Origin: Piscicola geometra
Taxonomy: Eukaryota; Annelida; Clitellata; Hirudinida; Piscicolidae
DNA: 64,000 nucleotides
Direction of reading: 5' to 3'
Assembly: GCA_943735955.1 (NCBI GenBank)
Contig: OX030968.1
Location: forward strand, 4,322,434-4,386,433
Every line of letters starts with the position of its first letter. The first letter of the stretch is position 1. The notes beneath the pieces are model-generated. The model saw only the letters and a program-made list of their open reading frames with translations, searched no databases and had not been told where the DNA came from. Position numbers and translations under genes: made by a program. Shown here in pieces: positions 1-64,000 of this stretch.

Positions 1-159
1 ATAAAGCACGCGATACAAGATATGAAAAGGTGGTTCAGGTCCCACGGAGCAGGCTCTTCGGAAGAGTTCTATAAAGCCAATGTGGGAATGTTATTACAAC
101 AGAATTCTTATCAGGACTATTTAGAAAAACTACTAAATATTTCAACGACGTGGGACTAA
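1..159 (+). pseudogene. 3' end of a repeated ORF of unknown function (copy 1 of 3)
   Basis: An open frame enters from the left edge and ends at a TAA at 157-159. It contains the stretch KHAIQDMKRW, then SHGAGSSEE and KANVGMLL. Related copies lie at 11,566-11,700 and 51,955-52,090; the middle copy has two extra codons after SSEE. Conservation of reading frame between copies suggests the source was protein coding. I do not recognise the family. Its association with MULE-type modules suggests it is part of the same or a co-mobilised element, but this is inference. Confidence 0.4.
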
Positions 160-239
160 GAGTTCAAAAATTATTTCATGAATAATATCCCTAAAAATAG
201 ACTAATAACTTAAGTAATTGGGAGTTAATTAAATATAAT

Positions 240-985
240 CTTCAATCCTGTACAACAAATGTCTCAGAATCATTCAATTGAGTACTCAAAGAGTTGAACG
301 ATTGGAGAGAGTGTCCTGTAGATTGTATTGTTTTAAGTTTATATCGACTAACAGAAAATTATGTTAAAGAAATTGAAAGGGGCTATGAAGGAAGAGGGTC
401 CTTTATCTTGTGATCAGACCTTAGCACAATTTCAGACATTGTGCTAAGGATAAAAAACACTTCCTTTGGTTTTTGTTAAATAAATTTTGTTTTTATAAGC
501 TAAATTTGGTATTATTATTATTCATATAAATGTTAATAAGTCAAATTTTGTTTAAATTTTGATCTAATACTTAAAAGCAATTAACTTTGTTTTTTTCGGG
601 CACACGTCTTTTCTAATTTTTACTATTGTGTGGTCAAATTTAATGATGTGTTTTTATGCTAGTAATTGATAGCAGGATGTTTTGCAGTCACAAGAACACA
701 TTTCACATGAATTCTATCGAACTATTGTGGCTTCATTACTTCCCAAGACATTAAAGACCCAAAGTTTGGCTATTCTCCGTGTTTTTTCAGCCATCTCTTT
801 ATATCTCTATTCATAATGATTGATTGATAGCCTCTTTCAATTTCTTTCTAGTATAATTCCTTTAGTCGATATAAACTTGAAATGATAGTCTACTGAGTAT
901 TCTATCCAATCGTTGAACTCTTTAAGGATTCTGTTGAATGATTGTGAGACATTTGTTGTACAGGATTGAAGATTCAATTTTTTAA
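240..985. repeat. Inverted repeat with a short perfect hairpin
   Basis: The sequence at about 240-410 recurs in reverse complement at about 830-980, so the block can fold back on itself. Inside the first arm, 419-449 forms a hairpin with the stem CTTAGCACAAT. A related copy of the first arm and hairpin lies in the opposite orientation at about 10,985-11,250. No coding sequence is recognisable. It looks like a non-autonomous foldback element or a terminal inverted repeat of a DNA transposon. Confidence 0.45.
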
Positions 986-1255
986 ACCGTGTACTTTGCC
1001 CTCTTAATATCTTGATCACGTGCAACGGAAAGAGTGTATTTACGGAAAGTTACTGTTAAATCCATTGCGTATGCTTTTTTCATTATCTATTTCAAAAATA
1101 CAATTTACTGCTTTTCCGAAATCTTGTATTTTTTCTTTTATCATTTGACAAAATTATGAATGGGTCTTTTCAAATTTCTTTTCGTGTATCATAAATGACA
1201 ACGGTACTATTCTCATTAAAAATGTAATTAATCAGATTTATTCTGCTCTGGACAG

Positions 1256-1489
1256 GTGCTTGAAGAGGCCACCTCGCAGAAGAAGGGAGCGCAGGGCAGC
1301 GCATCTCCTTCTCAACCCCTGGATCTCAAGCCACAGGTGCTGTTGTTTGTTGGCTCCGGGTGTGTGTATCTAATACTGCTGGTTTTTTTTACCATCGAGA
1401 AAATCATTTTATCAAAAAAGTTGTTAAATACCGAATTTGAAAGTCTAAATATTGATAAAGTTAAATTCGTCCAACATGGCAACACTTAA
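1256..1489 (+). pseudogene. Linker fragment of the zinc-finger module (MULE-associated)
   Basis: A 77-codon frame begins with LEEATSQKKGAQGSAS and continues with PQVLLF. The same linker follows the Cys-rich module at 9,603-9,870, which shows what it was once attached to. Here the Cys-rich part is missing and the frame runs out into AT-rich DNA. It is a detached 3' fragment of that module. Confidence 0.4.
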
Positions 1490-1569
1490 TGGATATCATC
1501 GAAGTGTTATTATACATCCGTGACAACTTTGGATTAAATCGTTTACCAATCATTTTTCGCTTCTGATCG

Positions 1570-1965
1570 CTAATTCCATCAAGAAGACTGTGCATTTATT
1601 TAATCCAATGGGTACATCTAAGTTAGAGCAGCAGTTGATGAAAAGAAAGTTCTAAAGGTTCTACATGAAGTGGTACGCTGTTCGAAGTAGAACTCCGTCA
1701 GAATGGACTTTCGTTGATGGACCATTGAATTCGGTTAATATCAAGTAAAGCTATGTAATCCGGAAAAAAATTGGCTTCATAACCATCCACATGGAAGTGA
1801 AGAATTTTCAATTTATAGCTCAGAAAGACGACCAAAAGGATTGTTAGAGGAACAGACACTATTGATGCAATCTAACGGCGCGAATCCCACACTAATAGCT
1901 GATCATTTACAAAGCCAGGGTCTTCAAACGAACCACAAGATTTTTATATTCTAAAAAAATTAATT
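1570..1965 (+). pseudogene. MULE-type N-terminal DNA-binding domain relic
   Basis: Frame-broken coding sequence resembles the N-terminal domain of MULE transposases (FLYWCH/FAR1/ZSWIM-like): a HNHPHGSEEF stretch, then SERRPKRL, EEQTLLM and DHLQSQGLQT. In this family the His residues are metal ligands and the following helices precede the catalytic domain. Copies recur on the plus strand at about 5,470, 7,629, 10,750, 11,830, 53,640 and 60,000. Here a stop in the SYVIRKK region and the lack of a start mark it as dead. The family assignment rests on general pattern, so it is moderate. Confidence 0.5.
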
Positions 1966-3441
1966 TAAAGGTGAATAATCAATTAGTCATCTTACTTTTC
2001 TTGTTTAAGGTTCTTCAATATAATTTAAAACATTTCATTTTGGTAGTTCTCCTGAAATATCTTTTTTTATCATAATTTTCCTTGTTTATGGTTTTTCCAT
2101 AGATGAAATAAAAAGGTTCTCGATGCCCCTGGCTTTATTTATCATATAGATGCAAACCCGGAAAACCAAGTGGAATGCATCGTATGGACAACAACCCTTC
2201 AGATAAATCTGCTAAGATTTTCTGACGTAATAATGGTTGATGGGACCTACAGGGTTAGGAGAAATTATGCTAAGATTTTGAAAACAGAATAGCTACAATT
2301 AATCCAGTTATAGACCTGCATCTAACCGTTCCTTTCTTTCTAAGATCCTTGAAAAAGTTACTTTTCAACAATTAATCTTCTATCTAGAAAAACACTCACT
2401 TATTCCCTCCTATCAATCTGGTTTTAGAATTGGCCACTCCACTGAAACTGAAACACTCCACTTAAACTCTATAATGACCTTATTTTAACTTCTGATTCTA
2501 ATGCATCTACTCTTTATGCCTTGACTTTTCATCTGCTTTTGATACTGTCGATCATAATCTTTCGTTAAATGTTTTAGATTCTTCCTTTAATATTTCTGGA
2601 TCTTCCCTCATCTGGCTTAAGTCCTATCTTTCCTAACGAACTTTTTAAGGATCAATTGAATCCTCTCGTTCTTCATCTGTTTCTTTATCTTATGGTGTTT
2701 CACAGGGCTCAATCCTTGGTCCCTTACTTTTTATTCTTTATACCTCGGAACTACCTAATATTATTTCTTCATCTTCCTCAAACAGTCAAATTTATGCTGA
2801 TGACTCCTATATTTATACATCTTTCACTGACTCTTCTATCGACCTTGCTGTTAATAAAATAACTCTCTGTCTTCAATCTATAATCTCTTGGGCTTCATCT
2901 ATAGGCTACAAAACAGAAACCCAACGACACACAAGACAATTACTCAATTTAGTTATTAATAAAAACGATAAGAAAAAAATAGAGCTTCACACAGGGAAAC
3001 CACTAATCTTATGAGAAGGGTTAGTCTCAATCACAGCTTCCATTAGTGTAATCAATAATAAAGATGACCTTAAAAGATAATTCCTCCTATATATTAGGAC
3101 CTACACAATACACAACTCCCCCATCCTACACATCCATAAAAAACACAACGAAGACTAATCATTCTACTCCCCAAAACATTTTTATACCGAAAGCTCCCCC
3201 TATAAACTGTTTCTCAGACTCCACTAGCGCAGTACTTAACCTATCCTCTTACGCACTCTCCACCGATACATACTCATTGCTTTCACTTGGGTACTCTTTC
3301 ATTCCATCCAAACCTCTACAAAAAACATCCATCCACGAATATTTCTACCATACCTTAAAAAGGAATCTCTTCCTCATTTCATATTCTGACACAATCCCAT
3401 CCCACCCAATTAACAAACACCCCTTTACAATCCCAAACGCT
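1574..3441 (+). repeat. Direct repeat, copy 1 (paired with 5,471-7,336)
   Basis: About 1.87 kb repeats almost base for base with an offset of about 3,895. Both copies carry the same chimera: MULE-type N-terminal domain, LINE reverse transcriptase fragment, then a PLE 5' fragment. The match ends at the same base in the PLE part (ACAATCCCAAACGCT), after which the flanks differ. The chimera therefore formed before the duplication. Confidence 0.8.
2270..2900 (+). pseudogene. CR1/L2-like LINE reverse transcriptase fragment
   Basis: Conceptual translation across frames gives the usual non-LTR order: SYRPASN, LSKILEKV, QSGFRIGHSTET, FDTVDH, GVSQGSILGPLLF and YADDSYIYTS. This is fingers to palm including the catalytic A..DD box, as in CR1/L2/Rex elements. 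At least three frame changes interrupt it. The 68-codon ORF at 2,656-2,862 is a shadow frame. The endonuclease and the 3' tail are absent. It lies inside the direct repeat. Confidence 0.75.
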
Positions 3442-3591
3442 TGCTCAATAGGTCCCTCTCAAGTACACCCACAAATATTTGACCTTACAGGACACATAAA
3501 CAACATCATCCGTAGACCTGGTATCTGGACGGCACCTTTAAGGTCGTCAAGATGCCATTTGTGCAACTCTTTACTATCCACTCTTTCATGA
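3064..3591 (+). pseudogene. Penelope-like element N-terminal ORF fragment
   Basis: A 175-codon frame contains LSTDTYSLLSLGYSFIPSKP, which matches the region before the fingers of PLE reverse transcriptases (typically LLSLG.FIPTP). A Ser/Thr/Pro-rich stretch precedes it. No reverse transcriptase motifs follow. The copy at 6,959-7,360 is near-identical up to TIPNA and then diverges, which marks the end of the direct repeat. Confidence 0.5.
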
Positions 3592-4034
3592 GGTAAATGG
3601 CAAGCGGATTTGTTCTAATTTCGTCTTTTTTAGAGTATTTGATTTAATTAGCGACGTTTATTTACTAGTAATTTTTAAACGAGTCATATGGTAAAAACTC
3701 CCTCATCACCACATTACTCCAGAATCTACATTTACACAACAAACATAACAAAGAAGTAATCATTCGCAAGACCAGCGAGGAGTACAAGAAACACAAATCA
3801 TCACACACCAGCAGAAGATTCAGATCCCTCATAGAACCCATCTTCAACTATTGCTGGTGAGTCCAGAAAACGGCTTGCCGTTTTTGATCAATTCACAGGT
3901 ATTCAAGGATTCACAGGCAAGGATGGCACAGCAGTTTCTTTCCTGTACAACTTACCAAAACTCAAGTGATTACAATTATCTTTGAATATCTATTAAGTTC
4001 CAATGATTGAAATGATTTGTATATTGATTTATAA

Positions 4035-4660
4035 ATGTACCAGAATTATAGATTTTTTTTCTTTCTCAGACACAGCTCTAAAGGTGAACCAGGAGCGTTC
4101 AGGGCCTATCTGACAGCAAAAAAAGTCGTTCCAAGGATCTTTCTACGCTACGTCGGCAACCGCCTGCACCTCCTTTTCCACATGGCAGGCGTCGCCCTCC
4201 AGCACAGAGAGTTGTTACATGGATTCCTTATCAAGTATATTTTAAGATTCTTTTTTTAATAATTACATAAATTTACTGAACTTATTTTAAACCAATTGTC
4301 ATTTTTTCGTATTAGCAGTTACACCAAGAATGATGTGACCAAGGCCCTGTGGGAGGGACTCAACAAACCAAGGACAATGGTGCAACTGCAGGCCCTTGGT
4401 TTGGTTGGGAAATCCTTACAGGGCCTTGGATGACCCTTGTTTATGGGAACTATCACAACCTCTCCAATCTCGAGATGGTAAGGATTGGAATACTTTTTCT
4501 ATCATATTTTTTTCTTTTATTGAATCAATCCGTTAATTCCATAATAGAGGCACCAGCATTCCAGCACGCTGTAAAGAAGATTGCGGAAATTCAAAAGCAT
4601 CCTGAAAGTATAACCACAATGAAAGAAGACGTATTTGGACAGCCTCGGAAAAAGGAATAA
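4035..4660 (+). pseudogene. Uncharacterised transposon-associated protein (YVGNRLHLLFHMAG module), copy 1
   Basis: Two coding blocks are separated by a short AT-rich gap that looks like an intron. The first, 4,065-4,245, contains GAFRAYLTA, FLRYVGNRLHLLFHMAG and QHRELLHGFL. The second, about 4,325-4,660, contains LTGPWMTLVYGNYHNLSNLEM and a later helix-rich part ending QHAVKKIAEIQKHPESITT. The same pair recurs at 52,866-53,600, and the first block alone at 5,180-5,402. I recognise the general look of a widespread invertebrate repeat-borne protein but cannot assign a function. A frameshift interrupts the second block here. Confidence 0.45.
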
Positions 4661-4708
4661 TCAATCAATATCAATAACTCGACGAAAAAAGAAACTCTCA
4701 ACTCTGAC

Positions 4709-5023
4709 ATGTTAGACCTAATGGAAGACTTCAGGATCAACCTGAGACTTCTTATCCTGGACAACCAACAAACACAAGTAGACTCATTGATCGATAACAT
4801 CAAAGAGAGAAAGAACATTCACAGCGAAATAAAAACCATTTGGGAAACCGCCAAAAGGCAAAACGAGTGTCCCTGTATCAAAACTACTTCCGCAGTACCT
4901 GGATGGAAGGCACTGTGTGGAGGGCAGACCATGAATCCTTGCAAGGAAAAATCTTCGAGGCCTGGAGCAGGTGCAGTCAAGGTATCATTACCTCGAGGTT
5001 TTGTATTCAGTTTAAATAATTGA
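4709..5023 (+). CDS. Unknown ORF fragment with helical N-terminus
   Basis: A 104-codon frame follows the YVGNRLHLL module after a stop. It starts MLDLMEDFRINLRLLIL and continues with charged, probably helical sequence (DNIKERKNIHSEIKTIW), then a Cys-containing part (ECPCIKTT). It could be the continuation of the preceding protein. I see no second copy that would test its frame, so it may be fortuitous. Confidence 0.25.
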   Translation: MLDLMEDFRINLRLLILDNQQTQVDSLIDNIKERKNIHSEIKTIWETAKRQNECPCIKTTSAVPGWKALCGGQTMNPCKEKSSRPGAGAVKVSLPRGFVFSLNN

Positions 5024-5179
5024 TCTTGATCAATTCACAAGTATTCAAGGATTCACAGGCAAGGGTGACACAGCAGTTTCTTTCCTGTACAACTTATCAA
5101 AACTCAGGTGATTATAATTATCTTTATATATCTATTAAGTTCCAATGATTGAAATGATTTGTATATTGATTTATAAATG

Positions 5180-5402
5180 TCCCAGAATTATAGATTTTTT
5201 TTTCTTTCTCAGACACAGCTCTAAAGGTGAACCAGGAGCGTTCAGGGCCTATCTGACAGCAAACAAAGTCGTTCCAGGGATCTTTCTACGCTACGTCGGC
5301 AACCGCCTGCACCTCCTTTTCCACATGGCAGGCGTCGCCCTCCAGCACAGAGAATTGTTACATGGATTCCTGAACAAGTATATTTTAAGATTCTTTGTTT
5401 AA
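5180..5402 (+). pseudogene. YVGNRLHLLFHMAG module, copy 2 (first block only)
   Basis: This repeats the first block of the module at 4,065-4,245 with the same flanks, including the intron-like ATTATAGATTTTTTTTT approach and the TATTTTAAGATTC exit. The second block is missing because the sequence jumps to a MULE-type N-terminal relic at about 5,465. The close match to copy 1, 1,110 bp upstream, suggests a local tandem duplication. Confidence 0.45.
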
Positions 5403-5470
5403 TAATTACATAAATTTACTGTACTTTTTTTAAACCATTTGTAATTTGTAATGTTAAATTCGTCCAACAT

Positions 5471-7336
5471 TCCATCAAGAAGACTGTGCAGTTATTTAAT
5501 ACAATGGGTACATCTAAGTTAGAGCAGCAGTTGATGAAAAGAAAGTTCTAAAGGTTCTACATGAAGTGGTGCGAAGTAGAACTCCGTCAGAATGGACTTT
5601 CGTTGATGGACCATTTAATTAGGTTAATATCAAGTAAAGCTATGTAATCCGGAAAAAAATTGGCTTCATAACCATCCACATGGAAGTGAAGAATTTCAAA
5701 TTTATAGCTCAGAAAGACGACCAAAAGGATTGTTAGAGGAACAGACACTATTGATGCAATCTAACGGCGCGAATCCCACACTAATAGCTGATCATTTACA
5801 AAGCCAGGGTCTTCAAACGAACCACAAGATTTTTATAATCTAAAAAAATTAATTTAAAGGTGAATAATCAATTAGTCATTATCTTTCTTTTCTTGTTTAA
5901 GGTTCTTCAATATAATTTAAAACATTTTATTTTGGTAGTTCTCCTGAAATATCTTTTTTTATCATAATTTTCCTTGTTTATGGTTTTTCCATAGATGAAA
6001 TAAAAAGGTTCTCGATGCCCCTGGCTTTATTTATCATATAGATGCAAACCCGGAAAACCAAGTGGAATGCATCGTATGGACAACAACCCTTCAGATAAAT
6101 CTGCTAAGAAGATTTTCTGACGTAATAATGGTTGATGGGACCTACAGGGTTAGGAGAAATTATGCTAAGATTTTGAAAACAGAATAGCTACAATTAATCC
6201 AGTTATAGACCTGCATCTAACCGTTCCTTTCTTTCTAAGATCCTTGAAAAAGTTACTTTTCAACAATTAATCTTCTATCTAGAAAAACACTCACTTATTC
6301 CCTCCTATCAATCTGGTTTTAGAATTGGCCACTCCACTGAAACTGAAACACTCCACTTAAACTCTATAATGACCTTATTTTAACTTCTGATTCTAATGCA
6401 TCTACTCTTTATGCCTTGACTTTTCATCTGCTTTTGATACTGTCGATCATAATCTTTCGTTAAATGTTTTAGATTCTTCCTTTAATATTTCTGGATCTTT
6501 CCTCATCTGGCTTAAGTCCTATCTTTCCTAACGAACTTTTTAAGGATCAATTGAATCCTCTCGTTCTTCATCTGTTTCTTTATCTTATGGTGTTTCACAG
6601 GGCTCAATCCTTGGTCCCTTACTTTTTATTCTTTATACCTCGGAACTACCTAATATTATTTCTTCATCTTCCTCAAACAGTCAAATTTATGCTGATGACT
6701 CCTATATTTATACATCTTTCACTGACTCTTCTATCGACCTTGCTGTTAATAAAATAACTCTCTGTCTTCAATCTATAATCTCTTGGGCTTCATCTATAGG
6801 CTACAAAACAGAAACCCAACGACACACAAGACAATTACTCAATTTAGTTATTAATAAAAACGATAAGAAAAAAATAGAGCTTCACACAGGGAAACCACTA
6901 ATCTTATGAGAAGGGTTAGTCTCAATCACAGCTTCCATTAGTGTAATCAATAATAAAGATGACCTTAAAAGATAATTCCTCCTATATATTAGGACCTACA
7001 CAATACACAACTCCCCCATCCTACACATCCATAAAAAACACAACGAAGACTAATCATTTTACTCCCCAAAACATTTTTATACCGAAAGCTCCCCCTATAA
7101 ACTGTTTCTCAGACTCCACTAGCGCAGTACTTAACCTATCCTCTTACGCACTCTCCACCGATACATACTCATTGCTTTCACTTGGGTACTCTTTCATTCC
7201 ATCCAAACCTCTACAAAAAACATCCATCCACGAATATTTCTACCATACCTTAAAAAGGAATCTCTTCCTCATTTCATATTCTGACACAATCCCATCCCAC
7301 CCAATCAACAAACACCCCTTTACAATCCCAAACGCT
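5471..7336 (+). repeat. Direct repeat, copy 2 (paired with 1,574-3,441)
   Basis: Near-identical to the upstream copy, with the same frame breaks in the embedded LINE and PLE parts. Differences are a few substitutions and short indels, for example three extra bases (AAG) at about 6,110. The right end switches at 7,336 to GAAGTGGTGCGCTG, a MULE-module sequence also seen inside the repeat at about 1,670 and 5,562. Confidence 0.8.
6165..6800 (+). pseudogene. CR1/L2-like LINE reverse transcriptase fragment, duplicate copy
   Basis: This is the second copy of the LINE fragment at 2,270-2,900, carried by the direct repeat. It has the same motif order and the same broken frames, including the GVSQGSILGPLLF box and the YADDSYIYTS box. 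Shared lesions show that the LINE was already dead when the block duplicated. Confidence 0.7.
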
Positions 7337-7360
7337 GAAGTGGTGCGCTGTTCGAAGTAG
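6959..7360 (+). pseudogene. PLE N-terminal ORF fragment, duplicate copy
   Basis: A 133-codon frame, the same as 3,064 onward, including the LLSLGYSFIPSKP stretch. The PLE part ends at TIPNA, where the direct repeat stops; the last codons come from MULE-module DNA. No reverse transcriptase core follows. Confidence 0.5.
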
Positions 7361-7389
7361 AACTCCGTCAGAATGGACTTTCGTTGATG

Positions 7390-7955
7390 GACCATTGAAT
7401 TAGGTTTATATCAAGTATTTGAAGAGAAAAACTTGAAAGTTGAAAAAAGAAAGGAGGGAAGGAATGGATGAGTAGGAGGAGGGGGTTATGTTTGTTATTA
7501 ATGCGGTTATATTGAAACTATAGAAAAATCCATTAATGATTTTTGTCGATTGAATTCTCATCCAGTTCGTATCGACTCAAAAGAAAAAACTTCAAGCTTC
7601 ACTAATCCGTTAATAATGATGAATTAAAATGAATATTAATAGGCCTGGTGGATGCAAGATGTCCATATATGTAGCTTATGACAAAGATGCTCAAAGCTAT
7701 GTAATCCGGAAAAAAAATTTGCTTCATAACCATCAACATGGAAGTGAAGAATTTTCAATTTATAGCTCAGAAAAACGACCAAAGAGATTGTTAGAGGAAC
7801 AGACACTATTGATGCAATCTAACGGCGAATCCCACACTAATAGCAGATCATTTACAAAGCCAGGGTCTCCAAACGAAACCACAAGATTTTTATAATCACA
7901 TGGACAACAACCGATCAGATAAATCTGCAGCTTGAAGTAAAAGAAATGCAAACTC
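7390..7955 (+). pseudogene. MULE-type N-terminal domain, best-preserved copy
   Basis: An 88-codon frame at 7,629-7,895 reads through CKMSIYVAYDKDAQSYVIRK, HNHQHGSEEF and KRPKRLLEEQTLLM. Upstream, out of frame, DFCRLNSHPVRIDSK gives the start of the domain. The layout (Cys, basic strand, His pair, then helices) fits the FAR1/FLYWCH-like DNA-binding part of MULE transposases. A 3-bp deletion relative to other copies and a frameshift near SNGE spoil the end. No catalytic domain follows; the next 300 bp are non-coding. Confidence 0.5.
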
Positions 7956-8295
7956 AGGTATGTGTACTTTCACTATTCAGCATTATACGGCTATGGCCAG
8001 AATTACTAATCTTATTATTCATAAAAATAACTTTTTTCATCTTATCAACAGAACCAAACACTATCTTTTTTCATCCTATTTTTATTTTTTAAGGTTCTTC
8101 AATAGATGAAATAAAAAGGTTCTCGATGCCCCTGGCATTATTTATCATATAGATGCAAACCCGGAAACCAAGTGGAATGCATCACATGGACAACAACCCA
8201 TCAGATAAATCTGCTAAGAAGATTTTTTGACGTAATAATGGTTGATGGTTAAAAGAAGTTATGCTAAGATTTTTTAAACAAAATAGCCACAATTA

Positions 8296-8480
8296 AATGT
8301 ACTCTTTGCATCAATCCACACCCCACCCGCCCAAACCCACTCATAAGAGACCTACTAAACGCAATACTCAATAATAACTTCTTCCAATTTCAAAATACTA
8401 GCTACCAACAAGCTAACGGCTGTGTCATGGGCCTCAGCACCACCCAGCCCTCGCAAACATTTACCTACAAACCTTAGACA
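8296..8480 (+). pseudogene. PLE reverse transcriptase motif B fragment
   Basis: Translation gives LLNAILNNNFFQFQNTSYQQ followed by NGCVMGLST. It corresponds to the PLE region before and at motif B (Q..GLAMG..MAP). The downstream YIDD box is not recognisable. Related copies lie at 12,230-12,420 and 54,520-54,700, always followed by the same block of unknown coding-like sequence. Confidence 0.5.
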
Positions 8481-8499
8481 ATTATATAATCAATAAATA

Positions 8500-8880
8500 C
8501 TAACCCATAATTTAAAATAGATATATAGACGCAACTCACTAGCAAGAATTAGCCCGTTCAACACACAGAGGCTAAAAACATACAGTCCGAGACTAAAAAA
8601 CCTATAACATAAGAAAATGGGAAGTGGTTCTAGAAGATGAAAATGGGCCACTAGGACAGAATTCAATTCCCAGTATAAAGTTTGGGTGCAAACCTGTAAC
8701 GGTGGTGGAAAGAGTGGTGAGAATAACTTCAAGTACATTTGGACCAGCGGGGGACCATCTGGGTCTGAAAGATATGTGGGGGCTTATTGTTCCGAAAAAG
8801 GTATGAATTCAAAGGTCGGTAATTATAAAGACAATAGGTTTAATGGCTTGTTTAAAACTGCAGCTGAAAATCGTTGAAAA
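8500..8880 (+). repeat. Repeated coding-like block (copies at 53,970 and 54,730)
   Basis: About 370 bp repeat at 53,970-54,345 and 54,730-55,100. Two overlapping frames are open here, one with GQNSIPSIKFGCK and one with GGGKSGENNFKYIWTSGGP; the block ends in VGNYKDNRFNGLFKTA. That ending faintly recalls the VGNRLHLLFHMAG module, so it may be a distant relative. No family is assigned. Confidence 0.35.
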
Positions 8881-9575
8881 AAATTTTGGAAACTATTTTG
8901 TCTGGTTTTTTAAATAGGCTGTCTTTGCTAAACTCTCAATACTCAATAAATCTTTATTCTATGCCCTGTACTTTCGTCTGAAAAATACGTTCCTAGTGAT
9001 GAGTAAGTATTTCATAAATTTTCATTCAAAGAATATTCAATAATGAAAAAGGTATATATACATATACGCACAGGTCAGACGGAAGAAAGTCCATTGCTCT
9101 CCAGTGGAATGTTTGCCATCCTGGAGGAGTATATCAGGGACGATATGTGGGTCTTGAAGGACACTCAATTTCAACAATTGCATCTCAATTAACCACTCTA
9201 ACATTCGGGTGTAGATAAAATGCGAAACAGCGAAACTTTCGCCTTTAATCTGAAACACTAACATTCACTTTCCTCATTCATTGACAAACTTCTTTTTCCA
9301 TGCAAAAAACTGATACCTCAGTCCTTGGCAAATCTTCATCAAAACTCATTGGTTTTTTTCTTATCATCTTATTATCATCTTTTATATGCCTATCTTTTTC
9401 ATGAAATAATCTCTGAACATTATTTTCCCACATAGGATAAAAAGTCCAAAGCAGGCGTGAAGTTTCGGTTTCTCTCTAGAGGTATGCTTGGACAAGTCGT
9501 CAAAATAAAGAAAGTTATCTGGCCATTAATGAAATCGGCATCACAATAGGCAGTTGTGTTCAGTCTCTTCGAGTT

Positions 9576-9935
9576 TTGCGATTTTATATTCAGTTAACAA
9601 AAATGGCTCAATGTATTAGCTGTAGGAAAGTGGTTTCCAGCAAGGCGATCGCCGTTAGTTGGAACGGATGTGATGGCTGCCAACACTTGAGATGTGACCA
9701 CACAGGTATCACAAAACAATTATATAAAAAGTTGAAGGCAGTTGAAGGAAAAGCTCAACTGCAAGGACAGGTGCTGGAAGAGGCCACCTCGCAGGAGAAG
9801 GGAGCGCAGGGCAGCGCATCTCCTCCTCCACTCAACCTCGACATCAATCCACAGGTGCTGTTGTTTTTTGGCTCCGGGTGTGTGTGTGTGTGTGTTTTTG
9901 TGTGTGTGTGTTTGTGTGTTTGATGCATTTGCACT
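9576..9935 (+). pseudogene. Cys-rich (PHD/zinc-ribbon-like) module
   Basis: The frame starts MAQCISCRKVVSSKAIAVSW and continues CDGCQHLRCDHTG, then ITKQLYKKLKAVEGKAQLQ. The CxxC pair, CxxCxxxxC and His spacing suggest a small zinc-binding fold. Copies lie at 50,163, 58,313 and, inverted, at about 60,760-60,650. A low-complexity TG tract interrupts the C-terminal linker at 9,879-9,925. It is probably part of the MULE-associated gene because DUF4806-like and MULE pieces sit next to its copies. Confidence 0.45.
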
Positions 9936-9954
9936 CATAAAAACAGATCCTCTC

Positions 9955-10375
9955 TTCTTTTTTAGAACTTCGCCAAAGAGCAGAAACTCCTTTACTTCAA
10001 AATTATTTTTCTTATATTTTTACTAATTGGCTTAGCGGCAGCCTCTGGTTGGTAGAGAACATATCGCTATATCGCCGATGTGTTCTTACCAATAATGACC
10101 TTGAAGGCTGGCATTAATCGAAAAGCCGGAAAATATAACCTACCTTTTTATTTATTAAATTTCTTTATTATATCAGGAAGCTCTTTTAGTCCCTGAAAAT
10201 TGTACTTTTATAAGGGAAGACAAACTCTCTCGTATCCAGAGGCAGAAAACTTTCTGTTGAAGGTTTGCTTTGGGAAGCTTGGGATAGGTATGAGACAGGG
10301 GACATATCCGCTAGCCAGCTTCTCAATTACTGTTCGGGAATTTATGAACCGGTCACACTTTAGTTTCTAATAAAA
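9955..10375 (+). pseudogene. MULE transposase C-terminal fragment
   Basis: Across frames the translation includes VENISLYRRCVLTNNDLEGW followed by His, the conserved (R)TNN..EGWH motif near the C-terminus of MULE transposases, where the last catalytic Glu lies in many families. It is followed by a basic SINRKAGK-like stretch in another frame. A near copy is at 59,215-59,600 and a short one at 57,430-57,520. Frame changes show it is not functional. Confidence 0.6.
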
Positions 10376-10552
10376 GGGAATGGACGAAGCAAAAACAAAA
10401 GAGGCAGAAACTAAGGAAGAATGGACGAAACAAAAACAGAAGGATACTTAAAAAGGTATATCTATTTGTTTTTATTTCGTCCATTCTCCTTTAGTTTCTA
10501 CCTTTTTTGAGTATTCTTTTGTTTTTGTTTCGTCCATTTGAGTATGACATTT
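10375..10552. repeat. Foldback (hairpin) sequence next to MULE C-terminus
   Basis: The left half contains GGAAGAATGGACGAAACAA preceded by GTAGAAACTAA-like sequence; the right half contains TTTCGTCCATTCTCCTTTAG and TTTTGTTTCGTCC. The halves can pair over most of about 80 bp each. The same structure lies at 59,612-59,800, again just after the MULE C-terminal fragment. It fits a terminal inverted repeat that has folded back or a small foldback element. Confidence 0.6.
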
Positions 10553-10659
10553 ATTTGTATTTTATATTCAATCACATCTCCAATGGTTTCTCTGACTCTG
10601 CGTTAGAATGGTTTAGGGACTACTAGCTACCAACAAACTAACGGGACATTAGCACCACC

Positions 10660-10980
10660 CAGCATTTTTGTCGATTGAATTATCATCCAGTTCGTATCGA
10701 CCCAAGAGAAAACACTTTAAGCTTCACTTATGTTAATAATGATGAATTAAAATGAATATTAATAAGCCTGGTGATGCAAGATGTCCATATATGAAGCTTA
10801 TGACAAAAAAGCTCAAAGCTAGGTAATCCGGAAAAAAAATTTTTCTTCATAACCATCCACATGGAAGTGAAGAATTTTCAATTTAACATCCAGCCTCTTG
10901 GGGCAAGAACAGCGAACAAGTCGAGGAAAAAGATGGGACCAAGAGCCAAAAAGATTGTTAGAAAAACAGACACGATAAAT
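10660..10980 (+). pseudogene. MULE-type N-terminal domain relic
   Basis: The block repeats the 7,560-7,900 sequence with more damage: the Tyr codon of the SYVIRK strand is a stop, and the sequence breaks at about 10,885 into unrelated DNA. It follows the foldback element directly, an order also seen at 59,800-60,300. Confidence 0.45.
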
Positions 10981-11399
10981 AGCCAAATTTTGGGTTTTTA
11001 AAAACCAAAGAAAGGGTTTTTTATCCTTAGCACAATGTCTGAAATTGTGCTAAGGTCCGATTCCAAGATAAAAGAGCCTTTTCCTTCATAGCCCTTTCAA
11101 CTTCTTCAACATAATATACTGTTAGTCCTATATAAACTTAAAACAATACAATCTACAGGACACTTTCTCCAATCGTTAAACTTTTTCAGGACTCGATTAA
11201 ATAATTCTGAGTCATTTTTTGTACAGGATTGAAGATTCCTACCAAGACTATTTAGAAAAACTACTAAATATTTCAACAACGTGGGACAAATAGTTCAACA
11301 ACTATTTCATGAATAATATCCCTGGAAATATACTAATAACTTAGGTAATTGGTAGTTAATTAAATATAATCTTCAATCTTGTACAACTTTCGATGGGGA

Positions 11400-11712
11400 G
11401 CCCTTCACTCTGGACGACATACAAAGACCAAGTACTAAGTGATTTTTCGTCCCAGCTTTATTTCTCCTCTTCACACTCCTCTTCTAATTTCATCCAAATC
11501 CCTACTTTCAGGCTATCTCGAGGAGATTCAATAATACCCTTAAACAATCATGGTCTTTCCTCTGCATAAAGCACGCGATACAAGATATGAAAAGATGGCT
11601 CAGGTCCCACGGAGCAGGCTCTTCGGAAGAGTTAGAGTTCTATAAAGCCAATGTGGGAATGTTATTACAACAGAATTCTTAACAGGACTATTTAGGAAAA
11701 ATGGATGATATT
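11400..11712 (+). pseudogene. Unknown repeated ORF, copy 2
   Basis: It contains the longest version of the sequence at 1-159: KHAIQDMKRWLRSHGAGSSE then ELEFYKANVGMLLQQNS. Upstream, open in pieces, is a segment reading DGEPFTLDDIQRPS and later SRRFNNTLKQSW, which may be the earlier part of the same protein. Unassigned. Confidence 0.35.
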
Positions 11713-11739
11713 TTAATAACAGATATGGAAATATTGAAA

Positions 11740-12160
11740 CTAGAAAAACCCATTAATGATTTTTGTCGATTGAATTCTCATCCAGTTCGTATCGAAAAAA
11801 CTTCAAGCTTCACTTATGTTAATAATGATGAATTAAAATGAATATTAATAAGCGTGGTGGATGCAAGATGTCCATATATGTAGCTTATGACAAAGAATCT
11901 CAAAGCTATGTAATCCGGAAAGAAATTGGCTTCATAACCATCCACATGGAAGTGAAGAATTTTCAATTTATAGCTCAGAAAGACGACCAAAGAGATTGTT
12001 AGAGGAACAGACACTATTGATGCAATCTAACGGCGCGAATCCCACACTAATAGCTGATCATTTACAAAGCCAGGGTCTTCAAACAAAACCACAAGATTTT
12101 AGTAATCACATGGACAACAACCGATCAGATAAATCTGCTGAGAAGATTTTCTGACGTAAT
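11740..12160 (+). pseudogene. MULE-type N-terminal domain relic
   Basis: Another copy of the domain: the CKMSIYVAYDK part, the SYVIRKEIGFHNHPHGSEEF part and the NGANPTLIADHLQSQGLQTK part are readable with one frame change between the first and last. It is followed by the PLE motif B fragment, the same order as at 7,629-8,480. Confidence 0.5.
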
Positions 12161-12229
12161 AATGGTTGATGGGACCTACAAGGTTAAATGAAGTTATGCT
12201 AAGATTTTGTAAACAAAATAAACAATTAA

Positions 12230-12425
12230 ACGTACTCTTTCCATCAATCCACACCCCAACCGCTGAGACCCACTCATAATAGACCTACTAAATTCAAAAC
12301 TCAATAATAACTTCTTCCAATTTTCAAATACTAGCTACCAACAAACTAACAGCTGTGCCATGGGCATCAGCACCACCCAGCACTCGCAAACATCTACCTA
12401 CCAACCTTAGACAATAATATAATTA
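12230..12425 (+). pseudogene. PLE reverse transcriptase motif B fragment
   Basis: Reads LNNNFFQF, then SYQQTNSCAMGISTT, the PLE motif B neighbourhood with the conserved Gly replaced by Ser. After it the sequence repeats the block seen at 8,500 and then, from 12,565, the DDLARQFLLYIRT-like sequence that also precedes the PLE N-terminal fragments at about 3,065 and 6,960. Stops occur throughout. Confidence 0.45.
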
Positions 12426-12879
12426 ATAAATACAATCCCATAATTTACAATAGATATATAGACGCAACCCACTGATAAGAATTAACCCATTCAAACCACA
12501 GAGGCTAAGAACATACAGTCCAAGACTACAGAACCTATAGGCTAAAAATTAGAACACCCAGGACAATTACTTCATTTACCTATTAATAAAAAACGATAAG
12601 ACAAAAATACAGCTTCACACAGGACAACCCCTATTCTTATGAAAAAGGTTAGCCTCAATCACAGCTTCCATTAGTGTAATCAATAATAAAGATGACCTTG
12701 CAAGACAATTCCTCCTATACATTAGGACCTAAACAATACACAACAACTCATTCATCCTACACATCCATAAAAACACAACAAAGATACTATCATACGCAAG
12801 AAACACATCACACACTAGCAGACAATTTAAACTCCTTATAGTACCCATACTCAATCAGATAAACTATGAAATACGACAA

Positions 12880-13785
12880 TACCCATCACCAAAGATCACT
12901 TACCACACAGACGTTTTAATTTATGTAAAATAAAGTAAAAACAAAATATGAATATTGAATGCGCGCTGAAATTTTTCCACTAAAAAATGTGTGCCCCTTG
13001 CTTGGACCATATGTGGATCCGCCCCTGCCATACGACCTCCACTAACGAAATACTCACAGCCCTCCCTAATCCTTCCCTAACCCAGGCCAACAGACAAAAA
13101 CACCACGAAACACCCAACAACCACCAGCATCCCACAACAATGACTACAACGAACAGACAACATCCGCAGCTCCAACGCAAACGAACCCCACCATTCTCCT
13201 TGAATTTCACCTAAATAACACACACGTAGCCGTTGCGCAAATAAATCCATAGTATCAACAAACATTTTTAGAAAAGTGTTAATCAAATATAAAAATTCGT
13301 AATGCAACGACTTCCCAGTGAGACGACTTCAACGTAAGGGGTACCGTGTTGTATCCAGTTGGAGAGATCTGTATGGTTCTAGAACAGTCGAAGATGTGAG
13401 GTGTGCCATGTTGTTGCTGGTCTGTCCCGGGAGAGGTTACATCGCCTGTCTGTTGCTGGGGCTGCCGAAGTGTGGAGGGTCATTCATGTTGAGATTTTGA
13501 ATTTCTGTAGAAGCTTGCTTTGGAAAATGCACGTGTAGAGTGGTAGCGTCTGAAACATTTGCGAAGCTGGTTGTTAATCGTGGGCGTATTTGAGTAAACT
13601 TTACTTAGTATAGGCCAATCCAAGCAAGTTTATTCGAAAAAATCTTTGCCATTGTATTAAAATTTAAAATAACTGCTGAGTCACCAAAAGAACGAAACGT
13701 GAGAAGAAAGAAAAGCCCGCGAGAAACTCGTATATATAGGCGAGCGGAGACTTTATGACGTCCAAACGACTATAATCTTTGTATA
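12880..13785. other. No gene recognised
   Basis: Opposing open frames of 75-102 codons occur here, but none has a recognisable domain. The stretch is richer in G and C than its surroundings and could hide a degraded element; I see nothing firm in it. Confidence 0.3.
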
Positions 13786-14175
13786 ACGAGTATAACTTAT
13801 ATATAACGAGTATAACTTATATATAACGAGTATAACCTAATTATAACTAGCATTTTATAGAACTATAAAACTTATATAGAACTATAAAACTTATATAGAA
13901 CTATAAAACTTATATAGAACTATAAAACTTATATAGAACTATAAAACTTATATAGAACTATAAAACTTATATAGAACTATAAAACTTATTTAGAACTACA
14001 AAACTTATATATAACGTGTATTACCTTTATATAACGTGTATAACTTATATATAACGAGTAAAACTTACATACAACGAGTGAACTTTCATAAAACGAAGAT
14101 AACTTATATATAACGAGTATAACTTTTATCTAACGAGTATAACATCTATACCGTGGATAAGTTATATACAACGAG
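13780..14175 (+). repeat. 19/20-bp tandem repeat array
   Basis: Two related units alternate: a 19-bp unit AGAACTATAAAACTTATAT repeated about seven times in the centre, flanked on both sides by degenerate copies of a 20-bp unit ATAACGAGTATAACTTATAT. The array stops just before the target duplication of the hAT element. Confidence 0.9.
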
Positions 14176-14379
14176 GATAACTTAGAACAGTGTTTTCCAA
14201 CCTTTTTCAGTGTTGGTCTCCCTAAAAAAGTCCTAATGGTAACTTGGCCTCCCCAAATCCCGTCGTCACTAATTGGGACAAAAAATTAATTTGTTATAAC
14301 AATTTTTATTCAAAAAGATTTAATTAAAATTAGCATTGTTCATAATAATAAGGTTCTATGTAAGGTTTTTTAATTAATA

Positions 14380-14880
14380 AAATGTTATTAATAGTAATAA
14401 TTGTCGTTTTTGTATAGCGCCTGGGCACGCAACTGAAGCGCTCTCACTACGTCGTAATGCAATAAAGAAATAAAAATAATCATCATAGTAATGTTATTAA
14501 AAAGAAGACAAAGAATAGCATGGAGTAATTATTATGAGTGATAAGCTAAGTTAAAATAATGAGTTTTCAGTTTGGCTTTGAAAGTCGAAAATTGGTTGAT
14601 GTTGCGAAGTGCAGGTGGAAGGGCATTCCAAGTTGTTGGAGCTGCGTGACGGAATGCTCTTTTTGAGATGTTGTTTGTAGTGGATTCTTGGTTGAGAAGA
14701 AGAAGAGAAGATGAACGCAGTTGTTTATTTGATGTTTTGTTAGTTATGAGTTTGCTGAGATATGACGGTATTGAAGTTTGAAGAATTTTGAATGTAGTGA
14801 TGGCTAATTGAAGGATATTCGAAAATCTATAGGAAGCCAATGAAGTTTTATAAGATTATCACTTGATGACTGAACAAGGT
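14380..14880 (-). mobile_element. LINE 3' fragment nested in the hAT element
   Basis: The minus-strand frame 14,840-14,532 contains SKRAFRHAAPTTWNALPPAL then FKAKLKTHYFNLAY, the C-terminal end typical of CR1/L2/Rex-like LINEs. It is followed by a 3' UTR with GCGCTATACAAAAACGAC and AT-rich tail sequence at about 14,340-14,420. The insertion lies between the transposase C-terminus and the left terminus of the hAT. The upstream part is lost (5' truncation), the normal outcome of incomplete target-primed reverse transcription. Confidence 0.75.
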
Positions 14881-14917
14881 GATGGCCTGGGTAATCACAA
14901 TTGAGTGTTATTGAAGC

Positions 14918-16688
14918 TTAATGAGATGATTCTTGCTGTTTTCCATCACAGAGAAGATGAAGTCGAGGTTCTGTATTAGAAAGAGATACCCTCATATCAT
15001 TCGAGGCATCCAATCTATTTCTATCTTTAGTCTTGATAGATACTAATGTAGAAAACCCTTTTTCACATAAGTAGGTGGTCGAAAATGGAATCAGAGCTGC
15101 CATGGCTTTTTAAAATAAATTTGGGTATATTTCTTTCAGACTGCACCAAAACTCTGCCAATCCTTTGGAATTGAATTCAGCTTTTCCCAACTCTTTTGAT
15201 CGAAGATCAATTAAATCTTCCCTTATTTCTTCTTCATCAGCAACACTATCCAAGCCAATAATGAACGGATTTCGTATCCAAAGATTATTTTCCAAATTTT
15301 TAGTATCAAATTTTTAGTTGGAGAATTGTGATATGTTGTATAATTTCTTTTTTTATTTCAACAGGCATTGATTTGTTTCCACTGCTACTTATAAGATCAG
15401 CTAGGTATGGAAAATTTGCAAGGTTTTCAGCTTCTACTCTTCTTTTGTACAATGAAAGCTTATTTAAAAATCCTACTAATTTTTCATTGGCGTCGATTAT
15501 TGTCATTTCTGGTCCTTGCAAACAAAGATTAAATTCATTTAAGAGTGTGAACAGATCAGCTAAATATGCCATATTAACTATGAAATCAGTCTTCTCAAAG
15601 TCACCTGCTAACGTTTTTTTTTCTTGCAAAAAAGAAGACACCTCATCATTCAGGTCCATTAGTCTTGAAAATACCTTTCCTTTGCTTAACCACCTGACTT
15701 CTGTGTAGTATAGCAAGACATCGTATTCAGAACCAAGTTCTTGGCATACAACTTTGAGTAAACGATGGTTTACTGCTCTTGATCGTATAAAATTGACTAT
15801 TTTGATCGCTGTAGACATGACAGACTGAAGCTTTGCTGGTAATGTCTTCACAGCTAGAGCATGGCGATGGAGCATGCAATGAGTTACAAGTGTCTGTGGA
15901 GAATTAACTTTGATTAAGGCAGCCAATCCAGATTTGTTACCTAACATACTTGGTGCTCCATCAGTACAGACTGAATGTAATTTTGTCAACCAACTAAATT
16001 CATTTCTTTCAAAGAAAGTTGCAATCATTTGAAAAACATCTGCAGCTTTACTAGTTGTCTGAATTGGTTGGAAAAATAAAAATTCTTCTTTAATTTTAAA
16101 ATTACCTACATAACGAACATACACTAAAAGCTGGCAACACATTGATACATCTGTGGTTTCATCAAGTTGCATACCAAAATTAAAAGGACTACTTTTCAGT
16201 TCTGACATAACTTGGTCCAAGATATCATTTGAAAGATCTGCTATTCTGGAACAAATAACATTATTAGGAAGTGGAATTTCTTCAACCTGTTTTCTTTTTT
16301 TTTTCAAGAATTAACTCCACCATTTCAAGTGCACAGGGTTTTATTGAGGTTTCTCCAATTGTATGTGGTTTTCTTTTTTTGGCAATCAAATAGGCAACTT
16401 TGTAAGAAGCCTCAAGAAGTGGTTTCTTTAGTTGAGCAAATCCAACATTTTTTAATGGTCCAGTGACTTGAAATCTAGCTCGCTTCAGTTTGAAGGTATC
16501 CAGGTTGTCGTTGACATTTCCAGATGTTTGGTTTCTAAGTGGTGGCGTAACTTTGCTGGTCTCATTCTGTCATTACAATATACTGCTCCGCATAAGAAAC
16601 ATTGTGGCTTTTCAGTGCCATCTTTTTCAGTAATAGTCGTGAATCCAAACGCAACGTAGGTTTCGTCATAGCAACGTTTTTTCGACAT
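14918..16688 (-). pseudogene. hAT transposase (ZBED5-like), frameshifted
   Basis: Reading leftward: a BED zinc finger at 16,688-16,485 (CFLCGAVYCN then RHHLETKH, the C2H2 set); a basic linker; the RNase-H-like catalytic region at 16,307-15,306 with NFGMQLDETTDVS (first Asp), CTDGAPSMLG (second Asp), HCMLHRHALA and RWLSKGKVFSRL; and the C-terminal dimerisation region at 15,103-14,918 with ALIPFSTTYLCEKGFSTLVSIK. Lesions: a frame change near 16,490, another in an A-run near 16,300, one near 15,300, and a stop at 15,110. Full-length relatives have about 600 residues, so all domains are present but the gene is dead. Confidence 0.9.
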
Positions 16689-17156
16689 TATTGAAAACTG
16701 AAAATGAAAAAAAAAACACATATTTTAAAAAGAACTGAAATAATTAAAAACACGAATATAAATTACCAGTTATGTTAGAAACAGCAGACCAAATTTTTTA
16801 GTTAATTTATTCAATTAATTGTCTTTTTTTATTAATTTTATTGAAAAAGAAACTCATGCAGGGTATCTCAAAAAACGCGACAGAAAGAAAATGAGGGATT
16901 TATGAAAACAGAAATGTGCAAATCATTATTCAAATAAATACAATATGGAAAGCCGTTACGCAAAAACAATTTTCATATAGTATTCAGAAAATCGTTATTA
17001 GCATTATTAAAATTTTGTGATTTAACAAAACTTTATAAAATTATATAAATTTATAAAATACATGTAAATAGAAAACCTTAGTTGGCCTCCCCTAAAAGAT
17101 CATTCGGCCTCCCTAAGGGAGGCCAGCCCCACCGGTTGGGAAACCCTGACTTAGAA

Positions 17157-19200
17157 GAAAGTAGGGATTTATGGAATACCATTTAAATTTTTTGAAATAA
17201 CGTAATTAGATTTAGGAGAAATAATATTTGAAGCTTTATTAGTACATAATATAATTAAACGTAATAATAAGCCATTTTTTGAAATTGATTTAGTTATTTT
17301 TCTATATGACTTTTTTTTCTTCGAAAGTTTTGCAAATGGAGGCTGATAAAAAATAGTGTAATGAGACATCGGTGGTTGAAATTACATAAAAAGCAATAAG
17401 ACGTCAAAAAACTTGCATTATTTTTCGAAAATTGAGTTATCTTACGTATTAGCTTAAATTTCTTCATTAGAAGGTTTTCAGCAAGTGGGATTTCCAAAAA
17501 ACGATTAATACCTCTTTTTTAAGCTTTAGAAAAATATTTTTATAGTTAAAATATTTGGAGCTGTCAAAGCGTTGGTTAGATTTATGAGCATGTAAGTGTC
17601 AGAGACAAAGATATTCCAGTCGTTGAAATCATTCAAGTTTTAGTTTCCTCAATTTTTATTCCTTTCTATATAGTTTTATAAAGATAAAAATTATAAATCT
17701 ATAAATTAATTTGATTCGATAAGAGTTAAAATTAAACTTTAAAATTTTATTTCATTTGTCGAGATTTTTACTTTTTAAATTTCATCTTAGAAAAGTATTT
17801 AAGTAATTAGATTCAGTGTTCAAGAATCTTGGTTTGCGCAACTTCAAAAAATTCATTAATTATAATGAGTTTATTCAAACAAACAAGATCATTATATTCA
17901 TTGGTGGTCCTAATGGATTTGTACTTTCACTGCTAAAATAAGATTGAAACTTTATAATTATGGCACGAAAATTGTTCATATCAATTTTGTGTGAAGCTGT
18001 ATTTTGTGTTTATTTTATTTACGAAGCTGAGTTCATTAAACGATTATATTAAACTCGTTTGGCTGAAAGGCACTTCGCTAAAAGAAAACAAAAACCAACT
18101 GACGCCTCAAAATGATTGGAGGAGACGACCATCTACTTGCTTTAACACATTCAAACCCACTTCCAAGGCAATCACATTAGTAGGGGGTGTTGCATAAGAA
18201 AGCAAAAAATCGAAAAATTTGAAATTCGTTACGTCCACTTGAAGTATGGTTCACTAGGTTATTTCATGAATATTTAATATTGGAACTTCGTACTTTTGAT
18301 GAAACCCACCCCCACACCCAAAAAACTAAATGGAAGACTTAGTCTTATGCCTCAGCGTTTTCAAGTAAAAATAAATCATTAGATAATTAAATCATCTAAA
18401 ATTCTACTTAATATAAAATAATATTATAAATATTAGAAAAAAATATTTGTGCCACTCACACTACACTGAGCTTCAGCAGGGGAATGAATAAAGTTATGCA
18501 ATTCGTTGAAACGGATATAAAGATATATCAGTTTTAAAAAGTTTTATGGTGGAAATAAACGGTTAGATGTCTTATTTATTATTTCATTAAGTGTACTTCT
18601 ATTGCAGATGACTTCAACGAATCCACCGAAGAAAAAAGTATTTAATCAGCTCGTTTATGTTTTTACAAAAAATTCAAAATCTTGAAGTTTTAAAAACAAA
18701 ATGAATGCCGAAGTATTTTATAAATTGTTTAAAACGCTGGTTTAAACACCGGAAAGATTCATGAAATGATGAAAGAGAAGTACTGAGTTTCAGATGACTG
18801 GGGTCAAGAGTTCAGCAGCTCGATGGTTCGGAACATATTCGAAAGACTATGAATAATGAAGTCATTAATTGGTTAGAAAATGCATATGTATAATATACAG
18901 TGATGGGCAACTAACTAAATATTTTAAGTTAAACTATAACTATTTTTCAACTAAAAATAAGTAGTTTAATTAATAGATATAAACTTATTTTTGAGAATAG
19001 TTAACTATGAAAAAGGAGAGTGTATTGGGATGGTGAGAACAGAAAAATAATGTAACTTGAGAGTGTTTATAGTAGCAGTAGTAATAGTGGAGAGATGGTG
19101 GTTATAGCCGGCGTGGTGGTCGTAGTAGTTGTAGTTATATAAAGGGTGGCAAAGATAATGGTTTTAGGTGTGATGGTAGTAGTTGTAGTTATACAAATGG
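17157..19200. other. AT-rich DNA without recognisable genes
   Basis: No domain or clear repeat is seen. At 18,600-18,890 a broken frame faintly resembles the helix-turn-helix start of a mariner-type transposase (HEMMKEKY, then SSSMVRNIFERL), but the evidence is weak. At 18,901 a CAGTGATGGGCAAC sequence resembles a hAT terminus; no partner end was found. Confidence 0.3.
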
Positions 19201-19556
19201 TGGAAAAAGTGGCATAGTATTAGTAGAGGGGGTGGAAACTACAGAGGGGGGGGGTGAAGGTTGGCTGGCATGGCATCTCTCTGCAGTTATTTGTGACTTT
19301 GCAATCGCTTTCTTCAAGCCCCGTCATAAAGTACATCGAACAAGAGCAATAATAATAATATTGTATAATAACATAAAAAATAAAAATAATATTAACAGCC
19401 TTAGTGATAAAGATACAAATGGGAATAGATTCAAATATAAATAATGATAAGAACCTTGACAATGCCAATAAGAAAATGAAAACAATTGTTGCAAGTGGGT
19501 GGTAGTGATGGGGATTACATGCCTTCAATAAAATTCTGCTATCGTTTTGATAAGAA

Positions 19557-19737
<181 letters not shown>

Positions 19738-19789
19738 TTGCATATGTGAAAGGGTGAAGAAAACTTGCGTGTTGGAAAGTGTAACAAAG

Positions 19790-19880
19790 AGGTTTTTTTT
19801 CCGGGAGGCTTTTTGTAGAAGGTATTTTATCCGAAGGCTTTTTGTCCGAGAGGCTTTTTGTCCGTTTCCCGGATAAAAGA
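19790..19880 (-). repeat. 15/16-bp-periodic GGA(C/G)AAAAAGCCTC module, inverted copy
   Basis: On the minus strand this reads as repeats of a unit close to CGGACAAAAAGCCTC, including the distinctive GGATAAAATACCTTCTAC. Copies in the opposite orientation lie at 25,225-25,345 and 29,717-29,830. All three lie next to simple-sequence arrays. Confidence 0.8.
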
Positions 19881-19929
19881 TAACTAAAAAATGAAAAGAA
19901 AAATGTTTAACGAAGCTTTAAATCTAGTT

Positions 19930-20695
19930 CAATGAATCTGATGCCTGAGAAGTGGATGTGGATTGAAAGTGGATTAAGTTGAAATATTTGATTAATTGAT
20001 GCATGCATGCATGCCTAAGAAGGGTGAGAAGGAAATATAAGTAATAGCAACAAAAACAACAAAATTTGAAAAACAACAAAAACAATAGAAAAAAACAACA
20101 ACAAAAACAATAGAAAAAAAACAACAACAAAAACAATAGAAAAAAAACAACAGTAACATTAGAAAAAAAAGCAGAATATTTACATGAGTAGAACGAAAAA
20201 GAACAAGAGATAGAGAGAGATAGGAAAAGTAATTGGAGTGGAAAGAAGAAGGAAGAAACAAAAGGTTTATAAAAGCACATAAACAAACAGTGAAGCAGAC
20301 AGTAAAACAGACAGACATAGAGAGAGACGGTCACAGAGAGACTCGGAGGCGGAGAGGCAGAGAGACGGAGTAGAAGTGAAAACAATGATGATATTTGAGC
20401 CCCTTCATCTTCAAAGCTCTATTATTAATCGAAATGACCGTACTGCACACATAAACACGTACATATACGCACATACACACAAAAATAAATACATACATGC
20501 ACAGACATTCACGCACGTATTTAGACACATACACATACACGCACGTATTTAGACACATGGAAAAACAAACACGCACAAAAACACATCTATTCATTCATCC
20601 AACTAGTTTGAGAAAAGATTATAAGCTGATGCCTTTCAAAACATGCACCCATGCATCCTTCCATTCATTCGTCCATCCATCAATCTAACCATCTA
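19930..20695. repeat. Low-complexity A/C-rich and purine-rich tracts
   Basis: A run of AACAA/AAACAACA units, an AGAGA-rich stretch (20,205-20,365) and a CACATACACGCACGTATTTAGA repeat (20,455-20,560). The long open frames here are compositional. No gene recognised. Confidence 0.7.
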
Positions 20696-20697
20696 CC

Positions 20698-20935
20698 TTT
20701 TTATCCTTTATTCACCATTTATTCACCATTTATTCACCATTTATTCACCATTTATTCACCATTTATTCACCATTTATTCACCATTTATTCACCATTTTAT
20801 CACCATTTATTCACCATTTATTCACCATTTATTCACCATTTTATCACCATTTATTCACCATTTATTCACCATTTTATCACCATTTTATCACCATTTTATC
20901 ACCATTTTATCACGATTTATTCACAATTTATCTAC
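20698..20935 (+). repeat. 12-bp tandem repeat TTATTCACCATT
   Basis: About twenty copies, some with TTTTATCACCAT replacing the consensus. It grades into CATCCATCTACC-like repeats to about 21,140. Confidence 0.95.
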
Positions 20936-21199
20936 CCATCCATTCCCCCATCCATTCACCTTTCCATCTATCCATAACTCATCCATCTACCCATTTATCT
21001 ATAAATCTACCCATTTACCTGACCACCCATCTACTCATCCATTCATCTACCCATCTATCTATCCATTTATCTACCCATTCTTCTAGCTATAAATCCATCA
21101 ACTTATCCTCACATCCATCCATCCATCCACTAACATTAACATTAACAGTCATCCATCCAGAAAACAAATCTTCATCCCATTTCTCCTTTATTGACTCAT

Positions 21200-21455
21200 C
21201 TGGCACACCAGTAATGATGCTGATGATGGTAATGGTGATGATGACGATGAAAGTGTTACTAGTGCTAATGATAGAAATGATAATGGTGATGATGGTGATG
21301 ATGGAGATGGTGATGATGAAGATGGTGATGATGGAGATGGTGATGATGGAGATGGTGATGATTATGAAAGTAATGATGATGATGCTGAAAAGGGTAATAA
21401 TGATGCTTATGATGAGGATGATGATGATGATGAAATGGGTAACAAAGCCGATGAT
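21200..21455 (+). repeat. GATGAT/GATGGT simple repeat
   Basis: Degenerate GAT-based triplet repeat with some hexamer phasing (GGTGATGATGGAGAT). Frames through it are Met-rich artefacts. Confidence 0.9.
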
Positions 21456-21579
21456 TATGATTATTTTCTTATAGGACGGAGGAGGAGAATGTGTGATTAA
21501 TGTTGTTGTGAGAAGTGCATGGGATGGATGGATGTGGGATAAGAGTGATGGAAGGTATGTGGGATGGATGTATGGTAGA

Positions 21580-23990
21580 TAGGGATGTGAGGGATGCAGG
21601 GTTGGAGGGATGTTAGGGATGCAGGGTTGGAGGGATGTTAGGGATGCAGGGTTGGAGGGATGTTAGGGATGCAGGGTTGGAGGAATGTTAGGGATGCAGG
21701 GTTGGAGGGATGTGAGGGATGCAGGGTTGGAGGGATGTTAGGGATGCAGGGTTGGAGGGATGTGAGGGATGCAGGGTTGGAGGGATGTTAGGGATGCAGG
21801 GTTGGAGGGATGTGAGGGATGCAGGGTTGGAGGGATGTTAGGGATGCAGGGTTGGAGGGATGTTAGGGATGCAGGGTTGGAGGGATGTTGGGGATGCAGG
21901 GTTGGAGGGATGTGAGGGATGTATGGTAGATAGGGATGTGAGGGATGCAGGGTTGGAGGGATGTTAGGGATGCAGGGTTGGAGGGATGTTAGGGATGCAG
22001 GGTTGGAGGGATGTTAGGGATGCAGGGTTGGAGGGATGTTAGGGATGCAGGGTTGGAGGGATGTGAGGGATGCAGGGTTGGAGGGATGTTAGGGATGCAG
22101 GGTTGGAGGGATGTGAGGGATGCAGGGTTGGAGGGATGTTAGGGATGCAGGGTTGGAGGGATGTTAGGGATGCAGGGTTGGAGGGATGTTAGGGATGCAG
22201 GGTTGGAGGGATGTTAGGGATGCAGGGTTGGAGGGATGTTAGGGATGCAGGGTTGGAGGGATGTGAGGGATGCAGGGTTGGAGGGATGTTAGGGATGCAG
22301 GGTTGGAGGGATGTTAGGGATGCAGGGTTGGAGGGATGTTGGGGATGCAGGGTTGGAGGGATGTGAGGGATGTATGGTAGATAGGGATGTGAGGGATGCA
22401 GGGTTGGAGGGATGTTAGGGATGCAGGGTTGGAGGGATGTTAGGGATGCAGGGTTGGAGGGATGTTAGGGATGCAGGGTTGGAGGGATGTTAGGGATGCA
22501 GGGTTGGAGGGATGTGAGGGATGCAGGGTTGGAGGGATGTTAGGGATGCAGGGTTGGAGGGATGTGAGGGATGCAGGGTTGGAGGGATGTTAGGGATGCA
22601 GGGTTGGAGGGATGTTAGGGATGCAGGGTTGGAGGGATGTTAGGGATGCAGGGTTGGAGGGATGTTAGGGATGCAGGGTTATAGGGATGTGAGGGATGCA
22701 GGGTTGGAGGGATGTTAGGGATGCAGGGTTGGAGGGATGTTAGGGATGCAGGGTTGGAGGGATGTGAGGGATGCAGGGTTGGAGGGATGTTAGGGATGCA
22801 GGGTTGGAGGGATGTTAGGGATGCAGGGTTGGAAGGATGTGAGGGATGCAGGGTTGGAGGGATGTGAGGGATGCAGGGTTGGAGGGATGTGAGGGATGTA
22901 TGGTAGATAGGGATGTGAGGGATGCAGGGTTGGAGGGATGTTAGGGATGCAGGGTTGGAGGGATGTTAGGGATGCAGGGTTGGAGGGATGTTAGGGATGC
23001 AGGGTTGGAGGGATGTTAGGGATGCAGGGTTGGAGGGATGTTAGGGATGCAAGGTTGGAGGGATGTGAGGGATGCAGGGTTGGAGGGATGTTAGGGATGC
23101 AGGGTTGGAGGGATGTTAGGGATGCAGGGTTGGAGGGATGTTGGGGATGCAGGGTTGGAGGGATGTGAGGGATGTATGGTAGATAGGGATGTGAGGGATG
23201 CAGGGTTGGAGGGATGTTAGGGATGCAGGGTTGGAGGGATGTTAGGGATGCAGGGTTGGAGGGATGTTAGGGATGCAGGGTTGGAGGGATGTTAGGGATG
23301 CAGGGTTGGAGGGATGTGAGGGATGCAGGGTTGGAGGGATGTTAGGGATGCAGGGTTGGAGGGATGTGAGGGATGCAGGGTTGGAGGGATGTTAGGGATG
23401 CAGGGTTGGAGGGATGTTAGGGATGCAGGGTTGGAGGGATGTTAGGGATGCAGGGTTGGAGGGATGTTAGGGATGCAGGGTTATAGGGATGTGAGGGATG
23501 CAGGGTTGGAGGGATGTTAGGGATGCAGGGTTGGAGGGATGTTAGGGATGCAGGGTTGGAGGGATGTGAGGGATGCAGGGTTGGAGGGATGTTAGGGATG
23601 CAGGGTTGGAGGGATGTTAGGGATGCAGGGTTGGAAGGATGTGAGGGATGCAGGGTTGGAGGGATGTGAGGGATGCAGGGTTGGAGGGATGTTAGGGATG
23701 CAGGGTTGGAGGGATGTTAGGGATGCAGGGTTGAAGGGATGTTAGGGATGCAGGGTTGGAGGGATGTTAGGGATGCAGGGTTGGAGGGATGTTAGGGATG
23801 CAGGGTTGGAGGGATGTGAGGGATGCAGGGTTGGAGGGATGTTAGGGATGCAGGGTTGGAGGAATGTTAGGGATGCAGGGTTGGAGGGATGTGAGGGATG
23901 CAGGGTTGGAGGGATGTTAGGGATGCAGGGTTAGAGGGATGTTAGGGATGCAGGGTAGGATGTGAAGGATGCAAGGTATGATGTGAGGGA
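21580..23990 (+). repeat. 25-bp G-rich minisatellite with higher-order structure
   Basis: About 2.4 kb of the unit AGGGATGTTAGGGATGCAGG followed by GTTGG, with T/G variation at the GTTAGGG/GTGAGGG position. A variant segment containing GTATGGTAGATAGGG marks positions 21,920, 22,372, 22,898 and 23,174. The block from 22,372 to 23,173 recurs from 23,174 with an offset of 802 bp (TTATAGGG variants at 22,679 and 23,481 confirm the period). Each unit carries three GGG runs, all on the plus strand. Confidence 0.97.
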
Positions 23991-23999
23991 TGAATGGAT

Positions 24000-24360
24000 A
24001 AATGAATGGATGGATGGATGGATGGATGGATGGATGGATGGATCAACGGCATCTTAATTGTAACTAATGCGGTGTTGATGTTATCTTGATTCTGAAGTAG
24101 ACGTGTCATTAATATTTTGATGATGATGATAATGATGATGATGACGATGATGATGATAACTGGTGGTGTTGATGATGATGGTGGTGCGGATGATGATAAT
24201 GATGGCGGTGGTGATGAAGGTGAGTTTGATGTTCACTTTTACTATATGTTTTTAAGCCCAATTCATAAATAAATAAAAGAAGTAAAAATAAAATAATTAG
24301 AAATAAAAGAAGTAAAAATAAAATAATTAGAAATAAAAGAAGTATAAATAAAAGAAATAC
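24000..24360 (+). repeat. (GGAT)n, GAT triplet repeats and a 30-bp AT-rich repeat
   Basis: GGAT tetramers from 24,006 to 24,041, GAT triplets at 24,116-24,220, then two to three copies of a 30-bp unit starting AAATAAAAGAAGTAAAAAT at 24,268-24,355. Confidence 0.85.
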
Positions 24361-24639
24361 GCCTGTGTATTTAAATAGAATGGAGACAGTGTTAGAATTA
24401 TTTTTGTAAATAAATTGTTAAAATTAATTTAATATATCTAATCTTTAATTGATTTTAAAATTCACAAAATATTTAAAAAACGTTCTAGTAGACCAAAGGC
24501 GCAAATGAAAATATGCAGCCTAAGTGGCCTCGAAGCTCGTTCGGGTTATACGCCACTTTGATAATGCAGCAAAGTCGAATTTGTTCAAATTTACTCAAAT
24601 TTCGAGATTGGAAGAAAAAAATAGAGCAAAGATACGACG

Positions 24640-24915
24640 TCTGTGGTGATAGTGGTGGTTGGGATGATGGTGGAGATGATGATAATGATGGTGAAGGTGG
24701 TGTTGGTGGTGATGATGATGATGTTGGTGATGATGGTGAGGGTGGTGTTGGTGATGATGATGATGGGGGTGATGATGATAATGACGATGATGATGATGAT
24801 GATGAGGATAGTGGGGGTAGTGGTGGTGATGATGGTGGTGGGGGGATGATGATGATGATGGTGGTGGTGGTGATGATGATGATGGTGATGATAATGAGAA
24901 TAATATTAATACTGA
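24640..24915 (+). repeat. GAT/GGT triplet repeat
   Basis: Imperfect GATGAT/GGTGGT array. The long open frames on both strands (Asp/Gly, Met/Val and Ser/Pro-rich) are artefacts of the composition. The 130 bp to its left are non-repetitive and show no domain. Confidence 0.9.
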
Positions 24916-25009
24916 TGAACATCATAGAGTGAATAATTAAGAGAACAAATTTAATACCAGTACTTTACATCGATCAATCTTTTATTAATCTAGAATCTGA
25001 ACATTTGTT

Positions 25010-25205
25010 CCACTCCATCCATCCATCTTTCCATCCATCCTTCCATCCATCTATCCATCCATCCTTCCATGCATCCTTCCATCCATCTTTCCATCCATCC
25101 TTCCATCTATCCTTTCATCTATCTTTACATCCATCCTTCCATCCATCCTTCCATCCATCTTTCCATCCATCCTTCCATCCATCTTTCCATCCATCCATCT
25201 TTTCA
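25010..25205 (+). repeat. (CATCCATCCTTC)n array
   Basis: Imperfect ATCC/TTCC tetramers with a dominant 8- or 12-bp phase. It directly adjoins the GGACAAAAAGCCTC module at 25,225. Confidence 0.95.
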
Positions 25206-25224
25206 CTCACAGCCTGTAAAACAA

Positions 25225-25345
25225 TGGGGAACGGACAAAAAGCCTCTCGGAGAAAAAGCCTTCGGATAAAATACCTTCTACAAAAAGCCTCCCGGAGAAA
25301 AAACCTCCTGGAGAAAAAGTCTCTCGGAGAAAAAGCCTCCTTGTT
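25225..25345 (+). repeat. 15/16-bp-periodic module, plus copy 1
   Basis: Runs of GGACAAAAAGCCTCTC, GGAGAAAAAGCCTTC, GGATAAAATACCTTC and further variants, followed by TTGTTAATATTTTAG. The same order of variants occurs at 29,717 and, inverted, at 19,880-19,790. The fixed order means the copies derive from one ancestral element, not independent expansion. Confidence 0.85.
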
Positions 25346-25349
25346 AATA

Positions 25350-25575
25350 TTTTAGTATAAATAAAACGGACTTTTTATATAAAAAACGGATTTTTTAGAT
25401 TCGTTTCACAGTTTTGAATAAATAAATAAAACGGACTTTTTATATAAAAAAAACGGATTTTTTTATAGATTCGTTTCACAATTTTAAATAAATACAACGG
25501 ACTTTTTATATAAAAAACGGATTTTTTATAGATTCTTATCACAATTTTAGATAAATAAAACGGGCTATATTTTTT
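25350..25575 (+). repeat. About 75-bp AT-rich tandem repeat, three copies
   Basis: The unit contains ATAAAACGGACTTTTTATA, AAAAACGGATTTTTT and AGATTCGTTTCACA. One and a half copies occur in the same position after the module at 29,840-29,925, so this repeat belongs to the same mobile unit. Confidence 0.85.
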
Positions 25576-25867
25576 TAATTACATCTTAAAAACGAACTTT
25601 AAATTTTCAAATTTAATAAATTATTAAATACAATACGAATTATTTAACACAATATAATTTTTATTGATTGATTGTGAATGTCATCAACCTTATATACCTT
25701 TTCGTATTCGTTGTCTTGGTGACTAAAAATTAGTATGTTAATTCAACTCATTTTTTATTTGAATACTTGATTAGAATATATTTTTCTAAGGTTTTTTAAA
25801 CAATATAAATATCAAGATAATGCTTTCTATTTTTTATTGATTTAGAAAGATAGTAACAAATAACAAA

Positions 25868-26330
25868 CGTTTCAAATGCCTGATAAGACAGTTCCTTCAT
25901 ATGATGACTTTCCCTCGAGGACTACCCTTTGACTGCGATTGGACAGGAAGCTAGCGATCCACCTATTCGTTTTGCCGTTGATACCATAGTGCTCTAGTTT
26001 GTGGATGAGTCTTGTGTGGCCAACCTTGTCGAAGGCCTTGCTGAAGTCGAGTATGATGACGTCAGTTTGTTTGCCGTCTTCTAGTGCATTAATTAGGTCT
26101 GCAGTGAATTCAATAAGCTGTGTTTCGCATGAACGGCCATTTCTGAATCCATGTTGGTATTGGTACAGAATGTCGTTTCGGTTCCCGTGCTTCATTATCT
26201 GACTGGTGATTATGTGCTCCATAGTCCTGCATGCTATGCTGGTCAGGGAGATTGGGCGGTAGTTGCTGGGGTCGTCTTTCGCGCCCTTTTTATACACTGG
26301 AACCACATTAGCTTTTCGCTATTTGCATGA
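25868..26330 (-). pseudogene. LINE reverse transcriptase fragment (fingers and motif A)
   Basis: An uninterrupted 144-codon minus-strand frame contains MVPVYKKGAKDDPSNYRPIS, HGFRNGRSCETQLIEF, the motif A box ILDFSKAFDKVGHTRLIHKL and SFLSNRSQRVVLEGKSS. This is the order in jockey/CR1/RTE-type non-LTR elements. It ends just before the expected GVPQG motif B. No lesions are seen inside the frame, so it is fairly young, but both ends are cut. Its codons are GC-richer than the surrounding DNA. Confidence 0.9.
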
Positions 26331-27600
26331 GACTTACATTTACTTTCCCATCAAATAATATTAAATGTTTGTTCATTAAAATTGAAAAAGTGTTTTCAAT
26401 AAAGTTTGTTTATTTATCAGGTCAATGTGATTTAAAATAGCGGATTGGAGCCATGTGATTGATTGGCACTTGTGTGTGGTGTCTTCATTATTCAGTGTAA
26501 AGTGATCCTTTCGATCTTGGTGGGATGTCTGCTAATGCTATCCAAGAAAAAGTAGTTTGCACTACAGTTCTTTATGCCACTCAATACCATAACTCACAAT
26601 TAGACATTTGTAGTAATTTTAAAAAGTTTTGTCTTTTTATTTAATTTGAAGCTAATTTTAAACATCATGAGCTGTTTTTCTTTCGAAGCACCATCTAAAT
26701 ATCATGAGATTTGTATGGAGTAAGAAAGGTATTTACAATATATTATTTTGTGATAATTGTTAATAAAACTTAAAATAACTTTAAATGATTAAATTGAAAG
26801 ATAGAGGAAATAGTAGTCAAAATATAGTTAAAATGTCGACAAAGCTTCATTATTTTTGCATTATCACCGCCTCTTCATCAATAACACACTGACTGATAAT
26901 ACATTACTGATTCGCTGCTTTATAAAGAGAATACTAAGAATAATAAGTAAAAGAATAATAAGTTAACTATTAGTATAGTATATATATGAACTAATTTTGC
27001 AAATATGAATATTTAAATGATAATGATATTATTTATTTTTAATACATTTATTATGGTAATTCAATAGAAATGTTAATTCATTTATTAAGATTATTAAGGA
27101 AACAATTTAAAAAATACTTTATGAATAAAATATATTCTCTATCGCACAACCACCTCTCTGCCTTATTTGAATGCATTTAAATTTAAATGAAAGTCTACAA
27201 AAGATGCTAAGACGCCATCATAGCGGAATCCCTTTGATATAAAGTTACAGATTCTGAGAAAGATTAATCCAATCTATATTCTTCTCAAAATTTTGAAATT
27301 AAAAAGCACGATTCAGTAGAAGTGAGAACTTTTGAGTGAGAAGCTAGGAGATGAGGATGGAGAAAGCTTTGGCGCGCTTTGATGGAGGAAGATGAAAGAG
27401 GCTGAAACAAGAAGACATTGTTTCTGAAGGGGGAATTATAGTTTTAAGAGCACTTCCAGCGATTTGTGACATGTTTCAGTTTCAAAAGTAAACTTTATGA
27501 TTCCTGATTGATTGGCCACTCAGCCATGCGTCATCCAAAACAACAAATCATTCGAAAGATGCGAGACTCAAACTTGCAGCTCCAGCCTTTTAGAGTTCAA
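26330..27600. other. AT-rich DNA without recognisable genes
   Basis: No domain, tandem repeat or RNA gene recognised. No open frame of note. Confidence 0.4.
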
Positions 27601-27639
27601 CAGATTTGTGAAAGTATGACGTCATAAAAATGAAAAACC

Positions 27640-27721
27640 GATGATGATGAAGAGAAAGATGATGAGGATGATGACGAAGATGATGAAGAGAAAGATGATG
27701 ATGATGATGAAGAGGAAGATA

Positions 27722-27788
<67 letters not shown>

Positions 27789-28228
27789 GGAGGAAAATGA
27801 TGAGGATGTTGACGAAGATGATGAAGAGAAAGATGATGATGATGATGAAGAGAAAGATGAGGATGATGATGAAGAGAAAGATGAATAGAAAGATGATGAT
27901 GACGATGACGATGATGATGAAGACGATGATGATGAAGAGGATTATGAGGATGATGATGAGGAGGAGGAAAATGATGATGAAGAGAAAGATAATGATGATG
28001 ATGAAGAGAACGATGACGATGATGATGAAGAGAAAGATGATGATAATGATGACGAAGATGATGAAGAGAAAGATGATGATGATGATGAAGAGAAAGATGA
28101 TGCTGATGATGAAGAGAAAGATGATGATGATGAGGAGGAGAAAAATGAAGAGAAAGATGATGAGGATGATGACGAAGATGATGAAGAGAAAGATGATGAT
28201 GATGATGAAGAGGAAGATGATGATGATG

Positions 28229-28280
<52 letters not shown>

Positions 28281-28685
28281 GGAGGAAAATGATGAGGATG
28301 ATGACGAAGATGATGAAGAGAAAGATGATGATGATGATGAAGAGAAAGATGAAGAGAAAGATGATGATGACGATGACGATGATGATGAAGACGATGATGA
28401 TGAAGAGGATGATGAGGATGATGATGAGGAGGAAGAAAATGATGATGAAGAGAAAGATGATGATGATGATGAAGAGAACGATGACGATGATGATGAAGAG
28501 AAAGATGATGATAATGATGACGAAGATGATGAAGAGAAAGATGATGATGATGATGAAGAGAAAGATGATGATGATGATGAAGAGAAAGATGATGATGATG
28601 AGGAGGAGAAAAATGATGAGGATGATGACGAAGATGATGAAGAGGAAGATGATGAAGAGAAAGATGATGATGATGATGATGAAAT
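27640..28685 (+). repeat. GAT/GAAGAGAAAGAT array with about 500-bp internal duplication
   Basis: Over 1 kb of GAT, GAA, GAG and AAA triplets. The order of variants near 27,655-28,140 repeats near 28,157-28,660. The Asp/Glu/Lys frame is broken by a TAG at about 27,888, and the open Met/Lys/Arg and Ile/Phe frames have no domain. I therefore call this a repeat, not a gene. Confidence 0.9.
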
Positions 28686-29149
28686 AATCGTAGAAGTCTT
28701 CGAATGATGTTGTGCGAGGTCTGAGGCGTTGTTGCGAAGGCTGCATCAAGGGCTTTTGTTCAGAAGAATTCTTTGTACAAGACTGTGCATTAGGATTTTT
28801 TTATGTATACAAGTAAGTATGCAAACAAACAAGCGAGCACACTCGCAGCCAGACAAACGTAACTATGTAAAATAAGCATACAAACATACTAACAAAGATA
28901 TATAAATACAAACGAAGAAACAGAAATACAAATAAACATGCAAACACACGTACAGGTGCTTTTTATTGTTGTTGTGTTTGAGAAGTTGTTGTTGCTGATG
29001 TTGTTGTTGTTGTATTTCGTTGTGTTGTTCAGCAGTTTGGAGGAGATAGTCTCTACAAGCTGCGCTGCCCTGCCAGGCTCTTGCGTCAGTTCTCTTGTGT
29101 TCTTGTTGCCTCTCTTTCCCAAAAAACCAATTATATCATTCCATCATTC

Positions 29150-29640
29150 CATCCTCATCTTCATCTTCATCTTCATCTTCATCTTCTAATTTCTCAAAAT
29201 CGTTATCAACCTTTCGTCATTATTGGCATAATCTTTTTCATCCTCATCATCTTTATCATTATCATCAGCATCATCATCATCAGCATCACCATCATCAGCA
29301 TCATCATCACCAGCATCAACATCAACATCTTTATCGTCATGCTAACGGTCGACGTTTGGATTTTAAATTGGGGATGTGTGCCTAATGTGCATTGTAGATG
29401 ATGACTCACACACATCAATGTCCTCTCCCAACTATTACTAACTCTCCCTATTTTCTCTTTTTCTACTTCTATTCCTCATCCTCTTCTTCATCTTTTCTTC
29501 TTCTTCCTCTTCTTCTCCTCTTCTTTTTCTTCTTCTTCTTCTCCTCCTTCTTCTACATCTTCTTCTTATTCATCATCTTTTTCCCCTTTTCTCGTTTTTT
29601 TTCTTTCTCTTCATCCTTCTCTTTTTCTTTCAACAGTTAG
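29150..29640 (+). repeat. ATC- and TTC-based simple repeats
   Basis: ATCTTC repeats at 29,153-29,190, CATCAT/CAGCATCA repeats at 29,240-29,330 and TTCTTC/TCCTCT tracts at 29,455-29,640. Frames through them are low complexity. Confidence 0.9.
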
Positions 29641-29716
29641 AGACCCTTAATCAAACAATTAGAGCAATCTTGAAAACTCGGAGGGATCTTTGCGTCTTCA
29701 GGTTCGCCTCCAAGGG

Positions 29717-29935
29717 GAACGGACAAAAAGCCTCTCGGAGAAAAAGCCTTCGGATAAAATACCTTCTACAAAAAGCCTCCCGGAAAAAAAACCTCCTGGA
29801 GAAAAAGTCTCTCGGAAAAAAAGTCTCCTTGTTAATATTTTAGTATAAATAAAACGGACTTTTAATAGAAAAAACGGATTTTTTTATAGATTCGTTTCAC
29901 AATTTTAAATAAATTACATAATTAAAACGAACTTT
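29717..29935 (+). repeat. 15/16-bp-periodic module, plus copy 2, with 75-bp repeat tail
   Basis: Same variant order as at 25,225-25,345 with a few substitutions (for example GGAAAAAAAGTCTCC), followed by one full and partial 75-bp unit. It sits about 75 bp after the TTC array. Confidence 0.85.
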
Positions 29936-29939
29936 AATT

Positions 29940-30155
29940 TATCAAATACACGACAAATTATTAAATACAATATGAATTATTAAATACAATATAAATAATT
30001 AAATACAATACAAATTATTAAATACAATATAAATTATTAAATACAATATAAATTATTAAAAACAATATAAATTATTAAATACAATTATTGAATACAATAT
30101 AAATTATTAAATACAAAATAAATTATTGAATACAAAATAAATTATTAGATACAAA
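29940..30155 (+). repeat. AATTATTAAATACAATATA tandem repeat
   Basis: About ten imperfect copies of a 19-20-bp AT-rich unit. A single related stretch (ATTAAATACAATACGAATTA) lies after the 25,350 repeat at about 25,620. Confidence 0.9.
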
Positions 30156-30426
30156 ATTGGAACAAATAGAAAGAAGGGATCCACTCACAAGAAGAATAGG
30201 AACCAATAACAAAAGTTTCAAACGTTTTAAAAACAAATACAACAAAAATGGGTCGCTGATATGGTGGCGCGTGCATGACCACGTGATGAAAATGATGAAG
30301 ATAGTTATGCACACTGTCATTTCTATGTAAATCATCGTTGATAGTGATGATGAAGATGATGTTGTTTTGTCTTAGGTTGATTATAGGTTTCTGTTGATTA
30401 TGTAAGTTTATAGTAGAAATAATAGT

Positions 30427-30907
<481 letters not shown>

Positions 30908-30972
30908 AATTAAAATTTCACCAAAAGATCTAAAGGAATCAGCTTTTAAATAATAAATCCATTTATTAAAAT

Positions 30973-31440
30973 TAGAGCTGTTCCGAGAGGGAAAATTTTC
31001 ATCGCCGTTAATCGTTCGATTAAAAGCGTTAATCATATTTTAACGCAATTTTTTAGAATACTTGACATTAGTATGAAAAAGTTTTTTAATTTTTTTTCAA
31101 AAAATTAATAGAGATGTTATCAGAATTTATTTATAAAAGTAATCCACATTTGAAAAAAAATCCATAAATGATAAAAAATACAATTTTCACACATCCTTTT
31201 TGAACCAGTTACCTAAGCGAAAACGTTTTGTTACATTAGTTGGATCTAAAAATACTCTTTTCTTGCTAACTATGTGTCTTAACAAGAAGAATAGACATGC
31301 ACAAGGAACTGTCTTTCCAGGAGATGACAAGTACTTTTTTGCCAGTTTCGCAAGAGCCGTATTTGCTACTTCGTGTTACTGCCACCAAACAAGAGAGCAA
31401 CTCTCAAAGCCTAATTCAGATTTTGTTCTACAAGGTTAAA
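30973..31440 (-). mobile_element. hAT fragment (family B), 3' end with terminus
   Basis: On the minus strand this matches the right part of the hAT fragment at 40,840-41,432: the C-terminal dimerisation stretch (SSP/ APC-like, broken), the AACTGG..ACACAT region and the terminus with CGATTAACGGCG. The end reads TAGAGCTGTTCCGA, against TAGAGATGTACCCCGA in the other copy. All frames are broken. Confidence 0.7.
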
Positions 31441-31554
31441 TTATTGACTTAGTAATCATTGAGGTATCTTCATCTTCAGATTCTGAAATTAAATATGTTC
31501 ATAGCATTGGCGGCGATCCTAGGGAGGTCTTGGGGTCAGGACTTTTTGGTAGTG

Positions 31555-31665
31555 AGAAATGTTTTTATAAGTGGGTTGGAGGGGGGTCTGAACCCCAGAC
31601 CCTCCATGCTGGGTAAGACTCTCCAAAGTTTGCAGCAGATCGCTGCCCCTGCTGGAAACACACAA
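31555..31665 (+). repeat. Short dispersed repeat (copy at 38,205-38,310)
   Basis: Both copies share CCATGCTGG, then AAG or GGATT, CTCCAAAGTTTGCAGCAGAT-like sequence and CGCTG(C/T)CCCTGC. No coding capacity. It lies in the 5' region of one Ly6/uPAR-like copy and in intron 2 of another. Confidence 0.55.
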
Positions 31666-31740
31666 GTCATTCATTAATTTTTACTTATTCAATGGTTTTT
31701 CGATTGATATTATATACAAATACATACCAAAACATGCACA

Positions 31741-32073
31741 TATATGAGATCACTTGCAGTACAAAAGGGCGCCTGAAATCCGTTGGTCATTTTCTTGATT
31801 TGCAGTTATCAAGTCTCTTCGTCACGGTTTGTTGTTTTCATTCAAATTTTTTATAATTTTTTGATTGGAAAAACAAGAAGAAAAAGTTGTTTCTTCATTT
31901 ATATAATTAAATAAACTATTTTAACTTTGGCTTTTCAAGAATTATTTATTTATGTTTCTCAAAACTCACACACAAAACCAAACTTCATAACCCATTTCAA
32001 ACTATTTAACCAATCTCAACCCACTTCTACTCACTCTACTTACTGTTCACAACTCCACAACTTCCATCCACAG
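31741..32073 (+). promoter_or_regulatory. 5' flank of Ly6/uPAR-like copy A, conserved with copies B and C
   Basis: The block starting GTACAAAAGGGCGCCTGAAA and running to CCATCCACAG just before the ATG is conserved in reverse at 39,440-39,128 and 42,590-42,283. A TATATAAT-like box lies at about 31,900 (TATATAG at about 39,280 in copy B). Conservation from about 330 bp upstream to the start codon suggests that the promoter and 5' UTR duplicated with the gene. Confidence 0.55.
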
Positions 32074-32245
32074 ATGAACTCATCAAGAACCCTTATGAGC
32101 ACAGGCTTGGCGCTGCTAGCCATGTTCTGTGCTGCAGACGCCTTGACGTGTTATCATTATTTGAGATGTGATTGGACAGAAATCTCCACTACAATATGGG
32201 CAGTAAATCAAAATTCTTGCATAACTTATATTGATAAAAGAGAAG
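32074..32245 (+). pseudogene. Ly6/uPAR-like exon 1, copy A (orphan exon)
   Basis: Encodes a signal peptide MNSSRTLMSTGLALLAMFCA followed by ADALTCYHYLRCDW and a later NQNSC, the start of a three-finger LU domain. The exon ends GAAG|GTAAGT in phase 1, the same phase as in the intact copy B. Beyond the donor come a TAA/TCA microsatellite, a LINE fragment and a hAT element; I find no matching exon 2 or 3 on this strand. It is probably a dead partial duplicate, unless exons lie in sequence I failed to recognise. Confidence 0.7.
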
Positions 32246-32337
32246 GTAAGTAGTTTTCGTTTGTTGTTTGTAGCGTTTTTTAATTATTATTAAAATTAGA
32301 TTTAAACAGTTCTTTTGGAGTTTCATCATCCTCATCA

Positions 32338-32545
<208 letters not shown>

Positions 32546-32634
32546 CCTCATCACCACCACCACCATCATCATAATCCTCATCAGCATCATTAACATCTTC
32601 ATTTTTATAAACATGTAATTTCGCCACTCATACT

Positions 32635-33330
32635 ATTGTTCCATCTAATCATATTCGTAGCTTAGCATTTATTTTCGACTCGAAATTAACCTTATCAAAC
32701 CAAATTCTATCAGTCACTAAATCTTGCTATTTTCATCTCAGACGTATCAGACAATTATTACCTTACTTAGATGACCCTTCTTTAAAGATGTTAGTCTCTG
32801 CACTTGTTTTATCTCGAATTGACTATTTTAACTCAATCTATTATAGTTTACCTGAATCTACTTTAAAACAATTAAATAAAGTATTTAATTATGCAGCTAG
32901 AGTCGTTAGCCGTACTCCTATTTATCACCACATTACACCCTCTCTCATTTTATTACATTGGCTCCCCATCAAATTTAGGATTATATTTAAAATCTGTGTT
33001 TTTATGTTTAAATTAAAAACTCCCCAGTATCCCCAATATACCTCAAATCATTAATTACTCACCCTCATAGAAATAATTTAAGATCATCCACTCAAAATCC
33101 TTATTTCATCCCTTCCATTAATAACTCTTTTGCTAAACGTTCTTTCCATTATGCAGGTCCATATATTTGGAACTCATTACCCCCTCATTTAACTACTTCT
33201 AAATCATTATTTACTTTTCGTAAGGATCTGAAGACATATCTGTTTAACAAATTCGTTTACGAGCGCTCTTGAATTTGAAGAAAAAGCGCTATAGAAATCT
33301 ATTTGATTGATTGATTGATTGATAAGCTAA
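32635..33330 (+). mobile_element. CR1/L2-like LINE 3' fragment
   Basis: Translation gives LVSALVLSRIDYFNSIYYSL, NKVFNYAARVVSRT, HWLPIKFRIIFKICVFMFKL and, after frame changes, the closing FRKDLKTYLFNKFV. These are the C-terminal blocks of CR1/L2/Rex-like ORF2. The 3' end carries GCGCTATAGAAATCTATT and a TTGA/TGAT microsatellite tail (33,300-33,325), the usual 3' terminus. It is 5' truncated. It lies in what would be intron 1 of Ly6/uPAR copy A. A shorter relic of the same region is at 51,745-51,890. Confidence 0.88.
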
Positions 33331-33424
33331 GTAATAACTCAAGGCAATGAAGTTAAGAAGTCGCAAACATTGTTCTTTCATGAATATAAAAGTATTTGAT
33401 AACAAAAGTTGAGCAACTTACTAC

Positions 33425-36400
33425 CAGTGTTATTTTCGTAACGAAAACGAAAATGACAATTCTGAATAATCGTTCCACGAAAACGAAAATAAAAACTAAA
33501 TTTATTTTCAAAACGAAAACGAAAATAAAAACTATAATTATTTCCAAAAACGATACTGAAATAAAAACTATAATTATTTCCAAAACGAAAATTAAATAAA
33601 TTTTTATGATATGCCATAATATACAAATGAAAATTTATATAAAAAATATATGTCTATGTTATAAACATTATCTTTGGGCTTTATGAAAGTAACGCCATTT
33701 GAAAACGTTATTTTATTACTGCTTCGCTTTTTCAACTAAATTATCACTTATTTTAATCGTAAATTTGTTATTATACTTCAAATTTGTAATTAATCAATAA
33801 TTTACGTAATCAATTCTTATAATATTTCAAATTTAAATAACAATGAGTTTATCACGTTCATTTGCTGGTAGAAAGAAAGAAAGCGAAACTTGGAAATATT
33901 TTACATATTCTTCAGAAAACGACAAAAGTACATGCATCGTTGAAGTATCGTCGACCAAAGACGGACAGAAAGTATTATGCAACGCAACACTTAAAGGAAA
34001 AAATCCGTCAAACCTCAAGGTTCATCTCTCTATCTACCACAAAAAGTTTTTTCAAGAATTCGAGGAAATTGAATTAGTCAGAAAGAGGAATTGTGAAAAG
34101 ATTAAAAGTAATGAAAATTCCGTTCAACAAACTATTAGTTTTGAAAAAAAACGACGAAAACAGTTTTGTATTCAAGTAAGTGCGAAGAATATTTGAAGGG
34201 ACAAGACTCCTTATTAAAATTATTTGTAAACGCAAACATCCCATTAAATCTAGTATCTAATGAACATTTTAAAAACTTTGTGGAAACATTGGATATAAAA
34301 TTTGAAATGCCGAGTAATTTTGTTTATTTTATTTTATTCAAAGTGTAAAAAGTATTATCATATATTGTAGAAATTTATTTGAGCAATTACAATGGTCGTT
34401 ATTCATTATAAATGATTACAACATATTGTATAAAAATAGTGGAGATCAATTATTGAAATTTTTTTTCAGGCCCATCAAAGTTACTGGACTTATTAAAAGA
34501 CAAATATGATGAGGGTTGCAAAATTCTGAAAGACTCATTGAAGAATGTTCGAAGAATAGTTATATGTTTAGATATTTGGACCAAAAAAGGTTTAACATCA
34601 TCATATGTTGGGATTGCAGCATGCTGTTTCAATCCACAGAGTAGCAAACCGTGTCATTACTTTTTAAACCTACTTCAACTGAATCATCCCCACACTGGAG
34701 AAAAACTTGCTGAGTGTTTATCAAAGTGTCTCACTGATTGGAATATAAAACCAAATAAAAAAAATTTAATCATATCTGATTACGGTTCAAATATTTTAAA
34801 AGCTGTGCGTATTCTTCAAAAGAAGCATGCAGAAAAAGACGATTATTCAGAAAATGAAAACTCAGATAGTGATGAAGAAGAAAGTGAAACATTTTGTGAT
34901 GAAATAGAATTAGAAAAATGGGTTCCTCATCGACATATGCCATGTTTAGCACACACCATACAACTAGTTTTAAAAAGATTATACTCCAATAATGTATTTG
35001 AACCAATAATTACAAAAGCAAGGTATATAGTCAGCAAAATTAGAAAGTCAACAATACTCATAGAAAAACTCCTTGAAAAATCTTCCAAAACAGTAATAAC
35101 AGACGGCCCCACTAGATGGAACAGCACTTTTTTTATGGTCGAAAGATTACTAGAACTAAAAGATGATGTCAATTATGTTATGGATTTTGCCAAAATCGAC
35201 ACATTATTAGCAAGTGAATGGAACAGATTGGTAGAAGTTCAACATTTTTTGAAACCATTCGCAATCCACACTGACAGTAATCAGACCGATACATTGTCTT
35301 TATCACATGTCATACCGTCTGTTGTAGACCTAGACTGCCATTTGGAACTAATTAAATTTGTAGGAATTTCTAGTTTGATTGTTTCATTGAGGAGTGCAAT
35401 TCAACATTATTTTGAGTGCTTTTTAAATCCCTTTTCATTGAAATTCAATCCAGTAACAGCAGCTGCTACATTTGTGGATCCAACTGTTGCAGAATTCATT
35501 CTGTTACCACAATATTCTAGTTTATTGCATGCTGCTAAAACTTACATTTGTTCACAGGTAATTTAGATATATTTTAAAAACAAGTTTTCAATTAAATTAT
35601 AAATCTTATTTAATGATACATCACATCAAATTTTTATTGCAATTAAACAATTTGAATCTTTTATTTTGCAGGCTTTTAGCGAAGCAAAGAACAATTGTTT
35701 TGAAAATAGTTCACAACATAATGAAATAGAAGCTTCGAATGAATCATCAATTCTTTCAAAGAAATTTAAATTTTAATCTTCTAAATTAAGTATTGACGAT
35801 ACAAGTTCTGGCAAAGAATGCAAATCAAGTATAATTGTGGAAATAGAAAAATATATTTCGGAGATGAAAATAAATTCTTCAAAAATCAAAAATACTTGTG
35901 AACCAAATGGGTTAAAATTCTGGAATGACAACATAGCTTTCTACCCTATTCTTAGTTCAATTGCACAAGATCTTTTGGCAGCTCCAGCCTCCCAGACATA
36001 CGTTGAGAGAATTTTTCTTTATGTGCTTCTTTAACAAGTGGGAAAAGAAATAGATTACAGAAAAACCTACAAATGAAAGTTTTCTTGAGACTGAATACAT
36101 TTTTATTTGACTTAATTTTGTAAACTCATTTGTTGTTAATAAACTGTTCTATTTTACTGTTTCATTTTATGATCAATTAATTTTTTTTGATACAAATAAA
36201 TAGTGTTTGAAGTTTCAAATTAATATAATTTCAAAACTAAAATAAATAATAAAAACTATAATTATTTTCAAAACGGAAACGAAAATAAAAACTTTAATTA
36301 TTTTCAAAACGAAAACGAAAATAAAAACTAAATTTGTTTTCAAAACAAAAACGAAAATAAAAACTATAATTAATTCCAAAACGAAACTGAAATAAAAACT

Positions 36401-36431
36401 ATAATTATTTTATGGAACGAAAATAACACTG
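33425..36431 (+). mobile_element. hAT DNA transposon (Ac/hobo-type), about 3.0 kb, with TSD and subterminal repeats
   Basis: Ends read CAGTGTTATTTTCGT and ACGAAAATAACACTG, a clean terminal inverted repeat. Flanks are CTTACTAC (33,417-33,424) and CTTACTAG (36,432-36,439), an 8-bp target duplication with one mismatch. Both subterminal regions (about 33,440-33,600 and 36,225-36,420) carry several copies of a 33-36-bp unit built on AACGAAAACGAAAATAAAAA then CTATAATTATT. The units have the same orientation at both ends. A spliced transposase gene lies between. Confidence 0.93.
33843..36124 (+). pseudogene. hAT transposase gene with introns, lightly damaged
   Basis: Order: BED finger near residues 10-65 (WKYFTYSS, C at CNATLKGKNPSNLKVHL, H at YH); exon 1 ends at 34,313 with intron 34,314-34,469 (GTAATT..TTTCAG); exon 2 at 34,470-35,557 holds ICLDIWTKKG (first Asp), LIISDYGSNIL (second Asp), MPCLAHTIQLV and TRWNSTFFM; intron 35,558-35,671; exon 3 from 35,672 has the dimerisation region FYPILSSIAQDLLAAPASQ. 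Lesions are a frame change near 34,165, a TAA at about 35,774 and a frame change near 36,015. The Cys of the BED finger's first CxxC pair is not obvious (TCIVE). Nearly intact in length. Confidence 0.85.
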
Positions 36432-36439
36432 CTTACTAG

Positions 36440-37040
36440 GAATAAAAAAATAGTTACATCAAACATAACATAACTTAAATAAAACTTATAAAATATAATT
36501 TGGTTGATATATTCAAATGATGTTCTATAAATGCTAATAATATGTTGAAATATTTAAAGAATATATGACTGTAGCAAACATTTTTTCGGTAATTTATTTT
36601 GGAATAATATTTAACAAACAGTTAGAGAAATCTCCCAGTCAGTTTCGCATACTACAAGAATTTTGATAAAATTTTCCCTATTATGTAAATAAACACTTGA
36701 AGAATTTCTAAACCTCCATGCATAAGACGCGCGTTTAACGTCCAAAATTGACCTGTGAAGGTTTTTAACGACGCAAATTCATGAATTTTGCATATTGTAA
36801 AATACAGGATTTTTGGATTTAACTTGATAGTTTTTGTTTTATGGAATAATTTTCTTTGACATTGAAATACCCAGTGCGGCTTATACATGGGTGTATTGGT
36901 AATTATATGTTTTCATTATTAATTATATATTGAAAAAAATCCAACTAGGCTCAGCGAAATACCTTGGAAACTTACTGTTTTATTTAATCAATTCTGAATA
37001 AAAACTCCATAAAAAAATAATTACGAAGCTATTCAAAAGT
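36440..37040. other. AT-rich DNA flanking the Ly6/uPAR gene
   Basis: No gene recognised. From about 36,900 the sequence resembles 41,430-41,560 (AAATACCTTGGAAAC, CTCCATAAAAAA), so it is part of the unit duplicated with the Ly6/uPAR sequences. Confidence 0.5.
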
Positions 37041-37406
37041 TTGTTTAATCAAAGCAAGCTGTTAGGTCAATCAAGATGTGAAAGTTGGAATATTAAATTA
37101 TTTGTAATAAATGGAAAACTAAAAGTTGATGAATTTGTGAGCGTGGTCTTGAAATGGCTTCACAAATACATCCACGTCATTTTTACCTTTATATGTTTGT
37201 TGAGCATTCCATTCATAATCAATCATCCGTTCAAATATCTAATAATTGATTCACCCACCAATCCGTCTAGTTGTTTTTCACTTACTTTCACCTTCCCAAC
37301 AACTCAAACCTTCCAACACAAAAAGCAAAATTTTTCTAATTCAGCAAGCAATCTCACTCACCCACCGATTCACCATCCAAACCCCTTCCATTCATTCCCT
37401 CGATCA

Positions 37407-39127
37407 TCAACCCATGAAAAGTGCAGCCATGACTGCAGAGACTACAACAGCGACAGAAGCGGTGGTTGAGACACTGCTTGACTGAATAGGCATTGAACTC
37501 TTGTCTCCAGGGATAGTGGTTGTGACAGGGGCTTTGTCAGTGGTTGTGACAGGGGGTTTGACAGTGCTTGTGACAGGGGGTTTGACAGTGGTTGTGACAG
37601 GGGGTTTGACAGTGGTTGTGACAGGGGGTTTGACAGTGGTTGTAACAGGGTAATTGACAGTGGTTGTGACAGGGGGTTTGACAGTGCCTGTAATCAAATA
37701 GTCTTCAGAGTTGCACAGGTCAGCTGTGGTGAGGATGAAAGTTGTTTTTTTAAATAAAATTTAGTGATGACTTGCATTTTAAGTATAAAAGATTGGAAAG
37801 TACTTTTTTAAAACAACAGCAAACATCACTTATATTGTAAACTGTTTTTACGGATCTGTTTTTTCTGTTTCTTAGCATTTTTTCAAAAAAAAATTTTTTA
37901 AACGGGATGCTGAAATTTCTGATCGCTGTTTTAAGAATTACAAATGGTGAACTAATTCATTAAGTTCCACTCGTGAAATGAAATAAGGTTCTCTAGAGCA
38001 CGGTTTCTTAAGTGGTGATCTGTTCCAGAGGTCGGACATGGACGATTTTTCATTCCCGTCCCGTTCCCGATGGGCCATCCGAATTTTTCTATCTGTTCCG
38101 TCCTATTCCCACAACTCGATAGCTGTATTTAAAAACTATTCTTTGACTACTTAAATATTCGTATCAAAACAGAATTGTAAAAATGATTTTTACAATTCTG
38201 TTTTTTAAGTAGGGGTTCGGACTCCAGGATCCCCCGATGATCGTCCATGCTGGATAGGATTCCCCAAGATTTGCATCAGATCGCTGTCCCTGCATGCAAG
38301 CATTGCGTCAGTTGTACATAACATCTATTTCACGTTATATGCGGTACCAATTATTTATCTTGAACTCTTGTTTGGCAGCCGAAATAAAATCTATATGCAA
38401 TTTTCACCAAATTTGAAATATTTCTACGCTGGTTTTTACAGTGCATTCACCACAGACGTAACAAAAAGTATCAGGAGACTTTTTAAATGAACGCGATTGC
38501 CAATTCATCATCTATATTTAAATAAAAATAAATGATACTTCTAAAAACTGATTTTGTCTATAAAAATTTAGATTTTCATAAAAAATAATTGAAATTAGTC
38601 AATCCAAACGTGACCAAGACACTGCAATTATAATCGTTAAGCTAAGATATCATAAAAACCTGACGTGATGGAGCATTTCTGATTTCATTTTCAGCACTGA
38701 CATACAATTTACAAATATGTTGTCAGCCAGTGTAATCTATACAGTAACAACAACGACCACAACTGCTTACTCTGGCAGAAGCACCTTGTGCCAGTAGTGC
38801 CACCTTCATTGAAGGCTTTGCACTCGGTTTCATGTTTTGGACCACAGCCCATAAAACATCTTTTAATTCCTGTTATGGTTAATTTAATTTTTTTTAACTA
38901 AAAAAAAATGCCGACCACAAACAGAAAATGTTACAAACGTCAAACAAAAACAACTTACCACCAACTAGTTCACTAATAACCACGCAAGAATTGTGATCTC
39001 TTGTGCATACTTGAGTGGCGTTTTTCAAACTATCACATTTCCTTTTATAACACCTCAAGGCGTCTGCCGCACAAAACATGGTTAGCAGCACCAAGCCTGT
39101 GCTCACAAGGGTTCTTGATGAGTTCAT
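37407..39127 (-). CDS. GPI-anchored Ly6/uPAR (LU) domain protein with mucin-like stalk, three exons
   Basis: Exons on the minus strand are 39,127-38,959, 38,869-38,771 and 37,723-37,407; all junctions are GT..AG in phase 1 and the spliced frame is 194 codons plus stop. Residues 1-24 are a signal peptide (LVLLTMFCAADA). Residues 25-98 form a three-finger LU domain: LRCYKRKC, VCTRD, NSC, IKRCFMGC, ETEC, TRCFCQ and the diagnostic closing TDLCN. Then come about seven repeats of a PPVTTTVK type, likely O-glycosylated. The C-terminus, SSSVSTTASVAVVVSAVMAA then LFMG, is a classic GPI signal with a small-residue omega site. No lesions. Expected at the outer cell surface; ligand unknown. A TATA-like box lies near 39,280. 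Confidence 0.85.
38028..38115 (+). mobile_element. hAT family C terminal fragment inside intron 2
   Basis: Begins AGAGGTCGGACATGGACGAT and continues TTTTTCATTCCCGTCCCGTTCC, matching the left end of the elements at 42,815 and 62,580. It breaks off after about 90 bp and may be a solo-end relic or an internally deleted copy. Confidence 0.7.
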
Positions 39128-39841
39128 CTGTGGATGGAAGTTGTGGAGTTGTGAACAATAGATGGTTATTGGGAGTGAGTGAGCGTGGGATTGGTTAGAT
39201 TAAAATAGAATGGTTTGTTGTGGATGGAAAGTTCTAGAAAGATTAATTTTAATTCAAAAAGTTAAAATAGTTTGCTGAGCTATATAAATGATCTAAAAAT
39301 TATTTTTTTTACTATTTCTACTATTTCAGATCGAAAAATCAAATGAAAATCACAAACCATGATGAAGAGACTTGACGACTGAAAATCAAGAAAATGACCA
39401 AACGGATTTCAGGCGCCCTTTTGTACTGCAAGTTATCTCATATATGTGTATGTGTTCTTATGTGTTTGTATGTAATAGCAATATTTAATGTAATTTTTAC
39501 TATGTTAAAGTTAAATAATCGCTTTGCTTTCACTACATCATCGGGTGGTTGATCTTCAATTCATTCAAGTATTTATTTCTAATATTAATATATCTCTAAA
39601 TATATCTGTGCTCTCATAAAACGTTCCACTAACCGGATGATCAGTCAAGTGATTAAAAAAATATTCATAAGTTTAATTAAACCAATTTTGTAATTATTAA
39701 TTATAACCTAAATCAAGTTGAGTGCAGTAATTAAATATTTATAATTACGTATCTGGGTAATCTCAACAATAAATGACTGACACCTAAAATTCGGCCAAAA
39801 CAACTGACAAAACGGAAATTTTTGTTTCGTTTTTGACTGAA

Positions 39842-40084
<243 letters not shown>

Positions 40085-40329
40085 ACTAATATTTCAAACC
40101 GAATAAAAAAAAACTAAATCGCAAAATTGCTTGAAATGAAAAATATGATCCAAATAAATTTTAGGCTTCATAAATTCTGAATGAAAGACTTTCAATTGAA
40201 GATCTGAATATTATTCTTTTGGAGATGAAATAATAGAAAGAGGTTGCTCAAGATGAACTGCTTCCTAAGATGGAACGAGCTTATTTACAGCTATGCAATG
40301 TATATACATATATATCAGATATCTTGAGC

Positions 40330-41432
40330 AACGTTCTAATTTTAACCCGTTCAATATTTTAACGAATTTCAACAAATTAACGCATTTAAAAATTTTAATG
40401 CATTTAAATTTATCAAAGTTAAACTGTTTTTGCTGTGCTGGCTACATTGTCAGAAAGTGAACACAAAAACTCTCTTAATTTACTTTCAAAAAACGAATAG
40501 GAAAAAGTGCATTTAATCGAAAAACTTTTTATTTCTTCTAGATTTGCAACAGAAGTTCAAGGCGGTGAAAAATACTTTACATGTTTTATAGTGTTACTTG
40601 CAATTTTTCACTTTACACAAGAAATATGAACTTCAGAAGATGATGCTGCTTATGTTATTTGTTTCAAAATAAAAATGTCTTTCCGAACTGGAGTAAAGAA
40701 GGAGTAATCGAAATATCAAATGGTTAAGAATTGCCACATCATTAGACTCCCGATTTAAAAAAAATGAAATTTCTTTAAAAGGATGAAAGAGAAGCAACGT
40801 GGAAAGAGTTGGAGAAACTATTTGAAGATAAGAAAACCTCTGAAACTATACAGCCTTCACCAAACAAGCGACTAAAAACATATGTAGCTTCAGATTCGGA
40901 AGATGAAGATGCTTAAATGAAGAAAAAGTCAATAATTCAACGTTATAGAACAGAATCTGAAGTAGGCTTAAAGAGTCGTCTTTTTGTTTGATGGCAACAA
41001 CACGAAGGGGCATATCCGGCTTGTGAAAAACTGGCAAGAAACTACTTGTCATCTCCTGCAAGTACAGCTCCATGTGAACGTATATGCTTGTCAGAACACA
41101 TAGTTAGCAAGAAAATACCTCTTTAGATTCAACTATTGTTGAGAAACTTGTTTGCTTGAGTAACTGGCTCAAATTAGATGTGTGACAATTACATTTTTTA
41201 TCATTTATGGATTCGTTTTTATTCTTTCAAATGTGGATTACATTTATAAATAAACCTGATGAAATTTTTTTAACATTTGTGAGAAAAAAAAATAAATTTA
41301 ATATTTTATACTAATGTCGAATATTCTAAAAACATTGCGTTAAAATACGATTAACGAACGATTCAAATTTTTAATCGAATGATTAACGGCTAATACAATT
41401 TTTAATCGGGGTACATCTCTATTATTAACTCT
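40330..41432 (+). mobile_element. hAT fragment (family B) with right terminus
   Basis: The broken coding part includes REATWKELEKLFEDKKT, SDSEDEDA, KKSIIQRYRTESEV and the C-terminal dimerisation stretch YPACEKLARNYLSSPASTAP followed by CERICLSEHIVSKK, typical of ZBED-like hATs. Stops split it. The right terminus reads ATCGGGGTACATCTCTA. I could not identify the left terminus. The sequence from ACGTTATAGAACAGAATCTG also recurs at about 44,889-44,925. Confidence 0.75.
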
Positions 41433-41750
41433 ATATTGAATAAAATCCAACTCAAGATCAATGAAATACCTTGGAAACCCACTGTTTTATTTCATTAATT
41501 CTGGATAAAAACTCCATAAAAAATTAATTACGAAGCGATCCAAGTTTGTCTAATCAAGGCAAGCTGTTAGCTTAATCAAGATATAAAGAAAAAAAAATAT
41601 TTGTAATAAATCTAATAATGGATTTACCCCCCAATCCGTCTATTTGTTTTTCACTTATTTTCACTTTCCCAACAACTTCCCAATCTCAGCAAGCAATCTC
41701 AAATACCCACCGATTAACCATCAAACCCCTTCCATTCATTCCCTCGATCA

Positions 41751-41984
41751 TCAACCCATGAAAAGTGCAGCCATGACTGCAGAGACCACAACAGCGACAG
41801 AAGCGGTGGTTGAGACACTGCTTGACTGAATAGGCGTTGAACTTTTTCTTCCAGAAACAGTGGTTGTGGCAGGGGGTTTGACAGTGGTTGTGACAGGGAG
41901 TTTGACAGTGCCTGTAATTAAAAAGTTTTCAGTGTTGCACTAACTAGCAACACCTGTGCTCATAAGGGTTCTTGATGAGTTCAT
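41751..41984 (-). pseudogene. Ly6/uPAR-like copy C': exon 1 start fused to the last exon
   Basis: MNSSRTLMSTG runs into VAS and a TAG, then directly into CNTENFLITGTVKLP and the Thr-rich stalk and GPI tail (SSSVSTTASVAVV). The fusion removes all of the LU domain between the signal peptide and the final CN, plus both introns. A premature stop sits at the join. It looks like an unequal recombination or deletion product. Confidence 0.8.
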
Positions 41985-42129
41985 CTGTGGATGGAAGTTG
42001 TGGAGTTGTGAACAGTAAAGGGCTATTGGCAGTGGGTGGAAGTGGTTTGAGAGTGGTTACATCATTTGAAAAGGATCACGAAAATTGATTGTTTTGGAAA
42101 ATTAAAAAAAATAATTCTTGGAAAGGAAA

Positions 42130-42282
42130 ATTATTAAAAGACTTTTGTTCTCTAAAGCAGTCACCAATCAAGCGTTGTGTCCAATCACATTCCTTAAAAA
42201 AATAACACTTCAAGGCGTCTGCAGCACAGAACATCGCTAGAAACACCAAGCCTGTGCTCATAAGGGTTCTTGATGAGTTCAT
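42130..42282 (-). pseudogene. Ly6/uPAR-like copy C: truncated exon 1
   Basis: Signal peptide MNSSRTLMSTGLVFLAMFCA, then ADALKCYFFKECDWTQ and DCFREQKS. The homologous region stops at about 42,130, before the position of the exon 1 donor, and continues into sequence like the 5' flank of the next copy (CAAGAATTATT). So C and C' abut head to tail, and neither is complete. Confidence 0.75.
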
Positions 42283-42814
42283 CTGTGAATGGGAGTTGTG
42301 GAGTTGTGAACAGTAAAAGGCTTTGGGAGTGGATGGAAGGGGGAATGTTTAGATTAAAATAAGAGGGGTTGTTGTGGATGGAAAGTTCTTGGAAGATTAT
42401 TCGTTTTTGAAAGTTGAAATAGTTTTCTGAGTTGTTCAAAACATCATATAATTCTTACTTTTTTAATCGCACAATCATCGAAAAATCAAATGAAAACCAA
42501 AACCATTCCGAAGAGACTTGATAACTGCAAATCAATAAAATGACCAAGCGGATCTCAGGCGCCCTTTTGTACTGCAAGTTGTCTCATATGTGTGTCTGTT
42601 TTTATGTAAAAGTAATAAAAAATCCACTGAATAATTACACATGTATATAACTTTTGCGTTTACACTGTGAACTTTACAGTGTATTGAGGGTTACTCTATA
42701 GTTGCTAGCAGCTCCTATCTAAGTTCTTATGCCATGGTATTTTCCAAGTTTAAATGCGAAATTTGTTCCAATTGCGTGGTTTCAAATCCTCCCATCTCCT
42801 AAGGGCGTCCAGTC

Positions 42815-44368
42815 TAGAGGTCAGACATGGAAGATTTTTCATTCCCGGTCCCGTCCCGTTCCCGAAATTTGTTTTCCCGTCCCGACCCGTTCCCGATGGG
42901 ACATCAGAATTTTGATTCCCGTCCCGTCCCGTTCTCGAATTTTTTTCCCGTCCCGTCCCGTTCCCGATGGGACATCAGAATTTTGATTTTCGTCACGTCC
43001 CGTTCCCGAAATTTTTTTCCCGTCCCGACCCGTTCCCGAAAGCTTTTTGTTTTTTTATTCATTTTCGCTGCCATTTTCACTGGTCCCAAACTTGCTAGTT
43101 CTAAAATTTCTTAAAATTTGTTATTTGAAAGTCAGAGAATATTTCTTTTAATGAAATAAAAAAACACGATTTAAATTTCAATATTTATTTAAATGAAAGT
43201 ATTGTTTTTGAGTAATTCAATCAAGTCTTTATTGCTTTTCACACGGGTTAAACCGTAAAGAGTTTCAGCTTTCAAATGAGATAATTTTGGGTCTGAAGTT
43301 AAACGACCATATATTGAAAAATTCGGTTCACAGCAAATATAACTTGCAGATATCCTAAACAAAATTTTGGCTACTACTTGTACTATTTTAAAATTGCTCA
43401 TTTTATTCCAATAAAATAAAACATCTTTATAAGTTTCCATTTTTTTGGGACGTAATTGTGAATATTTGTACAATTCATCGTCTTCTGAATTTTTTTCTTT
43501 GTTCATTATTACTACATCTTCAATAATGTTAGAAATATGTTTTTTAACAACATTCTTATTCTCCACAACTGCAAATGTAAAATCATTCGTATAAGTTGAT
43601 AGTATAATAATTTTATTGTAATTTTTACGTTATAAAAACAAACATAATAGATCTAAATAACCATCATTTGTTTTTTTCTCAACGGCACTGCAGCTTGGTC
43701 TGGCTGTACAAAATAGAATTAAATTTTCTTTAATGAAAGTCTTGGTATTTATTTCTTTTCTATCCCAAACTTTTTTCCTATTATTCTATCATACTGGGGA
43801 TGCAACAGACATGCTGTCATACGAATAAGATCAATGGCATCTTTTCTTTTGTCGAAATGATCAACTGAGCAATCATTTGGAAATTAATCATTCAAATTCA
43901 AAGTATTAATTTATAAAATAATAATTATAAAACTGACCATTTTGATTTCATCTGAAAAGTTTTCATCATCACCCATTTGTTCTAATCTCCCTAATCTTTG
44001 GACTCATCATAACAACTTCAAATGTAGTGTTGGAGATTTCGACATTGGAAATGGTGGCTTCGTTATACATTTATATTGCATTTAAAACTTATTTTAAGTA
44101 CGGAGTATCGATGAAATAAAGATTTCCATACTTAAAAGTTTGCTGAAAAATCATTGTTAAAGAATCCAATCCCAATAACTGTTATTCCCGTTCCCGATTT
44201 AAAAGTTGATTCCCGTTCCCGATTTGAATGTTGATTTCCGTTCCCATTCCCGTCTCGAAAACCTATTCCCGGTTCCCGACTTTTCCCGTCCCGAAATTAA
44301 TTTTCATTCTCGTTCCCGCGGGAGTCCCGCGGGTACCCGGTCAGATCGGGTACCCAGTCCGACCTCTA
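42815..44368 (-). mobile_element. hAT family C, short (1.55 kb) element with TSD
   Basis: Ends TAGAGGTCAGAC and GTCCGACCTCTA form the terminal inverted repeat; flanks GTCCAGTC (42,807-42,814) and GTCCAGAC (44,369-44,376) are an 8-bp duplication with one mismatch. Both ends carry CCCGTTCCCG arrays. The only coding part is the transposase C-terminus on the minus strand. It is internally deleted, thus non-autonomous. A second, longer-visible copy starts at 62,580. Confidence 0.9.
43189..43566 (-). pseudogene. hAT family C transposase C-terminal (dimerisation) domain
   Basis: A 125-codon frame with DELYKYSQLRPKKMETYKDV, then LFYWNKMSNFKIVQVVAKIL and SASYICCEPNFSIYGRLTSD, followed by LTRVKSNKDLIELLKNN. 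This is the hAT C-terminal dimerisation domain (W..., LA..(I/L)L, P.S...E..FS..GR). The catalytic RNase-H region is missing. Changes at CCEPNFS versus CERNFS in the second copy suggest decay. Confidence 0.85.
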
Positions 44369-44654
44369 GTCCAGACTCAGCGGCTTCTTAATGACTTGTT
44401 TGCGTTATATCAGTTTTGTTTTACTTTTTTCTTTTTTGTCATTAAAAAATCGTCTAAGTGGGAAAAATTGCAGTGAATTTTTTTCCTTCGTTGTAGAAAC
44501 AAGCTGATATTTTCATAGCTTTGCGATAATTTCGTTACTTGAAACTCGCTTGTGATGATGATAAAAGTTTGAGCATTGAAACATGAAATTTTGCATCATT
44601 TTCAGGTTTTTCATCTTGTGGTACCCCTCGACTCCAACGAGAGTGGGTTGCTTT

Positions 44655-44885
44655 TGGACGGGGAGCGGGGATGGCTTAGATGGTAGAAGTCAAACTTGCA
44701 ACTCAAAGGTTGCCTGTTCGAATCCCTGACGAGGAACCTTGTACTATTATGTACCTAGTGTGTATGATGCGGTGTTTGCGACGTATGCATTGAAAGATGT
44801 GTACGTCGTGTAGAGTGGCGCCCCTGGCGCATTACAAACATTGTATCATATAGACTACTCACAAAAAGTTGTGCTGCTATTTAAC
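44655..44885 (+). mobile_element. tRNA-derived SINE
   Basis: The head carries an A-box-like TGGCTTAGATGG (44,673-44,684) and a B-box-like GTTCGAATCC (44,717-44,726) about 32 bp further on, the internal pol III promoter of a tRNA. The cloverleaf is imperfect (weak T stem), so this is not a working tRNA. The body continues with GTACGTCGTGTAGAGTGGCG then CCCCTGGCGCATTAC to about 44,860. No target duplication identified. Confidence 0.75.
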
Positions 44886-45084
44886 TTCAACGTTATAGAA
44901 CAGAATCTGAAGTAGGCTTAAAGATCGTATTTGGCGAAAAGATGCAAAGCAGGTTTGAGTCATCTTGTGAACTTGTTTCGGTTTCGGACCAAGTCGATAT
45001 CATATTTTCCGAAAATCTAAAATATTGGAAAATAATGTTTTAACATTATGGGATATCCACAATTGAGTTAGCCTCAAAAAATCT

Positions 45085-45362
45085 TTTATTGATTGCATGC
45101 TGCTCGATGGTGGGCGAGATGCTGAGGAGCGAGTCGAGGACGTTTTCTGTGATGTGTTCACTGAGCTCGTGAGGCACCCAGGTTCCTGATTTTTCAGCGA
45201 ATCCCATCAAATAAAGATAGTTCAGAATTCATTCTTCATCAAATTTCCTTTTTACACCAATTCGCGACTTGTTTGGCGACCGTTCTCCTAAATGACTTAA
45301 AGACTCTCTTTGTCAAAGTCCGAAGGTCTTCTGCTGCGGAGCGTGTCATTGACGTCTAGTTT
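45085..45362 (-). pseudogene. mariner-type transposase fragment
   Basis: Minus-strand translation gives LRSRRPSDFDKESLKSF, then after frame changes YLMGFAEKSGTWVPHELSEH. The RSGRPS-like and WVPHEL boxes, spaced as in mariner transposases between the second helix-turn-helix and the catalytic domain, support the call. The catalytic DD34D region was not found and no terminal repeats were seen. An old relic. Confidence 0.65.
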
Positions 45363-45573
45363 GTTATTTTCGAATTTAAAAACAATTTTCGTGCAGTAGA
45401 ATGACCTATACAAATTTCACAGACTGCTTCAGCAGCTTTTTATCATCGATGAAAAGTAAAAAAAATGAAATGTGTCGAAAATGTTTCTTTTTACTTCCTG
45501 GGTTCTGCATTTCAAAGTTTAAAAAGTATTCGACAACTAAATTTGTTCAGAAAAAAAGAACAAGTTTTTTAGA

Positions 45574-46065
45574 GCAAAGATAGATCTTTAGAATGGTTAT
45601 CATAAGCTCGTTAAATAGCAAAGAAATCGCAATAAAAATATATATATTAAAAACGTTTCAAACCTATTCCTCAATCTAATAATTAAATAAGTTGCATCAA
45701 CTCACCGGTTTTTGGATGGCAACCAATAAACTTAAATAAATAAATAGAGTATTTAAAATGAATGACGTCAAAAAGATCAAGTTTAAAAAGATTAAATTTG
45801 ATATATTTACATTTTGATACATTCAACCACAACCCTAACCGCAGCAAAGATAGATCTTTTGAATGGTTATCATAAGCTCGATAAATAGCAAAGAAATCGC
45901 AATAAAACTTAGATATAATAAAAATGCTTCAAACTTATTTCTCAACCTAAAAATTAAATAAGTTGCAATCACCTCACTTTGATTAAACTAAAATAAATAA
46001 AGTAAACAAAATGATTGACGTCAAAAAGATCAAGTTTACAAAAGATTAAATTTGATATAATGTAT
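45574..46065 (+). repeat. Tandem duplication of a 270-bp AT-rich unit
   Basis: GCAAAGATAGATCTTT followed by GAATGGTTATCATAAGCTCG starts both copies (45,574 and 45,844). Shared later landmarks are TTAAATAAGTTGCA and ATGACGTCAAAAAGATCAAG. No coding sequence. Confidence 0.85.
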
Positions 46066-46609
46066 ATATTATCTTAACTTAAAATAAGCTTCAAGACTCC
46101 TAAGTTATTGAAAATTTAATGTATAAGTGAACAAATAACTAAATGAATAAATACGTGAAAACTAGAAATGAGGTAAGTTAAAAAAGATTTTTTAAACGTG
46201 TATTAGATTAAATCCGGATTCGACTAGACTTTGTGTCTTTCCATATTTAGGTTTTCAACTTCAATAAAACTTGTCTCATGCATATTCCTTAGGGTGCAAA
46301 TCAAAAGAATGGAGAAAAAATTTATGAAAAAACTTTAAAGTCCTAAATTTTTTTTTATGCTTCATTTATGCCTAAAGCTAACGAGAAAACAATTTCATCA
46401 AAATAATATAATATCTAAACGGTGTTCAACATGCTTAAACCTTTTGTAATTTAGTTATGTCTTCAAGGAAGACAATGTCACGCATGCGCTGGTCTTCAAT
46501 TCTGTCATCTCTGGCAAACACAAGATTTCAGAAAATTAATGAGAAATACAATGATTTTATTAATTCAAGTTGTTTTATTCAAGTTTAAATTATAGAAAAT
46601 TACATAAAA

Positions 46610-47020
46610 TGTAGCTATGTGACCTCGAGTTCAGCAGCAGTGACACTGGCAGTGGTTAAGAACCATGTACTAGCAAAACCAAAGGTAACCACGCTCCGAG
46701 TCAAAGTTCCAGTCAACCGGAACACAGTCAACCTTACAGTGTTATCAGTTGAAGTTTATCAGCTGCTCTCGACAGTTAGCGACAGAAATGCAGCCTACTT
46801 ATTGCAGCTGCAGCCGAATCTCTTGGACACAGTCCTTTGACCATAGACATAAACAAAGAATCCATCAGACAGTGCAGACGAAAACACAAGAAAGAGCAAC
46901 TAAGGGAATGCGGCATTTTTCAATCCAGATCGCCCACTGACAGTTCATTGGGACTGTAAATTTTGCCTGCTTCAATATCAAGAAATATGGTTGATCGACT
47001 TGGAGATTTAGTGTCTAGAG
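46610..47020 (+). pseudogene. Degraded coding relic of uncertain family
   Basis: A frame rich in Val/Thr (VVKNHVLAKPKVTTLRVKVP) is followed, after frame changes, by ESIRQCRRKHKKEQLREC, DRPLTVHWD and SISRNMVDRLGDLVS. The later pieces resemble a protein carried in many invertebrate repeats in which a strand with HWDGK precedes a helical domain; I cannot name it. The piecewise similarity is from memory of pattern only, so the call is tentative. Confidence 0.3.
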
Positions 47021-47029
47021 AAGAAAAAT

Positions 47030-48100
47030 TAATATATTTATATATTTAAGTAATACATCTTCTTTAAGACATTTTTTCTTTAAATTTTGTTCAATATAAT
47101 GTTTAATCGATTTTCCAATTTTTATCTCATGATCTTTCTTTTAAAACTAATTTCTTGAAGATTTGCAGCAGAACTTTTAGTATCAGGATAAAACTTCTCA
47201 TTCGAAATTCAATGAAATTAAATTACATGAACCGGTTTTAAAAACTCAACAACTTTCAGTATCTTTATTGAAAGCCTTATAAATCACTTTTAAAGACATA
47301 AAACAAGGCCAATTTTCAATGAATGACAAACACGAAGAAAGAGACGCTGTAAGACGAATTATTAAAACTAACATATAATTTCAAGTCATTAGCACAACCA
47401 TTGGGGGGGGAGGGGCTATGGGGTGTCTGTGGTTGGAGTTGTAGCCATGGCGAGACCGATGGTGGGGCATGTTGCTTTGGTATTGTGGTTGCTGGGATGT
47501 CCCGGTTGTATGGTGCGTGTATGGAGGTATCCATGCTATATGTGTGGTTTTGTGGCGATATGTTGTAAGGTGTTATAAACTGTGATTTCTTTGTAGTTTG
47601 AATGAGTCATGTAGGATCAACGCTGTCGTAATTGAACACCTTTGTCGTTGTGTTTATGTTGGGTAAGTGATTTTAAACTAATTTTTAATATCAAGTAATA
47701 AATAAATTGAAGCTGTTCCAAAATTAAAAATTTTAATCGAAGTTAATTAAACGGTTAAAAATCGAAACGAAAGTTATTCATGTTTTAATACAACGTTGTA
47801 TCAGCTAATTGGACATTAGTAAAAAATGTATGCATAAATAATCAAGAATTTAAATTAAACACATTTAATTTGAGTTTTTTAACGCAATGTGGTATCAGCT
47901 AATTGAACATTATTCAAATTGTAATTGTAATTGTTAATTATGGCGATAAAATATGTGTGACGATTTGTTCGGACACTCATTTCGTTGACGCAAACACACA
48001 CACAAGAAAAAACAATGAATTATACGAATTATTTGCAATACCCAATATTGTATTATTGGTGGAGGGTTAACAACGTTACAATAAATAAAGGTAAGGGGAG
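47030..48100. other. AT-rich DNA, possible hAT terminus
   Basis: No gene recognised. A GGGGGGGAGGGG run lies at 47,404-47,415. Around 47,711-47,760, AAGCTGTTCC and TTAATCGAAGTTAATTAAACG recall the terminus of hAT family B, but the match is partial. Confidence 0.35.
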
Positions 48101-48119
48101 ATTTGAGAGATATTTTAGG

Positions 48120-48975
48120 GGGAGTAATAAACATGACTTATACGGATTTCTTCAAAGCTTTTGACAAGGTGCCACATATAAGGCCAATTCACAAAATATC
48201 GTATTGGTTATAAAACATGTAAATGAAAGAAAAAATCCTTAATAGTAGAATACAAAGATGTAAATGGTTTCAAACGAAAATGGGAGAGGGTATTCCCCGA
48301 AAAGCTTTTTGGGTCCACAGTTGTTTTATGAACGATTCACCAAATAAAGTGAACTCAAATGTTTTCATGTACGCAGATGATGGCAAAATGTATGGACAAA
48401 CAAATGAAGGAAATGATGGGATTAAGCTACAAGGATATATGAATAAAATAATGGCGGTCTACAATGGCAACTCAGACTTCATATGAAAATATTTAATTCT
48501 TACAAATATCTCGAAAATCAAATGTATCAAGAGTTATTACATGAAGGATTACGAGGGTGGTCAGGTATTACTAGAAGGTTTTGCCTATGAAAAAGACCTT
48601 GGTGTGATAATAGATAATCATTTGACATTAGATATGCATATTCATATAAAGCACGTAAGTAAAGCTAACCAAATAATAGAATAATAATAATAACTTCTGA
48701 ATTTTTTGATATAAAAACATCTAGATTTTTATTCAGGTGTAGAATAGGCTTATCTAGGAGGGTATTCATTGATAAATCAAATCGGCTACCAAAATGTTAC
48801 CTATTCGAAAACATAAGACCTTTATTGATAGACTTAAGTAATTCAATTGCCAGTATTAAAATATTGTAGACTTCGAAGAGATAATTGAAACTTATAAAAT
48901 ACTTAATAATAAACATGACAGTGAAATAAAGGAAGATATATTTACATTTAGTTCAAAGACAACATGAGGTAATTA
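48120..48975 (+). pseudogene. CR1-like LINE reverse transcriptase fragment
   Basis: Readable blocks are MTYTDFFKAFDKVPHI (motif A), VFMYADDGKMYGQTNEG (motif C) and YEKDLGVIIDNHLTLDMHIH followed by IKHVSKANQII, the thumb region of CR1/jockey elements. Stops and a lost motif B make it non-functional. The part from 48,313 is included in the long inverted repeat. Confidence 0.8.
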
Positions 48976-50248
48976 ACTAAAATTATCAAAAAACAGTAAT
49001 ATAAAAAAACATTTTCAAAAAAAATTGTATCGTAAAAGCTAGAAATACAGATAAATTCAAAAAAGAAATAAGATACATTCTGGGAAAACCATCTATCCAT
49101 CCACCCACCCACCCATCCATATATCCTCTCATCCACCCATCCATCCCAACCCAACAGTTTCCACATACGGCTTTGACAAGGTTCCGGGTCCAATCAGTCA
49201 GAATCAAGTAACATTCGTTACATGAATTACATTTCTGCTACTTTCGTTGCTCATGCATATAACTTCAACCAAAAGGAATATGGAATATGAAAAAAACTGA
49301 AAAAGGTCACGTAGGGACCTGTCTGAAAGATCTTGAATCAATTGAAGATTTATTAGCTGGCTATCAAGGGCGTATCCTGAATAGAGAAAATGAGAACAAC
49401 TACCTCTCTGTTATAACTGGAATTTTGTTTTCTATGTAATAAAATGTTAGAAACAGATTATCTTCACTTTTTTCCTGTGTCCTCTCTCTGGATCACATGA
49501 ATTATCCCGGTTTGGAAGACTTAGTTATGGGAGATGATTTCAAAAACATAAGTGGACCGAGTAAGTATCGCTTCAAGTCAAAGCTCTAGAGTCGAAGTAC
49601 GAAGTCAATGATCAGATGAGCAACATCAAAGCAGAGCAACCAAGGGAACTAGAAGTTACATACCGAGAGACCTTCTTACCACACTTGAATGTAACGGCCA
49701 GCCTCTTGGGACAAGAACAGTGAATAAGTATAAGAAAAAGATGGGACCACAAGAACCAACAGGGATTTTCGCTTAAAAGGTTCAACTAATATTTATCTTA
49801 ACACCTTTTCAAAATATTCATACAGGTGTCTCATCTGATTCCTCATCGTGAGGTTAGTGACACAGGTCGAGAGCATTAGGACAGACATGGGAGTCCTGAT
49901 GAAAATGGTCAACTCCATTATGAAGGAGCAAAAACAAGAGAGGGATGGTCCTCTCTTGCCTGAGGGAGTAAAATTCCCAATTAGAACTATGTCCTCATTG
50001 TATGAACTCGAGAAAAAATTTGAAGATGCCACACTTTCAAAAAGTGTATATTTGCAAAATGTGTATGCAAATTAAACACTGAAGAAATTGTTTATTTAAC
50101 AGAAATTAGCAGTTGTGTTCAGTCTCTTGAAGTTTTGCGATTTTTTATTCAGTTAACAAAAATGTCTCGATGTATTAGCTGTAGGAAAGTGGTTTCCAAC
50201 AAGGCGATCGCCGTTAGTTAGGACGGATGTGATGGCTGCCAACACTTG
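48313..50248 (+). repeat. Left arm of a 1.93-kb inverted repeat
   Basis: The whole arm recurs as reverse complement at 60,649-62,579 with very few differences (for example CAAATAAAGTGAAC versus CAAATTAAGTAAAC). It carries a LINE fragment, an ATCC-type tract (49,092-49,145), a non-coding middle, and the DUF4806-like and Cys-rich modules. Similarity ends inward at ACACTTGAGTT. Confidence 0.93.
49848..50075 (+). pseudogene. DUF4806-like helical module, copy 1
   Basis: A 75-codon frame reads LVTQVESIRTDMGVLMKMVN then KEQKQERDGP and LLPEGVKFPIRTMSSLYELE followed by KKFEDATLS. The coiled-coil start and the (L)PEGVKFPI.T...L..LE..L.D signature resemble DUF4806 proteins, which accompany DNA-binding domains in invertebrates. 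Copies are at 50,440-50,600, 58,620-58,800 and inverted at 61,049-60,822. Later copies run into the MULE TWYLDGTF box, so it may be the domain before the MULE catalytic core or a chimera. Confidence 0.5.
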
Positions 50249-50300
50249 AGTTGTGGCCACACAGGTATCACAAAAGATTTATATAAAAAGTTGAAGTAAA
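50160..50300 (+). pseudogene. Cys-rich module, copy 2
   Basis: Begins MSRCISCRKVVSNKAIAVS, then a stop where other copies have Trp, then DGCDGCQHLSCGHTGIT and KDLYKKLK. The stop and a frame end after LK show it is dead. Confidence 0.5.
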
Positions 50301-50439
50301 AATCAACTGCGGTATCATAAGTGATGAGAAAGAAGACGTGTCTGGTTCATCTAACACTGAGGAGGAGAACAGGCTTTTTCCCGGGCCATCTCGTGTGTTG
50401 GAAGCAAGAATCGTTGATGAAGAAAGCAGGTCTATTACA

Positions 50440-50965
50440 TGAAAATGGTCAACTCCATTATAAAGGGGCAAAAACATGAGAGGGATGGTCCTCTCTTGTC
50501 TGAGGGAGTAAAATTCCCAATTAGAACTATGTCCTCATTGTATGAACTCGAGAAAAAACTGGAAGATGCCACATTTTCATAACTTGGTATCTTGATGGAA
50601 CTTTTAAAGTAGTTAAAAAGCCCATTGTCCAATTATTTTCAATCCATTTTATAAATAACACTAAGATTATATATTGTTACGACATGGGTACTTCAGTCGA
50701 AGGATGGCATAATCGGCTCAACAAATTGCCAGATATAGGAGTCTGCCCTTATACCGCCTTGCGGGCCTAAATACTATAAATTAAAAGAGTTAAAGTAAAT
50801 GATCAAATGAATAGAGTTGCTGTTGAATCAACAACAGCAAAACCATGCCAAATTTACGCTACTGCTCTTTCAGGATTGAGCGATGAAAATAGGATAAACG
50901 TTGGACGTCTGGCAACACTTGAGTTGTGGCCACACAGGTATAAACTTGCAAAATTGTATTGCTAG
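50440..50965 (+). pseudogene. DUF4806-like module joined to MULE catalytic start and C-terminal part
   Basis: After a repeat of the LPEGVKFPIRT module the frame reads TWYLDGTFKVVKKPIVQLFS then IHFINN. WYLDGTFK carries the first catalytic Asp of MULE transposases. Directly after comes GTSVEGWHNRLNKLPDIGVC, the EGWH C-terminal motif, so the whole middle of the catalytic domain, with the second Asp, is deleted. A broken C-terminal helix follows (VESTTAKP, ALSGLSDENRINVGRL). Confidence 0.65.
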
Positions 50966-50999
50966 TTTTCTCAGTTTTTCATAAAGGTAACCTTGCTCA

Positions 51000-51740
51000 A
51001 AAACCAATTATCACAAGAGGCGCATGTGGCCAAAGAACCAGCCAGCACTCCCCGTAGGGTGGAACGGGATGTATAAGGCCCCATCAGTAGTTATTCCTGA
51101 TTTCGAGGTGACACAAAATGTGAACAATTTAGAGGTCCTTTCTCTTCTACCCATTGGAAAAGTGAAGCACCTACAATTAAATTACTATCTAACAGTCAGG
51201 TGGAAGAAGGAGTGGAGATTCGAGAAAAGAAGCTCCAAGATCTATCAAATTTTCCGATGTGGGATTTCACGGGATTGAAGATAGCGCTGATCACCACGCA
51301 GTCATTATGGGCGGATCTCTGTTGATCTTGGAAATCTTGTGCACGTGGAGGAGTTGCGTAGCCGGTAAGCTCAAGGCCTCAAAGTTAAAAAGAGGAAGGA
51401 CCACAATAGAGTCGGGTTGGTCTTGACAATTAATCTGTTTAAGCTACGATTATAAAAGATCTGAAAACGTGACTAGCAAATTTCAAATTAGTTGCTTAAT
51501 ATATCAAATAAAACTATTAGAAATGACCGAGACTAATAGCATAAAAAAATTGATTTAATTTTATGTCTTTTGGCATGCTTTGAATAGTTTTCAGTTGAGA
51601 AAAGGCATACTAAAAAAACATGCTTAAAATCATAAAATTAAATTGAATTTTTGTTGTTGATGTTATTAGTCTCACTGATTTCTAAGTTTCATTTGATATG
51701 TTAATAAAATAATTTGATTTTTGCTAGCCATGCTTTTAGA
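51000..51740. other. No gene recognised
   Basis: An 84-codon frame at 51,024-51,278 has no recognisable domain and no second copy that I can see. The remainder is AT-rich. Confidence 0.3.
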
Positions 51741-51744
51741 TCTT

Positions 51745-51890
51745 TTAGAATCAGTTATCAAATTTAGGATCATATTTAAAATTTATCTTTATGTTTAAAT
51801 TAGAAAACTCAGTATCTCCAGTATACCAAGTCATTAATCTCTCACCCTTATAGGAGTAATTTAAAGATCATCCACACAAAAGTATTATTT
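51745..51890 (+). pseudogene. LINE C-terminal relic
   Basis: TTAGGATCATATTTAAAAT and later CTCCAGTATACCA match the 32,970-33,090 segment of the CR1/L2-like fragment (FRIIFKI). It is truncated on both sides. Confidence 0.6.
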
Positions 51891-51954
51891 CATTCAATAA
51901 TGAAGATAGCTTACGCAATAAATTTGACAAAAATTTCTCAAGTATACCCTCTTT

Positions 51955-52090
51955 TCTCTGCATCAACCATGTTAATCAAGATATGAAGAGATGGCTCAGA
52001 AACCACGGAGCAGGTTCCTCCGAAGAGTTGAATTTGTATAAGGTTAATGTAGAAATTTTATTGGAGCAGAATTTCTACCAAAAAAATGTT
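51955..52090 (+). pseudogene. Unknown repeated ORF, copy 3
   Basis: Reads DMKRWLRNHGAGSSEELNLY then KVNVEILLEQNFYQK, the same protein as 1-159 and 11,566-11,700 with amino acid substitutions. Substitutions preserve the frame. Confidence 0.4.
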
Positions 52091-52119
52091 AACTTTTATA
52101 TTCCATTCAAATACTTCAT

Positions 52120-52557
52120 TTTGGTGTCACAAATATCTTAAATATCTGGTAGATAAATCAAAATGTCATAAAACAATTATTAGGTTGTTTAAATTCCCTT
52201 CAATCAACACTTGCCAGCCTATATAAGGCGATTCATCCTGTGTAGGAACAACCCTGATGAAGCTTAACACTAAGCGAAACTAGTTGGTTCAATGAGGAGA
52301 TTATAAAACAACTTGGTGACCGTAAATTTTATAAATTAACAAGCGAATACGAATACAACACCACTAAAAGACTAATAATTAATGAATTGAATAAACACCG
52401 ATTAGATAAAAAATTGAAGGACTTTCTCTACAACGAAAACAATAAAACACAATTTAGGAACTTTTACACGTTACCGAAAATACATAAGGAAATTGAGAAA
52501 TGGACTAATGGTATCATCCCACCAGGTAGACCTATAATAAGTAATAGGATGATGACA
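52120..52557 (+). mobile_element. Penelope-like element 5' region with start of its ORF
   Basis: A non-coding leader (its first 90 bp recurs at 58,070-58,170) contains TATATAAG at 52,220-52,227 and a hammerhead-like motif at 52,244-52,293. An open frame follows: GDRKFYKL, a helical stretch, RNFYTLPKIHKEIEKWTNGI and PPGRPIISN, which is the PLE reverse transcriptase fingers (LPKIHK, GRPIIS). The frame then leaves PLE sequence and ends at 52,558, so the palm is missing. It is a different sequence from the 55,267 ORF but closely related. Confidence 0.75.
52244..52293 (+). ncRNA. Hammerhead-ribozyme-like motif, PLE 5' region
   Basis: CTGATGA at 52,254-52,260, a 4-bp stem GCTT/AAGC with loop AACACT, and GAAA at 52,276-52,279 give the conserved core. 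The stem I strands AACC (52,250-52,253) and GGTT (52,286-52,289) pair. Stem III would be the two-base CU/AG palindrome CTAG with no loop, followed by GTT as cleavage triplet. An extra A next to stem II and the minimal stem III are weaknesses. Hammerheads with very short stem III that act as dimers are known from PLEs. Confidence 0.55.
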
Positions 52558-52865
52558 TGAATCATCTAACAGAAATTTACCGCTACCAGGAAAGGGAGAC
52601 ACGTCTTTTGGTCCATGATATAATAGTCACCTCAAAAAGGCTCTCTCCTTACCAACTCTCGCATTTCAGACAGCCTTATCCTGGGCCAGGTCACGCATAC
52701 CATGTTGATGGTGGAAGTCTTTATCAAGCAACATGCTCCTATGTTAGAATCACTGCGATCTCCTCGGATGCAAGTTACGGGATGCAAGATTCCACGCGGA
52801 TAGATTGGTGGTTCAACGGAACCACAGGAGTAGGGTGGAACGGGTTTTTGTATATTCATTTATAA

Positions 52866-53600
52866 ATGTCCCGGAATTATAGATTTTTTTCTCTCAGACA
52901 CAGCTTTAAAGGTGAACAAGCAGCGTTCAGGGCCTATCTGACAGCAAACAAAGTCGCTCCAGAGATCTTTCTACGCTACGTCGGCAACCGCCTGCACCTC
53001 CTTTTCCACATGGCAGGCGTCGCCCTCCAGCACAGAGAATTGTTACATGGATTCCTTATCAAGTATTTTGTAAGATTCTTTGTTTAATAATTACATAAAA
53101 TTACTTGACTTTTTTAAAACCAACTGTAATTTTTTCGTATCAGCAGTTACACCAAGAATGATGTGAGCAAGGCCCTGTGGGAGGGACTCAAGGAACCAAG
53201 GACAATGGTGCAACTGCAGGCCCTTGGTTTGGATGGGAAAATCCTCACAGGGCCTTGGATGACCCTAGCTTATAGGAACTATCACAACCTCTCCAATCTC
53301 GAGATGGTAAGGATTGGAATACTTTTTCTATCATATTTTTTTTCTTTTATTGAATCAATCCGTTAATTCCATAATAGAGGCACCAGCATTCCAGCACGCT
53401 GTAAAGAAGATTGCGGAAATTCAAAAGCATCCAGAAAGTATTACCACAATGAAAAAAGACGTATTTGGACAGCCTCTGAAAAACGATGCAGTTCACAAAG
53501 CTCTAATATCTTATAATAACAATTTAAATTTATTGCCTCACATAGTAAGCTCTCTAATGGGAGGAGCAGGATGGAACGACAAATGGAGAGATACATTGTA
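52866..53600 (+). pseudogene. YVGNRLHLLFHMAG module, copy 3 (longest)
   Basis: The first block has FRAYLTANKVAPEIFLRYVG then NRLHLLFHMAGVALQHREL. The second block, after an intron-like gap ending CAG at about 53,144, has DVSKALWEGLKEPRTM, LTGPWMTLAYRNYHNLSNLE and, after another gap, APAFQHAVKKIAEIQKHPES then KKDVFGQPLKNDAVHKALIS. It closes with SLMGGAGWNDKWRDTL and a stop at 53,599. Possible introns end in TATCAGCAG and start at GGTAAGGATT. This copy could be read as a spliced gene, but the first exon and start are unclear. Confidence 0.45.
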
Positions 53601-53639
53601 GGAGACCTGTCCTGCCCCTCTGCTGAGATGTTAATGGAC

Positions 53640-53900
53640 ACCCGCTGTAGCTTATGACAAAGAAGCTCAAAGCTATGTAATCCGGAAAAAAAATTTGCTT
53701 CATACCCATCCACATGGAAGTGAAGAATTTTCAATTTATAGCTCAGAAAGACGACCAAAAAGATTATTAGAGAAACAGACACTATTGATGCTATCTAACG
53801 GCGCGAATCCCACACTAATAGCAGATCATTTACAAAGCCAGAGTCTCCAAACGAAACCACAAGATTTTTATAATCACATGGACAACAACTAATCAGATAA
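53640..53900 (+). pseudogene. MULE-type N-terminal domain relic
   Basis: Reads AYDKEAQSYVIRKKNLLHTH then PHGSEEFSIYSSERRPKRLL, with the second His of the HNH pair kept and NANPTLIADHLQSQSLQTKP following. One of the cleaner copies, but it lacks the start and the catalytic domain. Confidence 0.5.
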
Positions 53901-53969
53901 ATCTGCTGAGAAGATTTTCTGACGTAAGAATGGTTGATGAGATCTACAATTTTAGGAGAAGTTATGATT

Positions 53970-54345
53970 ATTTACAATAGATATATAGACGCAACCCACT
54001 AACAAGAATAAACACATTCAACCCACAGAGGCTAAGAACATATAGTCCGAGACTAAAAAACCTATAACCTAAGAAAATATGAAGTGGGTCTGGCAGAAGA
54101 AAATGGGCTACTAGGACAGAATTCAATTCCCAGTATAAAGTTTGGGTGCAAAACCGTAACGGTGGTGGAAAGAGTGGTGAGAATAACTTCAAGTACATTT
54201 GGACCAGCGGCGGACCATCTGGGGCTGAAAGATATGTGGCGGGCTTATTGGTCCGAAAAAGGTATCAAGTCAACGGTCGGTAATTATAAAGACAATAGGT
54301 TTAATGGCTTGTTTAAAACTGCCTTCTCAGCAGCGCCAAAAAGAT
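53970..54345 (+). repeat. Repeated coding-like block, copy 2
   Basis: Matches 8,500-8,880 and 54,730-55,100. The 103-codon frame from 54,084 reads MGLAEENGLLGQNSIPSIKF and ends VGNYKDNRFNGLFKTA. Function unknown. Confidence 0.4.
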
Positions 54346-54425
54346 GCTTTTATAGGAATGATGATGCTGTATTAGGAATGATGATGCTGTATTAGGAATG
54401 ATGATGCTGTATTAGGAATGATGGT
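54346..54425 (+). repeat. 20-bp tandem repeat
   Basis: Three to four copies of AGGAATGATGATGCTGTATT. Two more copies with variants are at 55,145-55,195, in the matching position after the next block. Confidence 0.9.
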
Positions 54426-54509
54426 GATGATTAAGATGAAGATTTTCTGACGTAATAATGGTTGATGAGACCTACAATGTTAGGAGAAGTTATGCTAAGA
54501 TTTTGTATT

Positions 54510-54705
54510 AAAAAAAAGCCACAATTAAGCGTACTCTTTCCATCAATCCCCACCCCAACCGCCCAGACCCACTCATAATAGACCTACTAAACTCAATACT
54601 CAATATTAACTTCTTCCAATTTTCAAATACTAGCTACCAACAAGCTAACAGCTGTGCCATGGGCATCAGCACCACCCAGCACTCGCTAAAACTTTTACCT
54701 ACAAA
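54510..54705 (+). pseudogene. PLE reverse transcriptase motif B fragment
   Basis: Reads LLNSILNINFFQFSNTSYQQ then ANSCAMGISTTQHS, as at 8,296 and 12,230. It is followed by the repeated coding-like block, copy 3 (54,730-55,100). The shared order shows a single composite repeat that has been copied at least four times. Confidence 0.45.
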
Positions 54706-54729
54706 CCATAGACAATCATATAATTAATA

Positions 54730-55100
54730 AATACAAACCCTAATTTACAAAAGATATATAGACGCAACCCACTAACAAGAATAAAACCATTCAACCCACA
54801 GAGGCTAAGAACATACAGTCCGAGACTAAAAAACCTATAACCTAAGAAAACAGAAAGTGGGTCTGGCAGAAGGAAATGGGCCACTAGGACAGAATTCAAT
54901 TTCCAGTATAAAGTTTGGGTGCAAAACCGTAACGGTGGTAGAAAGAGTGGTAAGAATAACTTCAAGTACATTTGGACCAGCGGAAGACCATCTGGGTCTG
55001 AAAGATATGTGGCGGGCTTGTTGTTCCGAAAAAGGTATCAAGTCAAAGGTCGGTAACTATTAAGACAATATGTTTAATGGCTTGTTCAAAACTGCATTCT
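54730..55100 (+). repeat. Repeated coding-like block, copy 3
   Basis: Near-identical to 53,970-54,345, including GQNSISSIKFGCKTVTVVER and the VGN(Y) ending. The frame is open for 68 codons from 54,857 and closes at a TAA where the other copies read on (NYKDN). Confidence 0.4.
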
Positions 55101-55266
55101 CACCCTCTAAAGCAGCGCCAAAAAGATCCAGAAAGATGCCTTTATAGGAATGATGATGCTGTATTAGGAATGATGGTGATGATTAAGATGATGTATTGGT
55201 AATGATGCTGTGACGATGAGGATGATGATGCTGTGTCTTAACTAATTTATTGTAAGTTGCCTTTGA

Positions 55267-57135
55267 TTGATTGATTGTGATATTCATCAACCTATAACTG
55301 TCTTTGTTATTCAAAATCACAACGACTATCACAAGGAAGCGTTAAGACAACTAGCAGATCAATCTTTTTACAAAATCTCGAACCCTAACGAATACAAAAA
55401 AACAAGTAAACTAATCAAAGACACCCTTAACAAATATAATATAAATAACACCCTTAAACAATTCCTACTAAATAACAAATCCCCATTTAAACTAAGAAGA
55501 TTTTACCTCCTACCTAAGATACATAAAGACAAATCTAAATGGAACGGTCTTATTCCACCTGGCAGACCCATCATAACTAACACCAGAACAGAAACAACTA
55601 ACATAACTAAATACATCAACCACTTCCTAGTACCATTAATGAAAAAACACCCAAGTTACCTGAAAGACGGCTTTGAACTTATTGACATCATTGACAACCT
55701 TAACATCAATAACAAAATAAATAACGAAAACAACGACCTCATCCTAGCTACAGCAGATGTAACTTCACTATACACAAACATGTTGAATAATAAAACTATC
55801 GCGAAAACCATTAAAATCTTCAAAAAATACCCAGAAGTAAACAGACCTGACCAATTAATAATAGATCTACTAAAAATAACACTAAATAATAATTTTTTTA
55901 TATACGAAGATAAAACATACAAACAAATAAATGGCTTAGCAATGGGCATATCCATGGCACCCGCCCTCGCTAACATCTACCTGAATGACATAGACAATAT
56001 TATCCTCAACACTAAACCCATCCTCTATAAAATATATATCGATGACCTACTGATCATCTGTACAAAAGACACACTTAACATCGATAACAAAATCAATAAT
56101 GAAAACAATGACCTCATCCTTGCCACAGCGGATGTAACGTCTCTATACACCAATATGCTGAACAACAAAACTATCGCCAAAACCATCAAAATTCTCAAAA
56201 AACACCCAGAAATAAACAGACCTGACCAACTAATAATAGAACTCCTTAAAATAACACTTAATAATAATTTCTTCATATACGATGATAAAACATATAAACA
56301 AATAAATAGATTAGCAATGGGCATTTCCATGGCACCCGCCCTCGCGAATATCTACCTTAACGATATAGATAATATCATCCTGAAAACGAAACCCATCCTC
56401 TACAAAAGGTACATAGACGACCTACTGATCATCTGTACGAAAAACACACTCGAGGAAATAAAAAGCAAAACAACTAATGTACTAAAAGAAATTAAATTAG
56501 AATACACCCAAGATAATACTAACATTAACTTCTTAGACTTAACGATAACCCTTCATAACAATAAACTAACAACCAAAACATATATTAAAGACACTAACAA
56601 CTTCAACTGGTTACACTCAACATCCAACCATCCCAAACATATCATCACCAACCTGCACAAATCCGGCTTGATAAGATTCGCCAGACACTGCACATCCTTA
56701 GAAGATTACCAAGCGATAACTAAAAGATTTTGCAGAGCCCTAGCAAACAAAGGGCATAATTTCACTAAGATGAAAATAAATAGTAAACTAGTTTGGAGGA
56801 AGATTAAACACGAGAAGGATTTAATAAATAATAATAACATAATTCCTGAGAAAAATAATAATGATGATGATAATAATACTAATAATAATAATAAAGATAT
56901 TAATGACAATAACAAGAGTAATAACAACAACAATAACATCAACGATGATAACAACAACGAAACACGAATGTACAATCTCCCAATCATCATAGACTATGAC
57001 AAAAATAACAATCACCTACTAGTAAAAATAACTAAACTAATCCATAATCATAACAGTAAAACTAAATCACGAATAAATATAAGACCTATCAAGGCATTCT
57101 ATACCAATAGAACCTTGATAAGGCAACTATCTTAG
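55267..57135 (+). CDS. Penelope-like element reverse transcriptase with a doubled palm segment
   Basis: A 622-codon open frame. Residues 75-100 hold LRRFYLLPKIHK and GRPIITN (fingers). Residues 145-269 hold motif A (ATADVTSLYTNM), motif B (GLAMGISMAPALANIYL) and motif C (YKIYIDDLLII). Residues 270-394 repeat the whole set in frame (125 codons, 375 bp: 55,699-56,073 and 56,074-56,448). The thumb follows once (NFLDLTITLHNN, NFNWLHSTSNHPKHI, RFARHCTS). An Asn/Asp-rich low-complexity stretch occupies about 525-570. No GIY-YIG endonuclease domain is seen, although many PLEs have one C-terminal to the RT. The start is uncertain because upstream is unrelated repeat DNA. Confidence 0.85.
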   Translation: MIDCDIHQPITVFVIQNHNDYHKEALRQLADQSFYKISNPNEYKKTSKLIKDTLNKYNINNTLKQFLLNNKSPFKLRRFYLLPKIHKDKSKWNGLIPPGRPIITNTRTETTNITKYINHFLVPLMKKHPSYLKDGFELIDIIDNLNINNKINNENNDLILATADVTSLYTNMLNNKTIAKTIKIFKKYPEVNRPDQLIIDLLKITLNNNFFIYEDKTYKQINGLAMGISMAPALANIYLNDIDNIILNTKPILYKIYIDDLLIICTKDTLNIDNKINNENNDLILATADVTSLYTNMLNNKTIAKTIKILKKHPEINRPDQLIIELLKITLNNNFFIYDDKTYKQINRLAMGISMAPALANIYLNDIDNIILKTKPILYKRYIDDLLIICTKNTLEEIKSKTTNVLKEIKLEYTQDNTNINFLDLTITLHNNKLTTKTYIKDTNNFNWLHSTSNHPKHIITNLHKSGLIRFARHCTSLEDYQAITKRFCRALANKGHNFTKMKINSKLVWRKIKHEKDLINNNNIIPEKNNNDDDNNTNNNNKDINDNNKSNNNNNNINDDNNNETRMYNLPIIIDYDKNNNHLLVKITKLIHNHNSKTKSRINIRPIKAFYTNRTLIRQLS

Positions 57136-57260
57136 GTAATCCTCGCTGAGTCCCAAGGCCTTCATCCACACGAGCTGGATCGCATGATGTCCTCGGACAT
57201 ACCTTTCACAAACCCTAACCCTAACCACCCACCCACCCTTCCCACCCACCCACAAAATAC

Positions 57261-57554
57261 TTGTCAACACCAAAAACTCCTCGATCAACAACTTTAACTT
57301 CAAGTGAGAATCGACGTCAATTTGAAAACTGTAAATTATTATCAATGTTCGAAAACATTGAAAAAGAAGAAAATATTGAAGAAGCTGATGTTCATCAGAT
57401 TATGGATAAAATGAAAAAGGAACCTTTCGCAGAAACTCCTTTACTTCAAACTTATTTTTATTATATTTTTACTAATTGGCTTAGCAGCAGCCCCTGGTCG
57501 GTAGAGAACATATCGGTATATGTTGAATATTCATTAAATAAATTATTATTTTAA
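57261..57554 (+). pseudogene. MULE C-terminal fragment ORF
   Basis: A 97-codon frame begins STPKTPRSTTLTSSENRRQF, unknown, and continues into FAETPLLQTYFYYIFTNWLS then SSPWSVENISVYVEY. The last part matches the sequence before TNNDLEGWH at 9,970-10,080 and 59,220-59,340. The motif itself is lost because the frame diverges after VEN. Partial. Confidence 0.45.
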
Positions 57555-57600
57555 ACATTAAAGTTTAAAGCTAGCCATTATTTCAAATACGATTGTTTAA

Positions 57601-57642
57601 AATTCCCTGAAGAAGCTGCAGCCACAGCGAAACGTCGGAAAG
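57601..57642 (+). ncRNA. Hammerhead-ribozyme-like motif downstream of the PLE ORF
   Basis: CTGAAGA at 57,607-57,613, stem II GCTG/CAGC (57,615-57,618 and 57,625-57,628), GAAA at 57,629-57,632, then CGTC with GTC as cleavage triplet ending at 57,636. Stem I strands TTCC (57,603-57,606) and GGAA (57,637-57,640) pair perfectly. As in the 52,254 motif, one A is unpaired beside stem II and stem III is minimal. The position, 465 bp after the PLE stop, fits the PLE terminal repeat, where hammerheads are known. Confidence 0.6.
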
Positions 57643-57649
57643 ATTCAGA

Positions 57650-58260
57650 ATTATTGAGGAAAGAAGACTACAACGGAACCATCCACCTTATACTTTATTA
57701 AAATAATTTCATCATATAAACCAGAAGAATGCTACATACGTACACAATCCTCACATTCAGACCGAGCTGGAACACAAGCACTGCACACACAAACAACTCT
57801 GACCTGGGCACATACCAGTACCACCAACAACAGCAAGCCTACAACATCCAAGAGATGGGTAGAAAGAAAAGGTATGAAACGCAGTGAGGGTTCAGATGAT
57901 AACTTTTTATGTTATGGCGAGTTAGTGAAATAGCAATAGCAAGAAGTGAAAGATTATAGGGTTAACAGAGACAAATTGTTTGAGATGTTAGAGAATGGGA
58001 GTTTTGAGAGTATCCAATTACACTGAGCAGAATTTCTACCAAGATTTTTTAAACTTTTATATTCCATTTAAACACTCAATTTTAGCGTCACAAATATCTT
58101 AAATATCTGGTAGATAAATCAAAATGTCATGAAACAATTAGTAGGTTGTGTTCAAATTCCCTTCAGTCAGTTTATCGTAATCACAATAGGGGTCAGTGTG
58201 TATTTGCAAAATGTGTATGAAAATCAAACACTGAAGAAATTGTTTATTTAACAGAAATAA
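57650..58260. other. Non-coding stretch with part of a PLE leader
   Basis: At 58,070-58,170 the sequence TATCTTAAATATCTGGTAG and neighbours match 52,110-52,210, the region just before the PLE TATA-like box; the match stops before the hammerhead. No other feature is recognised. Confidence 0.5.
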
Positions 58261-58309
58261 ACTATTGTGTTCAGTTTTTTCGAGTTTTGCGGTTTTTATT
58301 CAGTTAACA

Positions 58310-58850
58310 AAAATGTCTCAATGTATTAGCTGTAGGAAAGTGGTTTCCAGCAAGGCGATCGCCGTTAGTTGGAACGGATGTAATGGCTGACAACACTTGA
58401 GTTGTGGCCACACAGGTATCAAAAAACAATTATATGAAAAGTTGAAGGCAGTTGAAGGGAAAGCTCAACTTCAGTATCATAAGTTATGAGAAAGAAGACG
58501 TGTCTGGTTCATCTCACACGGAAGAGAACAGGCCTATTCCCGGGCCATCTCTTGTGTTGGAAGCAAGATTTGTTGATGAGGAGAGCAGGTCTATTACAGG
58601 TGTCTCATCTGATTCCTCATCGTGAGGTTAGTGACACAGGTCGAGAGCATTAGGACAGACATGGGAGTCCTGATGAAAATGGTCAACTCCATAATGAAGG
58701 GGCAAAAACAAGAGAAGGATGGTCCTCTCTTGCCTGAGAGAGTAAAATTCCCAATTAGAACTATGTTCTCATTGTGTGAACTCATTGGAAGATGCAACAC
58801 TTTCGAAACTTGGTATCTTAATGGAGCTTTTAAAATCAAATTAAGTTAAC
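58310..58850 (+). pseudogene. Cys-rich module plus DUF4806-like module, copy 3
   Basis: MSQCISCRKVVSSKAIAVSW then NGCNG, a stop, QHLSCGHTG and ITK(K)QLYEKLKAVEGKAQL. From 58,620 the coiled-coil and LPERVKFPIRTMFSLCELI follow, then TFETWYLNGAFKIK, a decayed MULE TWYLDGTFK box in which the catalytic Asp is Asn. The order Cys-rich, DUF4806-like, MULE catalytic start is the best evidence that these modules belong to one gene. Confidence 0.55.
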
Positions 58851-58869
58851 TTTAGTCCATATATTTATT

Positions 58870-59600
58870 AATATTCTATTTGTTGTCTATGCTACATTAT
58901 CTATGTTTATGTTTACGAGTCTTATTTAAATGTATCCCACAGGTTTTAGAAAAAATGAATTCCTTGCTGACCCAGAGAAGAGTACACACTTTTGCATTAG
59001 ACTTTGAAGCTGGGCTCTGGGTTGCTTTGCGACAAGTCTTTCCTCTGGCCGTATTTAAGGGTTGTGTCTTTCATTTTTGTCAGGCTTTGTTGAGGAAGAC
59101 CCAAAAGACTAGCCTCACATCTGACTATCTTGAAAAGGATGAAACTTATTCTCTTTTGCGGAAAACTTCTGCTCTTTCTTTACTTCCTGCCGATCAAATT
59201 CTCTCCTCTTTTTAAGAACTTCGCTAAAAAGCAGAAACTCTTTACTTCAAGTTTATTTTTCTTATATTTTTACTAATTAGCTTAGCGGCAGCCTCTGGTC
59301 GGTAGAGAAAATATCGGTATATCGCCGACATGTTTGTACCAATAATGGCCTTGAAGGCTGGCATTAATCGAAAAGCCGGAAAATCTAACCTACCTTTTTA
59401 TTTGTTAATTTCTTTATTATGTCAGGAGCTCTATTAGTCCCTGAAAACTGCACTTTTAAAAGGCAACGTAAACTCTCTCGTATCCAGAGGCAGAAAACTT
59501 TCTGTTGAAGGTTTGCTTTGGGAGGCTTGGGATTGGTATGAGACAGAGAACATATCCGCTAGCCAGCTTCTCAATTACTGTTCTGGAATTTATGGACCTT
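58870..59600 (+). pseudogene. MULE transposase catalytic domain, second half
   Basis: The 111-codon frame to 59,215 contains FALDFEAGLWVALRQVFPLA, then GCVFHFCQALLRKTQ. The first stretch carries the second catalytic Asp (DFE..) and the second is the CxFH(F)xQA motif of MULEs. After a stop, frame-broken FAETLYFK-like sequence leads to VENIS, and the EGWH region at about 59,330-59,365. Lesions make it inactive. It follows a copy of the catalytic start at 58,796. Confidence 0.8.
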
Positions 59601-59611
59601 TCACACTTTAG

Positions 59612-59800
59612 TTTCTACTAAGAAAGAATGAACGAAACATAAACAAAAGAATACTCAAAAAGGTAGAAACTAAGGAAGAATGGACGAAACAAAAACAAAA
59701 AGATACTCAAAAAGGAATATCCATTTGTTTTTATTTCGCCCATTCCTCCTTAGTTTCTACCTTTTTTGAATATCTTTTTGTTTTTGTTTCGTCAATTCGG
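59612..59800. repeat. Foldback sequence, copy 2
   Basis: Repeats of GGTAGAAACTAAGGAAGAAT then GGACGAAACAAAAACAAA on the left oppose TTTTTATTTCGCCCATTC and TTTGTTTCGTCAATTC on the right. Same arrangement as at 10,375-10,552, and the same neighbours. Confidence 0.6.
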
Positions 59801-59929
59801 GTATGACATTTATTTGTATTTTATATTCGATCACATCTCCAATGGTTTCTCTGACTCTGCGTTAGAATGGTTCAGGGACTGCTAGCTACCAACAAACTAA
59901 CGGGGCATAAGCACCACCCAGCATTTTTG

Positions 59930-60300
59930 TCGAGTGAATTGTCATCCAGTTCGTATCGACCCAAGAGAAAAAACTTCAAGCTTCACTTATGTTAATAATT
60001 ATGAATTAAAATGAATATTAATAAGCCTGGTTATGCAAGATGTCCATATTTGTAGCTTATGACAAAGATGCTCAAAGCTAGGTAATCCGGAAAATAAGTT
60101 TGCTTCATAACCATTCACACGAGAGTGAAGAGTTTTCAACTTATAGCTCAGAAAGACGACCAAAGAGATTGTTAGAGAAACAGACACTATTGATGCTATC
60201 TAACGGCGCGAATCCCACACTAATAGATGATCATTTAAAAAGCCAGGGTCTTCAAACGAAACCACAAGATTTGAAGAATCTAAAAAAATTAATTTAAAGG
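59930..60300 (+). pseudogene. MULE-type N-terminal domain relic
   Basis: The copy reads HNHSHESEEFSTYSSERRPK and LSNGANPTLIDDHLKSQGLQ; a stop replaces the Tyr of the SYVIRK strand. It shares the 3' extension (LKKLI) with the 1,780 copy. Confidence 0.5.
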
Positions 60301-60648
60301 TGAATAATCGATTAGTCATTATATTTAAAAAAAATCATTTTGGTAGTTATCCTCAAAATATATTTTTTAAAATCTTATTTTTCGTGTTTAAGGTTCTTCA
60401 ATAGATGAAATAAAAAAGGTTTTCGATGCCCCTGGCATTATTTATCATATAGATGCAAACCCGGAAACCAAATGGAATGCATCACATGGACAACAACCGA
60501 TCAGATAAATCTGCTGAGAAAATTTTTGGACGTAATAATGGCTGATGGGACTTACAAGGTTAAAAAAAGTAATGTTCTCATTGTGTAGACTGGAAGTTTT
60601 CAAAACTTGGTATCTTGATGGAACTTTTAAAATCAAATTAAGTTAACT

Positions 60649-62579
60649 CAAGTGTTGTCAGCTATCACATCCGTCCTAACTAACGGCGATCGCTTTGTTG
60701 GAAACCACTTTCCTACAGCTAATACATCGAGACATTTTTGTTAACTGAATAAAAAATCGCAAAACTTCAAGAGACTGAACACAACTGCTAATTTCTGTTA
60801 AATAAACAATTTCTCCAGTGTTTAATTTGCATACACATTTTGCAAATATACACTTTTTGAAAGTGTGGCATCTTCAAATTTTTTCTCGAGTTCATACAAT
60901 GAGGACATAGTTCTAATTGGGAATTTTACTCCCTCAGGCAAGAGAGGACCATCCCTCTCTTGTTTTTGCTCCTTCATAATGGAGTTGACCATTTTCATCA
61001 GGACTCCCATGTCTGTCCTAATGCTCTCGACCTGTGTCACTAACCCCACGATGAGGAATCAGATGAGACACCTGTATGAATATTTTGAAAAGGTGATTAG
61101 ATAAATATTAGTTGAACCTTTTAAGCGAAAATCCCTGTTGGTTCTTGTGGTCCCATCTTTTTCTTATACTTATTCACTGTTCTTGTCCCAAGAGGCTGGC
61201 CGTTACATTCAAGTGTGGTAAGAAGGTCTCTCGGTATGTAACTTCTAGTTCCCTTGGTTGCTCTGCTTTGATGTTACTCATCTGATCATTGACTTCGTAC
61301 TTCGACTCTAGAGCTTTGACTTGAAGCGATACTTACTCGGTCCACTTATGTTTTTGAAATCATCTCCCATAACTAAGTCTTCCAAACCGGGATAATTCAT
61401 GTGATCCAGAGAGAGGACACAGGAAAAAAGTGAAGATAATCTGTTTCTAACATTTTATTACATAGAAAACAAAATTCCAGTTATAACAGAGAGGTAGTTG
61501 TTCTCATTTTCTCTATTCAGGATACGCCCTTGATAGCCAGCTAATAAATCTTCAATTGATTCAAGATCTTTCAGACAGGTCCCTACGTGACCTTTTTCAG
61601 TTTTTTTCATATTCCATATTCCTTTTGGTTGAAGTTATATGCATGAGCAACGAAAGTAGTAGAAATGTAATTCATGTAACGAATTTACTTGATTCTGACT
61701 GATTGGACCCGGAACCTTGTCAAAGCCGTATGTGGAAACTGTTGGGTTGGGATGGATGGGTGGATGAGAGGATATATGGATGGGTGGGTGGGTGGATGGA
61801 TAGATGGTTTTCCCAGAATGTATCTTATTTCTTTTTTGAATTTATCTGTATTTCTAGCTTTTACGATACAATTTTTTTTGAAAATGTTTTTTTATATTAC
61901 TGTTTTTTGATAATTTTAGTTAATTACCTCATGTTGTCTTTGAACTAAATGTAAATATATCTTCCTTTATTTCACTGTCATGTTTATTATTAAGTATTTT
62001 ATAAGTTTCAATTATCTCTTCGAAGTCTACAATATTTTAATACTGGCAATTGAATTACTTAAGTCTATCAATATAAGTCCTATGTTTTCGAATAGGTAAC
62101 ATTTTGGTAGCCGATTCGATTTATCAATGAATACCCTGCTAGATGAGCCTATTCTACACCTGAATAAAAATCTAGATGTTTTTATATCAAAAAATTCAGA
62201 AGTTATTATTATTATTCTATTATTTGGTTAGCTTTACTTACGTGCTTTATATGAATATGCATATCTAATGTCAAATGATTATTATCACACCAAGGTCTTT
62301 TTCATAGGCAAAACCTTCTAGTAATACCTGACCACCCTCGTAATCCTTCATGTAATAACTCTTGATACATTTGATTTTCGAGATATTTGTAAGAATTAAA
62401 TATTTTCATATGAAGTCTGAGTTGCCATTGATGACCGCCATTATTTTATTTATATCTCCTTGTAGCTTAATCCCATCATTTCCTTCATTTGTTTGTCCAT
62501 ACATTTTGCCATCATCTGCGTACATGAAAACATTTGAGTTTACTTAATTTGGTGAATCGTTCATAAAACAACTGTGGAC
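60649..62579 (-). repeat. Right arm of the 1.93-kb inverted repeat
   Basis: Reverse complement of 48,313-50,248. On the minus strand it contains the Cys-rich module, DUF4806-like frame (61,049-60,822) and the LINE fragment. A hAT family C element interrupts it at 62,580, so the true outer end of homology may lie beyond the window. Confidence 0.93.
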
Positions 62580-64000
62580 TAGAGGTCGGACATGGACGAT
62601 TTTTCATTCCCGGTCCCGTCCCGTTCCCGAAATTTGTTTTCCCGTCCCGTCCCGTTCCCGATGGGACATCAGAATTTTGATTCCCGTCCCGTCCCGTTCC
62701 CGAAATTTGTTTTCCCGTCCCGTCCCGTTCCCGATGGGACATCAGAATTTTGATTCCCGTCCCGACCCGTTCCCGAAACTTTTTTGTTTTTTTATTCATT
62801 TTCGCTGCCGTTTTCACTGGTCCCAAACTTGCTAGTTCTAACATTTCTTACAATTTATTATTTGAAAGTCAGAGAATATTTCTTTTAATAAAATAAAAAT
62901 AAAACACGATTTAAATTTCAAATATTTATTGAAATGAAAGTATTGAAGTTAGTCATTGTTTTTGAGTAATTCAATCAAGTCTTTATTGCTTTTCACACGG
63001 GTTAAACCGTTAAGAGTTTCAGCTTTCAAATGAGAGGATTTTGGGTCTGAAGTTAAACGACCACATATTGAAAAATTCCGTTCACAGGGAATATAACTTG
63101 CAGATATACTAAACAAAATTTTGGCTACTTCTTGTTGTATTTTAAAATTGCTCATTTTACTCCAATAAAATAAAACATCTTTATAATCTTCGATTTTTTT
63201 GGGACGTAATTGTGAATATTTGTACAATTCATCCTCTTCTGAATTTTTTTCTTCGTTCATTATTATTAATTCTTCAATAATGATAGAAATATGTTTTTTG
63301 ACAACATTCTTATTCTCCACAACTGCAAATATAAAATCATTCGTATAATTTGTTAGTATTATAATTTTATTATAATTTTTTCGTTATAAAAACAAACATA
63401 ATAGGTCTAAATACCCATCATTTGTTTTTTTTCTCAACGGCACTGCAGCTTAATCTGGCTGTACAAAATAGATTTAAATTTTCTCTAATGAAAGTCTTGG
63501 TATTTATTTCTTTTCTATCCCAAACTTTTTTCCTATTATTCTTTCATACTGGGGATGCAACAGACATGCTGTCATATGAATGAGATCAATGGCATCTTTT
63601 CTTTTGTCGAAATGATCAACTGAACAATCATTTGGAAATTAATCATTCAAATTCAAAGTATTAATTTATAAAATTAAAATAATATAACTGACCATTTTGA
63701 TTTCATCTGAAAAGTTTTCATCATCACCCATTTGTTCTAATCTCCCTAATCTTTGGACTCACCATAACAACTTCAAATGTAGTGTTGGAGATTTCGACAT
63801 TGGCAATGGTGGCTTCGTTACACATTTCTATTGCATTTAATACTTATTTTAAGTATGGAGTATCGATGAAATAAAGATTTCCATACTTAGAAGTTTGCTG
63901 AAAAATCATTGTTAAAAAATCCAATCCCAATAAATGTCATTCCCGTTTTTCCCGTTCCCGATTTAAAAGTTGATTCCCGTTCCCGTCTTTTCCCGTTCCC
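62580..64000 (-). mobile_element. hAT family C, copy 2 (runs off the right edge)
   Basis: Starts TAGAGGTCGGACATGGACGA and matches 42,815-44,210 throughout, with the CCCGTTCCCG arrays at both ends. Contains the transposase C-terminal frame at 63,320-62,949, where the motif SASYIPCERNFSICGRLTSD is better preserved than in copy 1. The right terminus and target duplication lie outside the window. Its insertion point is inside the LINE fragment of the inverted repeat. Confidence 0.9.
62949..63320 (-). pseudogene. hAT family C transposase C-terminal domain, copy 2
   Basis: A 123-codon frame, about 85-90% alike to 43,566-43,189 by eye. The dimerisation core (ILFSISASYIPCERNFS) is closer to the hAT consensus than copy 1, which has CCEPNFS. 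The frame starts at a MENKNVVKKH Met, but the natural protein would be longer upstream; that part is deleted. Confidence 0.85.

What the first reader, a model, noticed from the sequence alone, without database searches (positions are those of the whole stretch)
55699..56448. PLE reverse transcriptase with its palm (motifs A, B and C) duplicated in tandem and in frame
The 622-codon ORF contains the segment from before motif A to just after the YIDD box twice, 375 bp each, with no loss of frame. The copies differ by many scattered substitutions, some of them synonymous, so a simple assembly stutter is unlikely. Copy 1 keeps the Gly of motif B (NGLAMG) but has KIYIDD; copy 2 keeps KRYIDD but has NRLAMG. 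Each copy has thus lost a different conserved residue, as if two half-good catalytic units coexist. It may be a dead recombinant, or a two-palm polymerase. I know of no described PLE with this layout.
Basis: partly seen in the sequence, partly recalled or inferred. Interest (0 to 1): 0.78.

Follow-up and report, generated by a model that had tools for sequence, protein, structure and literature searches.

The report
Decaying retrotransposon with doubled catalytic segment
In a fish leech genome, a broken copy of a retrotransposon whose relatives sit in telomeric repeats carries the catalytic core of its reverse transcriptase twice in one reading frame; it looks like a fossil copying accident spread by chromosome duplication rather than a working two-core enzyme.

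Summary
The repeat is real: 55699-56073 and 56074-56448 are 375-bp in-frame copies of the RT palm (motifs A-C), 325/375 identical, 38 synonymous and 10 non-synonymous codon differences. The host is almost certainly the fish leech Piscicola geometra. Close relatives are Penelope-like elements without GIY-YIG, in arrays within CCCTAA repeats.
The two-palm form was found at five places, all on one scaffold. They share flanks, so this looks like one insertion spread by segmental duplication. It lacks the first ~244 residues of its relatives' RT frame and has no ATG before residue 125. ORF changes among the five copies fit neutrality (19 non-synonymous: 8 synonymous). The "two half-good units" are local decay: the motif-B arginine is private to this copy, and the other four have intact motifs B and C in copy 2.
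Between the palms Ks is 0.82 and omega 0.047, so both were constrained before the insertion. I favour a join between two related elements by template switching. In-situ duplication in a once-working two-palm element is not rejected (AU p 0.12-0.36).

The parts
53970..55193 (+). Upstream repeated unit (300-bp copies at 53970 and 54743, plus 20-bp-period minisatellites); contains a degenerate PLE palm fragment at 54548-54670
55267..57135 (+). 622-codon open frame, 5'-truncated PLE RT; opens with TTG after a stop; first ATG at 55639
55300..55698 (+). Finger part of RT (homologous to relatives from residue 245 of their stop-to-stop RT frame); truncation point near 55300
55699..56073 (+). Palm copy 1 (motif A ADVTSLYTN, motif B NGLAMG, motif C KIYIDD). 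Motif B is NDLAMG in the 4 sister loci, motif C is KRYIDD in 3 of those 4
56066..56076 (+). Copy 1/copy 2 junction, ...GACACACTTAACATC...; about 3 nt (ACT) shared by the two presumed parental sequences
   Evidence: sequence; found at 5 places only; microhomology read by eye with the C2 element as proxy
56074..56448 (+). Palm copy 2 (motif B NRLAMG here, NGLAMG in the 4 sister loci; motif C KRYIDD in all 5)
55933..55935 (+). Copy-1 motif-B codon: GGC (Gly) only at this locus, GAC (Asp) in the other 4
56308..56310 (+). Copy-2 motif-B codon: AGA (Arg) only at this locus, GGA (Gly) in the other 4
56449..57135 (+). C-terminal part (post-palm/thumb region, Asn-rich linker about 56820-56965, conserved tail about 56977-57132, stop TAG)
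57136..57226 (+). 3' UTR resembling that of the C2 and C35 elements (read by eye), ending in CACAAACCCTAACCCTAACC: remnant of the telomeric target

Best explanation
This is a fossil insertion of a GIY-YIG-lacking Penelope-like element of a fish leech, of the kind that sits in telomeric repeats there. The element was reverse transcribed from its normal 3' end at CCCTAA DNA (inferred from the native-looking 3' UTR and the CCCTAA remnant). Near the start of the palm the nascent cDNA was joined, at about 3 nt of microhomology, to the palm end of a second template of a related lineage about 13% different. Copying resumed and ended early, 5'-truncated. The join kept frame by chance (a 1-in-3 event) and gave fingers-palm-palm-thumb. 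The locus was then spread by segmental duplication to five places on one chromosome and is decaying, apparently without selection. Shown: the duplication, shared flanks, 5' truncation, 3' end, neutral pattern among copies, and past constraint on both palm sequences. Inferred: that the palms came from two templates, and that a template jump (or internal priming at an exposed end) made the join.
For: One insertion, not a mobile two-palm family: the junction 36-mer (up to 3 mismatches, whole genome) occurs at 5 places, all on C14 (same 5 by similarity), with collinear flanks: L010 with window 51813-59501, 99.0%; L011 with 53970-60570, 97.6%; L012/L013 with 52846-56945 in pieces. Broken: lacks the first ~244 residues of the relatives' RT frame, no ATG before residue 125, and the only ORF1 match in the window is a fragment 50 kb away; frameshift in palm 1 of L011; 15-bp deletion in palm 1 and loss of homology after 56945 in L012/L013. 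Neutral since duplication: 19 non-synonymous, 8 synonymous, neutral expectation 73-80% non-synonymous, p 0.15-0.43. Parents functional: Ks 0.82, Ka 0.038, omega 0.047 between palms; the three one-palm pairs with Ks between 0.1 and 2 give omega 0.062, 0.092 and 0.098; both branches constrained (22 syn:4 nonsyn and 11:3). Two lineages: palm 2 groups with the one-palm C2/C35 elements (96/94), and this topology has the best likelihood in each of five model runs. Setting: CCCTAA arrays, including an element truncated inside its palm next to 7 CCCTAA repeats; partial tandems are described for PLEs (PMC3846280, passages) and in vitro initiation internal to the RNA for a canonical PLE (PMC11167929, abstract, passages and main-text part 1 of 2).
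Against: The tree does not reject in-situ duplication (AU p 0.12-0.36). If copy 1 and the fingers came from one template they should be equally far from the C2 element; instead the synonymous-codon difference is 0.39 for fingers, 0.39 for palm 2, 0.39 for the C part and 0.50 for palm 1 (palm 1 against the rest p 0.047 post hoc, against fingers p 0.11), so only palm 1 looks odd. No surviving one-palm element closer to palm 1 was listed (the list is of the best-scored candidates). The ORF is less diverged than flanks in one pair (window-L011: 12/1865 against 83/4239) though more in another (window-L010: 18/1869 against 27/5816), so gene conversion or some constraint is possible. Many relatives lie far from scaffold ends (e.g. 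C6 near 2.45-2.48 Mb), so the telomeric setting of the original event is not certain.
Confidence: 0.62

Rival explanations
1. In-situ tandem duplication of the palm in an ancestral PLE, after which a two-palm RT stayed functional and mobile for long enough to reach Ks 0.8 between its palms with both under purifying selection; the C14 loci are the fossil remains of that lineage.
For: Not rejected by AU (p 0.12-0.36); palm 1/palm 2 omega 0.047 with both branches constrained; fingers, palm 2 and C part are equally far from the C2 element; needs one lost lineage rather than two.
Against: A single insertion found in 171 Mb, against many one-palm loci; best tree joins palm 2 with one-palm elements; no relaxation of either palm, as redundancy would predict; of 87 database relatives 86 have a palm match and none has two (the search scored only the 7996 candidates sharing most words). 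A doubled A-C segment in a single RT is a priori unlikely to work (inference).
Confidence: 0.15
2. Foreign palm inserted into one element: fingers, palm 2 and C part come from one template and only palm 1 (375 bp) from another, by a double template switch or ectopic gene conversion after an in-situ duplication.
For: Only palm 1 deviates in synonymous distance to the C2 element (0.50 against 0.39 for the other three); palm 2 groups with the C2/C35 elements.
Against: The deviation is weak and post hoc (p 0.047); needs two switches; the order of palm1-like and palm2-like sites shows no clustering (43 sites, runs test p 0.79), so no conversion tract inside the palm is visible.
Confidence: 0.17
3. 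Assembly artefact (stutter or collapsed repeats) rather than genomic sequence.
For: The region is repeat-rich and segmentally duplicated; no reads could be inspected.
Against: Five loci (four distinct ORF sequences) with private substitutions and indels share the junction; copies differ by 13%, mostly at third codon positions; HiFi assembly with reported QV 51.3 (passages).
Confidence: 0.03

Closest known systems
Endonuclease-deficient, telomere-associated PLEs (Athena of bdelloid rotifers and relatives)
   Same: PLE-type RT without a GIY-YIG domain; elements in arrays within telomeric repeats, 3' end away from the scaffold end at the C2 and C5 left ends; a 5'-truncated element with telomeric repeats at its truncated end (compare PMC3846280, passages).
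   Different: Host is a leech with CCCTAA repeats; clade membership with Athena was not tested by a tree; many relatives and the window copy itself lie far from scaffold ends; the window copy carries two palms.
Canonical Penelope/Poseidon-type PLEs with GIY-YIG
   Same: RT homology (87 database relatives, 25-42% identical over part of the query; several carry PF01541); partial-tandem copies and initiation internal to the RNA described (PMC3846280 passages; PMC11167929 abstract, passages, main-text part 1); Asn-rich stretches in the ORF also described for Adineta Penelope (PMC3846280, passages).
   Different: No GIY-YIG in the C2 element (control P0004 scored); no hammerhead or other Rfam match in 8 loci at E up to 1.
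Chimeric or tandem retroelement copies made by template switching (recalled class of event, e.g. LINE chimeras)
   Same: Direct join of two partial copies with 2-3 nt microhomology, 5' truncation.
   Different: Here the join stays in frame and doubles the catalytic core; the template switch itself is inferred.

Membership tests
Penelope-like element (PLE) | RT domain related to PLE RTs | tested here: met
   RVT_1 E 6.6e-16; 87 relatives, several with GIY-YIG. No tree against TERT or other RTs was built.
Endonuclease-deficient telomeric PLE | No GIY-YIG endonuclease after the RT | tested here: met
   C2 element RT frame: RVT_1 only at E up to 0.01; positive control P0004 scores PF01541. Window ORF: no GIY-YIG at E up to 1.
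Endonuclease-deficient telomeric PLE | Copies embedded in telomeric repeats at chromosome ends | tested here: inconclusive
   Met for the close relatives on C2 and C35 (CCCTAA between units or at their 3' ends). Not met by many others, which lie far from scaffold ends (e.g. C6 near 2.45-2.48 Mb, C8, C10, C17). The window copy keeps only CCCTAACCCTAACC at its 3' end and lies internally. C2's first 60 bases are not CCCTAA.
Endonuclease-deficient telomeric PLE | Priming from exposed chromosome 3' ends | not testable with these tools
   Needs biochemistry; orientation at C2 and C5 left ends is consistent (matches listed there are all on +).
Athena clade proper | Phylogenetic placement with Athena RTs | not tested
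   No Athena sequences were aligned.
PLE | Hammerhead ribozyme in the terminal repeats | tested here: not met
   No Rfam match at E up to 1 in L009, L014, L015, L016, L018, L019, L021, L040; this feature is reported for canonical PLEs (hammerhead in the legend of PMC11167929) and may be absent in this subclass.
Functional two-palm polymerase | Intact start and full-length ORF | tested here: not met
   5'-truncated, first ATG at residue 125.
Functional two-palm polymerase | Selection maintained on the two-palm ORF among its copies | tested here: not met
   19 non-synonymous: 8 synonymous, not below neutral expectation.
Functional two-palm polymerase | Independent insertions of the two-palm form | tested here: not met
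   5 copies with shared flanks, one scaffold.
Functional two-palm polymerase | Predicted fold holding two palms | tested here: inconclusive
   AlphaFold2 mean pLDDT 43, pTM 0.31; the one-palm rows aligned to copy 1 only.

The most novel reading that the evidence does not exclude
A lineage of Penelope-like elements once encoded a working reverse transcriptase with two palm cores in one chain, both under strong purifying selection (omega about 0.05 and 0.07 on the two branches, my uncorrected arithmetic from the counts) for a synonymous distance of about 0.8, and the five C14 loci are its last, decaying remains.
Probability: 0.13. Interest if true: 0.85.

Novelty: new member of a known kind. Interest (0 to 1): 0.33.

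Why it matters
As a fossil it records how an endonuclease-free PLE copy can end up with its catalytic core doubled in frame, and it adds a leech with CCCTAA arrays of such elements as a system for studying them. If the palms proved to be strict sisters, it would mean that a polymerase with a doubled active site persisted under selection, which would be very surprising. My searches found no two-palm PLE in print: (terms for a duplicated palm and for two RT domains: 0 and 1 papers, the one unrelated by title; template switching, partial tandem: 5 and 2 papers, listings only apart from PMC3846280), in the held open-access library only.

Tried and rejected
Assembly stutter: judged unlikely because five loci with private differences share the junction. 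Mobile two-palm family: rejected by shared flanks. 'Two half-good palms': rejected by sister copies. Whether the palms are sisters: constrained trees and AU tests left it open; others (error; time limit) gave no test. One search's partitioned alignment held one outgroup row (L026) out of register by one codon; this was seen and the test was redone without that row. In-situ stayed unrejected both times; the third topology (palm 1 with the C2/C35 elements) was rejected (AU p 0.008) but not (p 0.12-0.17) or (p 0.085). A codon-model test was attempted and never completed. Relative-rate count 16 against 27, p 0.13, and runs test p 0.79: no support for a mosaic inside the palm. Structure model: uninformative. 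Hammerhead or other RNA: none. A phage-collection search of the 750 bp found nothing.

The C2:28951-31587 stretch first looked like a second two-palm frame of 1081 aa; reading it showed two separate frames with a stop, a 3' UTR and 7 CCCTAA repeats between them.

Full report
Observation. The 622-codon frame at 55267-57135 holds the palm twice: 55699-56073 and 56074-56448, 325 of 375 bases identical, no indels, 41 of 50 differences at third codon positions, 38 synonymous and 10 non-synonymous codons. Each copy alone matches RVT_1. The repeat edges are abrupt.

Setting. The window is G000:C14:4322434-4386433 of a 171,024,195-base genome in 66 contigs. Its mitochondrial COX1 is 97% identical to Codonobdella sp., a leech. 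The published Piscicola geometra assembly is 171.1 Mb in 69 scaffolds with a 15.1-kb mitochondrion and scaffold N50 9,301,023 bp (PMC11134150, passages); contig C7 here is 9,301,023 bases and C66, which holds COX1, is 15,135. The published longest scaffold (16,636,273) differs slightly from C1 (16,619,467), so the held version may not be identical.

The family. The close relatives on C35 and C2 carry an Asn-rich ORF (745 residues stop to stop on C35, 30% Asn, no Pfam match at E up to 0.01) and an RT frame of 763-792 residues without GIY-YIG. On C35 four listed units recur with period 5849, and on C2 five units of a related family with period 5074, with CCCTAA repeats next to the elements. Matches listed for C2 and C5 all lie within 66 kb of the left end on the + strand. 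C1 begins with CCCTAA repeats; C2's first 60 bases do not, but CCCTAA tracts occur within its first 6 kb. This fits the published description of endonuclease-deficient PLEs that prime at chromosome ends and receive telomeric repeats at a truncated 5' end (PMC3846280, passages). One C2 element is truncated inside its palm and directly preceded by 7 CCCTAA repeats. Against a purely telomeric habit, many relatives lie far from scaffold ends (for example C6 near 2.45-2.48 Mb).

The two-palm copies. Protein, DNA and junction searches find the two-palm form at five places, all between 4.37 and 4.82 Mb of C14. Of the 40 stretches that I fetched (L009-L048), 38 have a palm match of at least 61 residues and 5, these five, have two abutting palms. 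Not every place was fetched, and the genome search scores only its best candidates, so remote copies could be missed; the junction search itself covered the whole genome at up to 3 mismatches. The five share flanking DNA: L010 is collinear with window 51813-59501 (99.0%), L011 with 53970-60570 (97.6%), L012 and L013 with 52846-56945 in pieces, and L012 with L013 at 99.7%. So this is best read as one insertion multiplied by segmental duplication. The 3' end looks native: a 3' UTR like that of the C2 element and then CACAAACCCTAACCCTAACC (read by eye). The 5' end is truncated at residue 245 of the relatives' stop-to-stop RT frame (first Met 87), and the first ATG is residue 125.

Decay. Copy 2's NRLAMG exists only in the window; the other four have NGLAMG and KRYIDD. 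Copy 1's Gly exists only in the window (Asp in four); KIYIDD occurs in the window and L011. L011 has a frameshift in copy 1, L012 and L013 a 15-bp deletion in copy 1. Changes among the five copies in 55267-56940 are 19 non-synonymous and 8 synonymous, where neutrality predicts 73-80% non-synonymous (p 0.15-0.43). This differs from the contrast between the palms (11: 39 changes; Fisher p 6e-5). Divergence of ORF and flanks is inconsistent: window-L010 18/1869 in the ORF against 27/5816 in flanks, window-L011 12/1865 against 83/4239, so conversion among copies is likely and weak constraint is not excluded.

Origin of the two palms. Between palms Ks is 0.82 and omega 0.047. In one search the three one-palm pairs with Ks between 0.1 and 2 give omega 0.062 (L016b-L018, Ks 1.19), 0.092 (L016a-L032, Ks 0.49) and 0.098 (L016a-L036, Ks 0.54); L016b-L024a gives 0.037 at Ks 2.28; palm 2 of L012 against the C2 element gives 0.033 at Ks 1.15. 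Rows with L026 are invalid because of a register error, most other pairs are saturated and give no omega, and near-identical pairs were left out. With the C2 element as outgroup, palm 1 carries 22 synonymous and 4 non-synonymous changes and palm 2 carries 11 and 3; 8 sites are unassigned. So both were constrained, either as two separate one-palm elements or inside a working two-palm element. Trees place palm 2 with the one-palm C2/C35 elements (96/94), and that topology has the best likelihood in all five runs. The in-situ topology is not rejected: AU p 0.174, 0.361 (with one row out of register), and 0.151, 0.124, 0.339 without that row. Synonymous-codon difference to the C2 element is 42/109 for fingers, 56/113 for palm 1, 43/111 for palm 2, 43/111 for the C part. 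Thus only palm 1 looks foreign, weakly, and the simplest two-template model, in which the fingers travel with palm 1, is not specifically supported.

Mechanism proposed. I favour a join during reverse transcription: the cDNA, begun at the native 3' end on telomeric DNA, left one template near the start of its palm and continued at the palm end of a related template, with about 3 nt in common at the junction (read by eye). PLEs are described as forming partial tandems (PMC3846280, passages) and initiating internally on their RNA in vitro (PMC11167929, abstract, passages and main-text part 1; an endonuclease-bearing PLE). The jump itself, and that two templates were used, are inference. The in-frame outcome needs only 1-in-3 luck. 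The strongest argument against a long-lived two-palm enzyme is absence: one truncated insertion found in the genome, no relative with two palms among 87 database proteins (86 with a palm match), and no sign of relaxed constraint on either palm.

Structure. An AlphaFold2 run gave mean pLDDT 43 and says nothing either way; the one-palm rows of its alignment fell on copy 1.

Verdict. The object is most likely a decaying, recombinant, 5'-truncated copy of an endonuclease-less PLE. The origin of the doubled palm stays open between recombination of two lineages (favoured) and an in-situ duplication in a once-functional two-palm RT (minority reading, and the interesting one).

The telomeric-habit row of the membership test was moved from met to inconclusive because of the internal relatives; repeat count, truncation residue, omega comparison and the count of stretches were mended and re-reading.

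Noticed in passing
L014 (C35:9000-16000), L018 and L019 (C2:7500-12500, 28000-34000): Arrays of near-identical PLEs (period 5849 x4 on C35, 5074 x5 on C2) with CCCTAA repeats next to the elements; on C35 an Asn-rich 745-residue ORF1 and an RT frame: a leech with telomeric-repeat-associated endonuclease-less PLE arrays.
   Followed up: partly
L019:2380-2640 (about C2:30.4-30.6 kb): A PLE truncated inside its palm and directly preceded by 7 CCCTAA repeats, just downstream of another element's RT frame and 3' UTR.
   Followed up: partly
window 8316-8438, 12249-12371, 54548-54670: The same degenerate palm fragment of a PLE inside a locally repeated unit, three times in the window.
   Followed up: no
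window 52288-52539 and 4661-4864: Fragments of an RT finger part and of ORF1 of the same superfamily.
   Followed up: no
window 15306-16310 (-) and 34457-35566 (+): Open frames of 334 and 369 aa that look like hAT/ZBED-type transposase derivatives; the label is recalled, no family search was made.
   Followed up: no
C14, 4.37-4.95 Mb: A cluster of segmental duplications with old PLE copies, including others at 74-77% identity, far from the scaffold ends: possibly a former chromosome end or fusion site (the last is a guess).
   Followed up: no
window 22001-24000: Strongly strand-biased stretch, GC 0.56 and GC skew 0.86.
   Followed up: no
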